Origin: Phoenix dactylifera
Lineage: Eukaryota > Streptophyta > Magnoliopsida > Arecales > Arecaceae
Assembly: GCF_009389715.1 (NCBI RefSeq)
Contig: NW_024067689.1
Span: 558,001 to 622,000 of the forward strand
Length of the DNA stretch: 64,000 bases
Direction of reading: 5' to 3'
A model generated the notes under the pieces. It searched no databases. It was not told the DNA's origin and saw only the letters and a list, made by a program, of their open reading frames with translations. Below, piece after piece: positions 1-64,000 of the stretch. The position numbers and the translations under genes were made by a program. The stretch's first letter is position 1; every line of letters begins with the position of its first letter.

Positions 1-859
1 ATTATCTATCAATGGAAACATTTTCAATGGTGTTGTCCTTCAAAATCTCGCAGATTTCATTACCATGTAAAGAGAAGGGAATCCCACAATGGCTGGTTAA
101 CGCCAAAGCTGAAGAGTGATACGAGCAAAAGTAGTAAAGAAGTATAAAGAGATGAAAAAAATCATTATCTCTTTAATAAGATTTCGATGGTAGGACCTGT
201 CTCCCTCTTTAATAAAAATAAGTACCAAGAAGATGAAGGGATGTTTTAGTTTGTTACAATATTATTATCTCCATATAAAATAAAAACCAAAAAAATTACA
301 GTTTTATCTCCACGCCTGATCTTTCAAACTAGCAACCATGGGATCTGCTATCATTGCAAGCCCTAGAAATTCTTTACCTGAAACCAATGCTAGCTAGAAC
401 TCGAGCAAGACGGATATTATTAGGTTGCCTATCCCTTCTCTTGGTCAGTGGACAATAATACCTTGATATTTTTTCCTTGTCTATTTCTATGTTATAATCT
501 TTATACTCTTTTGCTTTTGACCGCAATCATGTTTTGAGTAATCATGTTTTGAGTAAGTAAATTTTATAGCTAGAATATAAGTGACATGTCTAATATGGCA
601 AGTCATGCATGGTTGTGCACTCAAATTTTTTCATGAGATATAGTATAGTTGTCAAACAAAACCAAATATAACGAGTCGCATCTCCATCGGTTGCCAGTGG
701 CATGAACCATGAATACGGTTCTACTTCGTAACAAACACAAATTACAGTTTGATTAACCAAACAACGAATCCTAGTCCTATCCTATCTAACACAATTAAAT
801 ACGAAGCAAAATAGATAACATTCAGGGGGACGACGAGAATAAATTAACTCGTAAGTTGG
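1..859. other. Intergenic, no gene seen
   Basis: This AT-rich stretch has no convincing coding frame, RNA gene or terminal repeat. It is the left flank of the LINE that follows. The exact LINE 5' end, and so any target-site duplication, could not be placed. Confidence 0.6.
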
Positions 860-904
860 TATTAACCCAATCACAGGGTGAGCACTCCCCCGCACCGGTG
901 GAGG

Positions 905-2614
905 TTCTTCCAATGGCGGAGGGCGTCCTGACAATCCGGTTCGGGTCAGGGAGGAGCGGGCGAAGGCAATGGCAGTGGCCCCTTGGCTGGTGGGGGGCCA
1001 GCTGATGTCGATGGAGGACTGGCGGCCTGATTTTGTTCCGGGCATCCACTCGGTTAGCCGGACGGTTGTCTGGGTTAGGCTACCGGGGCTGCCGCTGGAA
1101 TACTGGGACGATGCATCCATCCTGGAGATGGTGGCGGCGGCGGGTAGGCCACTAGTGCTCGATGCCAGTGTCAAGTGAGAGGCGGAGGGCCGGCTATGCC
1201 CGAGCCAAGGTTGAGATCGACGCCAGCCTCCCTCTGGTTCCTGGCACGCTAGTCCAATGGGGGAAGAATAGGTTCTGGCAGGCCTTCGTTTACGAAGAAC
1301 CTGCCGAGCCTTTGCTACCTCTGCTGCCCGCACCGGTCATCAGGCGGGGGAGTGCCGATTCTGCCGAGGCGAAGGGAGATTGATCCCGGTGGTTAATGAA
1401 GATACTGGCGGTCCTTCGTCGTCCACGAAGGGAAACTTACCCGGGGGGAGCAAGCCGAGAGTCTTCGGCCCATGGATGACCTCTTCTAAGGTTTCCGGCA
1501 CAGCGAGGAGGCGGTGGGGCCTAGGGTTCCGGTGAGGCCGAAGGGGACGGCGACTCCCCGCACCGTGCCGACTCGGGACCGGTTCATTACCGACTCGGGC
1601 CCGTGTCCAGCCAAGAGAGGGCGAGCGAGCCTCAGTCATCGCCGGACTCTGAGGGCTGGCGGAAGCCTAAGAAGGTCGCTCGGCGCGTCTCGCCGGCGAA
1701 GGGAGCGGAAGGCGTCGAACCGTGTTGGGCGGCGGCGGCGACACTGATGCAGCGGTCCGAGTCGACACCGAGTCTAACTCGGCCAGGGAACGGTCCAAGG
1801 CCAAGTGGGCCCGGTCCGGACCGGGGTTTGTGATCAGGGGCCTGGGCTGGGCCCTCTCAATCTGAAGAATGGACCCAGCCCAATGAAAAGGGCCAGAAGC
1901 CCTTCAAAGCGGCGGGGGGCCCTCGGGCCGGAGCGTGGTCTGGCTCGAGACCACTCGGCCCCCCCTGTGCCCGGGTGCTTTGTGCCGGATGCTCGTGTGC
2001 CGGCGGATGGGGCGGCGAACAAGAACGGTGACCGGCGGTGCTTCAGGAGTCAGAGCGCGTCTCCGGCGGTCGCGGAAGGCCTGCGAGGTGGGAGGTCTGT
2101 CGGCCGGGGCGGCAAGGGTGGCTGTAACCGGGAACGACCTTCTGCGGATCCAGTTTCTCGACGGGGGATGGCGGTGTGCGGTGGAGAGGGGGGTCTGCCT
2201 CCGGTGGTGCCAGGCGGGGTGGATGCTCGGGCGGTGGACGAGCTCGGGCGAGGTGGTCTCCCGCCAGCGGAGATCGGGTCATCTCCCAGTTCGGTCTGCG
2301 GAGGAACCAGGAATGGTGAATGGACCGAGACTGTGCGGGATGAGATGTTGATTACTACCAGAGACTGCTCACTTGGGAAGAAGACCCTGGGTGTGGTGTC
2401 TATAGGGGGAACGGCAGAGAAGCCCAGGGAGATGGAGGTTCAGAGTGAGCTTGTGAGCACCGGGCATCCACGTGAAACGGCACATGAAGCCTTGGTACAT
2501 AAGTTGAAGGTGGTGCTTGAGATGGCCGGGCCGGAAGAGGGTGCGGCGTGTGGTAAGGAGGGAGGGCTGCAAGACCCCGAAGGGGTGGCCATGCATCAAA
2601 ATTCCCAAGTGTAG
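905..2614 (+). pseudogene. LINE ORF1 (gag-like), broken
   Basis: The frame at 969-1178 reads as the DUF4283 core of plant LINE ORF1 proteins, with VVWVRLPGLPLEYWDD as the hallmark. After a frameshift, 1196-1310 continues the family with a segment ending FWQAFVYEE. A further shift gives a corrupted CCHC knuckle (CYLCCPHR, near 1312-1340) where the family has a normal Cys-Cys-His-Cys motif. From about 1500 to 2614 the reading is Gly/Pro/Arg-rich and shows no domain. In the intact family this protein binds the LINE RNA. Here at least two frameshifts rule out a working product. Confidence 0.75.
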
Positions 2615-2616
2615 TT

Positions 2617-5600
2617 ATGAAGGTTCTTCTTTGGAACTGTCGGGGAGCGGGGAAGCCTTCCTTTCGGCCGGCCTTCCGAAGGTTAGTGAGTTTGCATGAC
2701 CCAGATGTTTGTGTTTTGCTTGAGACCCGACTGTCGGGATCCAGTTTGGAACGAGCTAGGCGTGCCATTCCGCGATCATGGGGGACATATGCGGTGGACT
2801 CTCGGGGCCTCTCAGGGGGCATCATGGTGTTATGGAGGCTGGGGGGTGTTGGTATTGATGTCTTCCACAAGTGCAACCAACACGTGATCCTGGTTATTTC
2901 TGAGGGGGCCGGGCCTCCGTGGGTCATTTTAGCCACATATGCCAGTACAAATTATCGGGAGAGGAGACTCTTGTGGGAGGAGGCCACCAACATCATTCAG
3001 CTTGGCCACCTGTGATGATGGCAGGGGACTTCAATTGCATTGACAGCCCGGAGGACAAGAGAGGGGGTATGGTCTTCTCCAACAACATTGAGGTCAGAGA
3101 GTTCCAGGACTTTATACAGTCCAATGGGCTGGCTGATCTTGGTTTCACTGGCCCGCGCTTCACTTGGTGCAACAACAGGCTGGGGATGGCACGTGTTTGG
3201 GAGCGGATTGACCGAGTGTACGCGACGCCCGGATGGCTTCAGAGGTTTCCGGATTTCTTGGTGCGCCACCTGCCCAGGATTGCTTCTGACCATTGCCCAG
3301 TATTGGTGAGTACCTCTCATACCTTTTCCGTTCATTGTCCTTTTCGCTTTGAGAAATTATGGCTGTCTTACCCACGGTCGTGGGAGGTGGTGAGAGAGGC
3401 GTAGCAGATGCCGGTTAGGGGGATGTGATGTATAGGGTTACCCGGAAACTTGAGCTAACCAGACGCCGTTTGCAAAGGTGGAATAAGGAGGAGGTGGGGA
3501 ATATCTTCAGGAGGGTGGAGGAGACAGAGGCATCCATCACTAGGCTACAGGCACTTGAGGACAGAGGGGTGGTCTTTCAGAGGTGGATCAGGGGGAGCTC
3601 AGGGGCTACTGGCTAGACACACTTCCCTTTTGAGGCAGCAGGAGGTGTTTTGGAGGCAAAAGTCCAGGATTCAGTGGATTAGGGAGGGGGATCGGAATAC
3701 CAGTTTCTTTCACCAGTCGACCATCATCAGGAGACATCGGAACTGGATTGGCCGGATTAGGGACAGCAGTGGGCGGGTGTCTGAGGATCAGGAGACAGTC
3801 AGGAGGATCTTGGTGCAGTTTTTCGGGACAGATGGACCGAGTCAGGAGGCACATATGGAGGAGCTTGCGGACCGGCACCAGGGAGGCAGGTATCAGTGGA
3901 GGAGAACGCTGCTTTGGTCAGTCCAGTGTCCGGGGATGAGGTACATGCGGCCCTTTGGTCTTTGGGCGAGGACAGAGCCCCGGGCCAGATGGTTTCCCCC
4001 CTGTCTTTTTCAGGAGTACTGGCACATAGTTAGACAGGAGGTGACGCGGCAGTCCAGCAGTTTTTTGTGTCGACAGAGATGCCCGTGGAGTGGAGGAGGA
4101 CCTTCATTACACTGATTCCGAAGAGACAGGACCCTATTGAGCCGTGCCACTATAGACCGATCAGCTTGTGCACCACCCTGTATAAGGTGGTGGCGAGGGT
4201 ACTAGTCCAGAGGATGAGGGGTATCCTACCCAGACTCATTTGCCCTGAGCAGGGGGCTTTTGTTGGGGGGCGTTCCATTCGGATAACGTCCTCATTGCTC
4301 ATGAGTTCATGGCTGACCTCCAGAAAGCGCCTAAGTGCAGGTGCTTAATGGGAGTCAAACTTGATATGGAGCGGGCATACGACAGGATGAGATGGGAGTT
4401 TGTGCAGCGATGCCTGGAGGGGTTTGGATTTCACCCGCAGTGGGTCAGATGGGTGCTCGGTTGCATACTGTCCCCGTCCTTTGCCTTATTGTTTAATGGC
4501 TCACCATCATGTTTCTTCGAGTCGTCAGTAGGATTGAGACAGGGCTGCCTTTGTCACCACTTCTGTTCATTCTATGTGCAGATTCTTTGTCCCGTGCACT
4601 CAGACTGGCTGTCCATGAGCAGGAGTTGGAGGTCTATGGCCCAGGGGCCGGGACGGCCAGGGTTTCGCATCTACTATTTGCTGATGATTGCATACTGTTA
4701 GCCCGCGCGACGAGCAGATCAGCCCGGCCATTAGTCGGATCTTGGGGGCATACTGTGGTGTGTCGGGGCAGCTGGTTAATCTGACCAAGTCTGCCATTTT
4801 CTTTAGCCCGAAGACTGACCATGGGGCGAGGCAGTCGATTATGAGTCTTCTAGGATTGGAGAGCAGGTGGGGACCCTTACATACCTCGGGGTGCCTATTA
4901 CGGGACGTCGGCTACGACGGAGGGAGTGTACATCCATGGAGCTGAGCATCACCACCGTTTGGAGGTTGGCAGGCGGTGCACTATCGATGATGGGCCGAGT
5001 CACCTTGGTACGTCAGTGTTGAGCTCTATCCCCATTATTTGCTCTCCAATACCCTGGTCCCTCTCGCTGTGATCCGGGGATTGGAGAGGATGTTTCGCAC
5101 TTTTATCTGGGACGGCGGGGAGGCAGAGACGGTGTTCACCTGGTGGCTTGGGAGTCTATTTGCCAGCCGACCGACAGGGGAGGACTTGGTATTCATTCAC
5201 TGGTCGAGCGGAGGGAGTTACTGGCGACCAGATTGGCAGCCAGGTTTCTTCTAGAGCCTGAGGGCCTTTGGGGCTCACTACTGAGGGCGAAGTATGGGGA
5301 TCCTGCCCCCCACTACGCCCTACGTACTGGACGTGGAGCTTCTTTTATTTGGCGAGAGATCTGTGCTCGCGCCCCGGGAGTGTTGCCAGAGATCAGGTGG
5401 GAGATTGGGGATGGGCGGTCGATCAGCATTTTGGAGGACAGATGGCTGGCTGAGGCAGCTTTGCACGGGTGGCCCAATGAGATTGACCATGGTTGGATGG
5501 AGGGACGTAGAGTGTGTGCCTTATTTGCCCCGGGGGAGCGGAGGTGGACACGAGTCTTGTTCGACAGGTTTTCGGGGAGCACCTTGCTGAGCGTGTCCTA

Positions 5601-6714
5601 GCTCTGCCGATCCCGGAGGGGGAGGCAGTGGATAGGAGGGTATGGAGCAGGACAGGTAGGACGACTGTGAGAGTTCGGGACCTTTTAGCGATTGGTAGAG
5701 GGCCCCCTGTGAGACAGATGGACTGCGGCTGGATTTGGAGGATGCATATTCACCCCCGAGTGGCCTTGTTCCTGTGGAAGGTGGCTTGGGGGTGTTTACC
5801 TACTACTGGGGTCTTGGCGAGACGGGGAGTGAGGGTCCCGGCCGGATGTGGAGCTTGTCAGCGACAGAGGAGACCATCTATCATGTCCTGTTTGGGTGCC
5901 CTAGAGCTAGTCAGATATGGAGACATGCTTCAGCTCAGCCCGATCAGAGGCAGCTGTGGGCGACCGTTGAGGATTCCTTCGTCATTTGGAGGCTTCGGTC
6001 CGGGGGTCTGTATGCGTGGAGAGGGGACTCGTGATGCCTACCCTGGCCTATCTTCGTTGGCTGGGGAGGAATACATGGGTCTTCGATGGTGAGAGCCTCC
6101 ATCCGAGGCTGGTGGCGGACCGAGCTCTACGGCTTGCGGCGGAGATCATCGGCGCTAGTGAGGCCTACACCTACTGGTTGGCTAGGGACATCTGGGGGCC
6201 CCCATTCTGCTCTGCAGCGTCCAGGACGATACTTGTATCCTGGGTGCCCCCACCCCCTGGCTTTCTCAAGGTGAACTTCGATGGCAGTGTATCAGTGGAT
6301 GGGAGCTGTGGAGGTGTGGGATTTATTATCAGGGATCATGATGCCAGACTTGTGGCGGCAGGTGGACGCAGGATTTTTGACTTATCAGTGGCGACTGGCA
6401 GAGCTTCAGGCGGCCTGGGGAGGGTGTCTCCTATGCGAGGCGGGTACTTGGTGAGGGTCACATCCTTCTCGAGGGGGACTCGCCACGGGATTGCGTGGAT
6501 CCGGGAAGGGGGAACTCAGTCGAGGACCGGCCGCTGCTTCACGATATCCGTAGAGCGTTGGGGGAGAACTGTCTCCTACCAAGCCTCGCACGTATATCGG
6601 GAGGCAAACGGTGCGGCTGACTGGGTTGCTTCTTTCGCGCTCATCACTCGGGAGATTTTCTTTGGTAGGCCACGAGGCTGTGCCTGCGTCTTTGCGCAGT
6701 ATATTGTTTTCTGA
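2617..6714 (+). pseudogene. LINE ORF2 (EN-RT-RNase H), broken
   Basis: The start at 2617 reads MKVLLWNCRGAG, the usual opening of the plant L1 endonuclease. In pieces spread over all three frames one finds the GDFN motif (about 3026), the SDHCPV motif (about 3288), RT blocks containing LDMERAYDRMRW (about 4360) and the catalytic FADD box (4677-4688). After these come a zf-RVT region with WIWRMHIHPRVALFLWK (about 5727) and an RNase H segment with FLKVNFDGSV (about 6262) and a terminal EANGAADWVASF (about 6601). The intact protein nicks target DNA and reverse-transcribes the LINE RNA. I count at least ten frame changes, so this copy is dead. ORF2 starts 2 bases after the ORF1 stop, the tight spacing normal for these elements. 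Confidence 0.88.
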
Positions 6715-6781
6715 TTTTGGTAGGCCAGCTTCACGCCCGTCATGTGTGACGGGCCGATTTACCAAAAAAAAAAAAAAAAAA

Positions 6782-8410
6782 CGCATAACCAGCAAAGGAT
6801 GAGGGGCGATTAGTAATTGAACTTAACGAGTTCGGGTCGTCAGCTCCGGTGGTCAACGGGCCGCCGGTCTTCGCCGGGTCTATTCTTGCAGGTTCCAACC
6901 CCGCGTGGACGGTCTTCTAAGCGCACCAGGAGCCGCCTTCCACACGTCGAAACGAATGGGTTTACTTCCTTTTAGCTCGGTCCGCGCAAGGATTGACCAA
7001 ATATTATTTTATGAATGGGTTGGGTGCTTCAATGTTTGTGTTGATCACCTTTTCGAATTCTCTATGGACTTGGGAGACCATGTTGCTTTCTTAATATTTC
7101 TCCTGGTAAACCAACTTGAATGATGCAAGACTATCATATAATCCCAGAGATTTATGACTAGCTACTGTTTTTGGATGCTAATTATTCTCATATTTAAAGT
7201 TTACTCGTGAGAGGTCTGTATTTTTTTAACAATATTTTATGCTCCTTTTATGTGAAAAATTAAAAGGAGAACGATAAAAATATGGATGACGTTGAATTTA
7301 TGGACTGGGCTTGTACTTTTGACGTGAAAGAAGGATTCTATCTTTGTTCAAGCAAATTCACTATTGGATCATCTGCTGCTTATTTTGAGATCTATGCTGA
7401 TCAATAGGTAGAGTTCGGAGTTTTTTTGAGATCTGTGTGGCGGATGATTCAATGATGGAATTGTTGGCTGCATGGCAACGACGAAAAATAGCGAACTATC
7501 TTGGTTGAGCTAGGAGTTTGGGTAGAAGGGTATTACATCTTCGATAGCTCGAGGCCCTCACCCTTGAGATTTTCTTAGCAAATCATGCTTTAGAATAGTT
7601 AGGTGAGAAAACTATATCCTACAACAGTGCATGCACCATGTCTGTAGTGCATCAGAGGAACAAACAAAGATGAGGTGTGCGGGCAACAATTCGAGATAAT
7701 CGTTATGGTGAATGGGGCCTTTAGAGAGACGTATGATTGGTATGGTACACCACCATACGGGGCAGGATAGAATTCTAAAATAGAATTCTAAAATAGAATT
7801 AATTCTAAAATAGAATTAATTTTTGAGAGGAAGGAAGAAAGAAAGGAGGCCCGGCACTTCCTAAAAACCTGTTTAAGAGAGCGAAAGAAAGTCCTCTTTA
7901 TATAAAATTGAATCCAAAAGGATGGAGAATCTTTGACTTAATACTAATCAATGAAACAAAAAAAAAAAATCTTTGATTCAATGCCAGCCGTCCAAAGAAA
8001 CGAAAGATACACCGCGTGTATCCCTATTACGCTTTTCTCGTCAAACATGTGTCCTCTTCTGTCCTACTTGTTATTTTAACCAAAAGATCAAAAATTAGAG
8101 CTAGCTCTCCTTCTAACATTTATTTATTATTTATTAATATAACTTTATATTAAAGATTAGAAAAATAAACTTTTGAATCATTTTTCACTATTTATTTATC
8201 ATTTATTTATATAATTTTATTTTAAATTGAAAATAAAATAATAAATGTATAGTCCGCACCACATTTCATTAATTTTTTTATAAAGAACGGATGACTCGAG
8301 ATGATATGGAATGGTAATGATCACTTGCCATGCAAAGAGAAGTCGCACCATGTGACTATTTGTGGTAGTTGCCCATTTCTATGAAACTAATTTATCAAAC
8401 GTTTATCACT
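6782..8410. other. Intergenic; possible old retroelement scrap
   Basis: About 180 bp after the LINE poly(A) is still GC-rich and was not identified. Near 7560-7620 one frame contains FLANHALE, which resembles the tail of a plant LINE RNase H, but the neighbouring sequence is too decayed to call. At 7762-7812 there is a short tandem repeat of a TTCTAAAATAGAA unit. No gene is seen. Confidence 0.4.
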
Positions 8411-9566
8411 AAGGTTCCGTTTGGAGGCCCTGCTCATAGTAGAGTTTTTGAAAGTAGAGCTTTCTAAAATAAAGCTTTTATAAAAAACTGTTTACTGTTT
8501 GGTAACTATATTTTTTAAAGTGTTGTGGCACTTTAAGATTTGCTGAGAAAGTACTTTTGGTATGACAAAATGATCATAAATGATATTGCATAGTATTATA
8601 CAACAAAACATAATAAAATATAATATGTATTAATATATAAATATATAATATAATATAATATTACTATAATATAATATAATATTATTATAATATAATAATA
8701 TAATATTGTATACTATAGTATAATAATTTAATATATAATTATAATATTATTAACATACATATCAATGTATTATGATATCTAATATAATGTTATATTTATA
8801 ATATAATACAATAACAAAGGTATAACATATTATAATTATTAGCATAAATTAATTTCTCATAATATAACAAAATATTAATTTATTTAACATAACATATTAA
8901 TGTATTATGATATAATGTAATATAAATTATTATTATAGTATAATATAATGATAAAGATATAAAATATTATAATTATTGTGTAAATTAATTTTCCACCGTC
9001 CTGCAGATTTTTAAAAATAAAGAGATATTTTGTATAATTATTATATTTTATCATAGGTATTTTGGTAAAAAGATAGCTTTCTGACGGGATCTAAAAGTAC
9101 TTTTTTCTAAAGCTCCAAAATGGAGCTTCTTCCAAAAAGCTATTTTTATCTTTCTAGAAAAGCTAAAACAGCTTTCCAAAATTTTTACCAAATACCTCTA
9201 TTTTATCTAAAAGTACTTTTGAAGGGTCAGAAAGTGCCACAACAATATATTAATAATATTATATCGTATTATATTACAGTAATATTATACTATATTATAT
9301 ATTTATGTATTAATATATGTTATATTTTATTATGCTCTATTGTATAATATTATGTAATGTTCTTTATGGTAATCTTGTCATACAAAATTATTTTCTCAGT
9401 TTGTTTACCAAACACATGTTAAAAACTTAAAGTGCCACAGCACTTTAGAAATTTAGTTACCAAATCGCAAATAGATTTTTGTAAAAAACTCTACTTCAGA
9501 AAGCTCTATTTCAACAGCTTTACTTTTAAAAGTTCTATTGGCCACAGCTTTTCCAAACAAGGCCTT
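8411..9566. mobile_element. Long-TIR foldback element, about 1.16 kb
   Basis: The first and last 200 bp or so are inverted copies of each other. The left end begins AAGGTTCCGTTTGG; the right end, read in reverse complement, begins AAGGCCTTGTTTGG. Both then run through matching blocks AGAGCTTTCT, GTTTGGTAAC (left) or ATTTGGTAAC (right), and GTGGCACTTTAAG. The interior is AT-rich without a coding frame. Flanking bases are TAA on the left and TTA on the right, suggestive of PIF/Harbinger but not an exact duplication, so the superfamily is open. Confidence 0.75.
9056..9222 (+). repeat. Foldback core repeat, copy A
   Basis: This segment in the middle of the foldback element recurs in reverse complement at 44643-44806. 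It begins with GGTATTTTGGTAAAAAGATAGC and contains its own small inverted repeat around AAGCTCCAAAATGGAGCTTC. It may be a second element nested in the first, or the shared core of the family. Confidence 0.65.
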
Positions 9567-10738
9567 AGTATGAACAGCCATCCGCCATGCAAAGCCCAAC
9601 GCACCAAGGATTTCTCTAAATTTTTTTTTATATGAATGTGATGGTGTACAGGCGGACTCTTTTTGAGAGGTAATAAATGTTACAATATCTAATGCAGGCA
9701 GGATATGAGAAGCATTTACATTATTTTATTGGAAAATGTTTACATACTTTTAAAAATAATAAAGCAGGTATTTACATGAAGCATTATCGAAAATGGTTTA
9801 TGTCACGTATCATTTTTTGCTATGTGGTCCACTGCACGATGATACCGATTCCACGATCATCTATGAGCTTTTTTTTTTTTTTTGGGTTTCTTCCAAGAAG
9901 GTCCACCATCCTGGCTATAGAGTGGTCACAGCATTTGGAGTCTGGCTCAATGCATAAACCTCAGTCCTTCCCGGAACCTGTCAAGAAACTGAGCTGTGAA
10001 ATGTGCATGAGAGAGTGTGTGTGTGTGGAAAACTTGCACTGGATGTTTAATTAGAGAGAGAAGGAGAGAGAGAGTTGAAAAATGCATTAAATGCTTGATT
10101 AAAAAATAGAAGTAACATAAAAGGAGGGGCTACCCAAATACTTTAGGACTTATGAAGCAGGCGAGTGAAAGATACGGGAAGGAGGTCATCGAAGATATGA
10201 AAGGGGCTGGAGCCAACCATATGGAGTCATCCTCATGTTAGACAAGAAAAATATATAAAAAAAGAGAGAAAAATATCATTTAATAAGGGCAAAAACTGTC
10301 AACTAATGAATTTATTAACATTTTTTTTATCATAGAGTTGATACTTGAACTCATGCGTTCTACCATTAAAAGCAGTCATTATCTCTGGACCATGTACAGT
10401 GATGGCAGCATATTCTAATAAAAGAAAGAATATTAAACTGTCATTAAATTGCGTCATGATTTCACACACAACCACATGCAGATATACACAGACATGCAAA
10501 AAGAAAGGTCAATGCATAACATAAAAGAAACGTAAATAGTTAATATATATTTCTAAACGCATCACCGGAACAACGTACCTGATGAAAGAATAACATGAAA
10601 TACTTATATTTTAATGAAAGTTATCATGAATTCTTTTCTTTTTTTTTGGTCAAACCGTGGTTTCATTTCCAACAACTCAAGTTTGTATCCTTAGCTATTC
10701 ATACGTCATCTCTCTATTGGGGAACACCGAACACTAGT
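9567..10738. other. Intergenic, no gene seen
   Basis: AT-rich sequence with homopolymer runs (T run near 9870, T run near 10636). The frames at 9677-10054 and 10299-10499 show no domain, family resemblance or splice context and are taken as chance. Confidence 0.5.
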
Positions 10739-10981
10739 TAACGGAGCTCCCTTCAAGCAAGAAAAGCCATCACCTTCTTCTCAGCAACACCCAGAGGAAA
10801 AGTGAGCCTCATTAATCCTCAGAGAAGAGGAGTAGTTGACGGGGCTCCCTGTCGTCCTCTTCCATTCCCAACCTGGCCGGGAGAAATGAGCTCCAGTAAT
10901 CCTCTCTCGCACATAAAGGGGAGGGGAGAGGAGAAATACATATATAAGAGAGAGAGAGATCTATGCGAGGAAGAGCAGTTG

Positions 10982-11063
10982 ACGGGGCTCCCTTCACTCC
11001 AAGCAGGGAAGGAAGTGGCCCGTCATCCTCTTCCATTTCCCACCTGGGGAGAAGTGAGCCCCG
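10982..11063. other. Hairpin unit 3 of the array
   Basis: The plus-strand 21-mer 10982-11002 matches the reverse complement of miR319 at 18 of 21 positions. Read on the minus strand it starts TTGGAGTGAAGGGAGC and lies on the 3' arm, which is where mature miR319/miR159 sits in its precursors. Units at 11136-11217 and 11286-11367 have the same 21-mer and the same fold. The unit at 11439-11518 lacks one G of arm 1. Confidence 0.75.
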
Positions 11064-11563
11064 GTAATCCTCTCTCGCACATAGAGGGGGGAGAGAGGAG
11101 AGATAGAGAGAGATTTATGCAACGAAGAGTAGTTGACGGGGCTCCCTTCACTCCAAGCAGGGAAGGAAGTGGCCCGTCATCCTCTTCCATTTCCCACCTG
11201 GGGAGAAGTGAGCCCCGGTAATCCTCTCTCGCACATAGAGGGGGAAGAGGAGAGATAGAGAGATTTATGCAACGAAGAGTAGTTGACGGGGCTCCCTTCA
11301 CTCCAAGCAGGGAAGGAAGTGGCCCGTCATCCTCTTCCATTTCCCACCTGGGGAGAAGTGAGCCCCGGTAATCCTCTCTCGCACATAGAGGGGGAGAGAG
11401 GAGAGATAGAGAGAGATTTATGCGACGAAGAGTAGTTGACGGGCTCCCTTCACTCCAAGCAGGGAAGGAAGTGGCCTATCATCCTCTTTCATTCCCCACA
11501 TGGGAGAAGTGAGCCCCGGTAATCCTCTCCCGCACATTGAAAGCAAGGAGAGAGTAAGAGACG

Positions 11564-11564
<1 letters not shown>

Positions 11565-11597
<33 letters not shown>
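11565..11597. repeat. (GA)n microsatellite in the array
   Basis: An uninterrupted GA run expands the linker between the sixth and seventh units, where arm 1 of the seventh unit is lost. Confidence 0.9.
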
Positions 11598-11600
<3 letters not shown>

Positions 11601-11749
11601 ATGCGAGAAGAGAAGTGGCCTGTTTCAACCCCTTCTATTCACCATCTTGGGAGAAGCGAGCTCCGGTTATCCTCTCTTGCACGTAGAGGTGGGGAGGGGA
11701 GAGAGAGAGAGAGAGAGCAAGAGATCTGTGAGAGGAAGGGCAGTACTTG

Positions 11750-11830
11750 ATGGAGCTTCCTTCAGTCCAAGCAGCAAAGGCAGAAGCCCATCATTCTCTC
11801 TCTCCCCCGCATGGAAAAGAAGCAAGCCCC
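11750..11830. other. Hairpin unit 8, closest to miR319
   Basis: The 21-mer 11750-11770, read on the minus strand, begins TTGGACTGAAGGAAGC and agrees with miR319 at 19 of 21 positions; the differences are at miRNA positions 13 and 20. Arm 2 (about 11809-11830, CATGGAAAAGAAGCAAGCCC) pairs imperfectly. On the plus strand the same bases would be a near-perfect miR319 target site with one G:U pair and one mismatch outside the seed. Confidence 0.7.
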
Positions 11831-12123
11831 AGTAATCCTCTCTCACACAGAGAAGTAGGGTGGAGAGAGAGATGTGTGTTCTATGCGAGGAAGAGTAGTT
11901 GATGCAGCTTCCTTCACTCCAAGCAGGAAGGAAGAAGCCTGCCATCCTCTTCTCTTCCCCATCTGGAGCAAAGCAAGCCCACGCAGAAAGGGACGGCGAA
12001 GAGAGAGAGTTCTATGCGAGGAAGAGTATTTGATGGAGCTTTTTTTTACTCGAAGCATGAGAGGAAGAGAGCCCTCATCTCCTATCCCCACCAGAGGGAG
12101 AGAAGTAAGCCGGCCCCAGTAAT

Positions 12124-15100
12124 CGTCTCTCCCACGAGAGAGAGGGAGGGAGAGAGAGATAAACAAAACGTACTCGCTCGCCAAGGGCGAGGATTGGCAT
12201 GGGAGAGGAGAGGGCAATGGGACGGTCCATATGTAGCCAGAGACGAGCAACTGAAAGCTGGACGCAATGAATTAAAGGATATCTTAGGTAATAATTAAAA
12301 AAAAAAAGATATGCTCGAAGATTTCTCTTTTCGTGGCAAGTGGTCGATTTTGGAAGGTGCGGAGGCCCCAGCGGTACCGGGAATTGGAATCAAATATTTC
12401 CATTCTAAAAGGCAAGCCACCCAGGCCTTTGCCCAGTACCAGCAGTTATGGATTCACGCACCCTTCCACTTTTTCACTGAATATTTATGTCTTTGTCAAC
12501 GAAATCTAGTGTAGATCTCGATATTGGATACACTGGGATATATAGTACGATAGTCAAAATTTTAGTCCCTCTAAGATGCTCTCATCTTGTGCGGCCTATA
12601 TTTGTTATAAAGGAAATTTTGAATTTTGATGAAAATAAAATATTTTAATTAATAAGAATTAGATGAAATTAAAATCCTAGAGAAATGGTGGGAGTCTTGT
12701 GATTATCCATCAAATAACTTGGGTTGCCTTGTTCAATTTTTGCATGTTATATGGCACAACTTGAAAATGAGACTCCAATGCTAGCCATAGGAAATACATT
12801 TAAGAAGCAACATCGAAGGAATTATGATGTTAGACATAAAAGTTCGGTAATGTTATTAAAGTTGTCACAGACTTACAAGAATACCTAGTACTTGCTTACC
12901 CGATAGTTGAATAATGATGCTGTATATTTCTAAAGCTTAATAATTGACAAGACGTGGAATTCTAATAAAAGGGAAAAAAGTATTGTTTAGTTATGATCCT
13001 GACAATTCAGATTCTTGAAAAAGACAAACTAGGGATAAAGTCTAATTTTTAGCTTTTTTTGGGCATAAAGTGGCTAATACACGTAGAATCCTAATAATAG
13101 ATGAAAAGAATTTGACATTCATAATTTAGAACATCAAACTGGCATTTTGATCTAAAGTTTAGTATGACATTGCACGTGAAATTTTAATAGTAGAATAAAA
13201 AGTTTGTGCTCATATTTTATGATTAATTGTACTTGATGCCAGATATTCAATAATGATGATAAATTCATCAATTGTAAATTTAAATTAACTTTTACTCGGT
13301 CTATATTTGTAAAGTTGCATGGAATTCTATTTAGAAGTTAAAAAGATTGGAGAAGCTAGATCTAGGCACTAGATTTACAAACATTTTATGTTTAGCCTTT
13401 AATGTAAACATTTTATTTGGGGAAACTTGCTCTGATTGCCATTTTATTTAACATCCATGTTTCATGTGTAAATCATGCAGAATTGTATACAGGAATCTAT
13501 AATACTCCTAACAGAAAATAATTGCATTTTGGTCATACGTAGCAAAAAATCTGAACTAAAATTCAATAAAAATTTTATAAACTTTTTATTATATATACAA
13601 ATAATTAATTAGCTTAGACAAAAAAAAAATATACATATGGCTTAATACTAGCTGCACCTATAGCGATCTCAATTATAATTATTAACACTCAATCTTAATT
13701 AGTTATTCACCCATTCTCCAAGCTTCACTGGATATATATTGAACCAATTCACATCTAATGGGCTTTTCCCCCTACAAAAACTGATGAGTTACTATTGTCT
13801 CCATTATATCGTTCTTAATAAGAGAATTAAATTGTTGATGGTAATTAATTTTAACTTAATTATAATTAAAATTTTTGGCAAGAGTTAAATTATCAGATAT
13901 TAATAGTTTCCAAAAGTTCTCCACATGCATGGCATGAGGACATTTACTAGTGGATATAATAATTTATACAAATAGATCAAAAAATATAACAAGGGTTAAA
14001 ATTCCAATCATCAATTATTGAACGATTAATTGTTAAATAGCTATCAATACCGAGTGTTAAGTTTATCGAAATACATTTGGTAATAGCCTATGCGCAAACT
14101 AATTAATAGAGATTAAGGTATGTCGTCTTGGTACCCGACTACATGCAAGTACCATCTTATTACAATATTGGTATGTCCGGTATAGAGCCGGTTCGACATA
14201 TCAAGTATCGGTATGCCTCTCATATAATGTATCCATGCCAAATAAGTACAGTATGGTGCTCCATATTGATCCATTCGGTAAAGTATCATATAAGATTAAC
14301 ATTTGCTATAGAAGGAAACACCAAAAGAAAATAAAAACACCTTAAACACCATACCTTCCTCGAGAACACAAGACCCTGGATATGACTTGGCCGTTGTCCA
14401 TGGCCGAAAACCTATTCAATTAGTGGATGTTGACAATACTTACAGCACACCCTTAGGTTTAAAATTAAATTATATCCAGAGGTTTAATTTTTTCAATGGA
14501 GAATTGGAGGTTTAATGGATCCATGTTGAGGTAATGACAGACTCCTGCTTGCGTGCCATAAATGGGGTGAAATTCGGACGTGGAATCGCCTTAGAACCAG
14601 TGTTTTCCCGTATCTGGGCCGTCTGCAGGTCCAGTTACAGCATCTTAGGTGTATTTGGGCTGTTTGGATTGCAGCAGCTAATCGAGCTGCAGGCTGCAGC
14701 AAGTCCAAATGCTAGATTGGGCTAAGATAATGCAGCCCAAGTTGCGTCCAAGTGGTTACGGGCCGACTCGCCGAGAAACGAGAGAGCCCGTGGGTCCCAC
14801 GATCTGACTCCCCCCCCCCGCTGGGCCGCCCTCCCTCGACCGCATTCTCCTCCTTTCCCAATGTCGCGGGCCATCGTCAGCTCGACGCCGTGACATTAGC
14901 CTCCCAATTGCGCCATTGGCAACCACCGCACGTTCTCCCCCATCCTCAAGGCGTCTTTTCGCTTTCTTGACATCCAAGAAGACCGACAGATCCATATGCC
15001 TATATGTTTCTTTTACCAACTCTACTGTCTGCAACATGTGCGTGAGAAGTATTCGATTAAATGTCCAAGAAGGACGTAGATGCCATGATTAATTGGTATG

Positions 15101-18100
15101 CACGGAATGAGTTGCCTATGAAGTTCCGGACCTAATCTATAAGCTCTAGCTTGCCGATGCGAACTTGCGAGATCACCATGGTCAGCATCTTCTCCCATAT
15201 TCTCACCCGCAACATGCGCGTGGAAAGTGCTCGATGAAGTGCCCAAGAGAAATACGATTACTTAGAACAACATGAAGTGTCCGTTTCGAGTCTCATCCTT
15301 TGAATGGCAATGCTTAGCAGGTGTGATAAGAAGGCAGTACTCCTATGGGATGGTCAGACTCCTCTAGTTGATTCAGAACTTGTCTTTTATCATTGCAATT
15401 GCTGCAATTCCACTTGTCTGTTACTCCTATTACAATGTGTCTGTGGTTTAAATTGGGGGCATCTTTTGTTGTTCTTGGGTGCAGGAGCAATAAAAAAATA
15501 AGAGGTTTGGTTTGTTCGCTGTTGACACATTTCTTGAAAGGTCTGGCTTTGATGCATTGGGTCTTCTCTTACAAGATCAATGTGGGTCTTCTGGGCTCTG
15601 CCCATCTGGGTAAGCAGCACAAATGGGCTGGGACCAGCATTGTTTCATGTTTGGTCTCCCCTTAGAAATGGAACATCTAAGCAATATTCAGTTTGAAAGT
15701 TGTTTTCATTAATGGTATCTTTAATATTCAAAATTGTATGTTCTTCTTGGTAAGAATTCAAATGTAGCTAGTGAGAGCGGAAGAAGCAGCAGCAGCAGCA
15801 GCAGAGATCTTACAAAAGAAATTTGTAATTAGAATTTATGTTTCCATGCTTCTATTTGCTTCTCGGTAGGGTGCGAATGGATTGGATGGACGCTCTTGCA
15901 TTCTGAAATTGATCCAAAGCTAATATGGTATGAGCTGATCGGAAGTTATTTGGACGAGGCTCAAATTCAAAAGCATCATCTGTTTTGGATATGGATTGGA
16001 TTTGAATTCCTTAAATTTTCAATCGAGTCTGCACTAACTCGAACCAAATCCAAACTAGTATATTATGTATGTCAAAACCTTCTTAAATATAAGAAATTGA
16101 TCTTCTTCCCATTATGTAATTCATCAATAATTTGTGTTGCTGGTTACAATTTTGTGTTGTTACTAATCAAATCCTATGTAGAAAATCTTTTGGTAATGCT
16201 TCATACTGCATACTTTTATTTTTATTTTATAATATCTATGTAATATAATTAAGCAATCAATTTATAAATGTATATTATGATTTGTATTTGGATTTTTTGC
16301 AAAAAAAAAAAACGATGGATTAATAAACTATTATAAGTCCCTTCAAATCAAATCTGAAGGGAATTGAATTAGATTTCGATTCGATTTTCTTGTACGATTC
16401 AAATAAGGATTGGGTTTGGGTGCGCACATATCTAATCAAACTTCACCTCACCTCTTTACAGCCTTAGTTCTTGGATAATTTTATCAGAATTACTTATATT
16501 ATTTTACTCAAAAAATAATTTTTCTTCGTTACTCGGATAACACTCCTCTACTCCTCGCCCCTTGAACAGTTAAACCTAATTGAAGCCTGATGAGGATCAA
16601 AGAAGTTGTTTCGCTAATTAAAATTGAAAAAAAATAGTTAAAAAATAAATTTTTTTCAAATTTATTTAAGAACTAAACAAGTAAACAAATGGTACAGATG
16701 CATGCAATTATCATAGTGAGATGACATCCATAACCATTACTTCAATATTATCGTAATTGCTGATAAACAATCTTGAATACATAACAAATGACAAGTTTCA
16801 CTTGAGACGATTATTATTTTTTTTTTTTGCCCGCCCCCGCCCACTAAGAAAAAGGTATCCTTTCTTCACTTGAGAAGTTTCAACGCCGGTATCTCAAGAA
16901 TTTCAATAGGTGGTCGATCTTGAAACAAAACCAAGACGTCACCACTATTCATAGCTGCATCAATTAAAAATGTTCAGGAAAATGAACTAAACAAAAATAG
17001 CTAAAACGAAATTGCCTCCTATAAATTAAGATCCATCTTTGAATACTAATAGCAAAGAGAATGATATAAAATTGAGTTAAGAGATTAACAAATACAGTTT
17101 TTTAAATGAAATATTAACCGAATATTAAAATAACTGATTTAGCGAAGGCTGTCATTAAGTATACATGAACTATCAAATTTCATGGATATAATTTGCTTAT
17201 TTAGCAGGTAATTAGGAACTAGTAGTTGCATATACGGACTAGCTTACGTACCAAACAATGTTTTTGTTACCATGCATCTTCCGTTCCGTAAGCTAACGTG
17301 GAGTTAAAGCAAATGCCTTGTAGAATTGCATTATCCATGCATCGTGGGAACTAAAACAAAGGTGACAAATGAAAATGGTTTGTTCACCAGGGGCTCGGAG
17401 ATGAGGATGGGGGTGGGCTCACACTAGAGAAAAAGACAGAAACAATCAAAAGGTGGAAGGAAAAGGCTAGTGGGGTAACGTTGGCCTAGGAGGAGATGGG
17501 ACCTTTGAGGTGACCATCGTGTGCCAGCCTCCCAAACCCTACCAAAGAGACCCAGCTTTTAGGGGTGCCCTAGGGTTTTAATTGGGAGCGAGACGTCATG
17601 CTTGTGGTTCTGGGGACGTCCTCCTGCCCGTTTGCACACGGCTCGCCTAACTTGAGAAAAGATAACAGGAGTTGTTTCGTTTTATTATATATATATATGG
17701 TAGATTTATTGAAGCTATACCAATTAGCAATCTAGTCCGTAGCATTATTAATTTTTTTACAAACGTGAACTGCTTTAAAGAACTGTAAAGAGGATACCAA
17801 TCTCCTCAGCATGCATTAATCTTTGAGTCTTCAGGAGCTCTAAGCATGGTAATAGTGAAAACCAGTCCGTCCCATGCTCATCTCAGCTTCACCATGAGCA
17901 CTGTGATGTCAAAAATATGGCACCCTCAAGCGGCCTATAGGCATGTTTCTGGCCGTAGATGATTATTTATTATATAGTATAGTCTTTAATTTATAACACA
18001 AATAACAATTTATTGTTATTTTCATATGTTGTTAAAAATATTCTATGAAAGTTTGTACCGGAAGAAAACGTATTTTATTTAATAGTTAATACATAGTGAT

Positions 18101-18289
18101 TTGGCCGATGATTCTATTGTTTTTCATTATATTATTTTAATGGTTATTATTATGTTTGTTACTTTAATATATTTTAATACATTTAAATAACTCAGAATCG
18201 GACAGATAATAGTTGTTGTAACTGTTATAATGGCAAAAATTAGTGCTGACAAGGATTTTTTGTAATGGAATAATATTATCATTGAAACT
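12124..18289. other. Gene-poor intergenic, about 6 kb
   Basis: AT-rich DNA without a recognisable gene. At 14128-14330 there is a diffuse repeat rich in GGTATG and GTACC words, probably an old dispersed repeat. At 14740-14960 a GC-rich island of about 200 bp was not identified. A (CAG)n-like run lies at 15786-15802. The frame at 12311-12514 has no family resemblance. Confidence 0.45.
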
Positions 18290-19201
18290 ATATTTTTGAA
18301 GATCAGTCCTTTCTGTAATGATGCTCAGAGGCCGAAGAGTCTATTACCCATGTCCTATTTAGTTACTCACGGACGATTCAGATTTGAAGGGGGGGCCCGG
18401 GCTGTCTCGAGCTTTTTGTAGTCCACGTCCTAGATTGAAGACTTTCATGGCTACTTGAAAGATTCTATGAAGAGCCCCACTACTGTAGCTTGGGGTATCG
18501 AGTGTGCTTATATGACCTACTACATTTAGCTAAAATACTCACATCTTCGAAAACAAAAGAATGCATCTGAGGATCGTTGCAGACATGTACTTCCACATGC
18601 TATTGAAATTACTTAACCTATTTCTTTGTTTCATTTGGGACGGCTAGAGACATCTTGGACTCTCATTCAGCTTCAACAACAATCAGGGTAATTTATATCT
18701 CCTCGAACATCCGACTCTTGAGGCGAACTTCGATGGCAGTGTGACTGATAGTAGCAGCAGGGGACGTGTTGGTTTTGTAATTAGTATCACGACTCCAGAC
18801 TAATTATTATCGAGGATCAACACATTTTTGATACGTCTGTCCCCTAAGCGGAGCTGAGAGCCGTTTGGGAAGACTTTACCTATGTGGGGTTTATTTTAGA
18901 AGTGGACAAAATCCACTTTGAAGGAGATTCCGTCATGATGATCAAGTGGATTCAGGGTCTGCATAAGACTGGTGATGGACACCTACTGCTGCTAGACATC
19001 TGCAAGTTATCGAGAGGTTGTGGTGCATTCAAGGCCACTCATATCTACAGGAAGATGAATAGGACTGCCAACTGAGTCGTCTCCTTCATTGCACAACATT
19101 CGGATGGGGTCCTCCTCTACGACAAATTTTTTTTTCCAACTTTTTTAGTTGTACTCGTACCAGATCAATATGAGTCACAGTTGTACAAAAGAAAAAAAAA
19201 A
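18290..19201 (+). mobile_element. LINE 3' fragment (zf-RVT/RNase H, poly(A))
   Basis: This is a 5'-truncated LINE tail. Near 18720 it reads ANFDGSVTDSS, then AELRAVWEDF near 18850 and FEGDSVMMIKWIQG at 18918-18959. These are the three acidic sites of an RNase H fold. They are followed by ATHIYRKMNRTAN and an in-frame stop where the family has a Trp, then an A-rich tail at 19187-19201. Frames upstream of 18700 hold only traces of zf-RVT. The copy is not functional. Confidence 0.7.
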
Positions 19202-21574
19202 CTAGATTTTTGATTGTTTCATTTCTCTTATACTTCCCACTAAATAAAAGTCAAAATAATTAAACTATTTACGACAAAAAGGGCATATGTTCAAACCATG
19301 TCAAATTGAAGGGCATGAGATAATTTTATTATATAAATGGCCGCTCAAATCTGCTCAAAGGCTCAGGAGGTTTGCATCAATAAGAAGAGTGCTCCTTGTG
19401 GACTTGATTAGGCCTGGCCTAATCTTTTCTCAAAAAATAGAAATAAAAATGCTCGCTGTATTGCTAATTGGTCTTGTGATAAGTAGATTGGAACGATCTA
19501 CAAGATAATTATGTTTTATGCAAGTGAGTCATGATCTAAAGCATCTATATTCTCATGCGAATCCAGAATCTCCGTTTGCTACTTGATAGGTAAAGAGGTA
19601 TATATGATCAAGTGGATACAAATTAAGACAAGTTTTGGTAATAGTTTTGGGCCTTGTAGTACTTTAGCGGCTTCTCTCCCCACCCCAAATTGAGGACACT
19701 TGGAATTCAGTTCCTGGTGCCGTTCAGATCAAGACTTCTATATAGATATATATTAGTGTTAGAACACGACGAACGCAAGGCTGGCTACACAACTAAACTC
19801 GCAAAGCTAGTATCGGACCTGCCTTTGTCGTACGTGGATCCAAAGTCCAAAATAATGTAGCTTAACCGTATTCTTGCAAAGACTTGAACATTTATCTCCT
19901 CGGATCCTATTATTTAACTTTAATCACGTAAAGATTACACAGTAAACATAGCTGTTGCTTCTGAATCCAAAACAAGGTCGGAATGCAGCTCGGATGACTC
20001 TGAGGTCAGCAAAAACTGAGCTAAACTAGTTGACCGAGATGGGGATAGCTAGTCTCCTCTGGGTATGGCATGTAAGAGTCCGTTTGCCTGAGAGTTTTCG
20101 ACAGGGAATTATCCGATGTTTAAGTTAAGATTATAAAACAGCAGTATGGAAATAAAAGAGTCCATCCAGGTATGGCCTGTAAGAGTCCGTTTGCATACCT
20201 CATGTCTCTCAGACTATCTCTTTATATAGGAAAGTCTATTTTGTCATTTATCTAGGCTGATATGGCGTACACCAGTAGTCAGGTGTATGTCTATGGCATG
20301 GGCATCGCTCCGCATGGGTGGCGTATGGCCCGGATCGCGTGCCGACTACAATGCTGCCATAACCGCATGCTGTCGGAACTGTCAATTATTGTCGGCACGT
20401 TTCGATTAGCTCTTCAACTAGTCAACTCCTTGGCTAGGGCCGAAGTCATCCAGTCCAAGGTACTGTCAGTAGGTGTCGAATGGCTCCTCGGCTATGTTCA
20501 AAGTCGTCCATCTCGATTATACCGAAATCAAAAAAGTCGGCAGGTTTGAAATTGAGATGTCCAATATTTTCTCTAATAGCAACAAATTTATTTTAGACCA
20601 TGGCTCCACAACTTAGTCCTCTGAATCCCACTTGGGTATCATGAGCAAGTTTATATGAGATATTTTTGAGAATAGTAAAACAAAACAATGGTACTTCGGA
20701 TGCAAGGTCATGCTATTTCCTATCTAGTCCATTCACAAGAACTTATTCTTCACTAGGTGCCTACATCCCCCCACTCATCCCTCCCCCACCCCACCAAAAA
20801 ATCAAAAAAATGCCAACCCTACTTTGAAAGGAAAGCCCAAAGAAAAAAGAAGTACAAAAAAGAGACAAAAGGACTGAAGACCCCACAACGCAACAAAGAA
20901 GACCATTGGACTGTCGAACAAAATTGCCCCTCCCTCTTAGTTGTATGTCAAGTTACGGCACCTCATGACTTTAGCGAAAATGACGAGTCAAAAATTATGA
21001 TTTAAATTTTTTAGCTCTATATAAATATTTAAAACCTATTCAGCTAATAATTGATATGTGATTAAACATATTACCACTTCGATTCTCATGCTCTCTATCT
21101 AAGCTCTGATGTCTGGCCTGTTAGAGTAAAGGTACAGATTCTATCATAAGCAACCGTTCAATCTATGATCAGTCCTAAAAAAAAACATACTTTAGTGCCC
21201 ATAGGCACTATAGATCAAATCATCTTTAGCATCATTTGTAATAGCGATGATATCATCCCAAAAAAAAAGTTAGCGAAAAGTTGTTATTTGAGGCTTTTTT
21301 TAGTTTCGTATCTAAAATCAATCGTTACATAATTAATGTGAGACTAACAAGAGCCTAAAATGTCAAGTGGACATGGATAGCAAATAAACAAAATCAACAT
21401 TATATAAATTGTTGTTGAATCTTATCCACCATCAAAAGATGAGCTTCTTTAGCCCGGTTGGGTCCCTCAAGCATGTATCTCGCTTTTAGCATTGACACCT
21501 ATTTATGCATGCGACATTCCGAAGATACACTTTATTTTAATAAATAAATAATTTTTTTGGTTCACTAGCCCCTA
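19202..21574. other. Intergenic; possible decayed LTR
   Basis: No gene is seen. Between about 19750 and 20560 the sequence is more GC-rich and has a direct repeat around GTAAGAGTCCGTTTGC (20068 and 20178). It has the look of an eroded retrotransposon LTR, but I could not define its ends. The frame at 20757-21005 is low-complexity Lys/Pro and not supported. Confidence 0.35.
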
Positions 21575-22007
21575 TATGAAAACTCATGCGGATTTGTATT
21601 TAGTCCCATGTCGATTATTCACTGGATAGATCTTGGATACTTATACAGAATTTTGAAATCCAAATAATACCTCTAGCTAGCCGTTTTGGATGAGATCATG
21701 AGTTGTTACAAATGGTATGAGAGCAGATTCAGCCCATAACCTATGTGGATTAGATAACACTGCAGCATGGACCATTAGGGCTGACCACAAGTTGATTGTG
21801 GTATTTGTGATTGGATTTAAACTATTAGCTGAACGAAAATGTTAAAGTTTAAATGGAGGGAGTATGTGAAGACTCGTGCGGACACGTATTTAGTCTCAAA
21901 TCGGCTATTTGCTGGATAGACTTTTGATACTTATACAGGATTGAGAAATCCAAATAATACCTTATAGCTAATCATTTTAGGTGAGGTCCTAGGATATAGT
22001 TGTTACA
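21575..22007 (+). mobile_element. TRIM retrotransposon, copy 1
   Basis: This is a terminal-repeat retrotransposon in miniature, 433 bp. The left LTR is 21575-21710, the right LTR 21865-22007, and the internal region is about 154 bp. Directly after the left LTR is AATGGTATGAGAGC, a slightly mutated primer-binding site for initiator tRNA-Met (family form TGGTATCAGAGC). The purine-rich tract GGAGGGAGTA precedes the right LTR. A perfect 5-bp duplication CCCTA flanks the element (21570-21574 and 22008-22012). The left LTR has lost its starting TG (now TA). It has no coding capacity, as expected of TRIMs. Confidence 0.88.
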
Positions 22008-25000
22008 CCCTACTAGATAGTCCTAATTTTAGCTTCCATCTAACACTTACTCCTCTGTACAATTATTGCATATGTTTAGCTATTGTATATGATTAAATTT
22101 GTTTTATATAATTAGATCTAATTCATGTATAAAGTCATGCAAGCATTGTATAATATTTTACACACATAGAAATTGAACATAAAATGATCATCAAAATCAA
22201 GAATCAGACAAAAAGAATTCGAATCTATGCAAACTAATATAAAATAGCAATTGCTCCGATTAATAAATTTTAATTTCCTTCAAAATATAAGAAAATATAT
22301 CAATTTAAATATATCAAACAAAATGATAAATTTTTATTTATTTTCCTATAACATCCATTCTTTCCTCTCGTCCATTCCACAATATTCCAAGCACGAGTAA
22401 TTGCTGGTAGCTATGCGGTATCCTAGCAAACACTATTTCATGAACAAAATGGCTTTTTTTTTTTGTTGCCGATTGCTCTGAAGATCTTCTATGGAATGAA
22501 GAGACGGAATTGCTCGGTGCTTTCCGTAATGTATTTTTTTTATTTTTTTAGTTATATTTATATTTTATTAAAAAAAAAAAGGAAGAGAGAAAAAGTGAAA
22601 AAAAAAAAAGAAAAAGAAAGAAGGAGAAGGAAAGAAAAGAACAGAAAACGGCTAGAAGAGCTCGATAGTAACCAGCGTCACCTCCGTTTTTAAATATATC
22701 TTTGCAGCCAACTGGGGATGAGATGGCATGTGAATGTACTTGGAGGGAATTCTGGGAAAACTTGACGTGATGTGACAGGAATAGCTATTTAAATGGTCAG
22801 AGATGGAGGGAGACCAAACCAGCTGTAGTTTGAGACCCGGTAATGCTCTTTTTATGGGACGACCAACTTGCCATGCAACTCAGCTTGCCCTGGAACTTGA
22901 CATCGGCTGCGTTGGTACTTGTATCTGCCCCCACCTTTGATTCTCCTCCTCCCTTTTTACTTTTGCTTTCTATATTTCTAAGTGAAAACTATTTCCAACG
23001 CCCTCGTATCTTGTATTTTGCATTAAACTATACACCTAGACAGCATTAGAGTATCTCTCTGTGTGTGTATATATATATATATATATACACATTACTACGT
23101 GTTGATATATATAAAATCCTAACTACACATGCCTCGAAAAAGGTGGTGTGGTTGTTGAGATTTGGGCACTCTGGAAGGAGGGTGGAGGCATTCAGAAAAA
23201 TTCCAACAACATATTGTTCTATAATTAAATATAATTTAATTAGCATATCTAGTGGCTTTCATTCCTTATATATATATAACTGATAAAAATAATAAAGAAA
23301 GATTTAGAGTGAAGTAAATAGTGCTTCTAAGGGTCATTAATTTGTATAAAATAAATAATATATATATGTATATGTATATGTATGTGAAAGTTGAGATGAG
23401 TATTTGATACAGAATTAATTTTATGCAAACAACCAATTAGCATACTTTAAGTGAAATAATAACTTGTTTCAATCAATTTTTTTATAGCATGCATGCATGT
23501 AGTTTCGTCATCTGTTATATTATAATCTAAATCTCTTTATGATGAATATATAACTATTACTTCAACAAAAATGAATGCATACCTAGCATTTGCTCAAAAA
23601 ATATACCATACCGGATAGGCCATGAATGAATCCACCCCATATATCTAAATTTAATGCTCACAGTTGGCTCCGTACGGTAGAGCAAGTAATAGTGTAATAC
23701 CATTCGTTCGTACACCAAGTCCTCCTTGGCGTTGTGCATCGAAACACTCGAGAGTAGTACCCGGGAGAATCTAAATAAAGAAGCAACTCTTTTACAAGTA
23801 AGCAGGGTTCGAACTGCAACAAAACCATTATTTATCCCCTCAAAAGCCGGACCGAATTCATCAGGGAAAAAAAAAAAAAAGCCGGACCGAATTTAGAAGC
23901 AATTAAACACGAGAGTTGAGGGAAGGCATTCATGATCACTCTGGCCCTCTAATGATAGATGCACGCCCCTTGCTCAGAGAGAGGGCTCAAGCAGGGGTGC
24001 AACCATCTGAAAAGGGGAGCCTACGTATCAAGTTCCTTTTAGACTTAGGGACTCAAAAAGATAAGGATGCGGTGGCCTGAGGAGAGATTTCAAAAAGCGA
24101 ACATGGTGAAAGGGTTGATTGGACGTAGGAGGTGGGCAAAGGGAGCCTTTTGCATTTGAAAAGACCGTTCGCAGAGAGGCAGAGGGAATCTCGTCTCGTC
24201 TCACGTATGAACGAGCGGAAGACTTCGGCAATGAAATCTAAAAAGATTGAAATTGCCTGCCAACTTTTGTCCCTTGTACCTAGAAAGATTATTTAGCATG
24301 GGCTAATACCAATATACCATCATTAGTGGTTCCCTAGCCAACTTCTTCTTTTTTTTCTTTTGGGGGGGTAAGTAATTATAGCATTAGAGGAATATAAGTA
24401 CATTAGCTAAAGTCTCTGGGTTTGAGAAGTTTGTGGTTTTGTGTTGGAATTTTAATGTGAATGTAGAGAAAAGAAACTTAGAAAGCAGACATATATGGGA
24501 AATGGTATGAGTAATTGAGCATTGGATCTTTTTTGAGACGACAACCCCAGGGCCGTTTCGGGTTGCATTTTTGGCGAAGTATGACTGATCTTCTTTTATA
24601 ACCATTGGATCACATCTTGCGCACATCTCAAAGCATTTTGAATAATCCGACCCGGGCCTTGCATGGATTTCTTGATTTCTGCATTTTTTGTGGAAGCGTG
24701 AGCGAGTGATAACCCTACCAACTAAGTGGAAAAGATCATATGATGTGCTCCTTCAAAAATTTTGATTTTTGAAGCTGATTTGCAATGTTCCATTTTTGTT
24801 GGAGATAATTAGCAACTAATCTGTTTAAGAAATACGATTGGGATGTCATTAACAACGTCTGAATCAAATTTCAGGTCCTTTTAAAGTTCAACATAGAAAG
24901 TAAGAGATCTAGCTAATCGGTTATGGCGCACTTTGGGACTCATGTAATTATGACCATAGTGCATTACACAAAGACTCTTGATTGTCGAGTCAGATTTTTC

Positions 25001-27054
25001 AAGTTTAACCTTGAATTGAAGAGCAACTCAATTCAAATGGTGAGATTCCAATAGTAGGATTGGCGAGCGAAAATGTTATTAGGTGTTGGTAAGATAGAAA
25101 AAAAATTCATTTAAACTGTCACTTCGAATGTAATTATTTGGAGAAACTAGTTTAAAAAGGAGGCCAGACATATATGGAGAGAGCTTAGAATTTGGCATGT
25201 GTGATAATATATGCTTATAGCAGGTACTTTAGATGATTACAAACCCTGAAACTAATTTATATTTCATATGTTTATATACTTATGAAGAGAGCCTAGGATG
25301 GTCATAGGGACTCCAATGCCTTGCTTAGCTAATGGTAGACTAAATGAGTTACATTAGTGTGAATGCTACTTTGATGCTTTGATGCAGCATTGCCCTGGGC
25401 CAATTGAACTCTCTGTAGAAGCAAGGAAAAAGAAAAAGGCAAATCCAAGTACTCATGATCGCTTCCGTTTGCTTAGAAATTAACCTTTTCCCTTGGTGGT
25501 CCCATAAATCCCTCACATCTCATGAGATTCTCCAAATCATCCATAAAGAAAGGTTGCTGCTTACCAAAAAAAATAAAAGAAAGGTGCCGAAGAAAAGTTC
25601 AGGCAAACTATTTATATCGTACTTTTCTTGTCAGGTAGCATAATGGAACTCATTTTCAAGTTAAGGGATCTCATTTTTCGGATAAATAGTACATGGTCAC
25701 TCAGTAACTCCATAAGTATCCGCACTATTTTTCGTGCGTTTTGTACAGTGATTTTATTATATTCTTTTTGAACTAGCTTCCGTGAAAGGTGGCTCCGAAC
25801 TAGCGACACGGGAAGTGCAATTGCAAAAAGGCTCATGCAAGAGACGAATTGGGTTAGGTGCCGACAGTGGTATTTGCTCGATTAAAGAGACTGTCCAAAT
25901 GGTCAATTGCCAACTTGAACCCAGCAAATGTGTTCACGTTCACGAAAATGATGTTTGGACTTGTACTCTAACCGGATAGAATGTAACAAGATAAACATAA
26001 GAATGTATACTGCTAACATGTCCTTTTATAGTGATGATAAAGGTTATCTCAGTTGCTTCGCAATTTTTTTTTCCTTTCTCAAAGAAATAGAAAAATCATA
26101 GTCTTGCTCTTCCCTTGATAGTTCTTTTTATCTACATTTTGATTATTTGTCAGCTAGAGAATATTTAAATGCAAAGCATGATATTTTTGATTTTCCTTGT
26201 AAAGCGAGGATAAATTCACGAAAAGAAGGGTAGAAATGGCTTTTGAAGCCAAAAGTCACGCCTGATGTAACTTTTATGCAAGTACTCTTTTTTTTTTTCT
26301 TTTGAGTAGGATGGGATGTGATATACTATTTATAAACTATGTATATATAAAAAATTATATGATTTGAATATTCTTGGCTTATACATCAAGATTTTGGTAC
26401 GAATAGAATGGAGAATCTCATTAGCCAATAGTAATATAATATATAACCACTTTAGCTATATGTGCTAAATGGAATTTTTTTATTCATAAAAGGAAAAAAA
26501 ATGCTTTTTATAGTTTTAAAGAATCAATCCTTAGTATAAGAATGCCATAATTTTTTTGAGAGAAAATAAAGGAGATCCATCAACATATAGTTACCTGGAT
26601 CCCAGTATCCGGGGATACATTACTCAAAATTTAAGTCAAAAAAAATATTGAACAGATAAGGAATGACCATCAAGATAAATCCTATTTTTATGATAAGGAA
26701 TGTAATTCAAAAGTTTGAAAAGATAGAAGATACCAATTTCATCTCTTGGGAGAAGAAAACATCAATAATTAAGAACTTTGATTAGTTTCTAAATTGTTTC
26801 TTCAATTGTATCACAACATGATTGGGATCTTCATTGTAGATTGTAAGATATGATAATGATAAATATATTTTATATTCTAATACATTTTGATGTAAAAAAA
26901 GAAAAAGTATCTTGGTGATGCAAGAGGTTGATGTTATACTAATAGCCTAGTGCTCAAATATTTTTGTCCTTACGCAAAAATAGGTGAGGTCTATTAAAAT
27001 CTTCAACATTTGTTCAATCTATTTTGTTTTTACTAAAAAAATCTCGTGTCTAAT

Positions 27055-27089
<35 letters not shown>

Positions 27090-28168
27090 TATATCTATTT
27101 ATTTATTTATATATGCAACAATGCAGTTTATCCAGCGATAAAACTAATTGAATTATAGAGTTATGATACAATCGTATCCAAATAAACAAAATATGAAATT
27201 GAATCATACCACTCTATACTAGGGTTTATTACTCATTTTTGTGCTTATTGTTTTATTTTTTAGTTATTTCTTCAATTGAAAGAATAAAAAGAATAGTAGG
27301 AATTTTGTTATCTCAATCGGAAAGATACTATGCTCATTATTATTTATGACTATTTTTGTCTCTAGCATGACCACTCAATGAAATGTGGAGGAAAGCGAGA
27401 GAAATGGCTGATACTAGTAGAAAGATTCCTCTTTGTTTGATAGCTAATGTAATCGGTATTCTTGTGATTGGTTTAATAGGTATTTTCTTTTATTGTTTAT
27501 ATTCCAGGTTGAGTTTATCTCTTTTTCAAGATCCAAACTGTGGGAGGAGAAGGTGACTAGATGAGAGAGAAAACTTTTCCACCTATGAACGTGCTTTCGA
27601 CAAATCCTGTCACTTGGAGAGAGAATTTTAGATTGGATCAGCAACTTTCTTTAGAGCCAGATAATCAAAGAGACCATGCAAATAGATCTCCTTCTTATAT
27701 ATATATATATTTATATATATATAGGGCTTCAACCTGGATGAGATCTAGTATGATAGAGATCCACGCATTCATATTTGTTTAGATCTGAGCATCTGTTTGA
27801 TGCTTCTTATCATATGATACATTGATAAATGGTTTCTACCTTCTTGACTTGGTTATCCAGCCTTCATAAAGCGTGGCTAGAAGATTTGATCGTTGAAACA
27901 ATCAACAGCATATTTTACTTCTATTGGAGCTTGGAATATAGTTAAGAGGATAGCTTCCTTTAACCAGCCTAAAGAACTACTAAAGCAATGTGCTTTTCTT
28001 TGGAACTTGTTGCAGACTAGATGACCACTGCATTAGGCATTTAAAAAACAGCCAATAACCTTGTTCTCTAATAAGTGACTGTTCAAACTACTTCAAACTT
28101 AAAATGCATGCCTCAAAAATTTTCTTAGCTCAGAAGCTATTGGTTCTATTACTCCCTATAACCCCCAA
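22008..28168. other. Gene-poor intergenic, about 6 kb
   Basis: AT-rich DNA without a supported gene. It holds simple repeats: A-rich tracts at 22570-22640, (TA)n at 23069-23090, (TC)n followed by (CA)n at 27058-27090, and (TA)n at 27697-27722. Frames at 24028-24231, 24384-24626 and 25612-25836 show no domain, no start context and no partner exons. Confidence 0.45.
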
Positions 28169-28440
28169 GGGCTCGTTTGGATCGCGGGGAATATTTTCTT
28201 TCCTAAAAATATGATTTTTGGAAAGCAGATTCTTAGGAAGAGCATGTCTGAAAAACTATTTTTGGCATATTTAGTTGGCAATGAAAAAATGATATATTTA
28301 CAAAATACTTATGTTTAATTGATCATCTAAAAGTTATACATAATTTTTATTAAATTTTTAATAAAAATTAGATTTTTAATATTTTTTAATGTTGTAGATT
28401 TTTTTTAAAAAAATAAATTTATTAAGAATTGTCTTTATAA
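28169..28440 (+). mobile_element. Single arm of a GGGCTCGTTTGG-type TIR element
   Basis: From 28169 the sequence GGGCTCGTTTGG and the next 150 bp or so align with the right arm of the foldback element at 56328-56800 read in reverse complement. Shared words are AAATATGATTTTTGGAA against AAATATGATTTCTAGGAA, and CATATTTAGTTGGC against CATATTTGGTTGAC. The opposite terminus was not found, so this is a truncated copy. Its right limit is approximate. Confidence 0.6.
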
Positions 28441-28815
28441 AGACAACAACAATCATAAATACTTCAAAAGATCCATGTAGGTTTCGAGCCAAACTAATAC
28501 TTGCAAGTTCTTCGTATGACCTGATGCCCATTTTAACACCCTCGAAGGCTGTACTTCTTTCTATAGTATTATTAGGGCTTTGGGGCATAACAAGTGTATT
28601 TAAAGTCAAAAAAAAATCAGAAGACCAAAGGATGCCGACAAAAGGATGGACTAGGAGGTATGGAGTGTCGCCTCGAAGAAGAGAGAAAATGAACGGTTGC
28701 GTGATTTGTTTAGGTTTTTCTAAAGAAAACCCCATTTCCACTTGTTCAATACTGGTCCAAGTAAAGTAATTTATTATATACTGGGTACTGATGTGATGTC
28801 AGCTCCTCTCTTTGT

Positions 28816-28823
28816 TATTTAAG
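28816..28823 (+). promoter_or_regulatory. Possible TATA box of the MIR319 transcript
   Basis: TATTTAAG lies about 460 bp before the MIR319 hairpin on the same strand. In this AT-rich region such a word is common, so this is only a candidate. Confidence 0.22.
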
Positions 28824-29296
28824 GGCATTCTTCCAAGCTGAGATCCATGGGCTTACTCGGTGGTTTGGAAGTGCTCGAGGGAATCACCTCCTTACCTTTC
28901 CAGTCCCTCTTCCTTAGATCTTATTCCCCGTAAAAGCATGGTTGCTTTGTTTTTGTTAATGAAAGAGATTCCTTGTTTCTCTTCTGCTTGGTCTCATCCC
29001 TCCTGAGGCCTCAGGTCTTTTCCCTCCTCTCCTTGCTTCCTTCCCTTCCTCTCATATGATCATTGGTCTGAAGCTAATAGAACAAGATTGCTTAGTTTCT
29101 TTGTTGATTCTATAATTTTTTAGAGGCTAAAAAATCTTGTTTAGAAGATAAAAGACATGGTTTTCTGGTTGGCAGATCTTCCCTTGCATGCGTGGTTTCT
29201 TTTTCTGAATATAGATGGTTTAGATTTTATCTTCCCGTTTTGAACATTTTTTTGCTGATTTCTTTGGTTCATGATGTGAGATGGGTTAGGCTAAAG

Positions 29297-29317
29297 AGAG
29301 CTTCCTTCAGTCCACTC
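29297..29317 (+). ncRNA. miR319 star strand
   Basis: This is the 5'-arm partner of the mature strand. One mismatch lies at the A against G position inside the duplex, and 3' overhangs are consistent with Dicer-like processing. Confidence 0.85.
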
Positions 29318-29436
29318 ATGGGTGGTTGTAGGGTTGAATTAGCTGCCGACTCATTCATCCAACTACCAAGAAGGTGTTTGCTTGGTAATCGAGTGAATGA
29401 TGCGGGAGATAAAATCAGATCCTATGCTGCCTATGC

Positions 29437-29457
29437 TTGGACTGAAGGGAGCTCCCT
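29437..29457 (+). ncRNA. Mature miR319
   Basis: This is the 21-nt guide strand on the 3' arm of the hairpin, beginning with U as usual for AGO1 loading. Confidence 0.93.
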
Positions 29458-29469
29458 TCTCTACAACCC

Positions 29470-32254
29470 CGTGCATGCTATGAACCTTGTCGAGATACTT
29501 TTTTTCTCTTCAGAAAAAAGGAAAAACTGTCTATTTTTGTTTACTTTCTCTCGTGTTTAATTTGGGTTCTATACAGGAAAAACCAGGTTAGTTAAATCTT
29601 CTTTCGTGTATGTGCAACATGAAGTCTTAATTTAATCCTATCTATTTGTTTATGTGGATATTTTACCTATGCAGACCATACGGCATTCTCATTCCAAAAA
29701 AGAGAAGAAAGAAAAAACTAAAGTGGCTTCATTATTCTTGGCGCTTAGCATATGCTTATTGTGACAAAGATGGTGTTAGATAAATGTTTCATTTCCTCTA
29801 CGAGTCTAATCACACGTTAGTGCTGCATTTGTATTCTTTAAAGGGTCATACTCATATCTAATATAAAGCAATGACAAGCTTTATGCTAAAACTTGTTGTT
29901 TGAGTGCTATTCTGCTAACCAATCCATCATGTTTATGATATAGTTGTGTTTATCTTTTCGTAAACATTGTATTATTGTCTCTTAAGCTTTCCTGTTGTGA
30001 TTCTTTTCTTCCTCGTGAATCTTTTAAAACTCTATCTTCACCAGTCCAACTTTAGGTTTTCGATTGAAGCCTTCATTTCAGTATAAAGCACCCAAATTTA
30101 TACAAACAGATCAAAGAAAGGCTTTATTCTGGAATTCTATTTATATATCTATAGAATGTTTTGGGACCCATCTGCTTCTTTCGCCCCATTGCAGGTATAG
30201 AGTACAGACATGCAGAAATTTCTGCATTTAATTCACTAGTTGCCTATTTATCTCCTTTTCTGTGACCTATTTTACTTTGTAATAGCATATGCTGGCTTTA
30301 TGGATGCAGTTTTAAAATTAGATGTGTAGTATATACTAGTGCTTTTGTTCTTTTGCAGTAAAGCTCTGATGAGGTTTTGCAACCCAATCTTCTAACAGAG
30401 GAGAGATTGGGGAGGAAATGCTTGCTCTATTTAGGTTTTTGCTTTGATTGTCAGATAATTTGAGACTTTTTGCAGCAATGAAAAAATAGTTTTAATGCCT
30501 CAGACTTCTGCCTGGCTTTGTATTTTCTCAGTCTTGAACCGTATGGTGATTATGGTCTTTGGAGGAGGCTCCATTGGTGCTTTGAGTTCTACAGGACTGC
30601 ACTTAATGCTCATTTTTTCGCCAAAAAAAAGTTCATCATACTCATGCCTAGATATTCTATTTTTATTGCTTTGTATACTTATTGCTGATATGTTATTCTT
30701 GTTTGTTGTCTATTTATTATGGGTGAGGGTTCAGCGAACCTATACTAATTTCTCTTTTATATTATTTTTATAATGGATTTGATGATGTCTACCGTCTGTA
30801 TGTATCTCTGTATTTATAATCCTGCAGATCTTAAGGTCGACAGAAAGCATTAACAGTTCTTTTGTTGTTGTTACTTTTCTGTGTCTGGTAACCATGTGAT
30901 GCTATACTTGTCATGTTATTTCATCAGAAACTAGTTGGTATTTTCGAGTAGTTTGGTTTATTGGGCATTAATGCAGCCTCAAATTTCTCGGTTCAGCAGT
31001 GGAAATGATTGGATTTGCAATAATTATTAGTGAGAATCTGGAAGTTTTGTTAAACTTGATGTTTTGTGGCATCCCATGCAATGCGGGCAATGAAAGAGCT
31101 GTGATTACTGATTTTAACTTTGTTAATTCCTTGGTGCGAGATCTAGCATCCATATTGCTGTCGTATTCTTTCTGTGTTTGGCTGTTGGTTTTGCTCGGCA
31201 CTTTCTGAAGTAAATAAGAGTTCTACCAAGTGATTTATGCTTTATCCCATGCTCTTGTAAGATGTTTGTTGTTGAAACCATTGACGGAAGAATTAAAAGT
31301 CCAGGTGCATAAATAAGTTCATGGCTCATTTGCAAGTCATCATATGTTCTTCATCTTCCATTTTGTTTGATTTTGTGAAGATGTGATCTGATCAGTTGTG
31401 GAATTAATGGATTCTTATCAGTTCATAAATCCATTGAACAGGTTCCAATGCTGCACCACCAATTAGGTGACTCTACAGTAATTTGTAGTGGCTTTATGCT
31501 TTACCATTCTGCTGTTACCTCGTTACAAAATTGGTTTTCTTTACTTTTTTTTATTTTTTGGTAGGGTGGAAGCCAGGCCTAAATCTGGCAGGCATTAGCT
31601 AGATTCCAACTTTATTTTTCTTTCCAACCTTTTCTGTTCTTTAGCATTTTGGTCTTCTTGCAAAGCTGCGGCGCGTTTTATTCGCTTGATTTGAGTGGAT
31701 GTCTTCATGGTTATTTGCTCAAAGAGATGTCTTATAGTTTAGGTAGCAGCAGCAAGAATATGTAAGTGGAACTGCTAACTCTTGTCCCTTCACCTTTTCT
31801 TTTACCATTTCTCTATTTGTACTTCATTTTCTAAATGAATCAGTTCTAACTTCTTGTTTGTCTTTACGTGGGAAACAAGGGGCAAGAGATTGAAGAAAGA
31901 TGGTAATTATGATGACAAAATTAGAGGCGTCCTGTTCTTTTTTGAAAAGAAGCAAAGCGAAATTACAACCATTGTCAACCAGGTTGGCTTGCAGAGAAGG
32001 AATTGTCAACAAATCAAAGGAAGAAGTTTTTGGAAAGAGCCAAGTTTATGCATCCATCTGAAGTTGACAAGAGCCAAATCAAACTATAGGAAATTCTTTC
32101 AGCTCAGCTTGTAAAGGAATCCGTGTAAATATTTTCATGAATGAAAGAAGTTCCACTTCCTTTACTGAGATGATGAATAACTTTTTCTATGAACATGAGC
32201 TTGATACAATATCCATCCATCCATGGTAAGATCTTCCTCCCAAATTTTCATATC
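29470..32254. other. T-rich region, no gene resolved
   Basis: The plus strand is T-rich with many TTTGCAG and GTAAGT-like words (for example AATATGTAAGT near 31760), as in introns of a plus-strand transcript. It could be the 3' part of a spliced pri-miR319, or intronic DNA of an unidentified gene. No coding frame longer than chance has a recognisable domain. Confidence 0.35.
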
Positions 32255-32854
32255 AGAAATATCTAGTATACACATAGGAGTGAACTTCCGAGTGAAACCC
32301 TAACCCTAATGGGGAAGCAAGCTGCTAAGTTTGTTTCTACATGTGCGAGCTGAAGCCCAATTCGTGTCCCATCTCCAGGAGTGGGAAGAATCTCTTTGGG
32401 CTCCCCGCCAGCGAGGTGGCCTTTAGTTTTTATTCTTCCCAAGACTGGTGTTACTTTTGGTTTGGTCTGGTGGGGGTGTGGGCTTGCCCCCACATGAGAT
32501 AGTGTGGGAGCTTTTCCCCAAGCGCTTCTCTCTTTCCAGCGGAATTCCCGCTTTCCCAAACCCAGCGGTTCCTTCCCCATGGGCTCCGCCAATATCTTTT
32601 TCTTCATCTCGGACTACCTTCTGTTAAGTACCCCAACTACCAGTACTTAAGGCGAGACAAGCGAAGTGCTTTCCTGACACGTGTAGGTGCCCTAATAGGC
32701 TCACGTGTGGCTCAACATGGGGTGCCCAAAAGGCCGTGTTGCCGCTCTTGGCCTCTCGGATTTTGGTAACCACCTGGGGGTTGGTATCCTTTTATTTTAC
32801 CGCGCTTGGAGGGGTGCTCCTGCCCTTTCGGAAAGGTGGCATCCTTCAACCAGG
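32255..32854. other. GC-rich island, unidentified
   Basis: About 600 bp of GC-rich sequence stands out from the AT-rich surroundings. A 114-codon minus-strand frame (32607-32263) runs through part of it but matches nothing I recognise. Further right are ACACGTGT and TCACGTGTGG, which contain G-box cores. It abuts the decayed TRIM at 32855. It could be a transposon fragment or a captured gene piece. Confidence 0.35.
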
Positions 32855-33104
32855 GTATTTATACAGAATTAAAAAAATTTAAATAATATTTTTTATTATT
32901 TTTTGGGATAAAATTTTGGGTTGTGATAAATGATATCAGAGCAGACCCGACCTATGTGGATTAGGAAATACTGCAGCACGCTTCTATTGGAGCGCTGATT
33001 GTAGTGCTTGTAATTAGATTTGAATGAATTTGAATTCTTAGTTTAAATGGAAAGAGTATGTGAGGACTCATGCGGGCACGTGTTTAGTTCCACATTGGTT
33101 ATTT
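32855..33104 (+). mobile_element. TRIM retrotransposon, decayed copy 2
   Basis: This has the same family layout as at 21575-22007. It keeps the 3' part of the left LTR (from TATTTATACAGAATT), a primer-binding site AATGATATCAGAGC, the internal CTGCAGCA segment, the purine tract GGAAAGAGTA, and the start of the right LTR (TGTGAGGACTCATGCGGGC). The right LTR breaks off near 33104. There a 38-bp imperfect tandem duplication (about 33080-33153, TTGGTTATTTCTTTCG words) takes over. No target duplication remains. Confidence 0.78.
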
Positions 33105-34130
33105 CTTTCGGCTGTTGCGTTTAGTTTTGCATTGGTTATTTCTTTCGCCTGCTGTGGTTCTTAGGTATGTGCGTTGCTGCTTCTTTGTAACCAACATTTT
33201 GAGTTCGTAAATGAGCAAGGTGATTTGAAGGGAAGTTGGAGCAAATTTTGTCCGCCGGCTGGCGTTATAAAAATGAAAGTAACTACTATGATAAATGAGC
33301 AAGAACCATTGATTGTTGGGTCGAGATGGGGGCAGGTTCAGATTTTGAGCCTCTAAAAGGAGCAACGATGATTTTTTTAAAAAACATGGCAACACCATTA
33401 GGATCAAGATCTCAAATTCAGAAGAAAGCCTGGAGAATTCAACAAAATTTAATAGTTTACAATGGTTTCATTGTCAAAGTTGATAACTGGAGTCACAAAC
33501 TCGCTTTGTAAGGAAAAAAGGTCACAGCGCAATGAAAACCAGTGTTCAAAACCTAAGCGTGATTCTCCAAGGAAAGTGCAGGACGACAACTTCCTTAGGC
33601 ATAATAAGAGGAGCTGTCTTTTCTCAGCAATGCCCTAAGAACTAGGTTCTGTATTCTTAGAGATTCTGCAGATGAAAATACCCTACCTATGTGGCATTGG
33701 ACCCTACATTCAACATCAGTTTTGCCCCATATTTCATATTCAAAAGCTACACTTAAGACCCTTTCAACTGGCTTAATCTATAACTACGAAGAGTGCCAAT
33801 TGATCTAAACAAACAGACGCTGACCGCACTCAGAATCAAACCAAGAAAAACCAAGAAAAATCAAGAAACTCCATCGTGACAACAAAATAGATCTTGCTGC
33901 AGCTGAAATACATTGTGATGAGTTTGTGTAACTTTCATGCCAGGGTTTCAAGTATCTGTAAACTTTCATAACATTTGTCATGCAGGTTCGCATAGACCTA
34001 ACATGCGCCCATCAATGCAAGGCAAGAAATGCAGCCTGTATAATCAACCAAAGCACTTACGAATCTTAATCATGTTAGACAAAATCAAGCAAAAACTAAG
34101 ACATAAGGATATATATTAGCGGACCTTTAC
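33105..34130. other. Intergenic or intronic, no gene resolved
   Basis: No convincing exon was found. If the exon candidate at 34224-34131 is real, this is its downstream intron or 3' part. Confidence 0.3.
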
Positions 34131-34224
34131 CTTCCCATAGATTTCGCATCTAATGGGGTCGTCCAACTCAGCTCCTGAAGCCATCAATTTTGCAACTGTG
34201 CTGTGTATTTCCGATTTTCCATCA
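34131..34224 (-). CDS. Candidate internal exon, unrecognised protein
   Basis: On the minus strand the sequence TTTTACAG precedes, and AAG|GTAAAG follows, an open 94-nt stretch, a good acceptor and donor pair. The open frame reads DGKSEIHSTVAKLMASG, then AELDDPIRCEIYGK. The composition looks like real protein, unlike chance frames here. I feel it resembles a conserved plant protein but cannot name it. The matching first exon may be the MPALRWAELQSGPLNLALKS frame starting at 36800, but the splice phases do not join directly (two leftover bases would be needed), so a missing exon is likely. Product unknown. Confidence 0.35.
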
Positions 34225-35032
34225 CTGTAAAAGACAGCATCAGAGAGTAGTTCTATGTTCTTAGGTCACCAGGATGCCGAAGTAAGTTTTCAGCAGAAGA
34301 TCAACTATATGGGACAAAACTTTCAGCCAATCCAACATATATATAGATTAGCTAAAGAAAGACTTTTTTGTTCGTTTATTAGCATTTTCTTTTACAGGAG
34401 GAAGACTTATCAGCAGCCCGACTTGAGCAAGAATCAGAAGCTGATGAACCAGTGTTCCATACCTCTGATAAGTGTCCCCGATCTCAAGAACAGCACATAA
34501 TCATAAGATGCGGTCGAACATATAAGCAGCATGTGAAATGCTATATGTGCGCCATACATGGTCCTACTCAAACTGAGCTGGAATGCTTACATGGCCTTCA
34601 CACGTACCAAGTTGCTTGGCATATCACAGGGCATGGGCTCGCATTGCCACTGATTGCAGAAAATGATTCCACTGATTGCAGCAGATGATGTGCGGATCCT
34701 GCATGTGGTGCAGAATTTTGTTGCATGCGTGTCGTGGCATCGTGGATCACAGGAAGACCATTTATAAATAACCATCTAATCATCACAGGAAGATCACAAA
34801 TGACATGGAAGGTATTAAAATCTGAAACTGTTTTGGCTTCTATAGGCTATTTTGGCACCAAATCTTTTGCAGAAAAGGGAATATTTGCAGAGGAATGGAA
34901 ACTCCTCTAGAGAGTCAAGTACAGAGAGGACAAGTTTCAAAAACAACAAGCACCATAGGTGGCCTTTCTGTGCATGGTTTCAGCAGAACAGCTTCTGTAA
35001 GCAGCAAGGAACAAAAACACAGCAAAAGAATA

Positions 35033-35471
35033 TGTAACAACCCAAGACCTCACCCAAAATAGCTAGCCGGAAGGTATTATTTGGGTTCCTTGATCCTGTA
35101 TAAGTATCCAAGATCTACCCAGCGAATAACCGATGTGGGATTAAACACACGCCTGCACGGATCCTTACATACTCCCCTCGTTCAAGCCCTGACGTCCTCG
35201 TTAAGCTAAGGGTTCAAATCTATTCAAATTTAATCATAAACACCACGATTGGCCCGTGGTTAGCCCCAATGTATCCGTGCTGCAGTGTTCCCTAGTTCAT
35301 AAAGGGTATGGGCCGGGTCCGCTCTAATACCATTTGTAACAACCCAGGACCTCACCCAAAATGGCTAGCCGGAAGGTATTATTTGGGTTCCTTGATCCTG
35401 TATAAGTACCCAAGATCTACCTAGCGAATAACCGATGTAGGACTAAACACACGCCCGCACGGATCCTTACA
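35033..35471 (-). mobile_element. TRIM retrotransposon, intact copy 3
   Basis: Two 137-bp LTRs (35033-35169 and 35335-35471) flank a 165-bp internal region. Read on the minus strand the LTR starts TGTAAGGATCCG and ends GGGTTGTTACA. Just inside the 5' LTR is AATGGTATTAGAGCGG, the initiator tRNA-Met primer-binding site, and before the 3' LTR is the purine tract AACGAGGGGAG. A perfect 5-bp target duplication GAATA flanks the element (35028-35032 and 35472-35476). The LTRs differ at 7 of 137 positions by my count (about 5 percent), so insertion is not recent. It has no coding capacity. Confidence 0.93.
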
Positions 35472-36700
35472 GAATATTTCCAGAGGGATCTTCGGTTCTG
35501 TTCTCGACCAGCTTCTGTGTGTAGATCGGCAGCCTTCTTGGTCATGCATCAAGGTCTATAAGGTATCAATTATTTTGGGCAACCAAGCTATGCTGTCCCA
35601 ACCCTAGCAAACATGAAAACTAATGTCACTTGTCCTTTAATAGGTTGATTTGGGACTAGAAACAATTAATCTAGAGGCATGAAATATAAGGATGATTATC
35701 CATTTCGACGAACACTTTCCTCATTTTAGCTAAAGCTAGCAATAAAATGACATAAGGGCAAGTCTACATATAATAATAATTGAGATACCATGCAACATTA
35801 TCCTCAACTAAAGCAAAGACTTGTAAGCTAGTGGAACACCTTCTCTTCAATAATTCTTCACAAATTATTATTTTGGTAACTATCTCCTTCTCTTCTTCCT
35901 TACAAAAGTTGCTTTCTTCGAAAGCACATTTCATGTTGAATGAGCCCTAAAATCCTCAGTATATTTCCTTAATTGATTCACTCCATACTAAAAAATATCT
36001 AAAATATATTAATTTCTATGATTAATAGGTGACCTAGCTCTTATAAAAGTTCTCTTTACTGTGTGATCCAAATCTAATTACTGTACTGCAAAATTCTCAG
36101 CTGACACTATATGGGATCCCAAGAACCCAATCAAAACATAACCACAAGATCCCAAATCAACATCACAAAAAAGCACATTCTTCACCAGTAAAATCCAGAA
36201 TCACATTCTACTAAATTCAGTCTTATTTATCCTTTTTTCATTGGAAAAAATAGTTTTTTTTTTTTATTTTAAAGTCAGCTTCGATTTAATTGAGCACCAA
36301 ATCCGTCCAAGAACCTTTTTCTTCATTCAATTCCTTTTCTACGTGAAATAATAAATCAAGCAAACTGTTTATATTATGATACATTGAGCATCTGACACTG
36401 CACGGTGCAAGTAATGGATGCAAAACTTGTTATCTTGCAAAAGATTTTAATAGCTCGCAGAATTGCGATGACGCTCTCGGTAGCTTGAGATTATTTAAGC
36501 GAACACCAACCTATCAATAATTTCTTGAACATAAGAACTCCTCGACCACACATCCAAAGAAAAGCACAGCATGTATCGGAAACCCGATCATCATATAATT
36601 CAACACCATCAGCAATACTTTTACCAAGGAGTTAAATGGAAGTAATAGCTAGAAATAGATAGGTCATGGAGGACATACGCGAAAGGGGTAAAAAAAAATA
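35472..36700. other. Intergenic or intronic, no gene seen
   Basis: AT-rich with no supported exon. It would be an intron if the 36.8-kb start and the 34.2-kb exon belong to one gene. Confidence 0.35.
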
Positions 36701-36734
36701 ATTAACAGAAGATAAAACGGAGGTAAAGGAAGAG

Positions 36735-36800
36735 ACCGACAGATTTGAGTGCAAGGTTCAAGGGGCCGGATTGGAGCTCGGCCCATCTGAGAGCGGGCAT
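36735..36800 (-). CDS. Candidate first coding exon, unrecognised
   Basis: The ATG at 36800-36798 opens MPALRWAELQSGPLNLALKS on the minus strand. A (CT)n run and TGGGCC-type promoter motifs lie upstream in the expected order for a 5'UTR and promoter. The exon end is not certain: GT dinucleotides near 36735 and 36712 are weak donors. The product is not recognised. Confidence 0.3.
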
Positions 36801-36912
36801 ATTGACGGTGAAATCCAAGCCTTCCGTGGAGAATCGAGCGGCTCTCGGCACCTCCCGGTGGAGCTGCAGCACCCGTCGGAATCCTACCGTCCCTCGCAGA
36901 GGTGGAGACCGG

Positions 36913-36917
<5 letters not shown>

Positions 36918-36948
<31 letters not shown>
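36918..36948. repeat. (AG)n microsatellite
   Basis: A pure AG run on the plus strand, CT on the minus strand, where it would sit in the leader of the candidate gene. Confidence 0.9.
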
Positions 36949-36950
<2 letters not shown>

Positions 36951-36984
36951 TCGGAGTCCGCCCGAGTCCAAGATAGCAAGATCA

Positions 36985-37066
36985 CTGCTTGGGCTTCTAA
37001 TGGGCCGGTTGTCCCAAAAAGAGTTACTTATGGAACTGAGTCGGGCCGAGCCTATTGTCAGCCCAA
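36985..37066 (-). promoter_or_regulatory. Cluster of site II (TGGGCY) motifs
   Basis: TTGGGCTT (near 36989), TGGGCC (37001), CGGGCC (37042) and AGCCCA (37060) occur within 80 bp. Such clusters are known TCP-factor binding sites in promoters of plant housekeeping genes, especially ribosomal and mitochondrial ones. The cluster supports a promoter firing to the left (minus strand), toward the candidate ATG at 36800. Confidence 0.4.
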
Positions 37067-37366
37067 AATCATTTCAGCAACCGATAACGAGAAATATAGC
37101 GTGAATTTTGATGTGTCATTTACTCATTTTTAAGATCGTCGCCAGCTGAGAAGCAGACACAACTAATTTCTGCTAATCAAGAAAACAACATGAATACTTC
37201 GTCGATTCATTATCCTGCTCAAAAGCAGCAGATGCAAGCCTGAGAAAAACCAAGAGGAGGATCAGATCATTTGGAAGTCAAGTAGCAATGGCAAATTTTG
37301 CACAACTTCTCTATACCTGTTTCTTAATAGTAGGAACATTAAATGCAGGTTCGCATCGTCTCTTTT

Positions 37367-37765
37367 TTTTTTTTCTTTTTTTTTGCTTGCTGGAAAAGAG
37401 GAGAAGGGGGGAGAAAGGGACAAGCCCACCCCCGCGTAACAGCCCCCACTGACCCCTAAATCCGTCAGGAGAATGTTCGATGCGGGTAGAAATGACCGTG
37501 TGTTGGATACCCCGACCGATTTTACTCATACCCTCCTCATCCGTGGGCCCGACTCAGCTACCTTTCTAGGCTTTGGCTCGAGTCTCATGTATGAGTACGT
37601 CATATCTGGCACCACCCGGGCTGCTAGAGGTTTAAGAAGCGTTCCTATGCCTCATGTCCAAGCAGTGGCCGAAGCCACATTTTAATCAACGTCGCAGCGA
37701 CCCGAACTTGGGACCATGAGGATAGAAATTCCGTCCAGTACCACTAGGCTACCACCTTGGTGGCA
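37367..37765 (-). mobile_element. tRNA-derived SINE with 13-bp target duplication
   Basis: Read on the minus strand the element starts TGCCACCAAGG and has an A box TAGCCTAGTGG (37751-37741). A B-box-like AGTTCGGGTCG follows about 35 bp on (near 37707-37698), together an internal RNA polymerase III promoter. It ends in an A-rich tail (the T runs at 37367-37384). Perfect direct repeats CATCGTCTCTTTT flank it (37354-37366 and 37766-37778). It has no coding capacity and would depend on a LINE for movement. Confidence 0.88.
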
Positions 37766-37787
37766 CATCGTCTCTTTTGGAGTCTTT

Positions 37788-38444
37788 TTATCCCACTTAA
37801 GATTAATGTTTCCTTTGGTTGTGTTAAAAAAACATAAATGCTAGAGGGGTAATTGGAAAGAGACTTGGCAAGAATCTTGGCAGATGTGTATTGTGCAACT
37901 AGACTTTAGAGATAGTGTCCATATTTTTTCTTGCTGCCCCTTCTTCTCATCTATTTGGAAGGCGGCGTGCTTGGATCTTAGGGTGCTACATCCTTAATCC
38001 TCTTTACTTTTCTTTATCTCATCTGGATTTAGTGGAACTTTTAGAAAAAGGTTCAGCCGGTTGTTCTTATGCTCCTCGCTGCTATTGCATGGGTGTGTTG
38101 AAAAGAGCGGAATTTCAGGATTTTTTTTAACAAACATTCATCGGGCCATAGCCTCGGACATCCTCAATGGCTGCTCTACATTATGTGACTAAGATCTTCT
38201 GTTAGAATTCATGAGAGTTTAGATGAAGGCTAGAAAGATTTCTAGAGATCTTCATGAAGGCTGATATACAAGTTGTCCGGTTCTTTCTTCTTTTTTTTTT
38301 TTTAATTTTATTCCATATACCAGCTCTAATATGACTTCCTTAAATCTTCCCTCTTCCCTCCTATAATTTTTTTTTCTAATCTTCAATAAAATCCGGGCGC
38401 CTATCCTTGTCTTCCTTCCATTCAGAAAAAAAAAGGAAAAAAAG
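37788..38444 (+). mobile_element. LINE 3' fragment, second subfamily
   Basis: Directly after the SINE target site the sequence reads FIPLKINVSF in one frame, the opening of a LINE zf-RVT domain. It goes on with SIFFLAAPSSHLFGRRRA (near 37920), comparable to the family CPFSSxLW motif. It ends in A-rich runs at 38427-38443. Frames are broken throughout. It differs from the subfamily at 860-6781. Confidence 0.6.
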
Positions 38445-40121
38445 ATGAAGAAGAATTTCTATATACATATACAAGAAAATCTCGTGTACTGCAAGACATG
38501 AATCCTAGCAGTGCCCGATGAGCATGTAGCATGATTCATCAAAAACTTCGAATAAACTGAGCTACGAGATTTGAGGGGGTCAATTTCTCTTGCTCTTGCA
38601 AGGACCAAGAGAACTTCCTCTCTACAGGTTTAAATGCACAGATTTCATTTTTAAAAAGGCGACGTACATACCGTTGTAAAAGGAATACAGGAAAATCAGT
38701 CAGCAAAAGAAAGGGCTTGTGCTTAAATCTAAATCTGGACTCGTAATATTTGTCATTCCTATTTGTTTGGAACTTGATATTACCGGGAAATCAAAGTACA
38801 AGAAGATCTCTAACTGTGGTTTGTGAAGCATACAAGACTCATAGAACGAGCTTAAATTTTTCTGAGAGTCATGCTAAAGTACATGATGATATATGCTCAA
38901 TTTTGTACTTCATTAAATTTTCTTTTCATACCATGAAAACTCCCGCAAACACTCCAGCATTTGTCATCAACACAAGGAAATTCTGATTGTTGCATAAACA
39001 AGAGAGATGAAATGTTCATACTAATAAATGTTCAACATAAATAAAATAAAACGTAATTCTCTCTGTGAAGTAAAGCTCTTGCCATATTTCTAGAATAACA
39101 ACATTATCAGAATTACTACCTGACCTTTAGAAGCAATTGTTTGCCTTGGTGGAAGACATGTTCTGACTATTCCAAGGAGTAGATTACAATCTGATGCAAT
39201 AAAGGGGCTGATGAAGACTGTCAGATGTTTCAAAAAGTAAATATAGTGGAACCAAAATATTAACAGATGTTGTCTGGGGAAAAGCAGGTAGCCTGACTAG
39301 AATTAAGTGATGGAAGGCTAAGATTGTATACGAATGAAACAGACTTTGCAAATTCAGTAAATAATCTTAGTTCTATTTTTTTAAAAGAGAGAGAGAGAGA
39401 ATCATCTAAACGAAAAGCGCTAGATTGGTAGAATTTGCATTTTCTCTAACCTAAAGGTGAAAGGTGTGATGCATCTCAAATCAAGATATAGAGATTTGTT
39501 CTTTTTCAGTAGCGATTCTAATTTATGCAGAGTTGTCCTACTTCTTGTTTTTTACCTCATAAAAAAGCATACTGGTTTGCACATCATGTTACACTAGATA
39601 CATGCATAACAAATATGAACATGTAATTTCCCTGATGATATCTGAACACACTAAGATGCAGGGGATTGCAGCAGTTTTCTTTTTTTAGTCACAGGGTAGT
39701 AAGATATGAACATTGAATCCCAACCACTAATATACTCTAGAAATAACCAGATAGGTAATCTAATAGGCAAAAAATGAAACCTAGATAAAGTAGCTGATAG
39801 CCGTTACACAATCGAGGCAGTTGTAGTAATTTACTAATCTTGAAGAAATGCAACAAACTTGAATGAAATGCTGATCACAGATTAAATCTTATAAAAAAAA
39901 ATCGAGAAATACAACCAAAGTGAAACAACCAAGCTACTGATTTCAGGCTACAGATTATGTAACCATTGCAGAACATTTTAACTCCTGCTAAACAGATGAA
40001 ATTCCAAATTTACATCGCTGAGTTCCACAGAGAAAAGAAATTGAGATGATGTTTCCTGCTCAGAAAGTATCATTCGCAATATTTGAACAATGAGGCATCC
40101 AAAAACAAACTGTCATCTTGG
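38445..40121. other. Intergenic, 3' flank of the coiled-coil gene
   Basis: No gene is seen. Its right end must contain the 3'UTR of the minus-strand gene at 40122. I did not fix a poly(A) signal. Confidence 0.5.
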
Positions 40122-43100
40122 TCAATGTAACTGCAACTGCTTGTTCCTTTTAGTGATAGATCCATTTGAGGATCCTTTTGAAGATTTCTGACGAGCATGC
40201 CTTCCCTCCAATCTTGCTTCAAGTAGTTTTGCCTTCAATGTGCACATTTGTGCCATCTGCGGTAGTTTGGACGAAAACTCCGATATCTCGAGGTCAGCAA
40301 ATACATGTTGATGATTCCACTGCTGCACCGGACTAGATAGACTGCAGAAATCACCTAAAGAATCATCCCCACCAACTGGTGCAAAATGACCTTGCAATAA
40401 AAAGTGATCGCAAGACTTCCTGATATTCCTATGAGGATTAAACTTTGTGCCTCTAGGAAAATCTGCCTGGTTTTTCATTAAGTTACCGGTTAGCTGATCA
40501 GATTCATGCTGTTTATCCAACTTCTTTTTTAAGTTTTGATCACCATCTTGAGCTTGACAGATTTCAGAATTCTGGGCTGCAGCAGGTTTGCCTTGATTTA
40601 CTTCTATGCATCTGGAGTCAGCATCAGTATGAGCAGGCAAGTGAATCTCATTTAAGCTATCATCAACATGCACTGGGTTTCCATTACATAGCCTGGTCCT
40701 ATCAGTTTCTTCCACAAATTGTACTTGCATACCAGATACATCATGATCCTTGTCCTTCTCAGAATATTTCATATTCTCATTTGTAGAACTAGATTTCTTT
40801 TTTTCTTCTGATTTATCTATTCCATTTTCACCTTGCAATTTAATTTGGTCATAAATTGGACCGCCGTTGATGTTCATGTTCAGCTCAAAGCACAGCAAGT
40901 CACTGGCCACAGAATCATCATCTTCAGCATCTTGAGGTGCGCTGGTGGCTCCATTTAAGTGGACAGATTCTAGGGAATGGCGCCGCACACTACCATTTTT
41001 CCTGGCCTCTGTACGATATGCTATACCATTCTTCGAGCTATTGGATCTTCTAGTCTCAAGAAAAGATTCTATTTCACCACTCAACCTCTCTATTATCATG
41101 TTTTTTTCTGCCAGATTCCCCTGTGCTTCTGCAGTCTTCATCTGCAATCGCTCATCCAGCCATGCTTCAGAAACATGAAGTAGCAACCAGTCAAATCTAT
41201 TATCAGTATCTCGTGCTGATTTTTGTTTCAATTCTTGTATCTCTTGTTCATAATTTCCTATTCCCTTTGCAAACTCATCGCAGAGGTCCTCTAGCAAACC
41301 ACGTCTTTTTCTTTCTCTTTCCAGCTCTTTCAAAGCTTTAGAAAATGCCGACTTGACTTCATTTATTTCTTTACCCAATTTGCGGTGTAAACTCTCCGAG
41401 AGTCTCCTTATCTTCTTCTCATTTTCAAGCTCTTCCTTTATGGACTGGACTGCTGCTTTAATCCTTTCTTGTTCCCTGTTCTTCCTAATTAGTTTGTCCT
41501 CTGCAACTTGCTTCACCAGATCATCCATTTCATGGCGACAAGCTTGCTGTTCTTGCATCAGTCCCTGAATACGCGATTGCGCCTGACCTAACTCCACCTT
41601 GAGTGCTTTGACCAATGATACACTAGATGCATGCTGTTCCTCCAGGCTCCAGATCCGATTCAATACTTTCACTAATTCTGTCGATGCCTTAAGGTTATAT
41701 CCCGACTCTCCAATCCTTCCTCTGCAATTTGTGGAACTGCTAGGAGTCATGACCTGGTTCCATGAGAGAACCTGCAAGTGCATGACAAAATCAGGTAAGG
41801 AAAGATTTGAAGATATTCTGCAAGAGGACCCAACTAGTAAAATCCTTGTACAAGTTTTTGGGTGATATATTTTGATTCAGTCAAGGGCATAACGATTACA
41901 ACACAAGAAGTTTGAAGAGCTAAATATAAAGTAGGTTACCTCCATTGAGCTACTATAACTTGCACTTGTAGGGGACACAGCTTGTAGATCGTGATTATTC
42001 GTTTCAATCAGCTTCTGGTGCTGAATCAATGAGGCCACAACATGTCTCCTTAAAGTGCCGGCACTCTGAAGCTGGTGAACATGCAAGATGTTAGTTAGCA
42101 GTAGAGGAAAACTCATCATTTTCAATTTTTATATGTATAACAGGTGGCAACAAGTTCAGCAAGGAAAAATCAGATGCATATAACATGGGGAACTTCAGGT
42201 ATAAACTATAAACGACAAACAGGGCAGAAGATGGTGAAGGAATTACAACAAATGGAGGACTGAAGCTGGAGTCTTGGAGAAACAGGGTTACAAAATTAAT
42301 TAGCGAGTTAGAATTCAGGCATTCTCTGATTATATCTGACATGATGCTATAAGAAAATAATGAAAAAGGGGTGAAAATATCCTGCAGTCAAGCATGGTTC
42401 TTATAGTCATGCTATAACAGAAAATTTTCTTGCTATGCCTCAATATCATCCAAGAAGAAAAAATAGTTAAAACAGTAAGCTTTCCATCATTCCACAACCA
42501 AGAATATATTTCCTCCTTGTCATTCTCTATCTATTTACTAAATTTGAACCATTTTGTAAACATCAAATATTGTTGCATGCCATCTATATGAAGAATTTTT
42601 TTTTTTTTTGAGGATGAAGAATAAAATTATATGGCAGACAATTCCTCCACTGCTATCAGAAGGCTGGGGATTGTAGGGGATGTACCCAAGGTGAAAGAAT
42701 ACGTTAATCATCTACTTTAGGTTTGTTATTCATGAAGTGCACAAAATTATTCATAGCCTGTAACTAGAATATCTTACATTAAACGAAAAAAAGAAATAGT
42801 TAGAAGCAGAAATAAAGAAAAATAGTTAGCTCGACATTTCAATCAACAAATTAAACAGAGAAAAATTGATGTCATCAAGTCCTCAGCAACACACATCAAG
42901 CATGTCAGAAGAGAATTTCCTCAACAAACAAACCAATTCCCACTCAGTAACCTAAATACCATATCATTTACCAGCAGCAAGTTAAACACATATAAATAAC
43001 CAGCCACCCTAATCAAAAGCATTTATTAATTAAAGAGGAACAAATATCCTCAGCACCAGAGCTAAGCTAGCTAGCAGAGAATTAGCTAGTTTTAAGCCTG

Positions 43101-43599
43101 AACAACAACTGCAAAGCAAAGTTAAATGGATTTGGTAAGGAGAAGATCTTTTTTTTGTAATCAGATAAATCCATCAGAATAATAAGAGCATCGTAATCCA
43201 AAACAAAATCACAACCAGGACTTGAAACTTTACTCGAATGGGAGAAGCTTGTTCCGAGGAACCAGGGAGGTTGAGGGGCTCGCCGCACTTGTCGCGGCGG
43301 AGCCTTTCGCCTCTTCGGCTCATCTTGGAAAGGGGCAGGTGGTCCTGCATCTCCCAGAGACTGGCCCCAAGCTTTCTAGCCGAGACAGCGGCGGCAGTGG
43401 AGGAGTTCCCTGAGGCCAAGGACACGGCTTTGTTCTTATTGGGTTCCAGCAGCACCCAAGGGGGGACCGGGGTGGAGCGGCCACCCTTTCTCCCCGCTGA
43501 TATCTCTCTCCTTAGCTTTGAGCCCAGCAGCTCCTGCTTGCTTCCACCAAGACCGCCATCATCGCCCCCATTGATTGCTGCCACCTTTTCTCCTTCCAT
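40122..43599 (-). CDS. Coiled-coil protein, At5g41620-like
   Basis: Three exons join in phase 0: 43599-43234, 42071-41940 and 41771-40122, giving 715 residues. Splice sites are CGA|GTAAAG, TTCACCAG|CTT, ATGGAG|GTAACC and TTGCAG|GTT. The N-terminus has TPVPPWVLLE and the family motif ARKLGASLWEMQ (about residue 74). Exon 2 begins the block LRRHVVASLIQHQKL. Exon 3 opens with the conserved STELVKVLNRIWSLEEQH, followed by a long charged coiled coil (about residues 198-400) and a low-complexity, polar C-terminus. Arabidopsis relatives are described as uncharacterised or USO1-like transport proteins, distantly related to BRANCHLESS TRICHOME. Function is not established; a cytoskeletal or trafficking scaffold is plausible. 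The ATG at 43599 is chosen because the codon before it is TTG. A (GA)n run sits about 100 bp upstream in the leader. Confidence 0.9.
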
Positions 43600-43694
43600 C
43601 AAACTTCTCCCTTTATTTGGCCTAACCCTTCCTACTCCCGGAGTAGCTCCCTGTTCTCCTTCCCATCTCCATCTCTAAACTTTTCCTATATTGT

Positions 43695-43696
<2 letters not shown>

Positions 43697-43727
<31 letters not shown>
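43697..43727. repeat. (TC)n microsatellite in 5' leader
   Basis: A pure TC run (GA on the coding strand) about 100 bp upstream of the start codon of the coiled-coil gene. GA-rich leaders and promoters are common in plant genes. Confidence 0.9.
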
Positions 43728-43729
<2 letters not shown>

Positions 43730-44642
43730 GTGCTTTGGGCTTTGCGTGTCCAAAATGTCAAAAAGTTGGCTGGGAGGGACGGTTTGGCATGGAAACCGCC
43801 TGCTGACGAAAGGATTTCACTACGCGGGCGCAGCGTTTTGCGAGCTTTACAGCAGCAACACTATTCCTCACGCGCTTAGCACGCCGGTCCTACACTGAAG
43901 CGGGTGATTGGCTATATCAAACGAGGCTTAATTATTTTATTTATTTATTTATTTACGAGGGCAGCTCATACTGTAGGTGTAGTTAACAAAATTAAAAAAA
44001 TAATAATAATACAAAGAAGAAGACACCGACACGTAGTCATCCTAAATGAAGCCTCACGAGTGGACACACTTATTCTTCGTATATTGAACTGGTCGTTAAT
44101 TGCTGTAGAGTGCTAATCTAATGAGCAAGAAATAAAATGGTATTGGACAATGTGTTTTAGGAAAAATAAAGTACTATAAAGTTGTTATCAAAATTGGAAG
44201 AATCATGTCAAGAGCAGCTTAAAGAATCATTATTATAGTTTATAAATCAAGATAATCTTTGAATCCTTGTTGGGAGTGAAGAGCCATGCGACCAAGAGAA
44301 GCTACCTTCAATTGGCTAGCTAAGTGTTTTTTTTTTTTTTTTTGAAATAACCAATAACTCCATGCATAAAGCAACGTTAGCCACCCAAAATTAATTCAAG
44401 TGGCAGGAGAGCTTGCCGTCTAGGGACGCTGCTTTTTACCCCTCATTGCCATGATTCGGCACCATTCTCCATTTTATAATTTTTTTTATTCATTGCTATA
44501 TAATTATAAAAAGAAATATTTTTTTATAATGTTTTATCATATCATCGCTTTTCGAAAATAAGTGTTGCGTGTACACTCTCTCTCTAAACTAGGAGGCGCC
44601 TTTACTATTCTATATCTACTCGTCTTTGGAGGCTAACTTTAA
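43728..44642. other. Promoter side of the coiled-coil gene
   Basis: No other gene is seen. A T run lies at 44325-44343. The promoter of the minus-strand gene must lie at the left end. Confidence 0.45.
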
Positions 44643-44806
44643 AGGTACTTTTAGATAAAATAGAAGTATTTGGTAAAAATTTCCGAAAACTGTTTTAGCA
44701 TTTCTAAAAAAGCTAAAAACAGCTTTTTAGAAGAAGCTCCATTTTAGAAATTTCTGAAAAAGCACTTTTAGGCCCCATCGGAAAGCTATTTTTTTACCAA
44801 AATACC
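44643..44806 (-). repeat. Foldback core repeat, copy B
   Basis: This is the reverse complement of 9056-9222: AAAGGTACTTTTAGATAAAA at one end and TTTTTACCAAAATACC at the other, with matching AAGCTCCATTTTAG in between. The outer 200-bp arms seen at 8411-9566 are not recognisable here, so this is either a fragment or the inner element on its own. Confidence 0.65.
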
Positions 44807-45096
44807 TTCATTTAAAAGTCTCTTTTTTCTCCTAAAACACTCCATCCCGCCGCCTCTTCCTCTCCCACCCATCCCCCTCCCTCCCCCTCTTTTTTTGTTT
44901 TTGGTATAACGGTGATTCATACCCTACGAGTATGGACACGACCAAGAAAATCAGAAAACAACAAGGCAGAAAAAGAAGCCGTCAATCTGTCACTCTCCAT
45001 CCACACAAAACCACCAGAGTGGTGGGCCGCATAGGAGGCAACTCAATCAGCTGCTCCATTCGCTTCTTTGTAGGTATGTGTGGCCTGATGGGCATA

Positions 45097-45681
45097 TCAC
45101 ACCTTCAGCAGTCTGCGAATATCCAGGAGCAGTGGCCTACCCTCCCCCGCATGACCCCGACCTCGGATCCAGTCGATCACCGTAGTCGAGTCGCCCTCGA
45201 GAATAAGCAGATCTGCACCTAAAGTCCGACGGGCAAAAGAGACGCCCTCCCAGGCTGCCCTGAGCTCAGCACACACCATCGAGGCATCGAAGATCCGTTG
45301 ACCGCCTGCCGCCACTAGTATGGACTTATGATATCTGATGACAAAACTTGCACCTCCACATCTTCCATCGTCTGCCATACTGCTATCAAAATTTACCTTC
45401 AGGAAGCTAAGAGGTGGGGGCACCCAAGATACGCACACATACCTGAGTGCTACAAGAGCAGAAAGGGGGCTCCAGATGTCCCTGGCCAGGCTAAAAGGTG
45501 AAATCTCAGCAGCACTGGTGAATTCTGTAGCATGCAGTAATGCTTTAACCGCCACCACTCTCGGGGGCGTACTGCTGCTCTCAAAGATCCGGGCGTTTCT
45601 GTCCAACCACGAGTGGTAGGCCAGGTAGGCTGCCCGAGAGCCTCTTTCCTCCAGTCCGGGACCTGATGTCGACTCCTTCAA
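45097..45681 (-). pseudogene. LINE RNase H domain, open frame
   Basis: A 194-codon open frame has the acidic residues of RNase H in order: FLKVNFDSSM (D), VCAELRAAWEG (E) and LILEGDSTTVIDWI (D). Preceding it is a LAYHSWLDRNARIF segment typical of these LINEs. The reading stops early after LLLDIRRLLKV, before the usual EANRxADW tail, so the domain is incomplete at its C-terminus. Confidence 0.75.
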
Positions 45682-45697
45682 AAAGAGCAGGAACTCC

Positions 45698-46027
45698 TCA
45701 ATGGACGACTACCTCTGCCCCTGGACAAAATGAACCCCCTGCACTCTTCCATATCTGACTGGCCCGTGGGCACCCGATCAGCACATGGTATATGGTCTCC
45801 TCCACCTCCGGACAAGCTCCACATACTGAAGAAATCCTCACTCCCCGCCATGCCAGAACGCTCTTCGTGGGTAGGCAACCCCAAGCTACCTTCCACAGAA
45901 AAAGTGCGACGCAAGGATGAACACGTAGCCTCCAAATCCAGCCGCCTCCATCTGCTGAGCCACCGATGCCCCACTCATCCTCAATATATCGCGAGCACCT
46001 ACTGTCGTCCGACCAATCAGCCTCCAT
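45698..46027 (-). pseudogene. LINE zf-RVT domain, open frame
   Basis: The frame reads WIWRLRVHPCVALFLWKVAW and then CGACPEVEETIYHVLIGCPRA. This is the CxxC...HxxxxC zinc-binding pattern found between the RT and RNase H of plant L1 elements. It is part of the broken ORF2 of the minus-strand LINE. Confidence 0.75.
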
Positions 46028-46046
46028 ACCCTCCTATCATCTATCT

Positions 46047-48240
46047 TGTTAGAAGTATGCCCTAAAAGCCAACGTGGTTGACACATATTTGTAATCCGGA
46101 GCATAAATTTGTAATTTGACACTTATTAATAAATAGGATTGGGCAATTTGTTTTCATTCATGTTTGTATGTGTCCATGAATCGTTCAAGAAATTAATAGA
46201 TGATGACACATATTCTCAAGGAATTAAGAATTTGAGGCATGTGTCATTAGGGATTAATTTCTAAATGCTCCTGATCGATGGATCCATCACGAGGGACGGT
46301 GATCAATCCGCTGAGATTAGTGCACAGATCACTTAGTCAGATGGACGAGTCTCGAGTCCACGGTGTAGAGATACTGGAGTGATTATGCGAGTACTTATTA
46401 GAGAACAAGGTACTGAGCGTGACCAAAGATAGTAGTCACATGGATGTCTATCCACTCGTCAATGACTACTTATGCTGTAGTTGTATGACTGGTCCTTTGA
46501 CCTGCGATGCCTCAGCTATTCACTGTGAGGTTGATGTAGTTTGACGAGCATGTGAACTTGGGCCCTAGCCATTCGGGTCCTTGTAGTGCGGATTGGCTAC
46601 AGTAGGTTCATTTTGGAATAGGGTTGCATCTAGATGGGATCTATCGATCTTGATAGATTAGGAGTGATCCTATGTGATTTATGAGACTGAGTTCGATAAA
46701 TTTCTGGCCAGGTATTTTGGAAAAAGAGTTTTCCATATCTCGAACTGGAAGTCGTATAAATTTGACATATGACGGACGATGGGGTTTGATGAGATATCCA
46801 TAATCTCCGTCACGTCGGGATCCATGATAGAGAGACTGTATCATACGCTAACTGCACCTAAAGGTTCAGACATTCCATTCTGCTAGGTTGCCACCACATA
46901 CTGCTAGGTGTCACTAGTGGATTGTGAGACTCGAAGGCATTCACTTGGTGATCAGTGAACTCTGAGAGTAGAACTGAAATAGTTTCAGTCCACTGAAAGG
47001 AGTTTCAGTGATATTGAGATGGAGATCTCAATATGTCTCACTACCAGTCAGAATAGAACCTACGGGATCACACACATAGAGGATTTAATTAGTCAGAATA
47101 TCATAATTGTGATTTAGAATCTCAATTGAAGTCAATTATCAATATGATTGGTAATTAAATTAACCCACTAAACGTTAGTGAGTTAATGGAAGAAGAATTA
47201 AGTGGAATTGATTGCAATTGGATTGCAATTGGGCTGATTTAATGAGCCAAATCAAATTGGGTTCGACCCAAATTGATTTGGGTTCATGATTGGGTCAATT
47301 TGATTAAACCAAGGTTTGTGCGGATTTTAAAGACCACATATCGTCGTAGGATGAATATGACTTAAGTCATGTTCACACTATGCGGACTTTAAAGTCCACA
47401 TGGCGTCGTAGGATGCATGCTCCCAAATCAATTAATTCTCCTAATGAGATTAGGAATCCTAATGTGATTAGAAAATTAATCAATTGATTAAGTGGACACA
47501 TGTCATGCATCTATGAGCACAAGGATTGGACACTTGGCATTAATCCAAGGGTGGGTTATAGTCCCATACTCCTAATAAGATTAGGAGAAGTCCTAAATCC
47601 AATCTATAAAAGGATAGCAAGGGAGACATTATGAATCAATTCGCCCAAGAAAAGAAGGAGTTCTTTCCTCCACGCCCAAGCCCATTCTTCCTCCTTCTCC
47701 ACGGCAGCAAGGGGGTCCTCTACATCCTCTTCTTCCACGGCATCAAGGCAAGGACGATCCACGCGCAAAGGTTCCTCCTTCCTCTTGCTCCGTTGCGAGT
47801 AAGATCAAAGAAGAAAGGGTTCTTCTTTAAGGAAGTATGTTGCAGATTTTTTCCAATCTATTTGATAGTCATGAGAGGTCTTTGCAAGGAGCTAGTACTC
47901 CGATAAGATCTTATCTCAGATGATTAGATCCTCGTGTGGATACCTGTAGAGGCCGGACACATGCGTGGCTTAATCAGGATCCTAGAAAGATCATCAGGCT
48001 GCGGTATTCTACACCTGCAGAATTTTTGAAGATGAGATCTTTAAATTTATAACTTCTGATTTTTGTTTCAGTTTTATAAATCTTAATAAACCTTCCTCAG
48101 ATCCTAATCTTTCCTTCCTAATGAGTTCAAAGATCTTCTGGATTTGGATCTAGAAATTTTTTTGAATTCTACGATCCGAGGCGCGTTCATACGATGAACG
48201 ACGTCCTGTTCGAATTCCGCTGCGAACGTCGCATTGAACA
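46047..48240 (+). mobile_element. Solo copia-like LTR, about 2.2 kb
   Basis: The sequence begins TGTTAGAAGTATGCCC, a start I know from plant Ty1/copia LTRs, and ends GCATTGAACA, giving TGTT...AACA inverted ends. A TATA box, TATAAAAG, sits at 47605-47612 with a CT/AG-rich leader after it. There is no gag-pol, primer-binding site or second LTR, so it is a solo LTR left after recombination. The immediate 5-bp flanks (TATCT and GGGCT) do not match; TCATC occurs on both sides a few bases further out. The end points are therefore uncertain by about 10 bp. Confidence 0.7.
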
Positions 48241-48875
48241 GGGCTTAACTCATCACTACCTCCTCCATCGGGATCGGCATTGATAGGACTTAATCCGTAA
48301 GCTGCTCACCAAAGATTCTCCTGACAAGACTCGCATCCCATCTCCGCTCCCCCTGAACAAACAGGTCACTGACTATGTGACCCTCTAACTATCCATGGTC
48401 AATCAGGGTAGGCCAGCCCTACAGTGTATCCTCCACCAGCCACCTTTCCTCCAAAATGCTGATAGTCCGTCCGTCTCCAACCTTCCATTTGATCGCCGAA
48501 AGCACTCCCGGGGCACGAGCACAAATCTCCCTCCAGATAAACGAGGAAGCCCGACCCACTCGGAAGGCATCCGGGATAATTGGGTCCCATACTTTGCCAG
48601 CAGTAAGGAGATCCAGAGGCTCCGTAGCTCCAGAAAAAACCTGACTGCCAACCTGGTGGCCAATGTCTCCCCATGCTCTAGTAGAGAATGGATCCCCAAT
48701 CCACCTCGACTAGTCGGCTGACATACAACCTCCCAGGCCAGAAGGAGGATGCCCCCTCTGTTCCGACGCCTTCTCCAGATAACTCCTGAACATCCTCTCC
48801 AAATTACGAAGCACAACAATAGGTACCAGTGTATTAGTAAACTGAGATAGAGCTCAACACTGACCTCACTAGGTC
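48241..48875 (-). pseudogene. LINE ORF2 piece upstream of the LTR insertion
   Basis: Overlapping broken frames read LAWEVVCQPTSRGGLGIHSLLE and related text, matching the 5140-5600 part of the first LINE. The left end (48241) is cut by the LTR and the right end (about 48875) is the 5' truncation point. Confidence 0.75.
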
Positions 48876-48984
48876 CCCCTTTTCAATGCCACCCTTAATG
48901 CCCTCTCCCTCTCCCCCGCTGCGCCCCGACGCCCTCTGCCTCTTCTCCCTCCTCCTCTGCTGCTCCCTCTCCCTTAGTCTTAGA

Positions 48985-49415
48985 ATCGTGGAGAGCAAGG
49001 TGGACGGGATGAGTGATGCGTACGACAACTTCGTAGCGGCGGCGATGCAGTTCCTCCAGGCCAAGGAAGGCCGCTGGCGGGCGGCGGACAGTGGCAACAG
49101 AGGTGGCGGTCGAGAACTTCAAGAATTGGTGGGAGGTGTTCAAGGTGACGTGCAATCGGGTGGAGGAGATCGTGGAGGCGAGGCGGAGGATCGCGCTGAA
49201 GTACGTCGTGGATGTGGCGGGCAGGATGGCGCCGCCGGCTGCCGTGGGGGTGGCGAGGGTTCCGCCGTTTAGCGTGCGCCAACTGGAGTAGGCGCTCCAT
49301 GTGGTCCATTCGATGGCGGCGGATCCCCGGCAAGCGTTGGGCGGCGGCGCCGCTCCCTCCGCCACCGTCCTCTCCTCTGATGTTGTACCGCCATATGGAG
49401 AGAAGGATAAATAGA
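48985..49415 (+). pseudogene. MED32-like pseudogene
   Basis: One frame reads VDGMSDAYDNFVAAAMQFLQAKEG. The next frame (from about 49091) continues ENFKNWWEVFKVTCNRVEEIVE and ends PFSVRQLE followed by a stop at 49289-49291. This succession resembles plant Mediator subunit 32 (VDSLN.AY..FV, then a stretch like LENFK.RWELF..ACD.AEE.VE). A frameshift separates the two parts near 49085. After the stop, a Gly/Ala/Pro-rich text corresponds to the expected C-terminal region. No intron is seen, which suits a processed copy, but I cannot prove that. It abuts the LINE truncation point at 48875. Confidence 0.6.
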
Positions 49416-49528
49416 TGATTCCTGCCATTTCTTGATAACATCAAATATTTATATGCATGCTGGGTTCATTGAAAGATTGAGACATATTGATCATCTTTAG
49501 TAATATGAAAATATAAAAATCTTGAGTG

Positions 49529-49530
<2 letters not shown>

Positions 49531-49561
<31 letters not shown>
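49531..49561. repeat. (AT)n microsatellite
   Basis: A pure AT run of about 30 bp. Confidence 0.9.
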
Positions 49562-49565
<4 letters not shown>

Positions 49566-50345
49566 ATTGAAAGTGCAAAATATAATCTTGAAAGCAACGT
49601 GGTACAAATATACAATTTTGTGCGCTGAAGGAACCTTTATGCGGGCAAACACAAGTAGACTCGCTTCAGGTGAGAGTTTCCACCATTGGACCCTGCATTT
49701 GTTCTGGATTACCACCTTTCCATTGATGAGGACTGGGTGGTGCAGCCGTCCTAGTTGATCAAGAGTTGGTTAGGGTGAACTTTTTGCTAAGGGTAGAGTA
49801 AGAACTTGGCCATTTCCATCTCGTCACAAGTAATATGGAACAAAACCTACCATCTCGAACTCCCTTAATCCGGGAAATTGATTAGCGGGTTAAAAAAAGG
49901 TATTCTAGCGAAAGTTCACTTGAGAATGTCCTCACATGGTTAATAATTAGGTTAGAACCAACAAAATATGTAAATTCTGATTTGTAAATCTTTTTTATAA
50001 TATAAATCATGTTAATAGTTTGTATATTAAATCTGGATGACTTATTATCAATTTTTATTGAAATTACTCTTCTATAATAATTCGAGCTATGTGGTAACTT
50101 ACGAGATGCAGCAGACTATTATTTGAGGATTCGGGTTGTATTTTTTGCGCAAAAAAATGGTTCATTTTCTTTCATGACAACAATTATTGACAAAAAAAAA
50201 AAATTGGAGTGCTCTGAGATCCACACAAGAAGTGATCCAATGATTGACATCGTGAAAAGGAGATCAATCATTCTTTCTGCAAAAGATCCATGCCAACCAA
50301 TTGATAACACCCAGGCGAAGGCGTGGTTCTCTCAGAGACCTCGGC
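49562..50345. other. Intergenic, no gene seen
   Basis: AT-rich, no domain-bearing frame. Confidence 0.5.
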
Positions 50346-50535
50346 TTTGGAGTTTCTTGGATCCAGGGACCTAGGCTTTGGGTTTTGGTTTTGAGTTACT
50401 ACCCCACTCCTCATCAATCTCCAAGTCGCTTCTTTGCTAATTTGGACTTTCTTGGATCCAGGGACCCAGGCTTTGGGTTTTGGTTCTGAGTTACTACCCA
50501 ACTCCTCATCAATCTCCAAGTCACTTCTTTGCTAA
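50346..50535 (+). repeat. Tandem duplication, 2 x 95 bp
   Basis: 50346-50440 is repeated head to tail as 50441-50535 with only a few substitutions (shared words TTCTTGGATCCAGGGAC and CTCATCAATCTCCAAGTC). There is no gap between the copies. Confidence 0.92.
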
Positions 50536-53444
50536 GTCTGCCAACCGGTCCAGGCCAGACCACCCCATGGACGGTTGATTAGGCCGGCTTTGGGCTTGGG
50601 TCGAGTCTCGAATTTAATGGTCCCAATTAGGTTTTAAGTAGGTCCTAGGAATATACCTTGGCTAAGAGACCAGGACCTGGTTCCCGTTTAGCCAATCCTG
50701 CACAAATATGGTCCAATAATTTAATTAGCATACCTACTTATTATTTTCAGATGTAATAAAACCTGCAGCTCAGCCAAGGCCGACCTATTGGAGGATCTAT
50801 TGGGAGAACAAATTTTGTTTAAGATTTCCTAGGATCAATGTGAGGCAGACAAGAAACATAAGCTAATTTTATGTAAGATTTCCGAGGATTAGTGTGGCCA
50901 AAATGAGGCAATCATGAAACATAACAAGTATTCAGAAGCAAGAAGGATAAGGATAATGTGATTACCCATTTACAATTTCACATAACCAAATCTTTACGGA
51001 TCTTTATTTATCAAATTCAGATCGAATTCAAAATTTCGCATACCGCTAGGATGGCCTACCAACCTTGTTCTAAATTTCCGTCTTTTCCATGAAAAAAATG
51101 AAACTTTTGCAGATAACCTCCCATGAAACTTCTACATTTCATACAAAAATCCTTTGCTATATGATAATTGTCCACACCTTTTACAAATCTAGTTGTGGTT
51201 AGAAACAAAGACTGCCCATCGAATTTTAGTAAAAGAATGATGAATATTCTGTAAACACCCCTCCTCAACAGTCAACAATTGGTTGTCCAAACCTGAAATT
51301 CATACCAATGCATCATACATCAAAACGTAAACAGGAAACAACCCAGTGGATGAGCAGGTTGTGAATGCAGGCGAAACAGGACAGTGCAAATGATGCAGGG
51401 ACATGGCAAGTTTAGGATTGATGTGCCCAATGTTTTCCGCCATTTGTAGTCCACAAATGAAACCTTTCAAACGAATCCCACCCTCTATATCTTGTCACTT
51501 GAATCGCATTTAATATGAGCTTGGCAATTGACTGGAGAGAAAAAGAAAAAAAAAAAAGAAAAGCTGATGATGGATGGTTGCTTCCTACGTCTGGGAGGCT
51601 GGCATAGAATAAGCTCCAACTTAAGCCAGGCCTACGGCGCCACAGAATCTCAGCTGCTTCTTCCACAGTAGTAGGTTCCAAAGTGAAGCAAAAAAGGAGA
51701 AAAATGCAGCCAGAGACAGGATCTGCAATAAATCAACAAACAACCAACAAAGTGTCTGCCAGCTCCGGGACAAATGCAAAGAGACGAACTAGCTTATCAC
51801 AAAAAGCCAAGCACAATTCCAACAAAATCTAACCATGAGCCGGGACAGTCCTGAGTAGTGTTGACAAGAGGCGATGGCCTCAGAGTTGATTCAAAAGTGC
51901 CCAGAAATGGGCTCAGTTGTCTGTGTCCCCCGACCAAACCTCTGAGAGAAGGCTGTCAACAAGGGATCACCCTCCTCCATTGGTTTATCTGAGGCCCAAG
52001 ATCCCTTCTTCTTCTTCTTTCTGTGGAATTTCTGTGGCAAAAAGCATTACAAAGATAAAGAGTGTTATTTGCACCTTATACGACAATCATGTCCTGTTTT
52101 CGGCCCTCTTTGAAAAAACAGAGGCCTTCATACCTTTACAGGGTCTTGGTAAGGAAAGAATCTCCCTCACAGGAAAGAATATCCTGTGTTTCCGTTCCTG
52201 GTAGGGAGTTGGTCATTTTAGGCAGATTTTAGGTTGCCCTTTTATCTAGCTTCCACCAGCATCTGAGAACAAATAGATGTATCTCAGATCAAAACAAAGG
52301 CAATGCATTGCAGAACTTGGATGTCTAACATTGTTCAAACAAGAATTACTAATGCTCACCTCGTAACATAAATTGGTTATAAGATTTACATAACTGAAAT
52401 ATAACCAATGAGATATCAAGAGTAATCGACCCACCTTACTGCTTACAGTGTTATCTAGCTATATTACAAGCTGAAGATTTTTCAATGGTCCCTGCAAGTT
52501 ATTTATAAAGCAGGGCGCAAAATTTATTCATTCTAGTAAATACATTGGCAAGGCTTCTTAAACCTTAAGATGGGAGAACATGAAGAAAATTCGAAGGGGA
52601 TAGCAGAATCCTGACAATTGCGACGAGAAGTGTTGGGTGTGCGATTTGCATTACAAACCTGAGTTGAACATCTGTATGTACAACAGGCAATGAGATATGA
52701 AAGCACAAGTGGATATATATCAAAGAGAAAAGGAACATTTAACCTGAAGCTGACTAAACAAATGAGTAAATTAAATATGTGCCCTAAGCACATCAATGTG
52801 CCTTAAAACACACATTTTCTTAAAGATACTGCAGTCAAAGAACAAGGATTTGGATAATGGAGCCAAACTTCTTTGAGATTTGATGCTCCTCAATTATACA
52901 ACGAAGGAAATGACCAACACCAGAAAATTTCTGCCTTTTTAAGTGGTGTTCATAACAAGTATCCAAATGCTATGCATTCATCACAAAAAATGAAAAACCA
53001 CCACAAGCAAGAAGGAAAATATCCTTTTCCAAACTGGTAAAAGAAGACAATGATGGATACAAACAACTTTTAAAACATATATGTGAGTGAAATATTGATA
53101 TTGATAAGGGAAATAAAATTTTTGAAGATTAAGCAAAACAGTAAAAGAAACACAGCAATTTCACCAAATGATGCAGAAATTGTCGTCACAGGACAATGGG
53201 AGTCGGCTCCTCCTGACTTTCTACACATCAACCGTGCCAGAAGACATCACAGTATCCTGTCCATAGAGATATGAAAGAAAAGAACAAGGATCGCCAGCAA
53301 CATTTTCAGAAATCGTTTACTCTATAACAAAAACAATTTCTGTAAGCTCCAAGCCCCACAAAAACTTTCATAATGACCCCAAAAACAGCAAAACAATTTA
53401 TAGATCCCTATGATTCCATCAAATCTAACACAGAAGAAAGCAAT
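50536..53444. other. 3' flank of HWS, no other gene seen
   Basis: The right part holds the HWS 3'UTR and downstream DNA. Frames at 51412-51681, 51917-52204 and 52533-52796 show no domain. Confidence 0.45.
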
Positions 53445-54653
53445 TCAGGAGGCCACTTCAAGCCTCGGTTCAAAGCAGAAACCAGTGAAAAGCTGAAGAG
53501 GAAATCTTTTTGTCACAGGGCACTTGACTGACCATTTCCATTGCTTCTGGCTCATGTCAAAAACAAGCAAGGCAGTAGCTCCATAGCTCTGTATGTATAT
53601 GAGATCACCAGTGCCACTGCTTGCAAAAACATCGTCAAACTCACCAAATCCTTGGAAAAATCTGTGCGGCATTCGGGCAACCTCTTGCCACCCATTCTTA
53701 TGAAGCTCCCAGATGCCTATCCCCTTGATGATGTCTGGCCTGTCGTATTTTGCAATCCCACCGACCATGACCAGCCTCTCTTTGAGGTTCATCAGCCGGC
53801 CACAGGTGAGGAAGCAAGGCACTGGTATAAAGGTGCGCATCAGAGAAGTGCGAGAAGATTGGGCCGAAAGATCATACATGATCAGACCATGGCGAAGGTC
53901 AGCAGTTCCTAAAACACCAGTAGAGTGAATCAAACAGTACAAAACTCCATTACAAATCACGCACTCATCACCTCCCCTCCATCCTGTCAAAACCTCCTTA
54001 ATGGATGTGACCCATGATCTACTCCCAGACTCATATATGTGAATGGAGAAGTCCCATTGAAGGAAATCATCTGGCACCTGCTTAGATTTTGCCACGACAA
54101 CAGTATAATCATGAGACTTCCTGTCCACAGATATAGCAACGGTACTATAGTCTGGGAATTTTGCACCTGGAGGTTCCAATAGCATCTTCCAGTCTTTTGT
54201 GATCGGGTTGAAAACAAAAATACGGCTCCTACTGTCATTGTCCATGGAGCAAACTAATCCGCAGGAGGAAGAGAGAAACCAGCTACTTCTCTCGATGCAA
54301 GGAAGATCAAAATTATACCACTTCCGAAGTATTGGGTCATAAGCATAACCAGCTGGAGACTCGCAATAGGTAAACATGTAGTACCATGGCTTCTGAGGCA
54401 ACTTGTTGGCCCATAGAAACCTCTTTGAATAGATGATGTCATACCATCTTTTGCATACAGATGCAGCTCTGATAATGCTTGCAATGGGCAAAAAGGACAG
54501 GATTTTCTCCAAGATATCATCCGGAAGAATGCTATCTAAAGAAACCAGTAATCCTTCGCCTTCATCATTGCCCTCAGAAACTGGTTCGATGTCAGCAACC
54601 TCACTTCCAGAGTGGCTAATAGAAAGAGACTCCCATGATGTCTCACCCTCCAT
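53445..54653 (-). CDS. HWS: F-box/kelch protein HAWAIIAN SKIRT orthologue
   Basis: A single coding exon of 402 residues. An acidic N-terminus precedes the F-box (about residues 40-80: ILPDDILEKILSFLPIASII), which binds SKP1 in an SCF ubiquitin ligase. The rest is a kelch/beta-propeller substrate domain with family signatures: PWYYMFTYCESPAGYAYDP, SSCGLVCSMDND, GWRGG, CGRLMNLKERLVMVGGI, MPHRFFQGFGEFDDVFASSG and the C-terminal RFPLQLFTGFCFEPRLE. Length and order agree with Arabidopsis HWS (At3g61590), which limits organ growth and fusion and affects microRNA activity. The start at 54653 is chosen because the upstream in-frame extension has no ATG and homologues begin ME.ETSW. The coding exon likely starts after an acceptor TTTCAG at 54694. 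Confidence 0.96.
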   Translation of the reverse strand: MEGETSWESLSISHSGSEVADIEPVSEGNDEGEGLLVSLDSILPDDILEKILSFLPIASIIRAASVCKRWYDIIYSKRFLWANKLPQKPWYYMFTYCESPAGYAYDPILRKWYNFDLPCIERSSWFLSSSCGLVCSMDNDSRSRIFVFNPITKDWKMLLEPPGAKFPDYSTVAISVDRKSHDYTVVVAKSKQVPDDFLQWDFSIHIYESGSRSWVTSIKEVLTGWRGGDECVICNGVLYCLIHSTGVLGTADLRHGLIMYDLSAQSSRTSLMRTFIPVPCFLTCGRLMNLKERLVMVGGIAKYDRPDIIKGIGIWELHKNGWQEVARMPHRFFQGFGEFDDVFASSGTGDLIYIQSYGATALLVFDMSQKQWKWSVKCPVTKRFPLQLFTGFCFEPRLEVAS

Positions 54654-56240
54654 GAGGATAACGATAGCATTCGACAAAGGCCAAAACAATAACCTGAAAG
54701 GATCATAAAAGAGATAGAAGAGTGGAGAGCAGAGAAATATAAACGATCAGCTTCAAAACTACATTCAAAGTTCCAAAAACTTGAATCCAATTCCAAGCAG
54801 AAACTATTCTTGGCCAGGGAAGAAGGGAAGGGACAAAAACAAAGGGAGAAAAAGAAAAAAGAAAACTTTTAACAAAAGAGCAAGCTAAAATTCATGGAAA
54901 ACAGAATTCTGTGCACCTTCAAGCATTTTATAGCTGACGTGGTAAAGATAAGTTCATCCGCACAAGGAAAACACAAGTATAAAGGTTTAAACGTTACAGC
55001 AGGAAATATAACTAAGATTATAAAAAAGGAGAACAAGCAAATCCTATCAAAATCTTTCACCTACTAGAAGGAAAGGGATTAAAAAAGGATGTAACAGAAC
55101 AGATAACATATCACCAAGCGTGCCATAATTTTCGTCAAAAAAAAAAGCATGCTATAATCTAATATTTAGACAAAAGGCATGATACGATAAAACCCAATCT
55201 TCCGATACTGAATCGGTTCACATAGAACAATATTGTAAAACAATCATAAAAGAATCGTCATTCCTAAGGCCGTTTCAAAACTGTTTTATGTGAGTAATCT
55301 CCATAAAAGAGAGAGCATTTACCTATCTCGAAAATTAAACCCTAGATTATGTTCTTCTCGAGCGTCTCAGCAAGAGAGATACCACTACATCACACAAACA
55401 AACCCCATGATCTCATCACATAATGTGCGAGTATTGTCGTCTCTATCCATCCCTAAACCTCAAGCACTAAAAAAAGAAGAAAATCGGAAAAAAATGACCT
55501 CAAGAAAAGGACATCGATCAAACAAGAACAGGGCCAAACTAAAACCAACAGCAAAAGAAAAAAGAAAATGCTTTCTTTCCCATACCTCAGCGGTAACAGA
55601 TAATAGAAAGAAAGGCGCACCAAAATCCGATCTTTTTGGTCCCTCTCATTCCAAGATCCCGCCTTTCTTTCATTCCAGGGATCATTCCACCCATTGCTAT
55701 CCAAAACTCGGGATTTCGCGGAGGAATGGCAGAGAGAGAACGTGGATAAGGGCTACAGAGGCCTCTTTTATCCGCTTCTCACAATCTGGCGAGCGAGATA
55801 GAAGGGTAAACAGGGGAAAGAATTCAGGCTTCGGCCGTATCTATCCTAAGCCTTTGGATTTGGCGGAAGGAAACGACGACGAAGGGGCCGAAGAGGAGGG
55901 GAGGGGACGCAGAAAGGCCACAAGATGCGGTCTTGCTTCGGGATCAAGATCGAGTGAGGCCGAGAAGACGCGAAGGATATAAGACAGATACAACAGTGGT
56001 TTCGGCTCCAGCAAGAAAACAAAACGACAGGCAGGGAATACCGACTGGCAAGGTGGTTTTCCTCGGAACTCTTTGTTATGGAAGAGGAGATGGGATTTGG
56101 GGAGAGAGAGAGAGAGGGGGAGGGAAAGGTGGTTTTCCTTCGGGTCCTTGTATTTTAGAAGAAGGGTTGGGGTTTGAGAGAGAGAAGGTGGGGAGAGAGG
56201 AGGCTATTGAGGGATGGGGTGGTCTTGTGGCCATGTAATA
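54654..56240 (-). promoter_or_regulatory. HWS 5'UTR with likely intron, and promoter
   Basis: A clean acceptor (CTTTCAG|GTTATTG, exon from 54693) lies 40 bp before the ATG, and a donor CTGAG|GTATGG ends a possible leader exon at 55586, giving an intron of about 890 bp. A CT-rich leader on the minus strand (GA-rich on plus at 56098-56190) and a TATATATA run at 56238-56258 are placed as a promoter would be. Intron positions are inferred from splice words only. Long plus-strand frames here (55290-55982) are opposite-strand shadows. Confidence 0.5.
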
Positions 56241-56327
56241 TATATATATATATATATGCGACCTCTCTGGAAAATAAAGGGACTTGCTTTGATTACCTTT
56301 TAGGGCTCTCGGTGCTCTCTTCTTTGG

Positions 56328-56800
56328 GGGCTCATTTGGTTCGTGGAAAAAAGAAAATGATGAAAGTACGGTCGACCAAAAAGTAATGAGATGTCTCTTG
56401 TTTGATTGAAATTTTCAAAGGAAAGAGATGAAAAAGTTGCATTTCCATGAAAATATAATTCCCATATTTAATGGAAAAGTCTTTCCCAGGAGAAATATGG
56501 AAAAGTTACTTTACCATGAGACGGAAATCACTCCATTTTTATTTTTTTCCCAAAAATGTTCTTCAGCATTAAAGAAGCATTAAACACCTAATTTTTATTA
56601 AGGATATAATAGGAATTATATATAACTTTTTCAGGAAAGTGGATGGTCAACCAAACATAAGCACTTTGTAAATCTATCACTTTTCCATGGTCAACCAAAT
56701 ATGTTAAAAGTACTTTCCTAGATATTCTCTTCTTAGAAATTTACTTCCTAGAAATCATATTTCTACGAGGAAAAATGCTTCCCGCTAACCAAACGAGCCC
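56328..56800. mobile_element. TIR foldback element (MITE), 473 bp
   Basis: The left end GGGCTCATTTGGTT and the right end, reverse-complemented GGGCTCGTTTGGTT, are inverted repeats whose similarity continues weakly inward. The interior has no coding frame. Possible imperfect duplications TCTTTGG and TCTTAGG flank it. One arm of the same family is at 28169. It sits just beyond the HWS promoter. Confidence 0.7.
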
Positions 56801-57793
56801 TCTTAGGTATTACCTTTGTATAAGCTCATTGTAATGCCTTTCCTACCTAGTTTTCTTGTTTTACAATGGATGACCTCCTTGGCATTTTGGGTAGAGACAA
56901 ATATCCCAATGCGTAATGTTATGCTGCGCCATTCTGTTTCCTGATCATTGGTAACCTTCCATAAACAATAGTGAAATATCTTCCTGCCAATCTAGTGCCA
57001 AAATAGCATTGAAATTTCATAACCAAAAGCTCAAATATTTAATAGGTATCTTTCTTGTTATTATTCTAATTAACAAATTACAAAATCGCTATTTGGTACC
57101 AATGTTAGATAGCGTCGTGAGCATTATAATTTCTTTGTTTTTAACAATATCAAGAAAGGTTTAAATGTCACTTACAAAAACTCTTGAGCCATTTTATTAA
57201 TAGCCAACTGCTTTCGTAAAAGCCTAAATAAGCCAACTGTTAGCAATAGCCAACTGAAAACCTGAACCCTTTGTTAGCAATAGCCAACTGTTTCATGAAG
57301 CACAATGCTGGCATATTGCTAAAATCTCACTGTACAATGCTCAATAACTAGCAGTAAACTCATTAACAAGCTGCATTATTGTGATTCATGAGATGGCTGC
57401 ATCAGTGCCAAGTTAGGTAGTATAGTGTGTATTATAACTCTTTTTAATATCAAGAAAGATTTAAATATAACTTGCAGAAATTGTTAATCCTTTATTAACA
57501 TTTGCCATTGTTTTCATGCCACCACAGTGCTAGCATGGCAAAAAAAAAATCACATTAAAAGTTAGATAACTAGCAAGTAATTTTCTTGTTACCCTCTCAC
57601 TAACAAGCTGCATAACCACCATTCATGAAATTGCTATGTTGGTGCCACTTTAGGTATTGCAGAAGTGCGAAATAATTTTTTATAATATAATAAGGTGTAG
57701 ATGTCTCTTCTAATGTCCAAATAGTTTACCCTCTGTTAAAAATAGTCAAATGTATTCATGCTAGACTAGTGCCAGCATACTATTAAAATTTTA

Positions 57794-59318
57794 GAAAAAA
57801 TTACAAGAACACCTCCTCAATTTTGAGTCAATATCAAAGGCGCTCCTCGATTTTAAAAAGTTTCAAATAGATTCCTCAAGTTTCCTAATTGTTCCAAATT
57901 GGTCCTTCGATTCTCCGACCAGCAAACGATGTTAGTTTGCTATTTCAATTGATGGAAATACCCTCTTTCTATTTTAGCTTATTCCAACTTTAAAATCTGT
58001 CCACATAGTCACTTTGGATCTATCTAGAAGAATGAATATTCAGATCATGCATCGCATAGATCTGAAAGTAGTCCAAACTTCTTTGTTCATCTACCTACAA
58101 AGATCTCAAAGCACTATTCGCTTTGAGACCTGTGTAGGCAAACGAACATTTGAATCATCCACTAATTGCTTTGAGATCTAGGCAAATGAACGAACGTCTG
58201 AATCATCCACTGTGCAGATCTGTGCAGGTGAATGAATATTTGGATCATCCGTAGATACTTTGAGATGTATACAGATGGATGAATATTTGGATCATCTGTA
58301 GTTGCTTTGAGATATATGTAGGTGGATGAATATCTAAATCATCCATAGTTGCTTAGAGATCTATACAAGCGGATGAATATCTGGATCATCCATGGTTGCT
58401 TTAAGATATGTGCAGGCGGATGCACATCTAGATCATTTATGATTGCTTAGAGATTTGTGTAGATGGAAGATTGCTTTGAGATCTATGAAAAAGGATGAAT
58501 AATCTGGATCATCTATGCGGCCACTTTGAGATTTGTGCAGGCAAATTAATAATCTAGATCATCCATTAGTCGGTTTGAGATCTGTACAAGTGGATAGATG
58601 ACCCTGGTCAAGCACCGGTTGTTTTGAGATCTATGTAGGTGGATGAATATCTGGATCATTTATGGTTGCTTTGAGATATATGAAGGTGGATGAATATCTG
58701 GATGGTCCGTGGTTGTTTCGAGATCTATGCAGGTGGATGAATATTTGGATCGTCCGTAGTTGCTTTAAGATTTATGCTAACAGATGAATGTTCGGATCAT
58801 CCATGGTTGCTTTGAGATCTGTGCAGATTGATGAATAATCATGATCGTCTAATGATCGTTTTGAGATTTATGCAAAAGGATGAGTAATCTGGATCATCCA
58901 TGCTATCACTTTGAGATTTGTAAGGGAGGATGAATAATTTAGATCATCTACTAGTCACCTTGAGATCCATGTAGGTGGATAATCTTGATCCTGCATTGGT
59001 TGCTTTGAGATATATGCATATGGATTAATAAAAGAGTTTGGAGCACTTTGAGATTTATGTGATGGATGATCCTACGGTGGATATACACGAAGAAAGATGA
59101 GTCCTGACACCACTGTGCAATGGGATCCTTTGATGACACGAAGGGCGGTTCGATCATAATACAATGTTATATCACTATGTGATGGTCACGCAACGTCATT
59201 CTGTTAACAGAGATTAACAATAGGACTAGTTTAGAATAGTTTGCAAACTTAAGATTTTGTTTGAAATTTTTTAAAGTCATGACGGTATTTTCTGGATCGG
59301 CCTAGAATGTTTTCTTTC
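57794..59318. mobile_element. Mutator-like TIR element 1 with minisatellite
   Basis: The left end GAAAAAATTACAAGAACACC and the right end (reverse complement GAAAGAAAACATTC) start inverted repeats of well over 100 bp. The shared text includes AAAAAGTTTCAAA and GTTAGTTTGC-like words. A perfect 10-bp duplication TAAAATTTTA flanks it (57784-57793 and 59319-59328), in the 9-11-bp range of Mutator-like elements. The interrupted 240-bp repeat unit reads through when the element is removed. The interior is a minisatellite array, with no transposase frame. Confidence 0.82.
58030..59060 (-). repeat. Minisatellite inside element 1, about 47-bp unit
   Basis: About 20 diverged copies of a unit reading, on the plus strand, CTTTGAGATCTGTGCAGG, then GGATGAATATCTGGATCATCC. 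In reverse complement this is the ATCTCAAAG unit of the arrays at 61.3-62.0 and 62.4-63.4 kb. At 58095-58130 the array changes direction: GATCTCAAAGC followed at once by GCTTTGAGACC. Confidence 0.82.
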
Positions 59319-59539
59319 TAAAATTTTATATTAAAAAGTTAAATGACTAACAGGTCACTTTCTTGTTATCCCTCTCACTTCCTCACTAACAAGCTGCATC
59401 ATGGGCATCCGATGAGATGGCTGTGTTAGTTGGACATTAAATAATATTGTACGCATCATACTATTGTTTTATGATATGCAGAGTGATTTAGATGTTACAT
59501 GCATATGTTGTTAACGCAATACTATTCTTGAAAAGAAAG

Positions 59540-59815
59540 AGCTCCTCCACAGCTGTTCTTATCTAAGTGTCACACACCTTCACTGTTTGGGGCAAGTTGT
59601 GAACCCATAGAGCTGTGGACAGCAACAAGTCCATTCTGTCCAAACTGTCTTCCTCGTTCCCTCCCTCTTCTTCCTCATTGTAATCTTTGTCCTAGCTAGA
59701 CTTCTCATGTAATCCTTAGTCCTTTCTATTAACAAAGCATGGGGGAAGTTTAATTCTCACTTCCTCCACTTTTCCATCAGAAGAAAAGAAGAAGAAGAAG
59801 AAGACAATGGCCAAT
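59540..59815. other. Unidentified insertion in the 240-bp repeat
   Basis: This pyrimidine-rich segment with a terminal (GAA)n run (59784-59806) interrupts a repeat unit. It could be a SINE-like or processed sequence, but no A/B box or duplication was found. Confidence 0.35.
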
Positions 59816-60599
59816 TGTTTTTATGACAGCACACAGTACTAGCCCAGTTTTGAAATTGGACATCAGAAGCCAATAACTTATTTTTGAAATTGTTTTTCCC
59901 ATAATATCAGGAGGTCTAAATGTCTCTTGCAGTGTCAAGCTGTTTTACTCTCTGTTAAGATGATAGCCAAATGAGCTCATGATGGACCAATGCTAATAGC
60001 ATACGATTGATATTTCATATTAAAAAGATGCACAACTAACAAGTTCTTGTTATTTTGTTCATTAACAAGCTGCACCATGGCCATTCATATGGTGTCTACA
60101 TCAATGCCACATGAAGTACAATGTATCGGTGCTACGTAACATTTTTTCTTCATAATTGCCAGGCTGTATGTATCATGGGTACTCAAGATGGCTACATATG
60201 TTAGTTTCTCATTAAGTAATGGGGTGGTGCAATATAGCATTTTTTAACTTTTTGGTAATATTGAAAAGGTTTAAATATCACTTGCAACATCTAGTTGTTA
60301 CTTTTTTAACAACGAGTGCAAAGCCCAAGCGAAGCAAAAACAGTAGAGAAGAAATGCAACACAAACTAATCTCCAATGAAGTGAAATCGAATCATCTTAG
60401 CTCTTGTGTCCACAATGAGTTAGATATGAGGCACTTTACTCAAAGGAAAATGAGAAATCATCCTTTGAATATAAGGTTTAGTTGTTACCCTTTAATTAAC
60501 AATAGCAGTGTCGAAATTTCATGTTAAAAGCTTAATTTAAGATTCTTATTGTTTCTCTTCTCAACAAGCTACGTACATCATGATTGTTTTTTTATAGTT

Positions 60600-61192
60600 T
60601 AAGAGGAATTTTAGCATCTAGCTCTCTAAATTTTCAAAGGCTACTTGTTCACGTCTTTCTTCTTCTTCTTCTTCTTCTTCTCTTACTTCTTTAGGGTTGG
60701 ATTCACTCACCTAGTCTCACCTAAACGACACCCGGCAGTACTATTAGTTCCATGACATTCCACACTACATTCTCCTTTTGCGGGAAATGAATCGCGTGGC
60801 TCTCGGTCATTGGCAAGGGTTGGGTTGGGTCTTTAGGTGGTGGTTGGTGGACGCATTATGCGCCTTCTTTACCTAACCTCATGCCAACGCATGCTATCAT
60901 GCTAATTTTAAGCTCCCCATGGTACGATGGTTCGACGCATCTTATCTTTGGCATCTTCTTCTAACATTTCACATCGGTAGCGGAGATGATTAGGCCCATG
61001 TTTCCATGTTTTCTTCTCCGCCAACTTTGCTATCAAAGGCAAGGTCAAGAAAAAGACAAACTGAGGCAGCATACTTTAGGACTCAGAGTGGTATGCAGCA
61101 AATGATGCTTACACTCCACGTCGTTTTACTATTATTATTTTAATTCTTGGGCGAGATAAAAGGTATAAAGTATGAACCCTAGATAACAAATA
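60600..61192. other. Intergenic, unidentified, with (TTC)n run
   Basis: A (TTC)n run at 60657-60682 is followed by about 450 bp of mixed-composition DNA without a gene or recognisable repeat. Confidence 0.4.
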
Positions 61193-62178
61193 CAAAAAAA
61201 AAAAAAAAAAATTGTCATAGAGATATTTTCTCGACTTTAAAAAACTCTAAAAAAAGGTGTCACATAACCATCACATCACATGATAGTATAAAATTGTATT
61301 ATAACTAAAATATTCTTCATATTCATATTAGTTACTCGTGTGGTGACATCCTGACATAAATCTCAAAAGCATCTTAGTATTTGATCAATAATTAAGGATC
61401 ACCTATTGTATAGATCTTAAAGCATTCCATGCCTGCCTAGTTGTCAAAGTATACTTAGTACATGGCCCATAATTAAGCATCACCTACGGTACATATCTCA
61501 AAGTACTCCGAATACTTTCATTCATCTTTTCGAACAGATATCAAAGCACCTTTAGTATATGGCCTATAATTAAGAAGCACCCACCATACAAATTTCAAAA
61601 CACTCCTAACCCTTTCATTCATTTACTTGCATAGTTCTCAAACTACCCTTAGTATCTATAGCGAATGATCACCCACCGAACAAATCTCAAAGCACTCAGA
61701 ACCTCTTCACTCATCCACCTGCACAGATCTCAAAGCACACATAGTATGTGACCCATAGTTAAGGATCACCCATTGTGCAAATTTCAAAGCACACCAAACC
61801 CCTTCATTTGACCGCTTGCATAGATCTCAAAACATCCTTAGTATATGGCCCATAGTTAAGGATCATCCACCACACTAATCTTAAAGTACTATGTACTTCA
61901 TCCATCTGCATATATCTCAAGGCATACTTGTATAGACTTATTTCACATATCTCAAATCACTCCAAACCACTTTGTTCATCTGTACTCTGAAGAGGGTGAC
62001 GGTATTTTGGTCATATGGAATGGTAGACTAACATCGTTCTCCAGTCAAGAAACCATAGGCCCAGCTTGAAACACTTTAGAAACTTGAAGGATCCAATGAA
62101 ATTTTATAAAGTCAAGAGGGTGTCTCTAGGATAGGCTCTAAGTTGAGGAGGTGTTTCTATAATTCTTTTTTTGAGAAA
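61193..62178. mobile_element. Mutator-like TIR element 2 with minisatellite
   Basis: The right end read in reverse complement (AATTATAGAAACACCTCCTCAACTT) matches the left end of element 1 over more than 150 bp, including ACGATGTTAG. The left end (AATTGTCATAGAGATATTTTC) is more eroded and merges with an A run, so the target duplication cannot be read. The interior is a third array of the ATCTCAAAGCA family. Confidence 0.65.
61340..61980 (+). repeat. Minisatellite inside element 2, about 100-bp higher-order unit
   Basis: Two half-units alternate. Each begins with a CAGATCTCAAAGCA-like word; one continues with CCAAACCCTTCATTCATC-like text, the other with TTAGTATATGGCCCATA and TTAAGGATCACCCA. 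The pair recurs about six times. Confidence 0.7.
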
Positions 62179-62218
62179 AAAAAACCTTTAGCATACTACC
62201 TCAGCAATAAAACAAATA

Positions 62219-63586
62219 GAAAAATTAGTGAGATAACCCTTCAAGTTTCTATTATTTACGGTTAGACCCTAAAAGTTTAAAAGTATCGATTAACCTCCAA
62301 AACTTTAAATTTATTTCAATGTGGCCCAGCTGTCTATCTAAATCTTAACATCATTAATAGAGTGAGAGAAAAGATAAAAATCCTCTTGATTCAGAGAGGT
62401 TGTCTTTTGTTATTCATCTACCGACATAGATCTCAAAGCGCTCTCTCCTGTATAATCCATCCATCTACATAGATCTCAATGTGCTCCATACTCCATCATC
62501 TTTCTATCTACACAAATCTTAAAAGTGCTTCATTCTCTATTATTCATCCATTTGTAGAAATCTTAAAGTACTCCATCCTTTGTCATTAATTTATTTTCCA
62601 ACACAGATCTTAAAGATCTTCGACTTCAATCATCCATCCACATGCACAAATCTCAAAGAGTTTCATTCTTTATCATCCATATGTCTGCAGAGATCTCAAA
62701 GTGCTTTATCTGTGATCTATTCACTTGCACAGATCTCAAGCAGTCTATCATCTATCATCCAGTTGCCCACACAAATCTCAAAGTGTTCCATCCTTTATCA
62801 TCTATCTGCTTACATAGATATTAAAGTACTTTATCCTCTATCGTTCAAGTGCATGCATAGATCTTAAAGCACACCATCTTCTATCATCTATCTACTTGCA
62901 CAAATCTCAAAGCGTTCTATCCTTTATCATCTATCATTTGCATAGATCTCAAAGCACCTCATCCTATCATTAATCTATCTACATTGATCTTAAAACACTC
63001 CATCCTCTATCATTCATCCGCCTACACGAATTTCGAAGTGCTCCAGCCTTTATTATCCATCCGCTTTCACAAATATAAATCTAATCCATGCTCCATCATC
63101 TATTCACCTGCACAGATCTCAAAAGCACTCTATTCTCTATCATCCATTCACTTGCACAAATTTTAGAGAACTCTATGCTCTATCATCCATTTGCATCACA
63201 GATCTCAATGCTTTATCTACTGTCATTCATCTATTATATAGATTTCAATGCACTCCATCCGCTATTATTCATCCATTTGCATTGATCTTAAAATGTTTCA
63301 TTCTTTATCATCTATCCACATGTATAAATCTCAAAGCACTCCAACCTTTATCATTCATCCATTGGCATATATATCAAAGCGCTACTCTTCCTCCCCTTCT
63401 TCTCAATTTTCGTCAAAATAAGAGCTCTTTGCTAAGTTAGTGGCAAAGGTAGCTTTATAATGAAGATAGACGATTAGGTCACATTGCAACGAATTTAAAG
63501 TTTTGGTGGCTAATTAATACTTTTTAAACTGTAGGAGTCTAAAGGTAAATTGCCCAAACTTTAAGGGATGTTCTTGTAATTTTACC
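62219..63586. mobile_element. Mutator-like TIR element 3 with minisatellite
   Basis: The left arm starts GAAAAATTAGTGAGATAACCC and the right arm, in reverse complement, GGTAAAATTACAAGAACATCCC. They stay alignable for about 140 bp (TTAGACCCTAAAAGTTTAAAAGT against TTAGACTCCTACAGTTTAAAAAGT; CCAAAACTTTAAAT on both). A perfect 9-bp duplication AAACAAATA flanks it (62210-62218 and 63587-63595). There is no coding frame, so it is non-autonomous. Confidence 0.87.
62400..63390 (+). repeat. Minisatellite inside element 3, 43-bp unit
   Basis: About 23 diverged copies of a 43-bp unit: CAGATCTCAAAGYRCTCC, then ATCCTYTATCATYCATCC, then a CTRCTTGCA link. Successive starts near 62431, 62471, 62515, 62559, 62606, 62648, 62691, 62731 and 62774 show the period. 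Short open frames here are by-products of a repeat length not divisible by 3. Confidence 0.88.
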
Positions 63587-63657
63587 AAACAAATACATAA
63601 TACAAATGCTAGAGAAGAAATTAAAATCCAAGCATAGAAAGGAAGAAGTACATGCTA

Positions 63658-64000
63658 AAAGCTTGTTTAGATGGTTGGACTGAAAAATTTGTAGAATTTG
63701 TGTGTTGGGCTAGTACTACCAGCAAAATCATAGGATTATAGGATAGGCTAGGCCAATATTTATAAATACTCAGGAGTAGCTTTGGAATGGACCAGTTTGA
63801 ATTCTATAAGAAGAAGAAAAAAAGACCTCCTAGGCTAGCATAACCAGTAAAATTATTTTTTTAATCTTTCTATAGAATTTGAAGGCTCAATCCAATGCTA
63901 TTTCTCGGTATTTATAAATATAGATCTAGTCCAGTCTATAATTCTATGATTTTGCTTATTGGATTGGTCCAACTCATGGATTTTATAGGATTTTCAGCTC
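63658..64000. mobile_element. TIR foldback element, cut by window end
   Basis: The left part (GGACTGAAAAATTTGTAGAA ... AGCAAAATCATAGGATTATAGGA ... ATATTTATAAATAC) is matched by the last 100 bp of the window in reverse complement (AGCTGAAAATCCTATAAAA ... AGCAAAATCATAGAATTATAGA ... ATATTTATAAATAC). The right terminus lies beyond the window. Confidence 0.65.

Follow-up and report, generated by a model that had tools for sequence, protein, structure and literature searches.

Clusters of homologous microRNA genes are known from several plants, among them rice MIR395 and MIR156b-c, Medicago MIR166, and members of MIR169 and MIR399, and the cited parts of two reports suggest that such clusters stem from duplications of an ancestral hairpin (PMC2812943; PMC2607281). 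In maize, a cluster of six miR159 paralogues has been reported, according to the portion of the source used here (PMC2773440). In the section of a processing study available to us, loop-to-base cutting is described as guided by a terminal loop or bulge that lies 15-17 bp above the miRNA duplex, and miR319a is treated as a sequential loop-to-base precursor (PMC8688358). A tandem minisatellite of MIR319-like hairpins was not seen among the titles and abstracts listed from the open-licence literature. The word "tandem" does not occur in the main text, as retrieved, of a paper on MIR159/319 evolution (PMC3118147), and the best 12 of 16 places in the retrieved text of an Azolla paper hold nothing on hairpin arrays (PMC8386757). 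What is new at the locus described here is that, near an intact MIR319 gene, a tandem minisatellite has formed from a MIR-like hairpin, homologous MIR clusters as such being already known.

The window, i.e., the whole stretch of 64,000 nucleotides of Phoenix dactylifera DNA that was analysed, contains ten head-to-tail repeat units, U1 to U10 (Table 1). The initial annotation had described about ten repeats of about 150 bp, and TRF agrees (10947-11537, period 150, 3.9 copies, 95% matches); the limits then given, 10739 to 12123, located the array correctly and slightly understated its extent. Measured from landmark to landmark, U2-U10 are 131-178 bp long and U1 is shorter, at about 98 bp; in every unit a hairpin portion is joined to a purine-rich linker. 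Over the full unit, linker included, U3-U5 share 97-99% identity, whereas other pairs among the nine units compared reach 58-90%, which indicates that the middle of the array was amplified recently and that the outer units are older. A protein-coding repeat was considered and rejected, given that one plus-strand frame of the array matched no Pfam family and that one frame per strand had no protein relatives at E ≤ 1. In collections not expected to hold plants, the degenerate core pattern had no exact match in viral contigs and the array had no copies in plasmids.

Table 1. Units of the tandem array and the neighboring MIR319 precursor (positions in the window; z, fold energy of the single unit on the minus strand relative to shuffles).
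Feature	Position	Strand	Match to miR319	Rfam MIR159 (bits)	z	Remarks
Tandem array	10725..12170 (end approximate)	- (miR-like strand)				Ten head-to-tail units, mostly ~150 bp
U1	10725..10822	-	16/21		+0.8	Degenerate, core deletion, without hairpin
U2	10823..10914	-			+1.1	Deletion of 3′ upper stem and 5′ portion of miR-like arm, without hairpin
U3 hairpin	10971..11073	-	18/21, 10982-11002	33.2	-3.8	
U4 hairpin	11125..11227	-	18/21, 11136-11156	33.9	-4.2	
U5 hairpin	11275..11377	-	18/21, 11286-11306	33.9	-4.2	
U6 hairpin	11427..11528	-	16/21	24.5	-2.7	1-base deletion in miR-like core
U7 partial unit	11600..11684	-			+1.1	Without miR-like arm
U8 hairpin, weak	11739..11841	-	19/21, 11750-11770	24.5	-1.7	Best miR319 match
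U9 hairpin	11891..11990	-	17/21, 11902-11922	28.2	-3.4	Folded as 11891-11985
U10	12017..12137	-			+0.4	Degenerate core with A/T run, without hairpin
Intact MIR319 precursor	29286..29468	+	21/21, 29437-29457	150		Rfam MIR159 E 2.1e-33

On the minus strand, U3-U5 carry the 21-mer TTGGAGTGAAGGGAGCCCCGT and U8 carries TTGGACTGAAGGAAGCTCCAT. The claims that these match miR319 at 18 of 21 (U3-U5) and 19 of 21 (U8) positions, and that the miR-like strand is the 3′ arm of a minus-strand hairpin, were both borne out (Table 1). The trinucleotide TGC stands directly 5′ of the core in U3, U4, U6, U8, U9, and U10, as it does before TTGGA in the local MIR319. A miR159/319-like sequence on the 3′ arm, the arrangement of the MIR159/319 family, is found in U3-U6, U8, and U9, while the core is broken or absent in U1, U2, U7, and U10. 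The Rfam MIR159 model (RF00638, gathering score 74) matches the six folding units on the minus strand at 24.5-33.9 bits. In the 1651 bases searched, the E values run from 3.2e-5 to 0.008, and at the scale of the whole window the best unit corresponds to E 0.0012; a seventh match, across U1-U2, is at noise level (15.5 bits, E 1.6). Plus-strand matches to the same model were obtained for U4 and U5 (29.6 bits), U6 (21.4), and U10 (18.6). With a best score of 33.9 against 74, the array units fall outside the Rfam membership rule, and with the MIR319 model (RF03483, gathering score 54) U3-U5 reach 15.4 bits (E 9).

The ten units were folded singly on both strands. A hairpin of ~80 nt forms on the minus strand in U3-U6, U8, and U9, although the fold of U8 is weak (equalled by 12 of 200 shuffles); none was found there by single-unit folding in U1, U2, U7, or U10, and the 80-85-nt hairpin originally ascribed to each repeat therefore applies to six of the ten. 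The fold of U4 has 35 pairs, 31 in a core of ~81 nt and 4 outside it, which exceeds the earlier count of about 26 made on U3. The plus strand folds as well in U3-U6 (z -4.5 to -2.0), less so in U9 (-1.8) and not in U8 (+0.25), a pattern to be expected of a near-palindrome some of whose minus-strand pairs are G-U. By the criterion of the plant miRNA community, a miRNA/miRNA* duplex contains at most about five mismatches. Five of the seven units scored, which were all but U1, U2, and U7, stay within this limit (counts of unpaired bases, miR side/opposite side: U3-U5, 4/3; U8, 5/4; U9, 2/4), while U6 (7/2) and U10 (13/8) exceed it. Six related hairpins thus lie on one strand within 10971-11990, as expected of a homologous MIR cluster.

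In all six folding units the 5′ end of the miR-like strand and the terminal loop, of 8-10 nt, lie 15-16 nt apart, with 12-14 of these nucleotides paired, compared with 56 nt in the local MIR319, and the array hairpins accordingly lack the long fold-back with extended upper stem of the MIR159/319 family. Because this spacing is close to the published 15-17, the array hairpins look like short loop-to-base precursors. The spacing may simply have been inherited from one ancestral unit, and for that reason the six units do not amount to six independent observations.

The intact MIR319 precursor, which the initial annotation overlooked and whose stem is long (-83.9 kcal/mol), lies ~17 kb from the array, with its miR-like strand on the opposite DNA strand; the MIR319 locus also matches the Rfam MIR159 model on its own opposite strand (95.2 bits). 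It is possibly the source of the array, or a relative of it. When U1-U4 and U6-U10 were aligned to it, the minus strands of U3, U4, U6, U8, and U9 scored 43-54, above their own maxima (36-43) in 200 shuffles, and the plus strands of the same units scored 28-34. U1 scored 37, with a shuffle maximum of 38, and U2, U7, and U10 remained within their shuffles. In five units compared, no homology above shuffles was found outside TGC and the core: upstream of these, 85-316 of 500 shuffles reached the score when the whole upstream part was used, and 71-263 of 500 did so when the comparison was limited to the 5′ arm. Hence, the initially proposed likeness to MIR319/MIR159 precursors holds for the core, the TGC, the 3′ arm, and the sub-threshold Rfam MIR159 matches, and stops short of any similarity beyond TGC and core.

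Elsewhere in the window, a minus-strand gene for an F-box protein (53445-54746) encodes a product identical at 375 of 402 positions (93%) to an Elaeis guineensis protein and 86% identical to one of Phoenix dactylifera; judged by this one protein, the host groups with the palms, nearest to Elaeis. Two further minisatellites, at 58144-59030 and 61454-63354, have units of ~43-47 bp plus longer multiples; their copies are mutually inverted around 59.1-61.4 kb (best 25 of 111 inverted pairs), and they are perhaps the ends of a fold-back element. A broken LINE-like element occupies 1778-6714 on the plus strand, with an endonuclease-like match just below the Pfam cut-off and an RVT_3 (RNase H-type) match above it, and pieces resembling a LINE-like element were seen by eye on the minus strand at ~45.1-46.0 and 48.4-48.9 kb. 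An open frame of 584 aa on the minus strand (40122-41876) appears coiled-coil-like by eye and matched no Pfam family at E ≤ 0.001. A 95-bp unit is repeated twice in tandem at 50346-50535 (94% matches), and an AT-rich simple-repeat stretch at 8610-8991 includes a 137-bp unit in 1.8 copies.

Several tests bear on whether the array has been maintained as RNA. Among five regions compared between eight units, the miR arm is the most identical (0.79 vs. 0.66-0.73); in U4, U6, U8, U9, and U10, where the hairpin region is complete, it reaches 0.80 and the outer 3′ flank 0.78. The conservation of the miR columns was reached by 121 of 5000 random sets of 21 columns, and 10 of 97 windows along the alignment were more conserved than the miR window, the best of them beginning three columns further on. 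Paired cells amounted to 81.7%, against 46-61% when the structure was slid, a difference favored by the use of the U4 structure, and the pairing percentage of the columns was reached by 55 of 500 shuffles. Covariation was at shuffle level (0.147 vs. 0.146, reached by 250 of 500), so we no longer take it to prove that the hairpin is under selection, despite double changes kept as pairs at two lower-stem pairs (columns 15/99 and 22/92); in the RNAalifold consensus no more than 12 lower-stem pairs remained, and its covariation term was +0.59. Two potential signs of a transcribed strand were dropped as well. G-U exceeds A-C on the minus strand by 25 to 11 in U1, U8, U9, and U10 (binomial p 0.029), but this asymmetry was reached by 448 of 2000 within-unit reshuffles and is attributable to composition. 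The minus-strand fold energy is below that of the plus strand in nine of ten units (the exception being U2), but shuffled minus strands likewise have the lower mean energy, in ten of ten. Given that the miR arm is only slightly more conserved and that covariation and wobble are at control level, the evidence for a maintained RNA, and for selection on the array, is weak.

Explanations of the array differ both in the origin that they propose and in the function that they allow, and the probabilities we attach to them overlap because these are separate questions. Regarding origin, G+C makes up 52.7% of the array but 40.2% of the window, the array's plus strand is purine-rich (57.8% A+G), and a GC-rich palindrome might have come to resemble miR319 by chance. 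We rejected this extremely improbable explanation because the number of miR319 matches with at most three mismatches in the array, four, was reached by none of 2000 permuted queries, and because the Rfam MIR159 model matches all six folding units at E 0.008 or better in 1651 bases. A more substantial alternative, which we nevertheless judge unlikely, is that the unit arose by inverted duplication of a GAMYB-type miR159/319 target site instead of from a MIR gene, so that its minus strand would be antisense to GAMYB and its hairpin a proto-miRNA. The core of U3 (which is also that of U4 and U5), U8, and U9 agrees at 18 of 20 positions with the complement of what we take to be the GAMYB site, compared with 18, 19, and 17 of 21 for miR319. 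Where miR319 departs from this presumed site, at two core positions, four of five units entered and three of six, respectively, side with GAMYB, and the plus strand of U3-U5 reads ...GGGCTCCCTTCACTCCAAG... As to pairing penalties, the miR-like strand of U3-U5 incurs 1.5 on the presumed GAMYB site, against 3 for miR319 itself, and 5.0 on the TCP site as we assume it to be, against 3.5. On the other side stand the TGC flank shared with MIR319, the lack of any protein match at E ≤ 1 for the two translated array frames, and the dependence of these comparisons on an assumed GAMYB site, the letters of which are absent from the main text of a rice miR159 paper (PMC7937009). The core may belong either to miR319 or to the miR159/319 group at large, as in U3, U8, and U9 it resembles both miR319 and the presumed GAMYB complement, and as the Rfam MIR319 model gives U3-U5 only 15.4 bits. 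The unit derives most simply from a MIR159/319 hairpin, and we infer common descent of the array units with MIR159/319; the confinement of the similarity to TGC and a core that also resembles a GAMYB complement leaves an inverted target-site copy as the less likely alternative.

Regarding function, the plus strand could be the working one, as a multi-site RNA that serves either as a miR319 sponge or as a cleavage target of the miR319 made at the gene 17 kb away. Only six miR319 sites with a penalty of at most 4.5 occur on the two strands of the window, four of them on the array plus strand and two at the MIR319 gene (on the 5′ arm and antisense to the 3′ arm), and 100 permuted queries gave none. 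Any miR-like strand brings such sites with it as its complement, so those in the array are not separate evidence; furthermore, penalties rise from 2.0 in U8 and 3.5 in U3-U5 to 5.0 in U6 and U9, 7.5 in U1, and 12 in U10, and the sites of U3-U6 are buried in stable plus-strand stems. Known target mimics have a central bulge in the miRNA site that prevents cleavage, whereas the four best array sites pair through the middle in ungapped alignment. We therefore consider a working plus strand very unlikely. More credible, though we would sooner bet against it, is a non-functional minisatellite, in which a miR319-like palindrome was captured once, multiplied by unequal crossing-over, and now gives rise to dispersed 24-nt siRNAs at most. 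The loss of the hairpin from four of ten units fits such neutrality, as do the negative covariation and wobble controls and the near-identity of U3-U5 across the linker as well as the hairpin; it is harder to square with the miR arm being the most identical region and with a loop spacing kept in six of six folding units, though for the latter common descent alone could suffice.

The reading we favor, with moderate confidence, is that a short MIR159/319-type fold-back was amplified in tandem to a minisatellite, making the array a proto- or pseudo-MIR cluster. The neutral minisatellite overlaps the "pseudo" side of this reading, and differs from it in allowing no processed product, either at present or in the recent past. 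The ancestor would have been a short fold-back whose 3′ arm was of the miR159/319 type; in the simplest case this was a shortened MIR159/319 hairpin and a relative of the intact MIR319 that lies 17 kb from the array. Tandem amplification, probably by unequal exchange, would then have produced the minisatellite, with a minus strand that reads as a row of compact miR319-like hairpins. If a minus-strand transcript is made, loop-to-base dicing that starts about 15-16 nt below the terminal loop is predicted to release 21-nt miR319-like RNAs from U3-U5, U8, and U9, and these RNAs could act on the GAMYB/TCP target set. A regulatory role of the predicted hairpins is possible, and the restraint of the initial annotation on this point was justified. 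The boldest form of the favored reading, and one part of it, is a working and retargeted polycistronic array, in which a shortened upper stem changed sequential into short loop-to-base dicing, the recently amplified U3-U5 moved from TCP towards GAMYB preference, and the whole constitutes a dosage-variable microRNA satellite; we regard this form as quite unlikely.

An intact MIR319 and an amplified, partly decayed, compact relative are thus found within one 64-kb stretch, and as a consequence a single locus offers a test both of how satellite amplification lets microRNA hairpins arise or disappear and of how a long precursor geometry gives way to a short one. Should the hairpins be processed, the dosage of an RNA directed at the TCP/GAMYB genes of a palm would depend on copy number.

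With MIR319/MIR159 precursors (RF00638) the array shares a miR strand on the 3′ arm, a paired 5′ arm, and, as in the local MIR319, TGC before TTGGA; it differs from them in its tandem arrangement, its sub-threshold Rfam scores, and an upper stem without detectable similarity. Compared with the local MIR319, in which the Rfam match spans 183 nt and the loop-to-miR distance is 56 nt, the array core is compact, with ~81 nt and 15-16 nt, respectively. Short loop-to-base precursors of the ath-MIR162a type have a similar loop-to-duplex distance, about 15-17 in the section of the source available to us, while processing of the array is a prediction and MIR319 itself is cut by sequential loop-to-base dicing (PMC8688358). 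Homologous MIR clusters, as the cited parts of the reports describe them, resemble the array in having several related hairpins in a row; the array, known from DNA alone, is distinguished by its series of about ten head-to-tail units, most of them ~150 bp long, of which four no longer fold (PMC2812943; PMC2607281). The maize miR159 cluster, in the portion of the source used here, likewise represents a local expansion within the MIR159/319 superfamily, and there the expansion consists of separate genes (PMC2773440).
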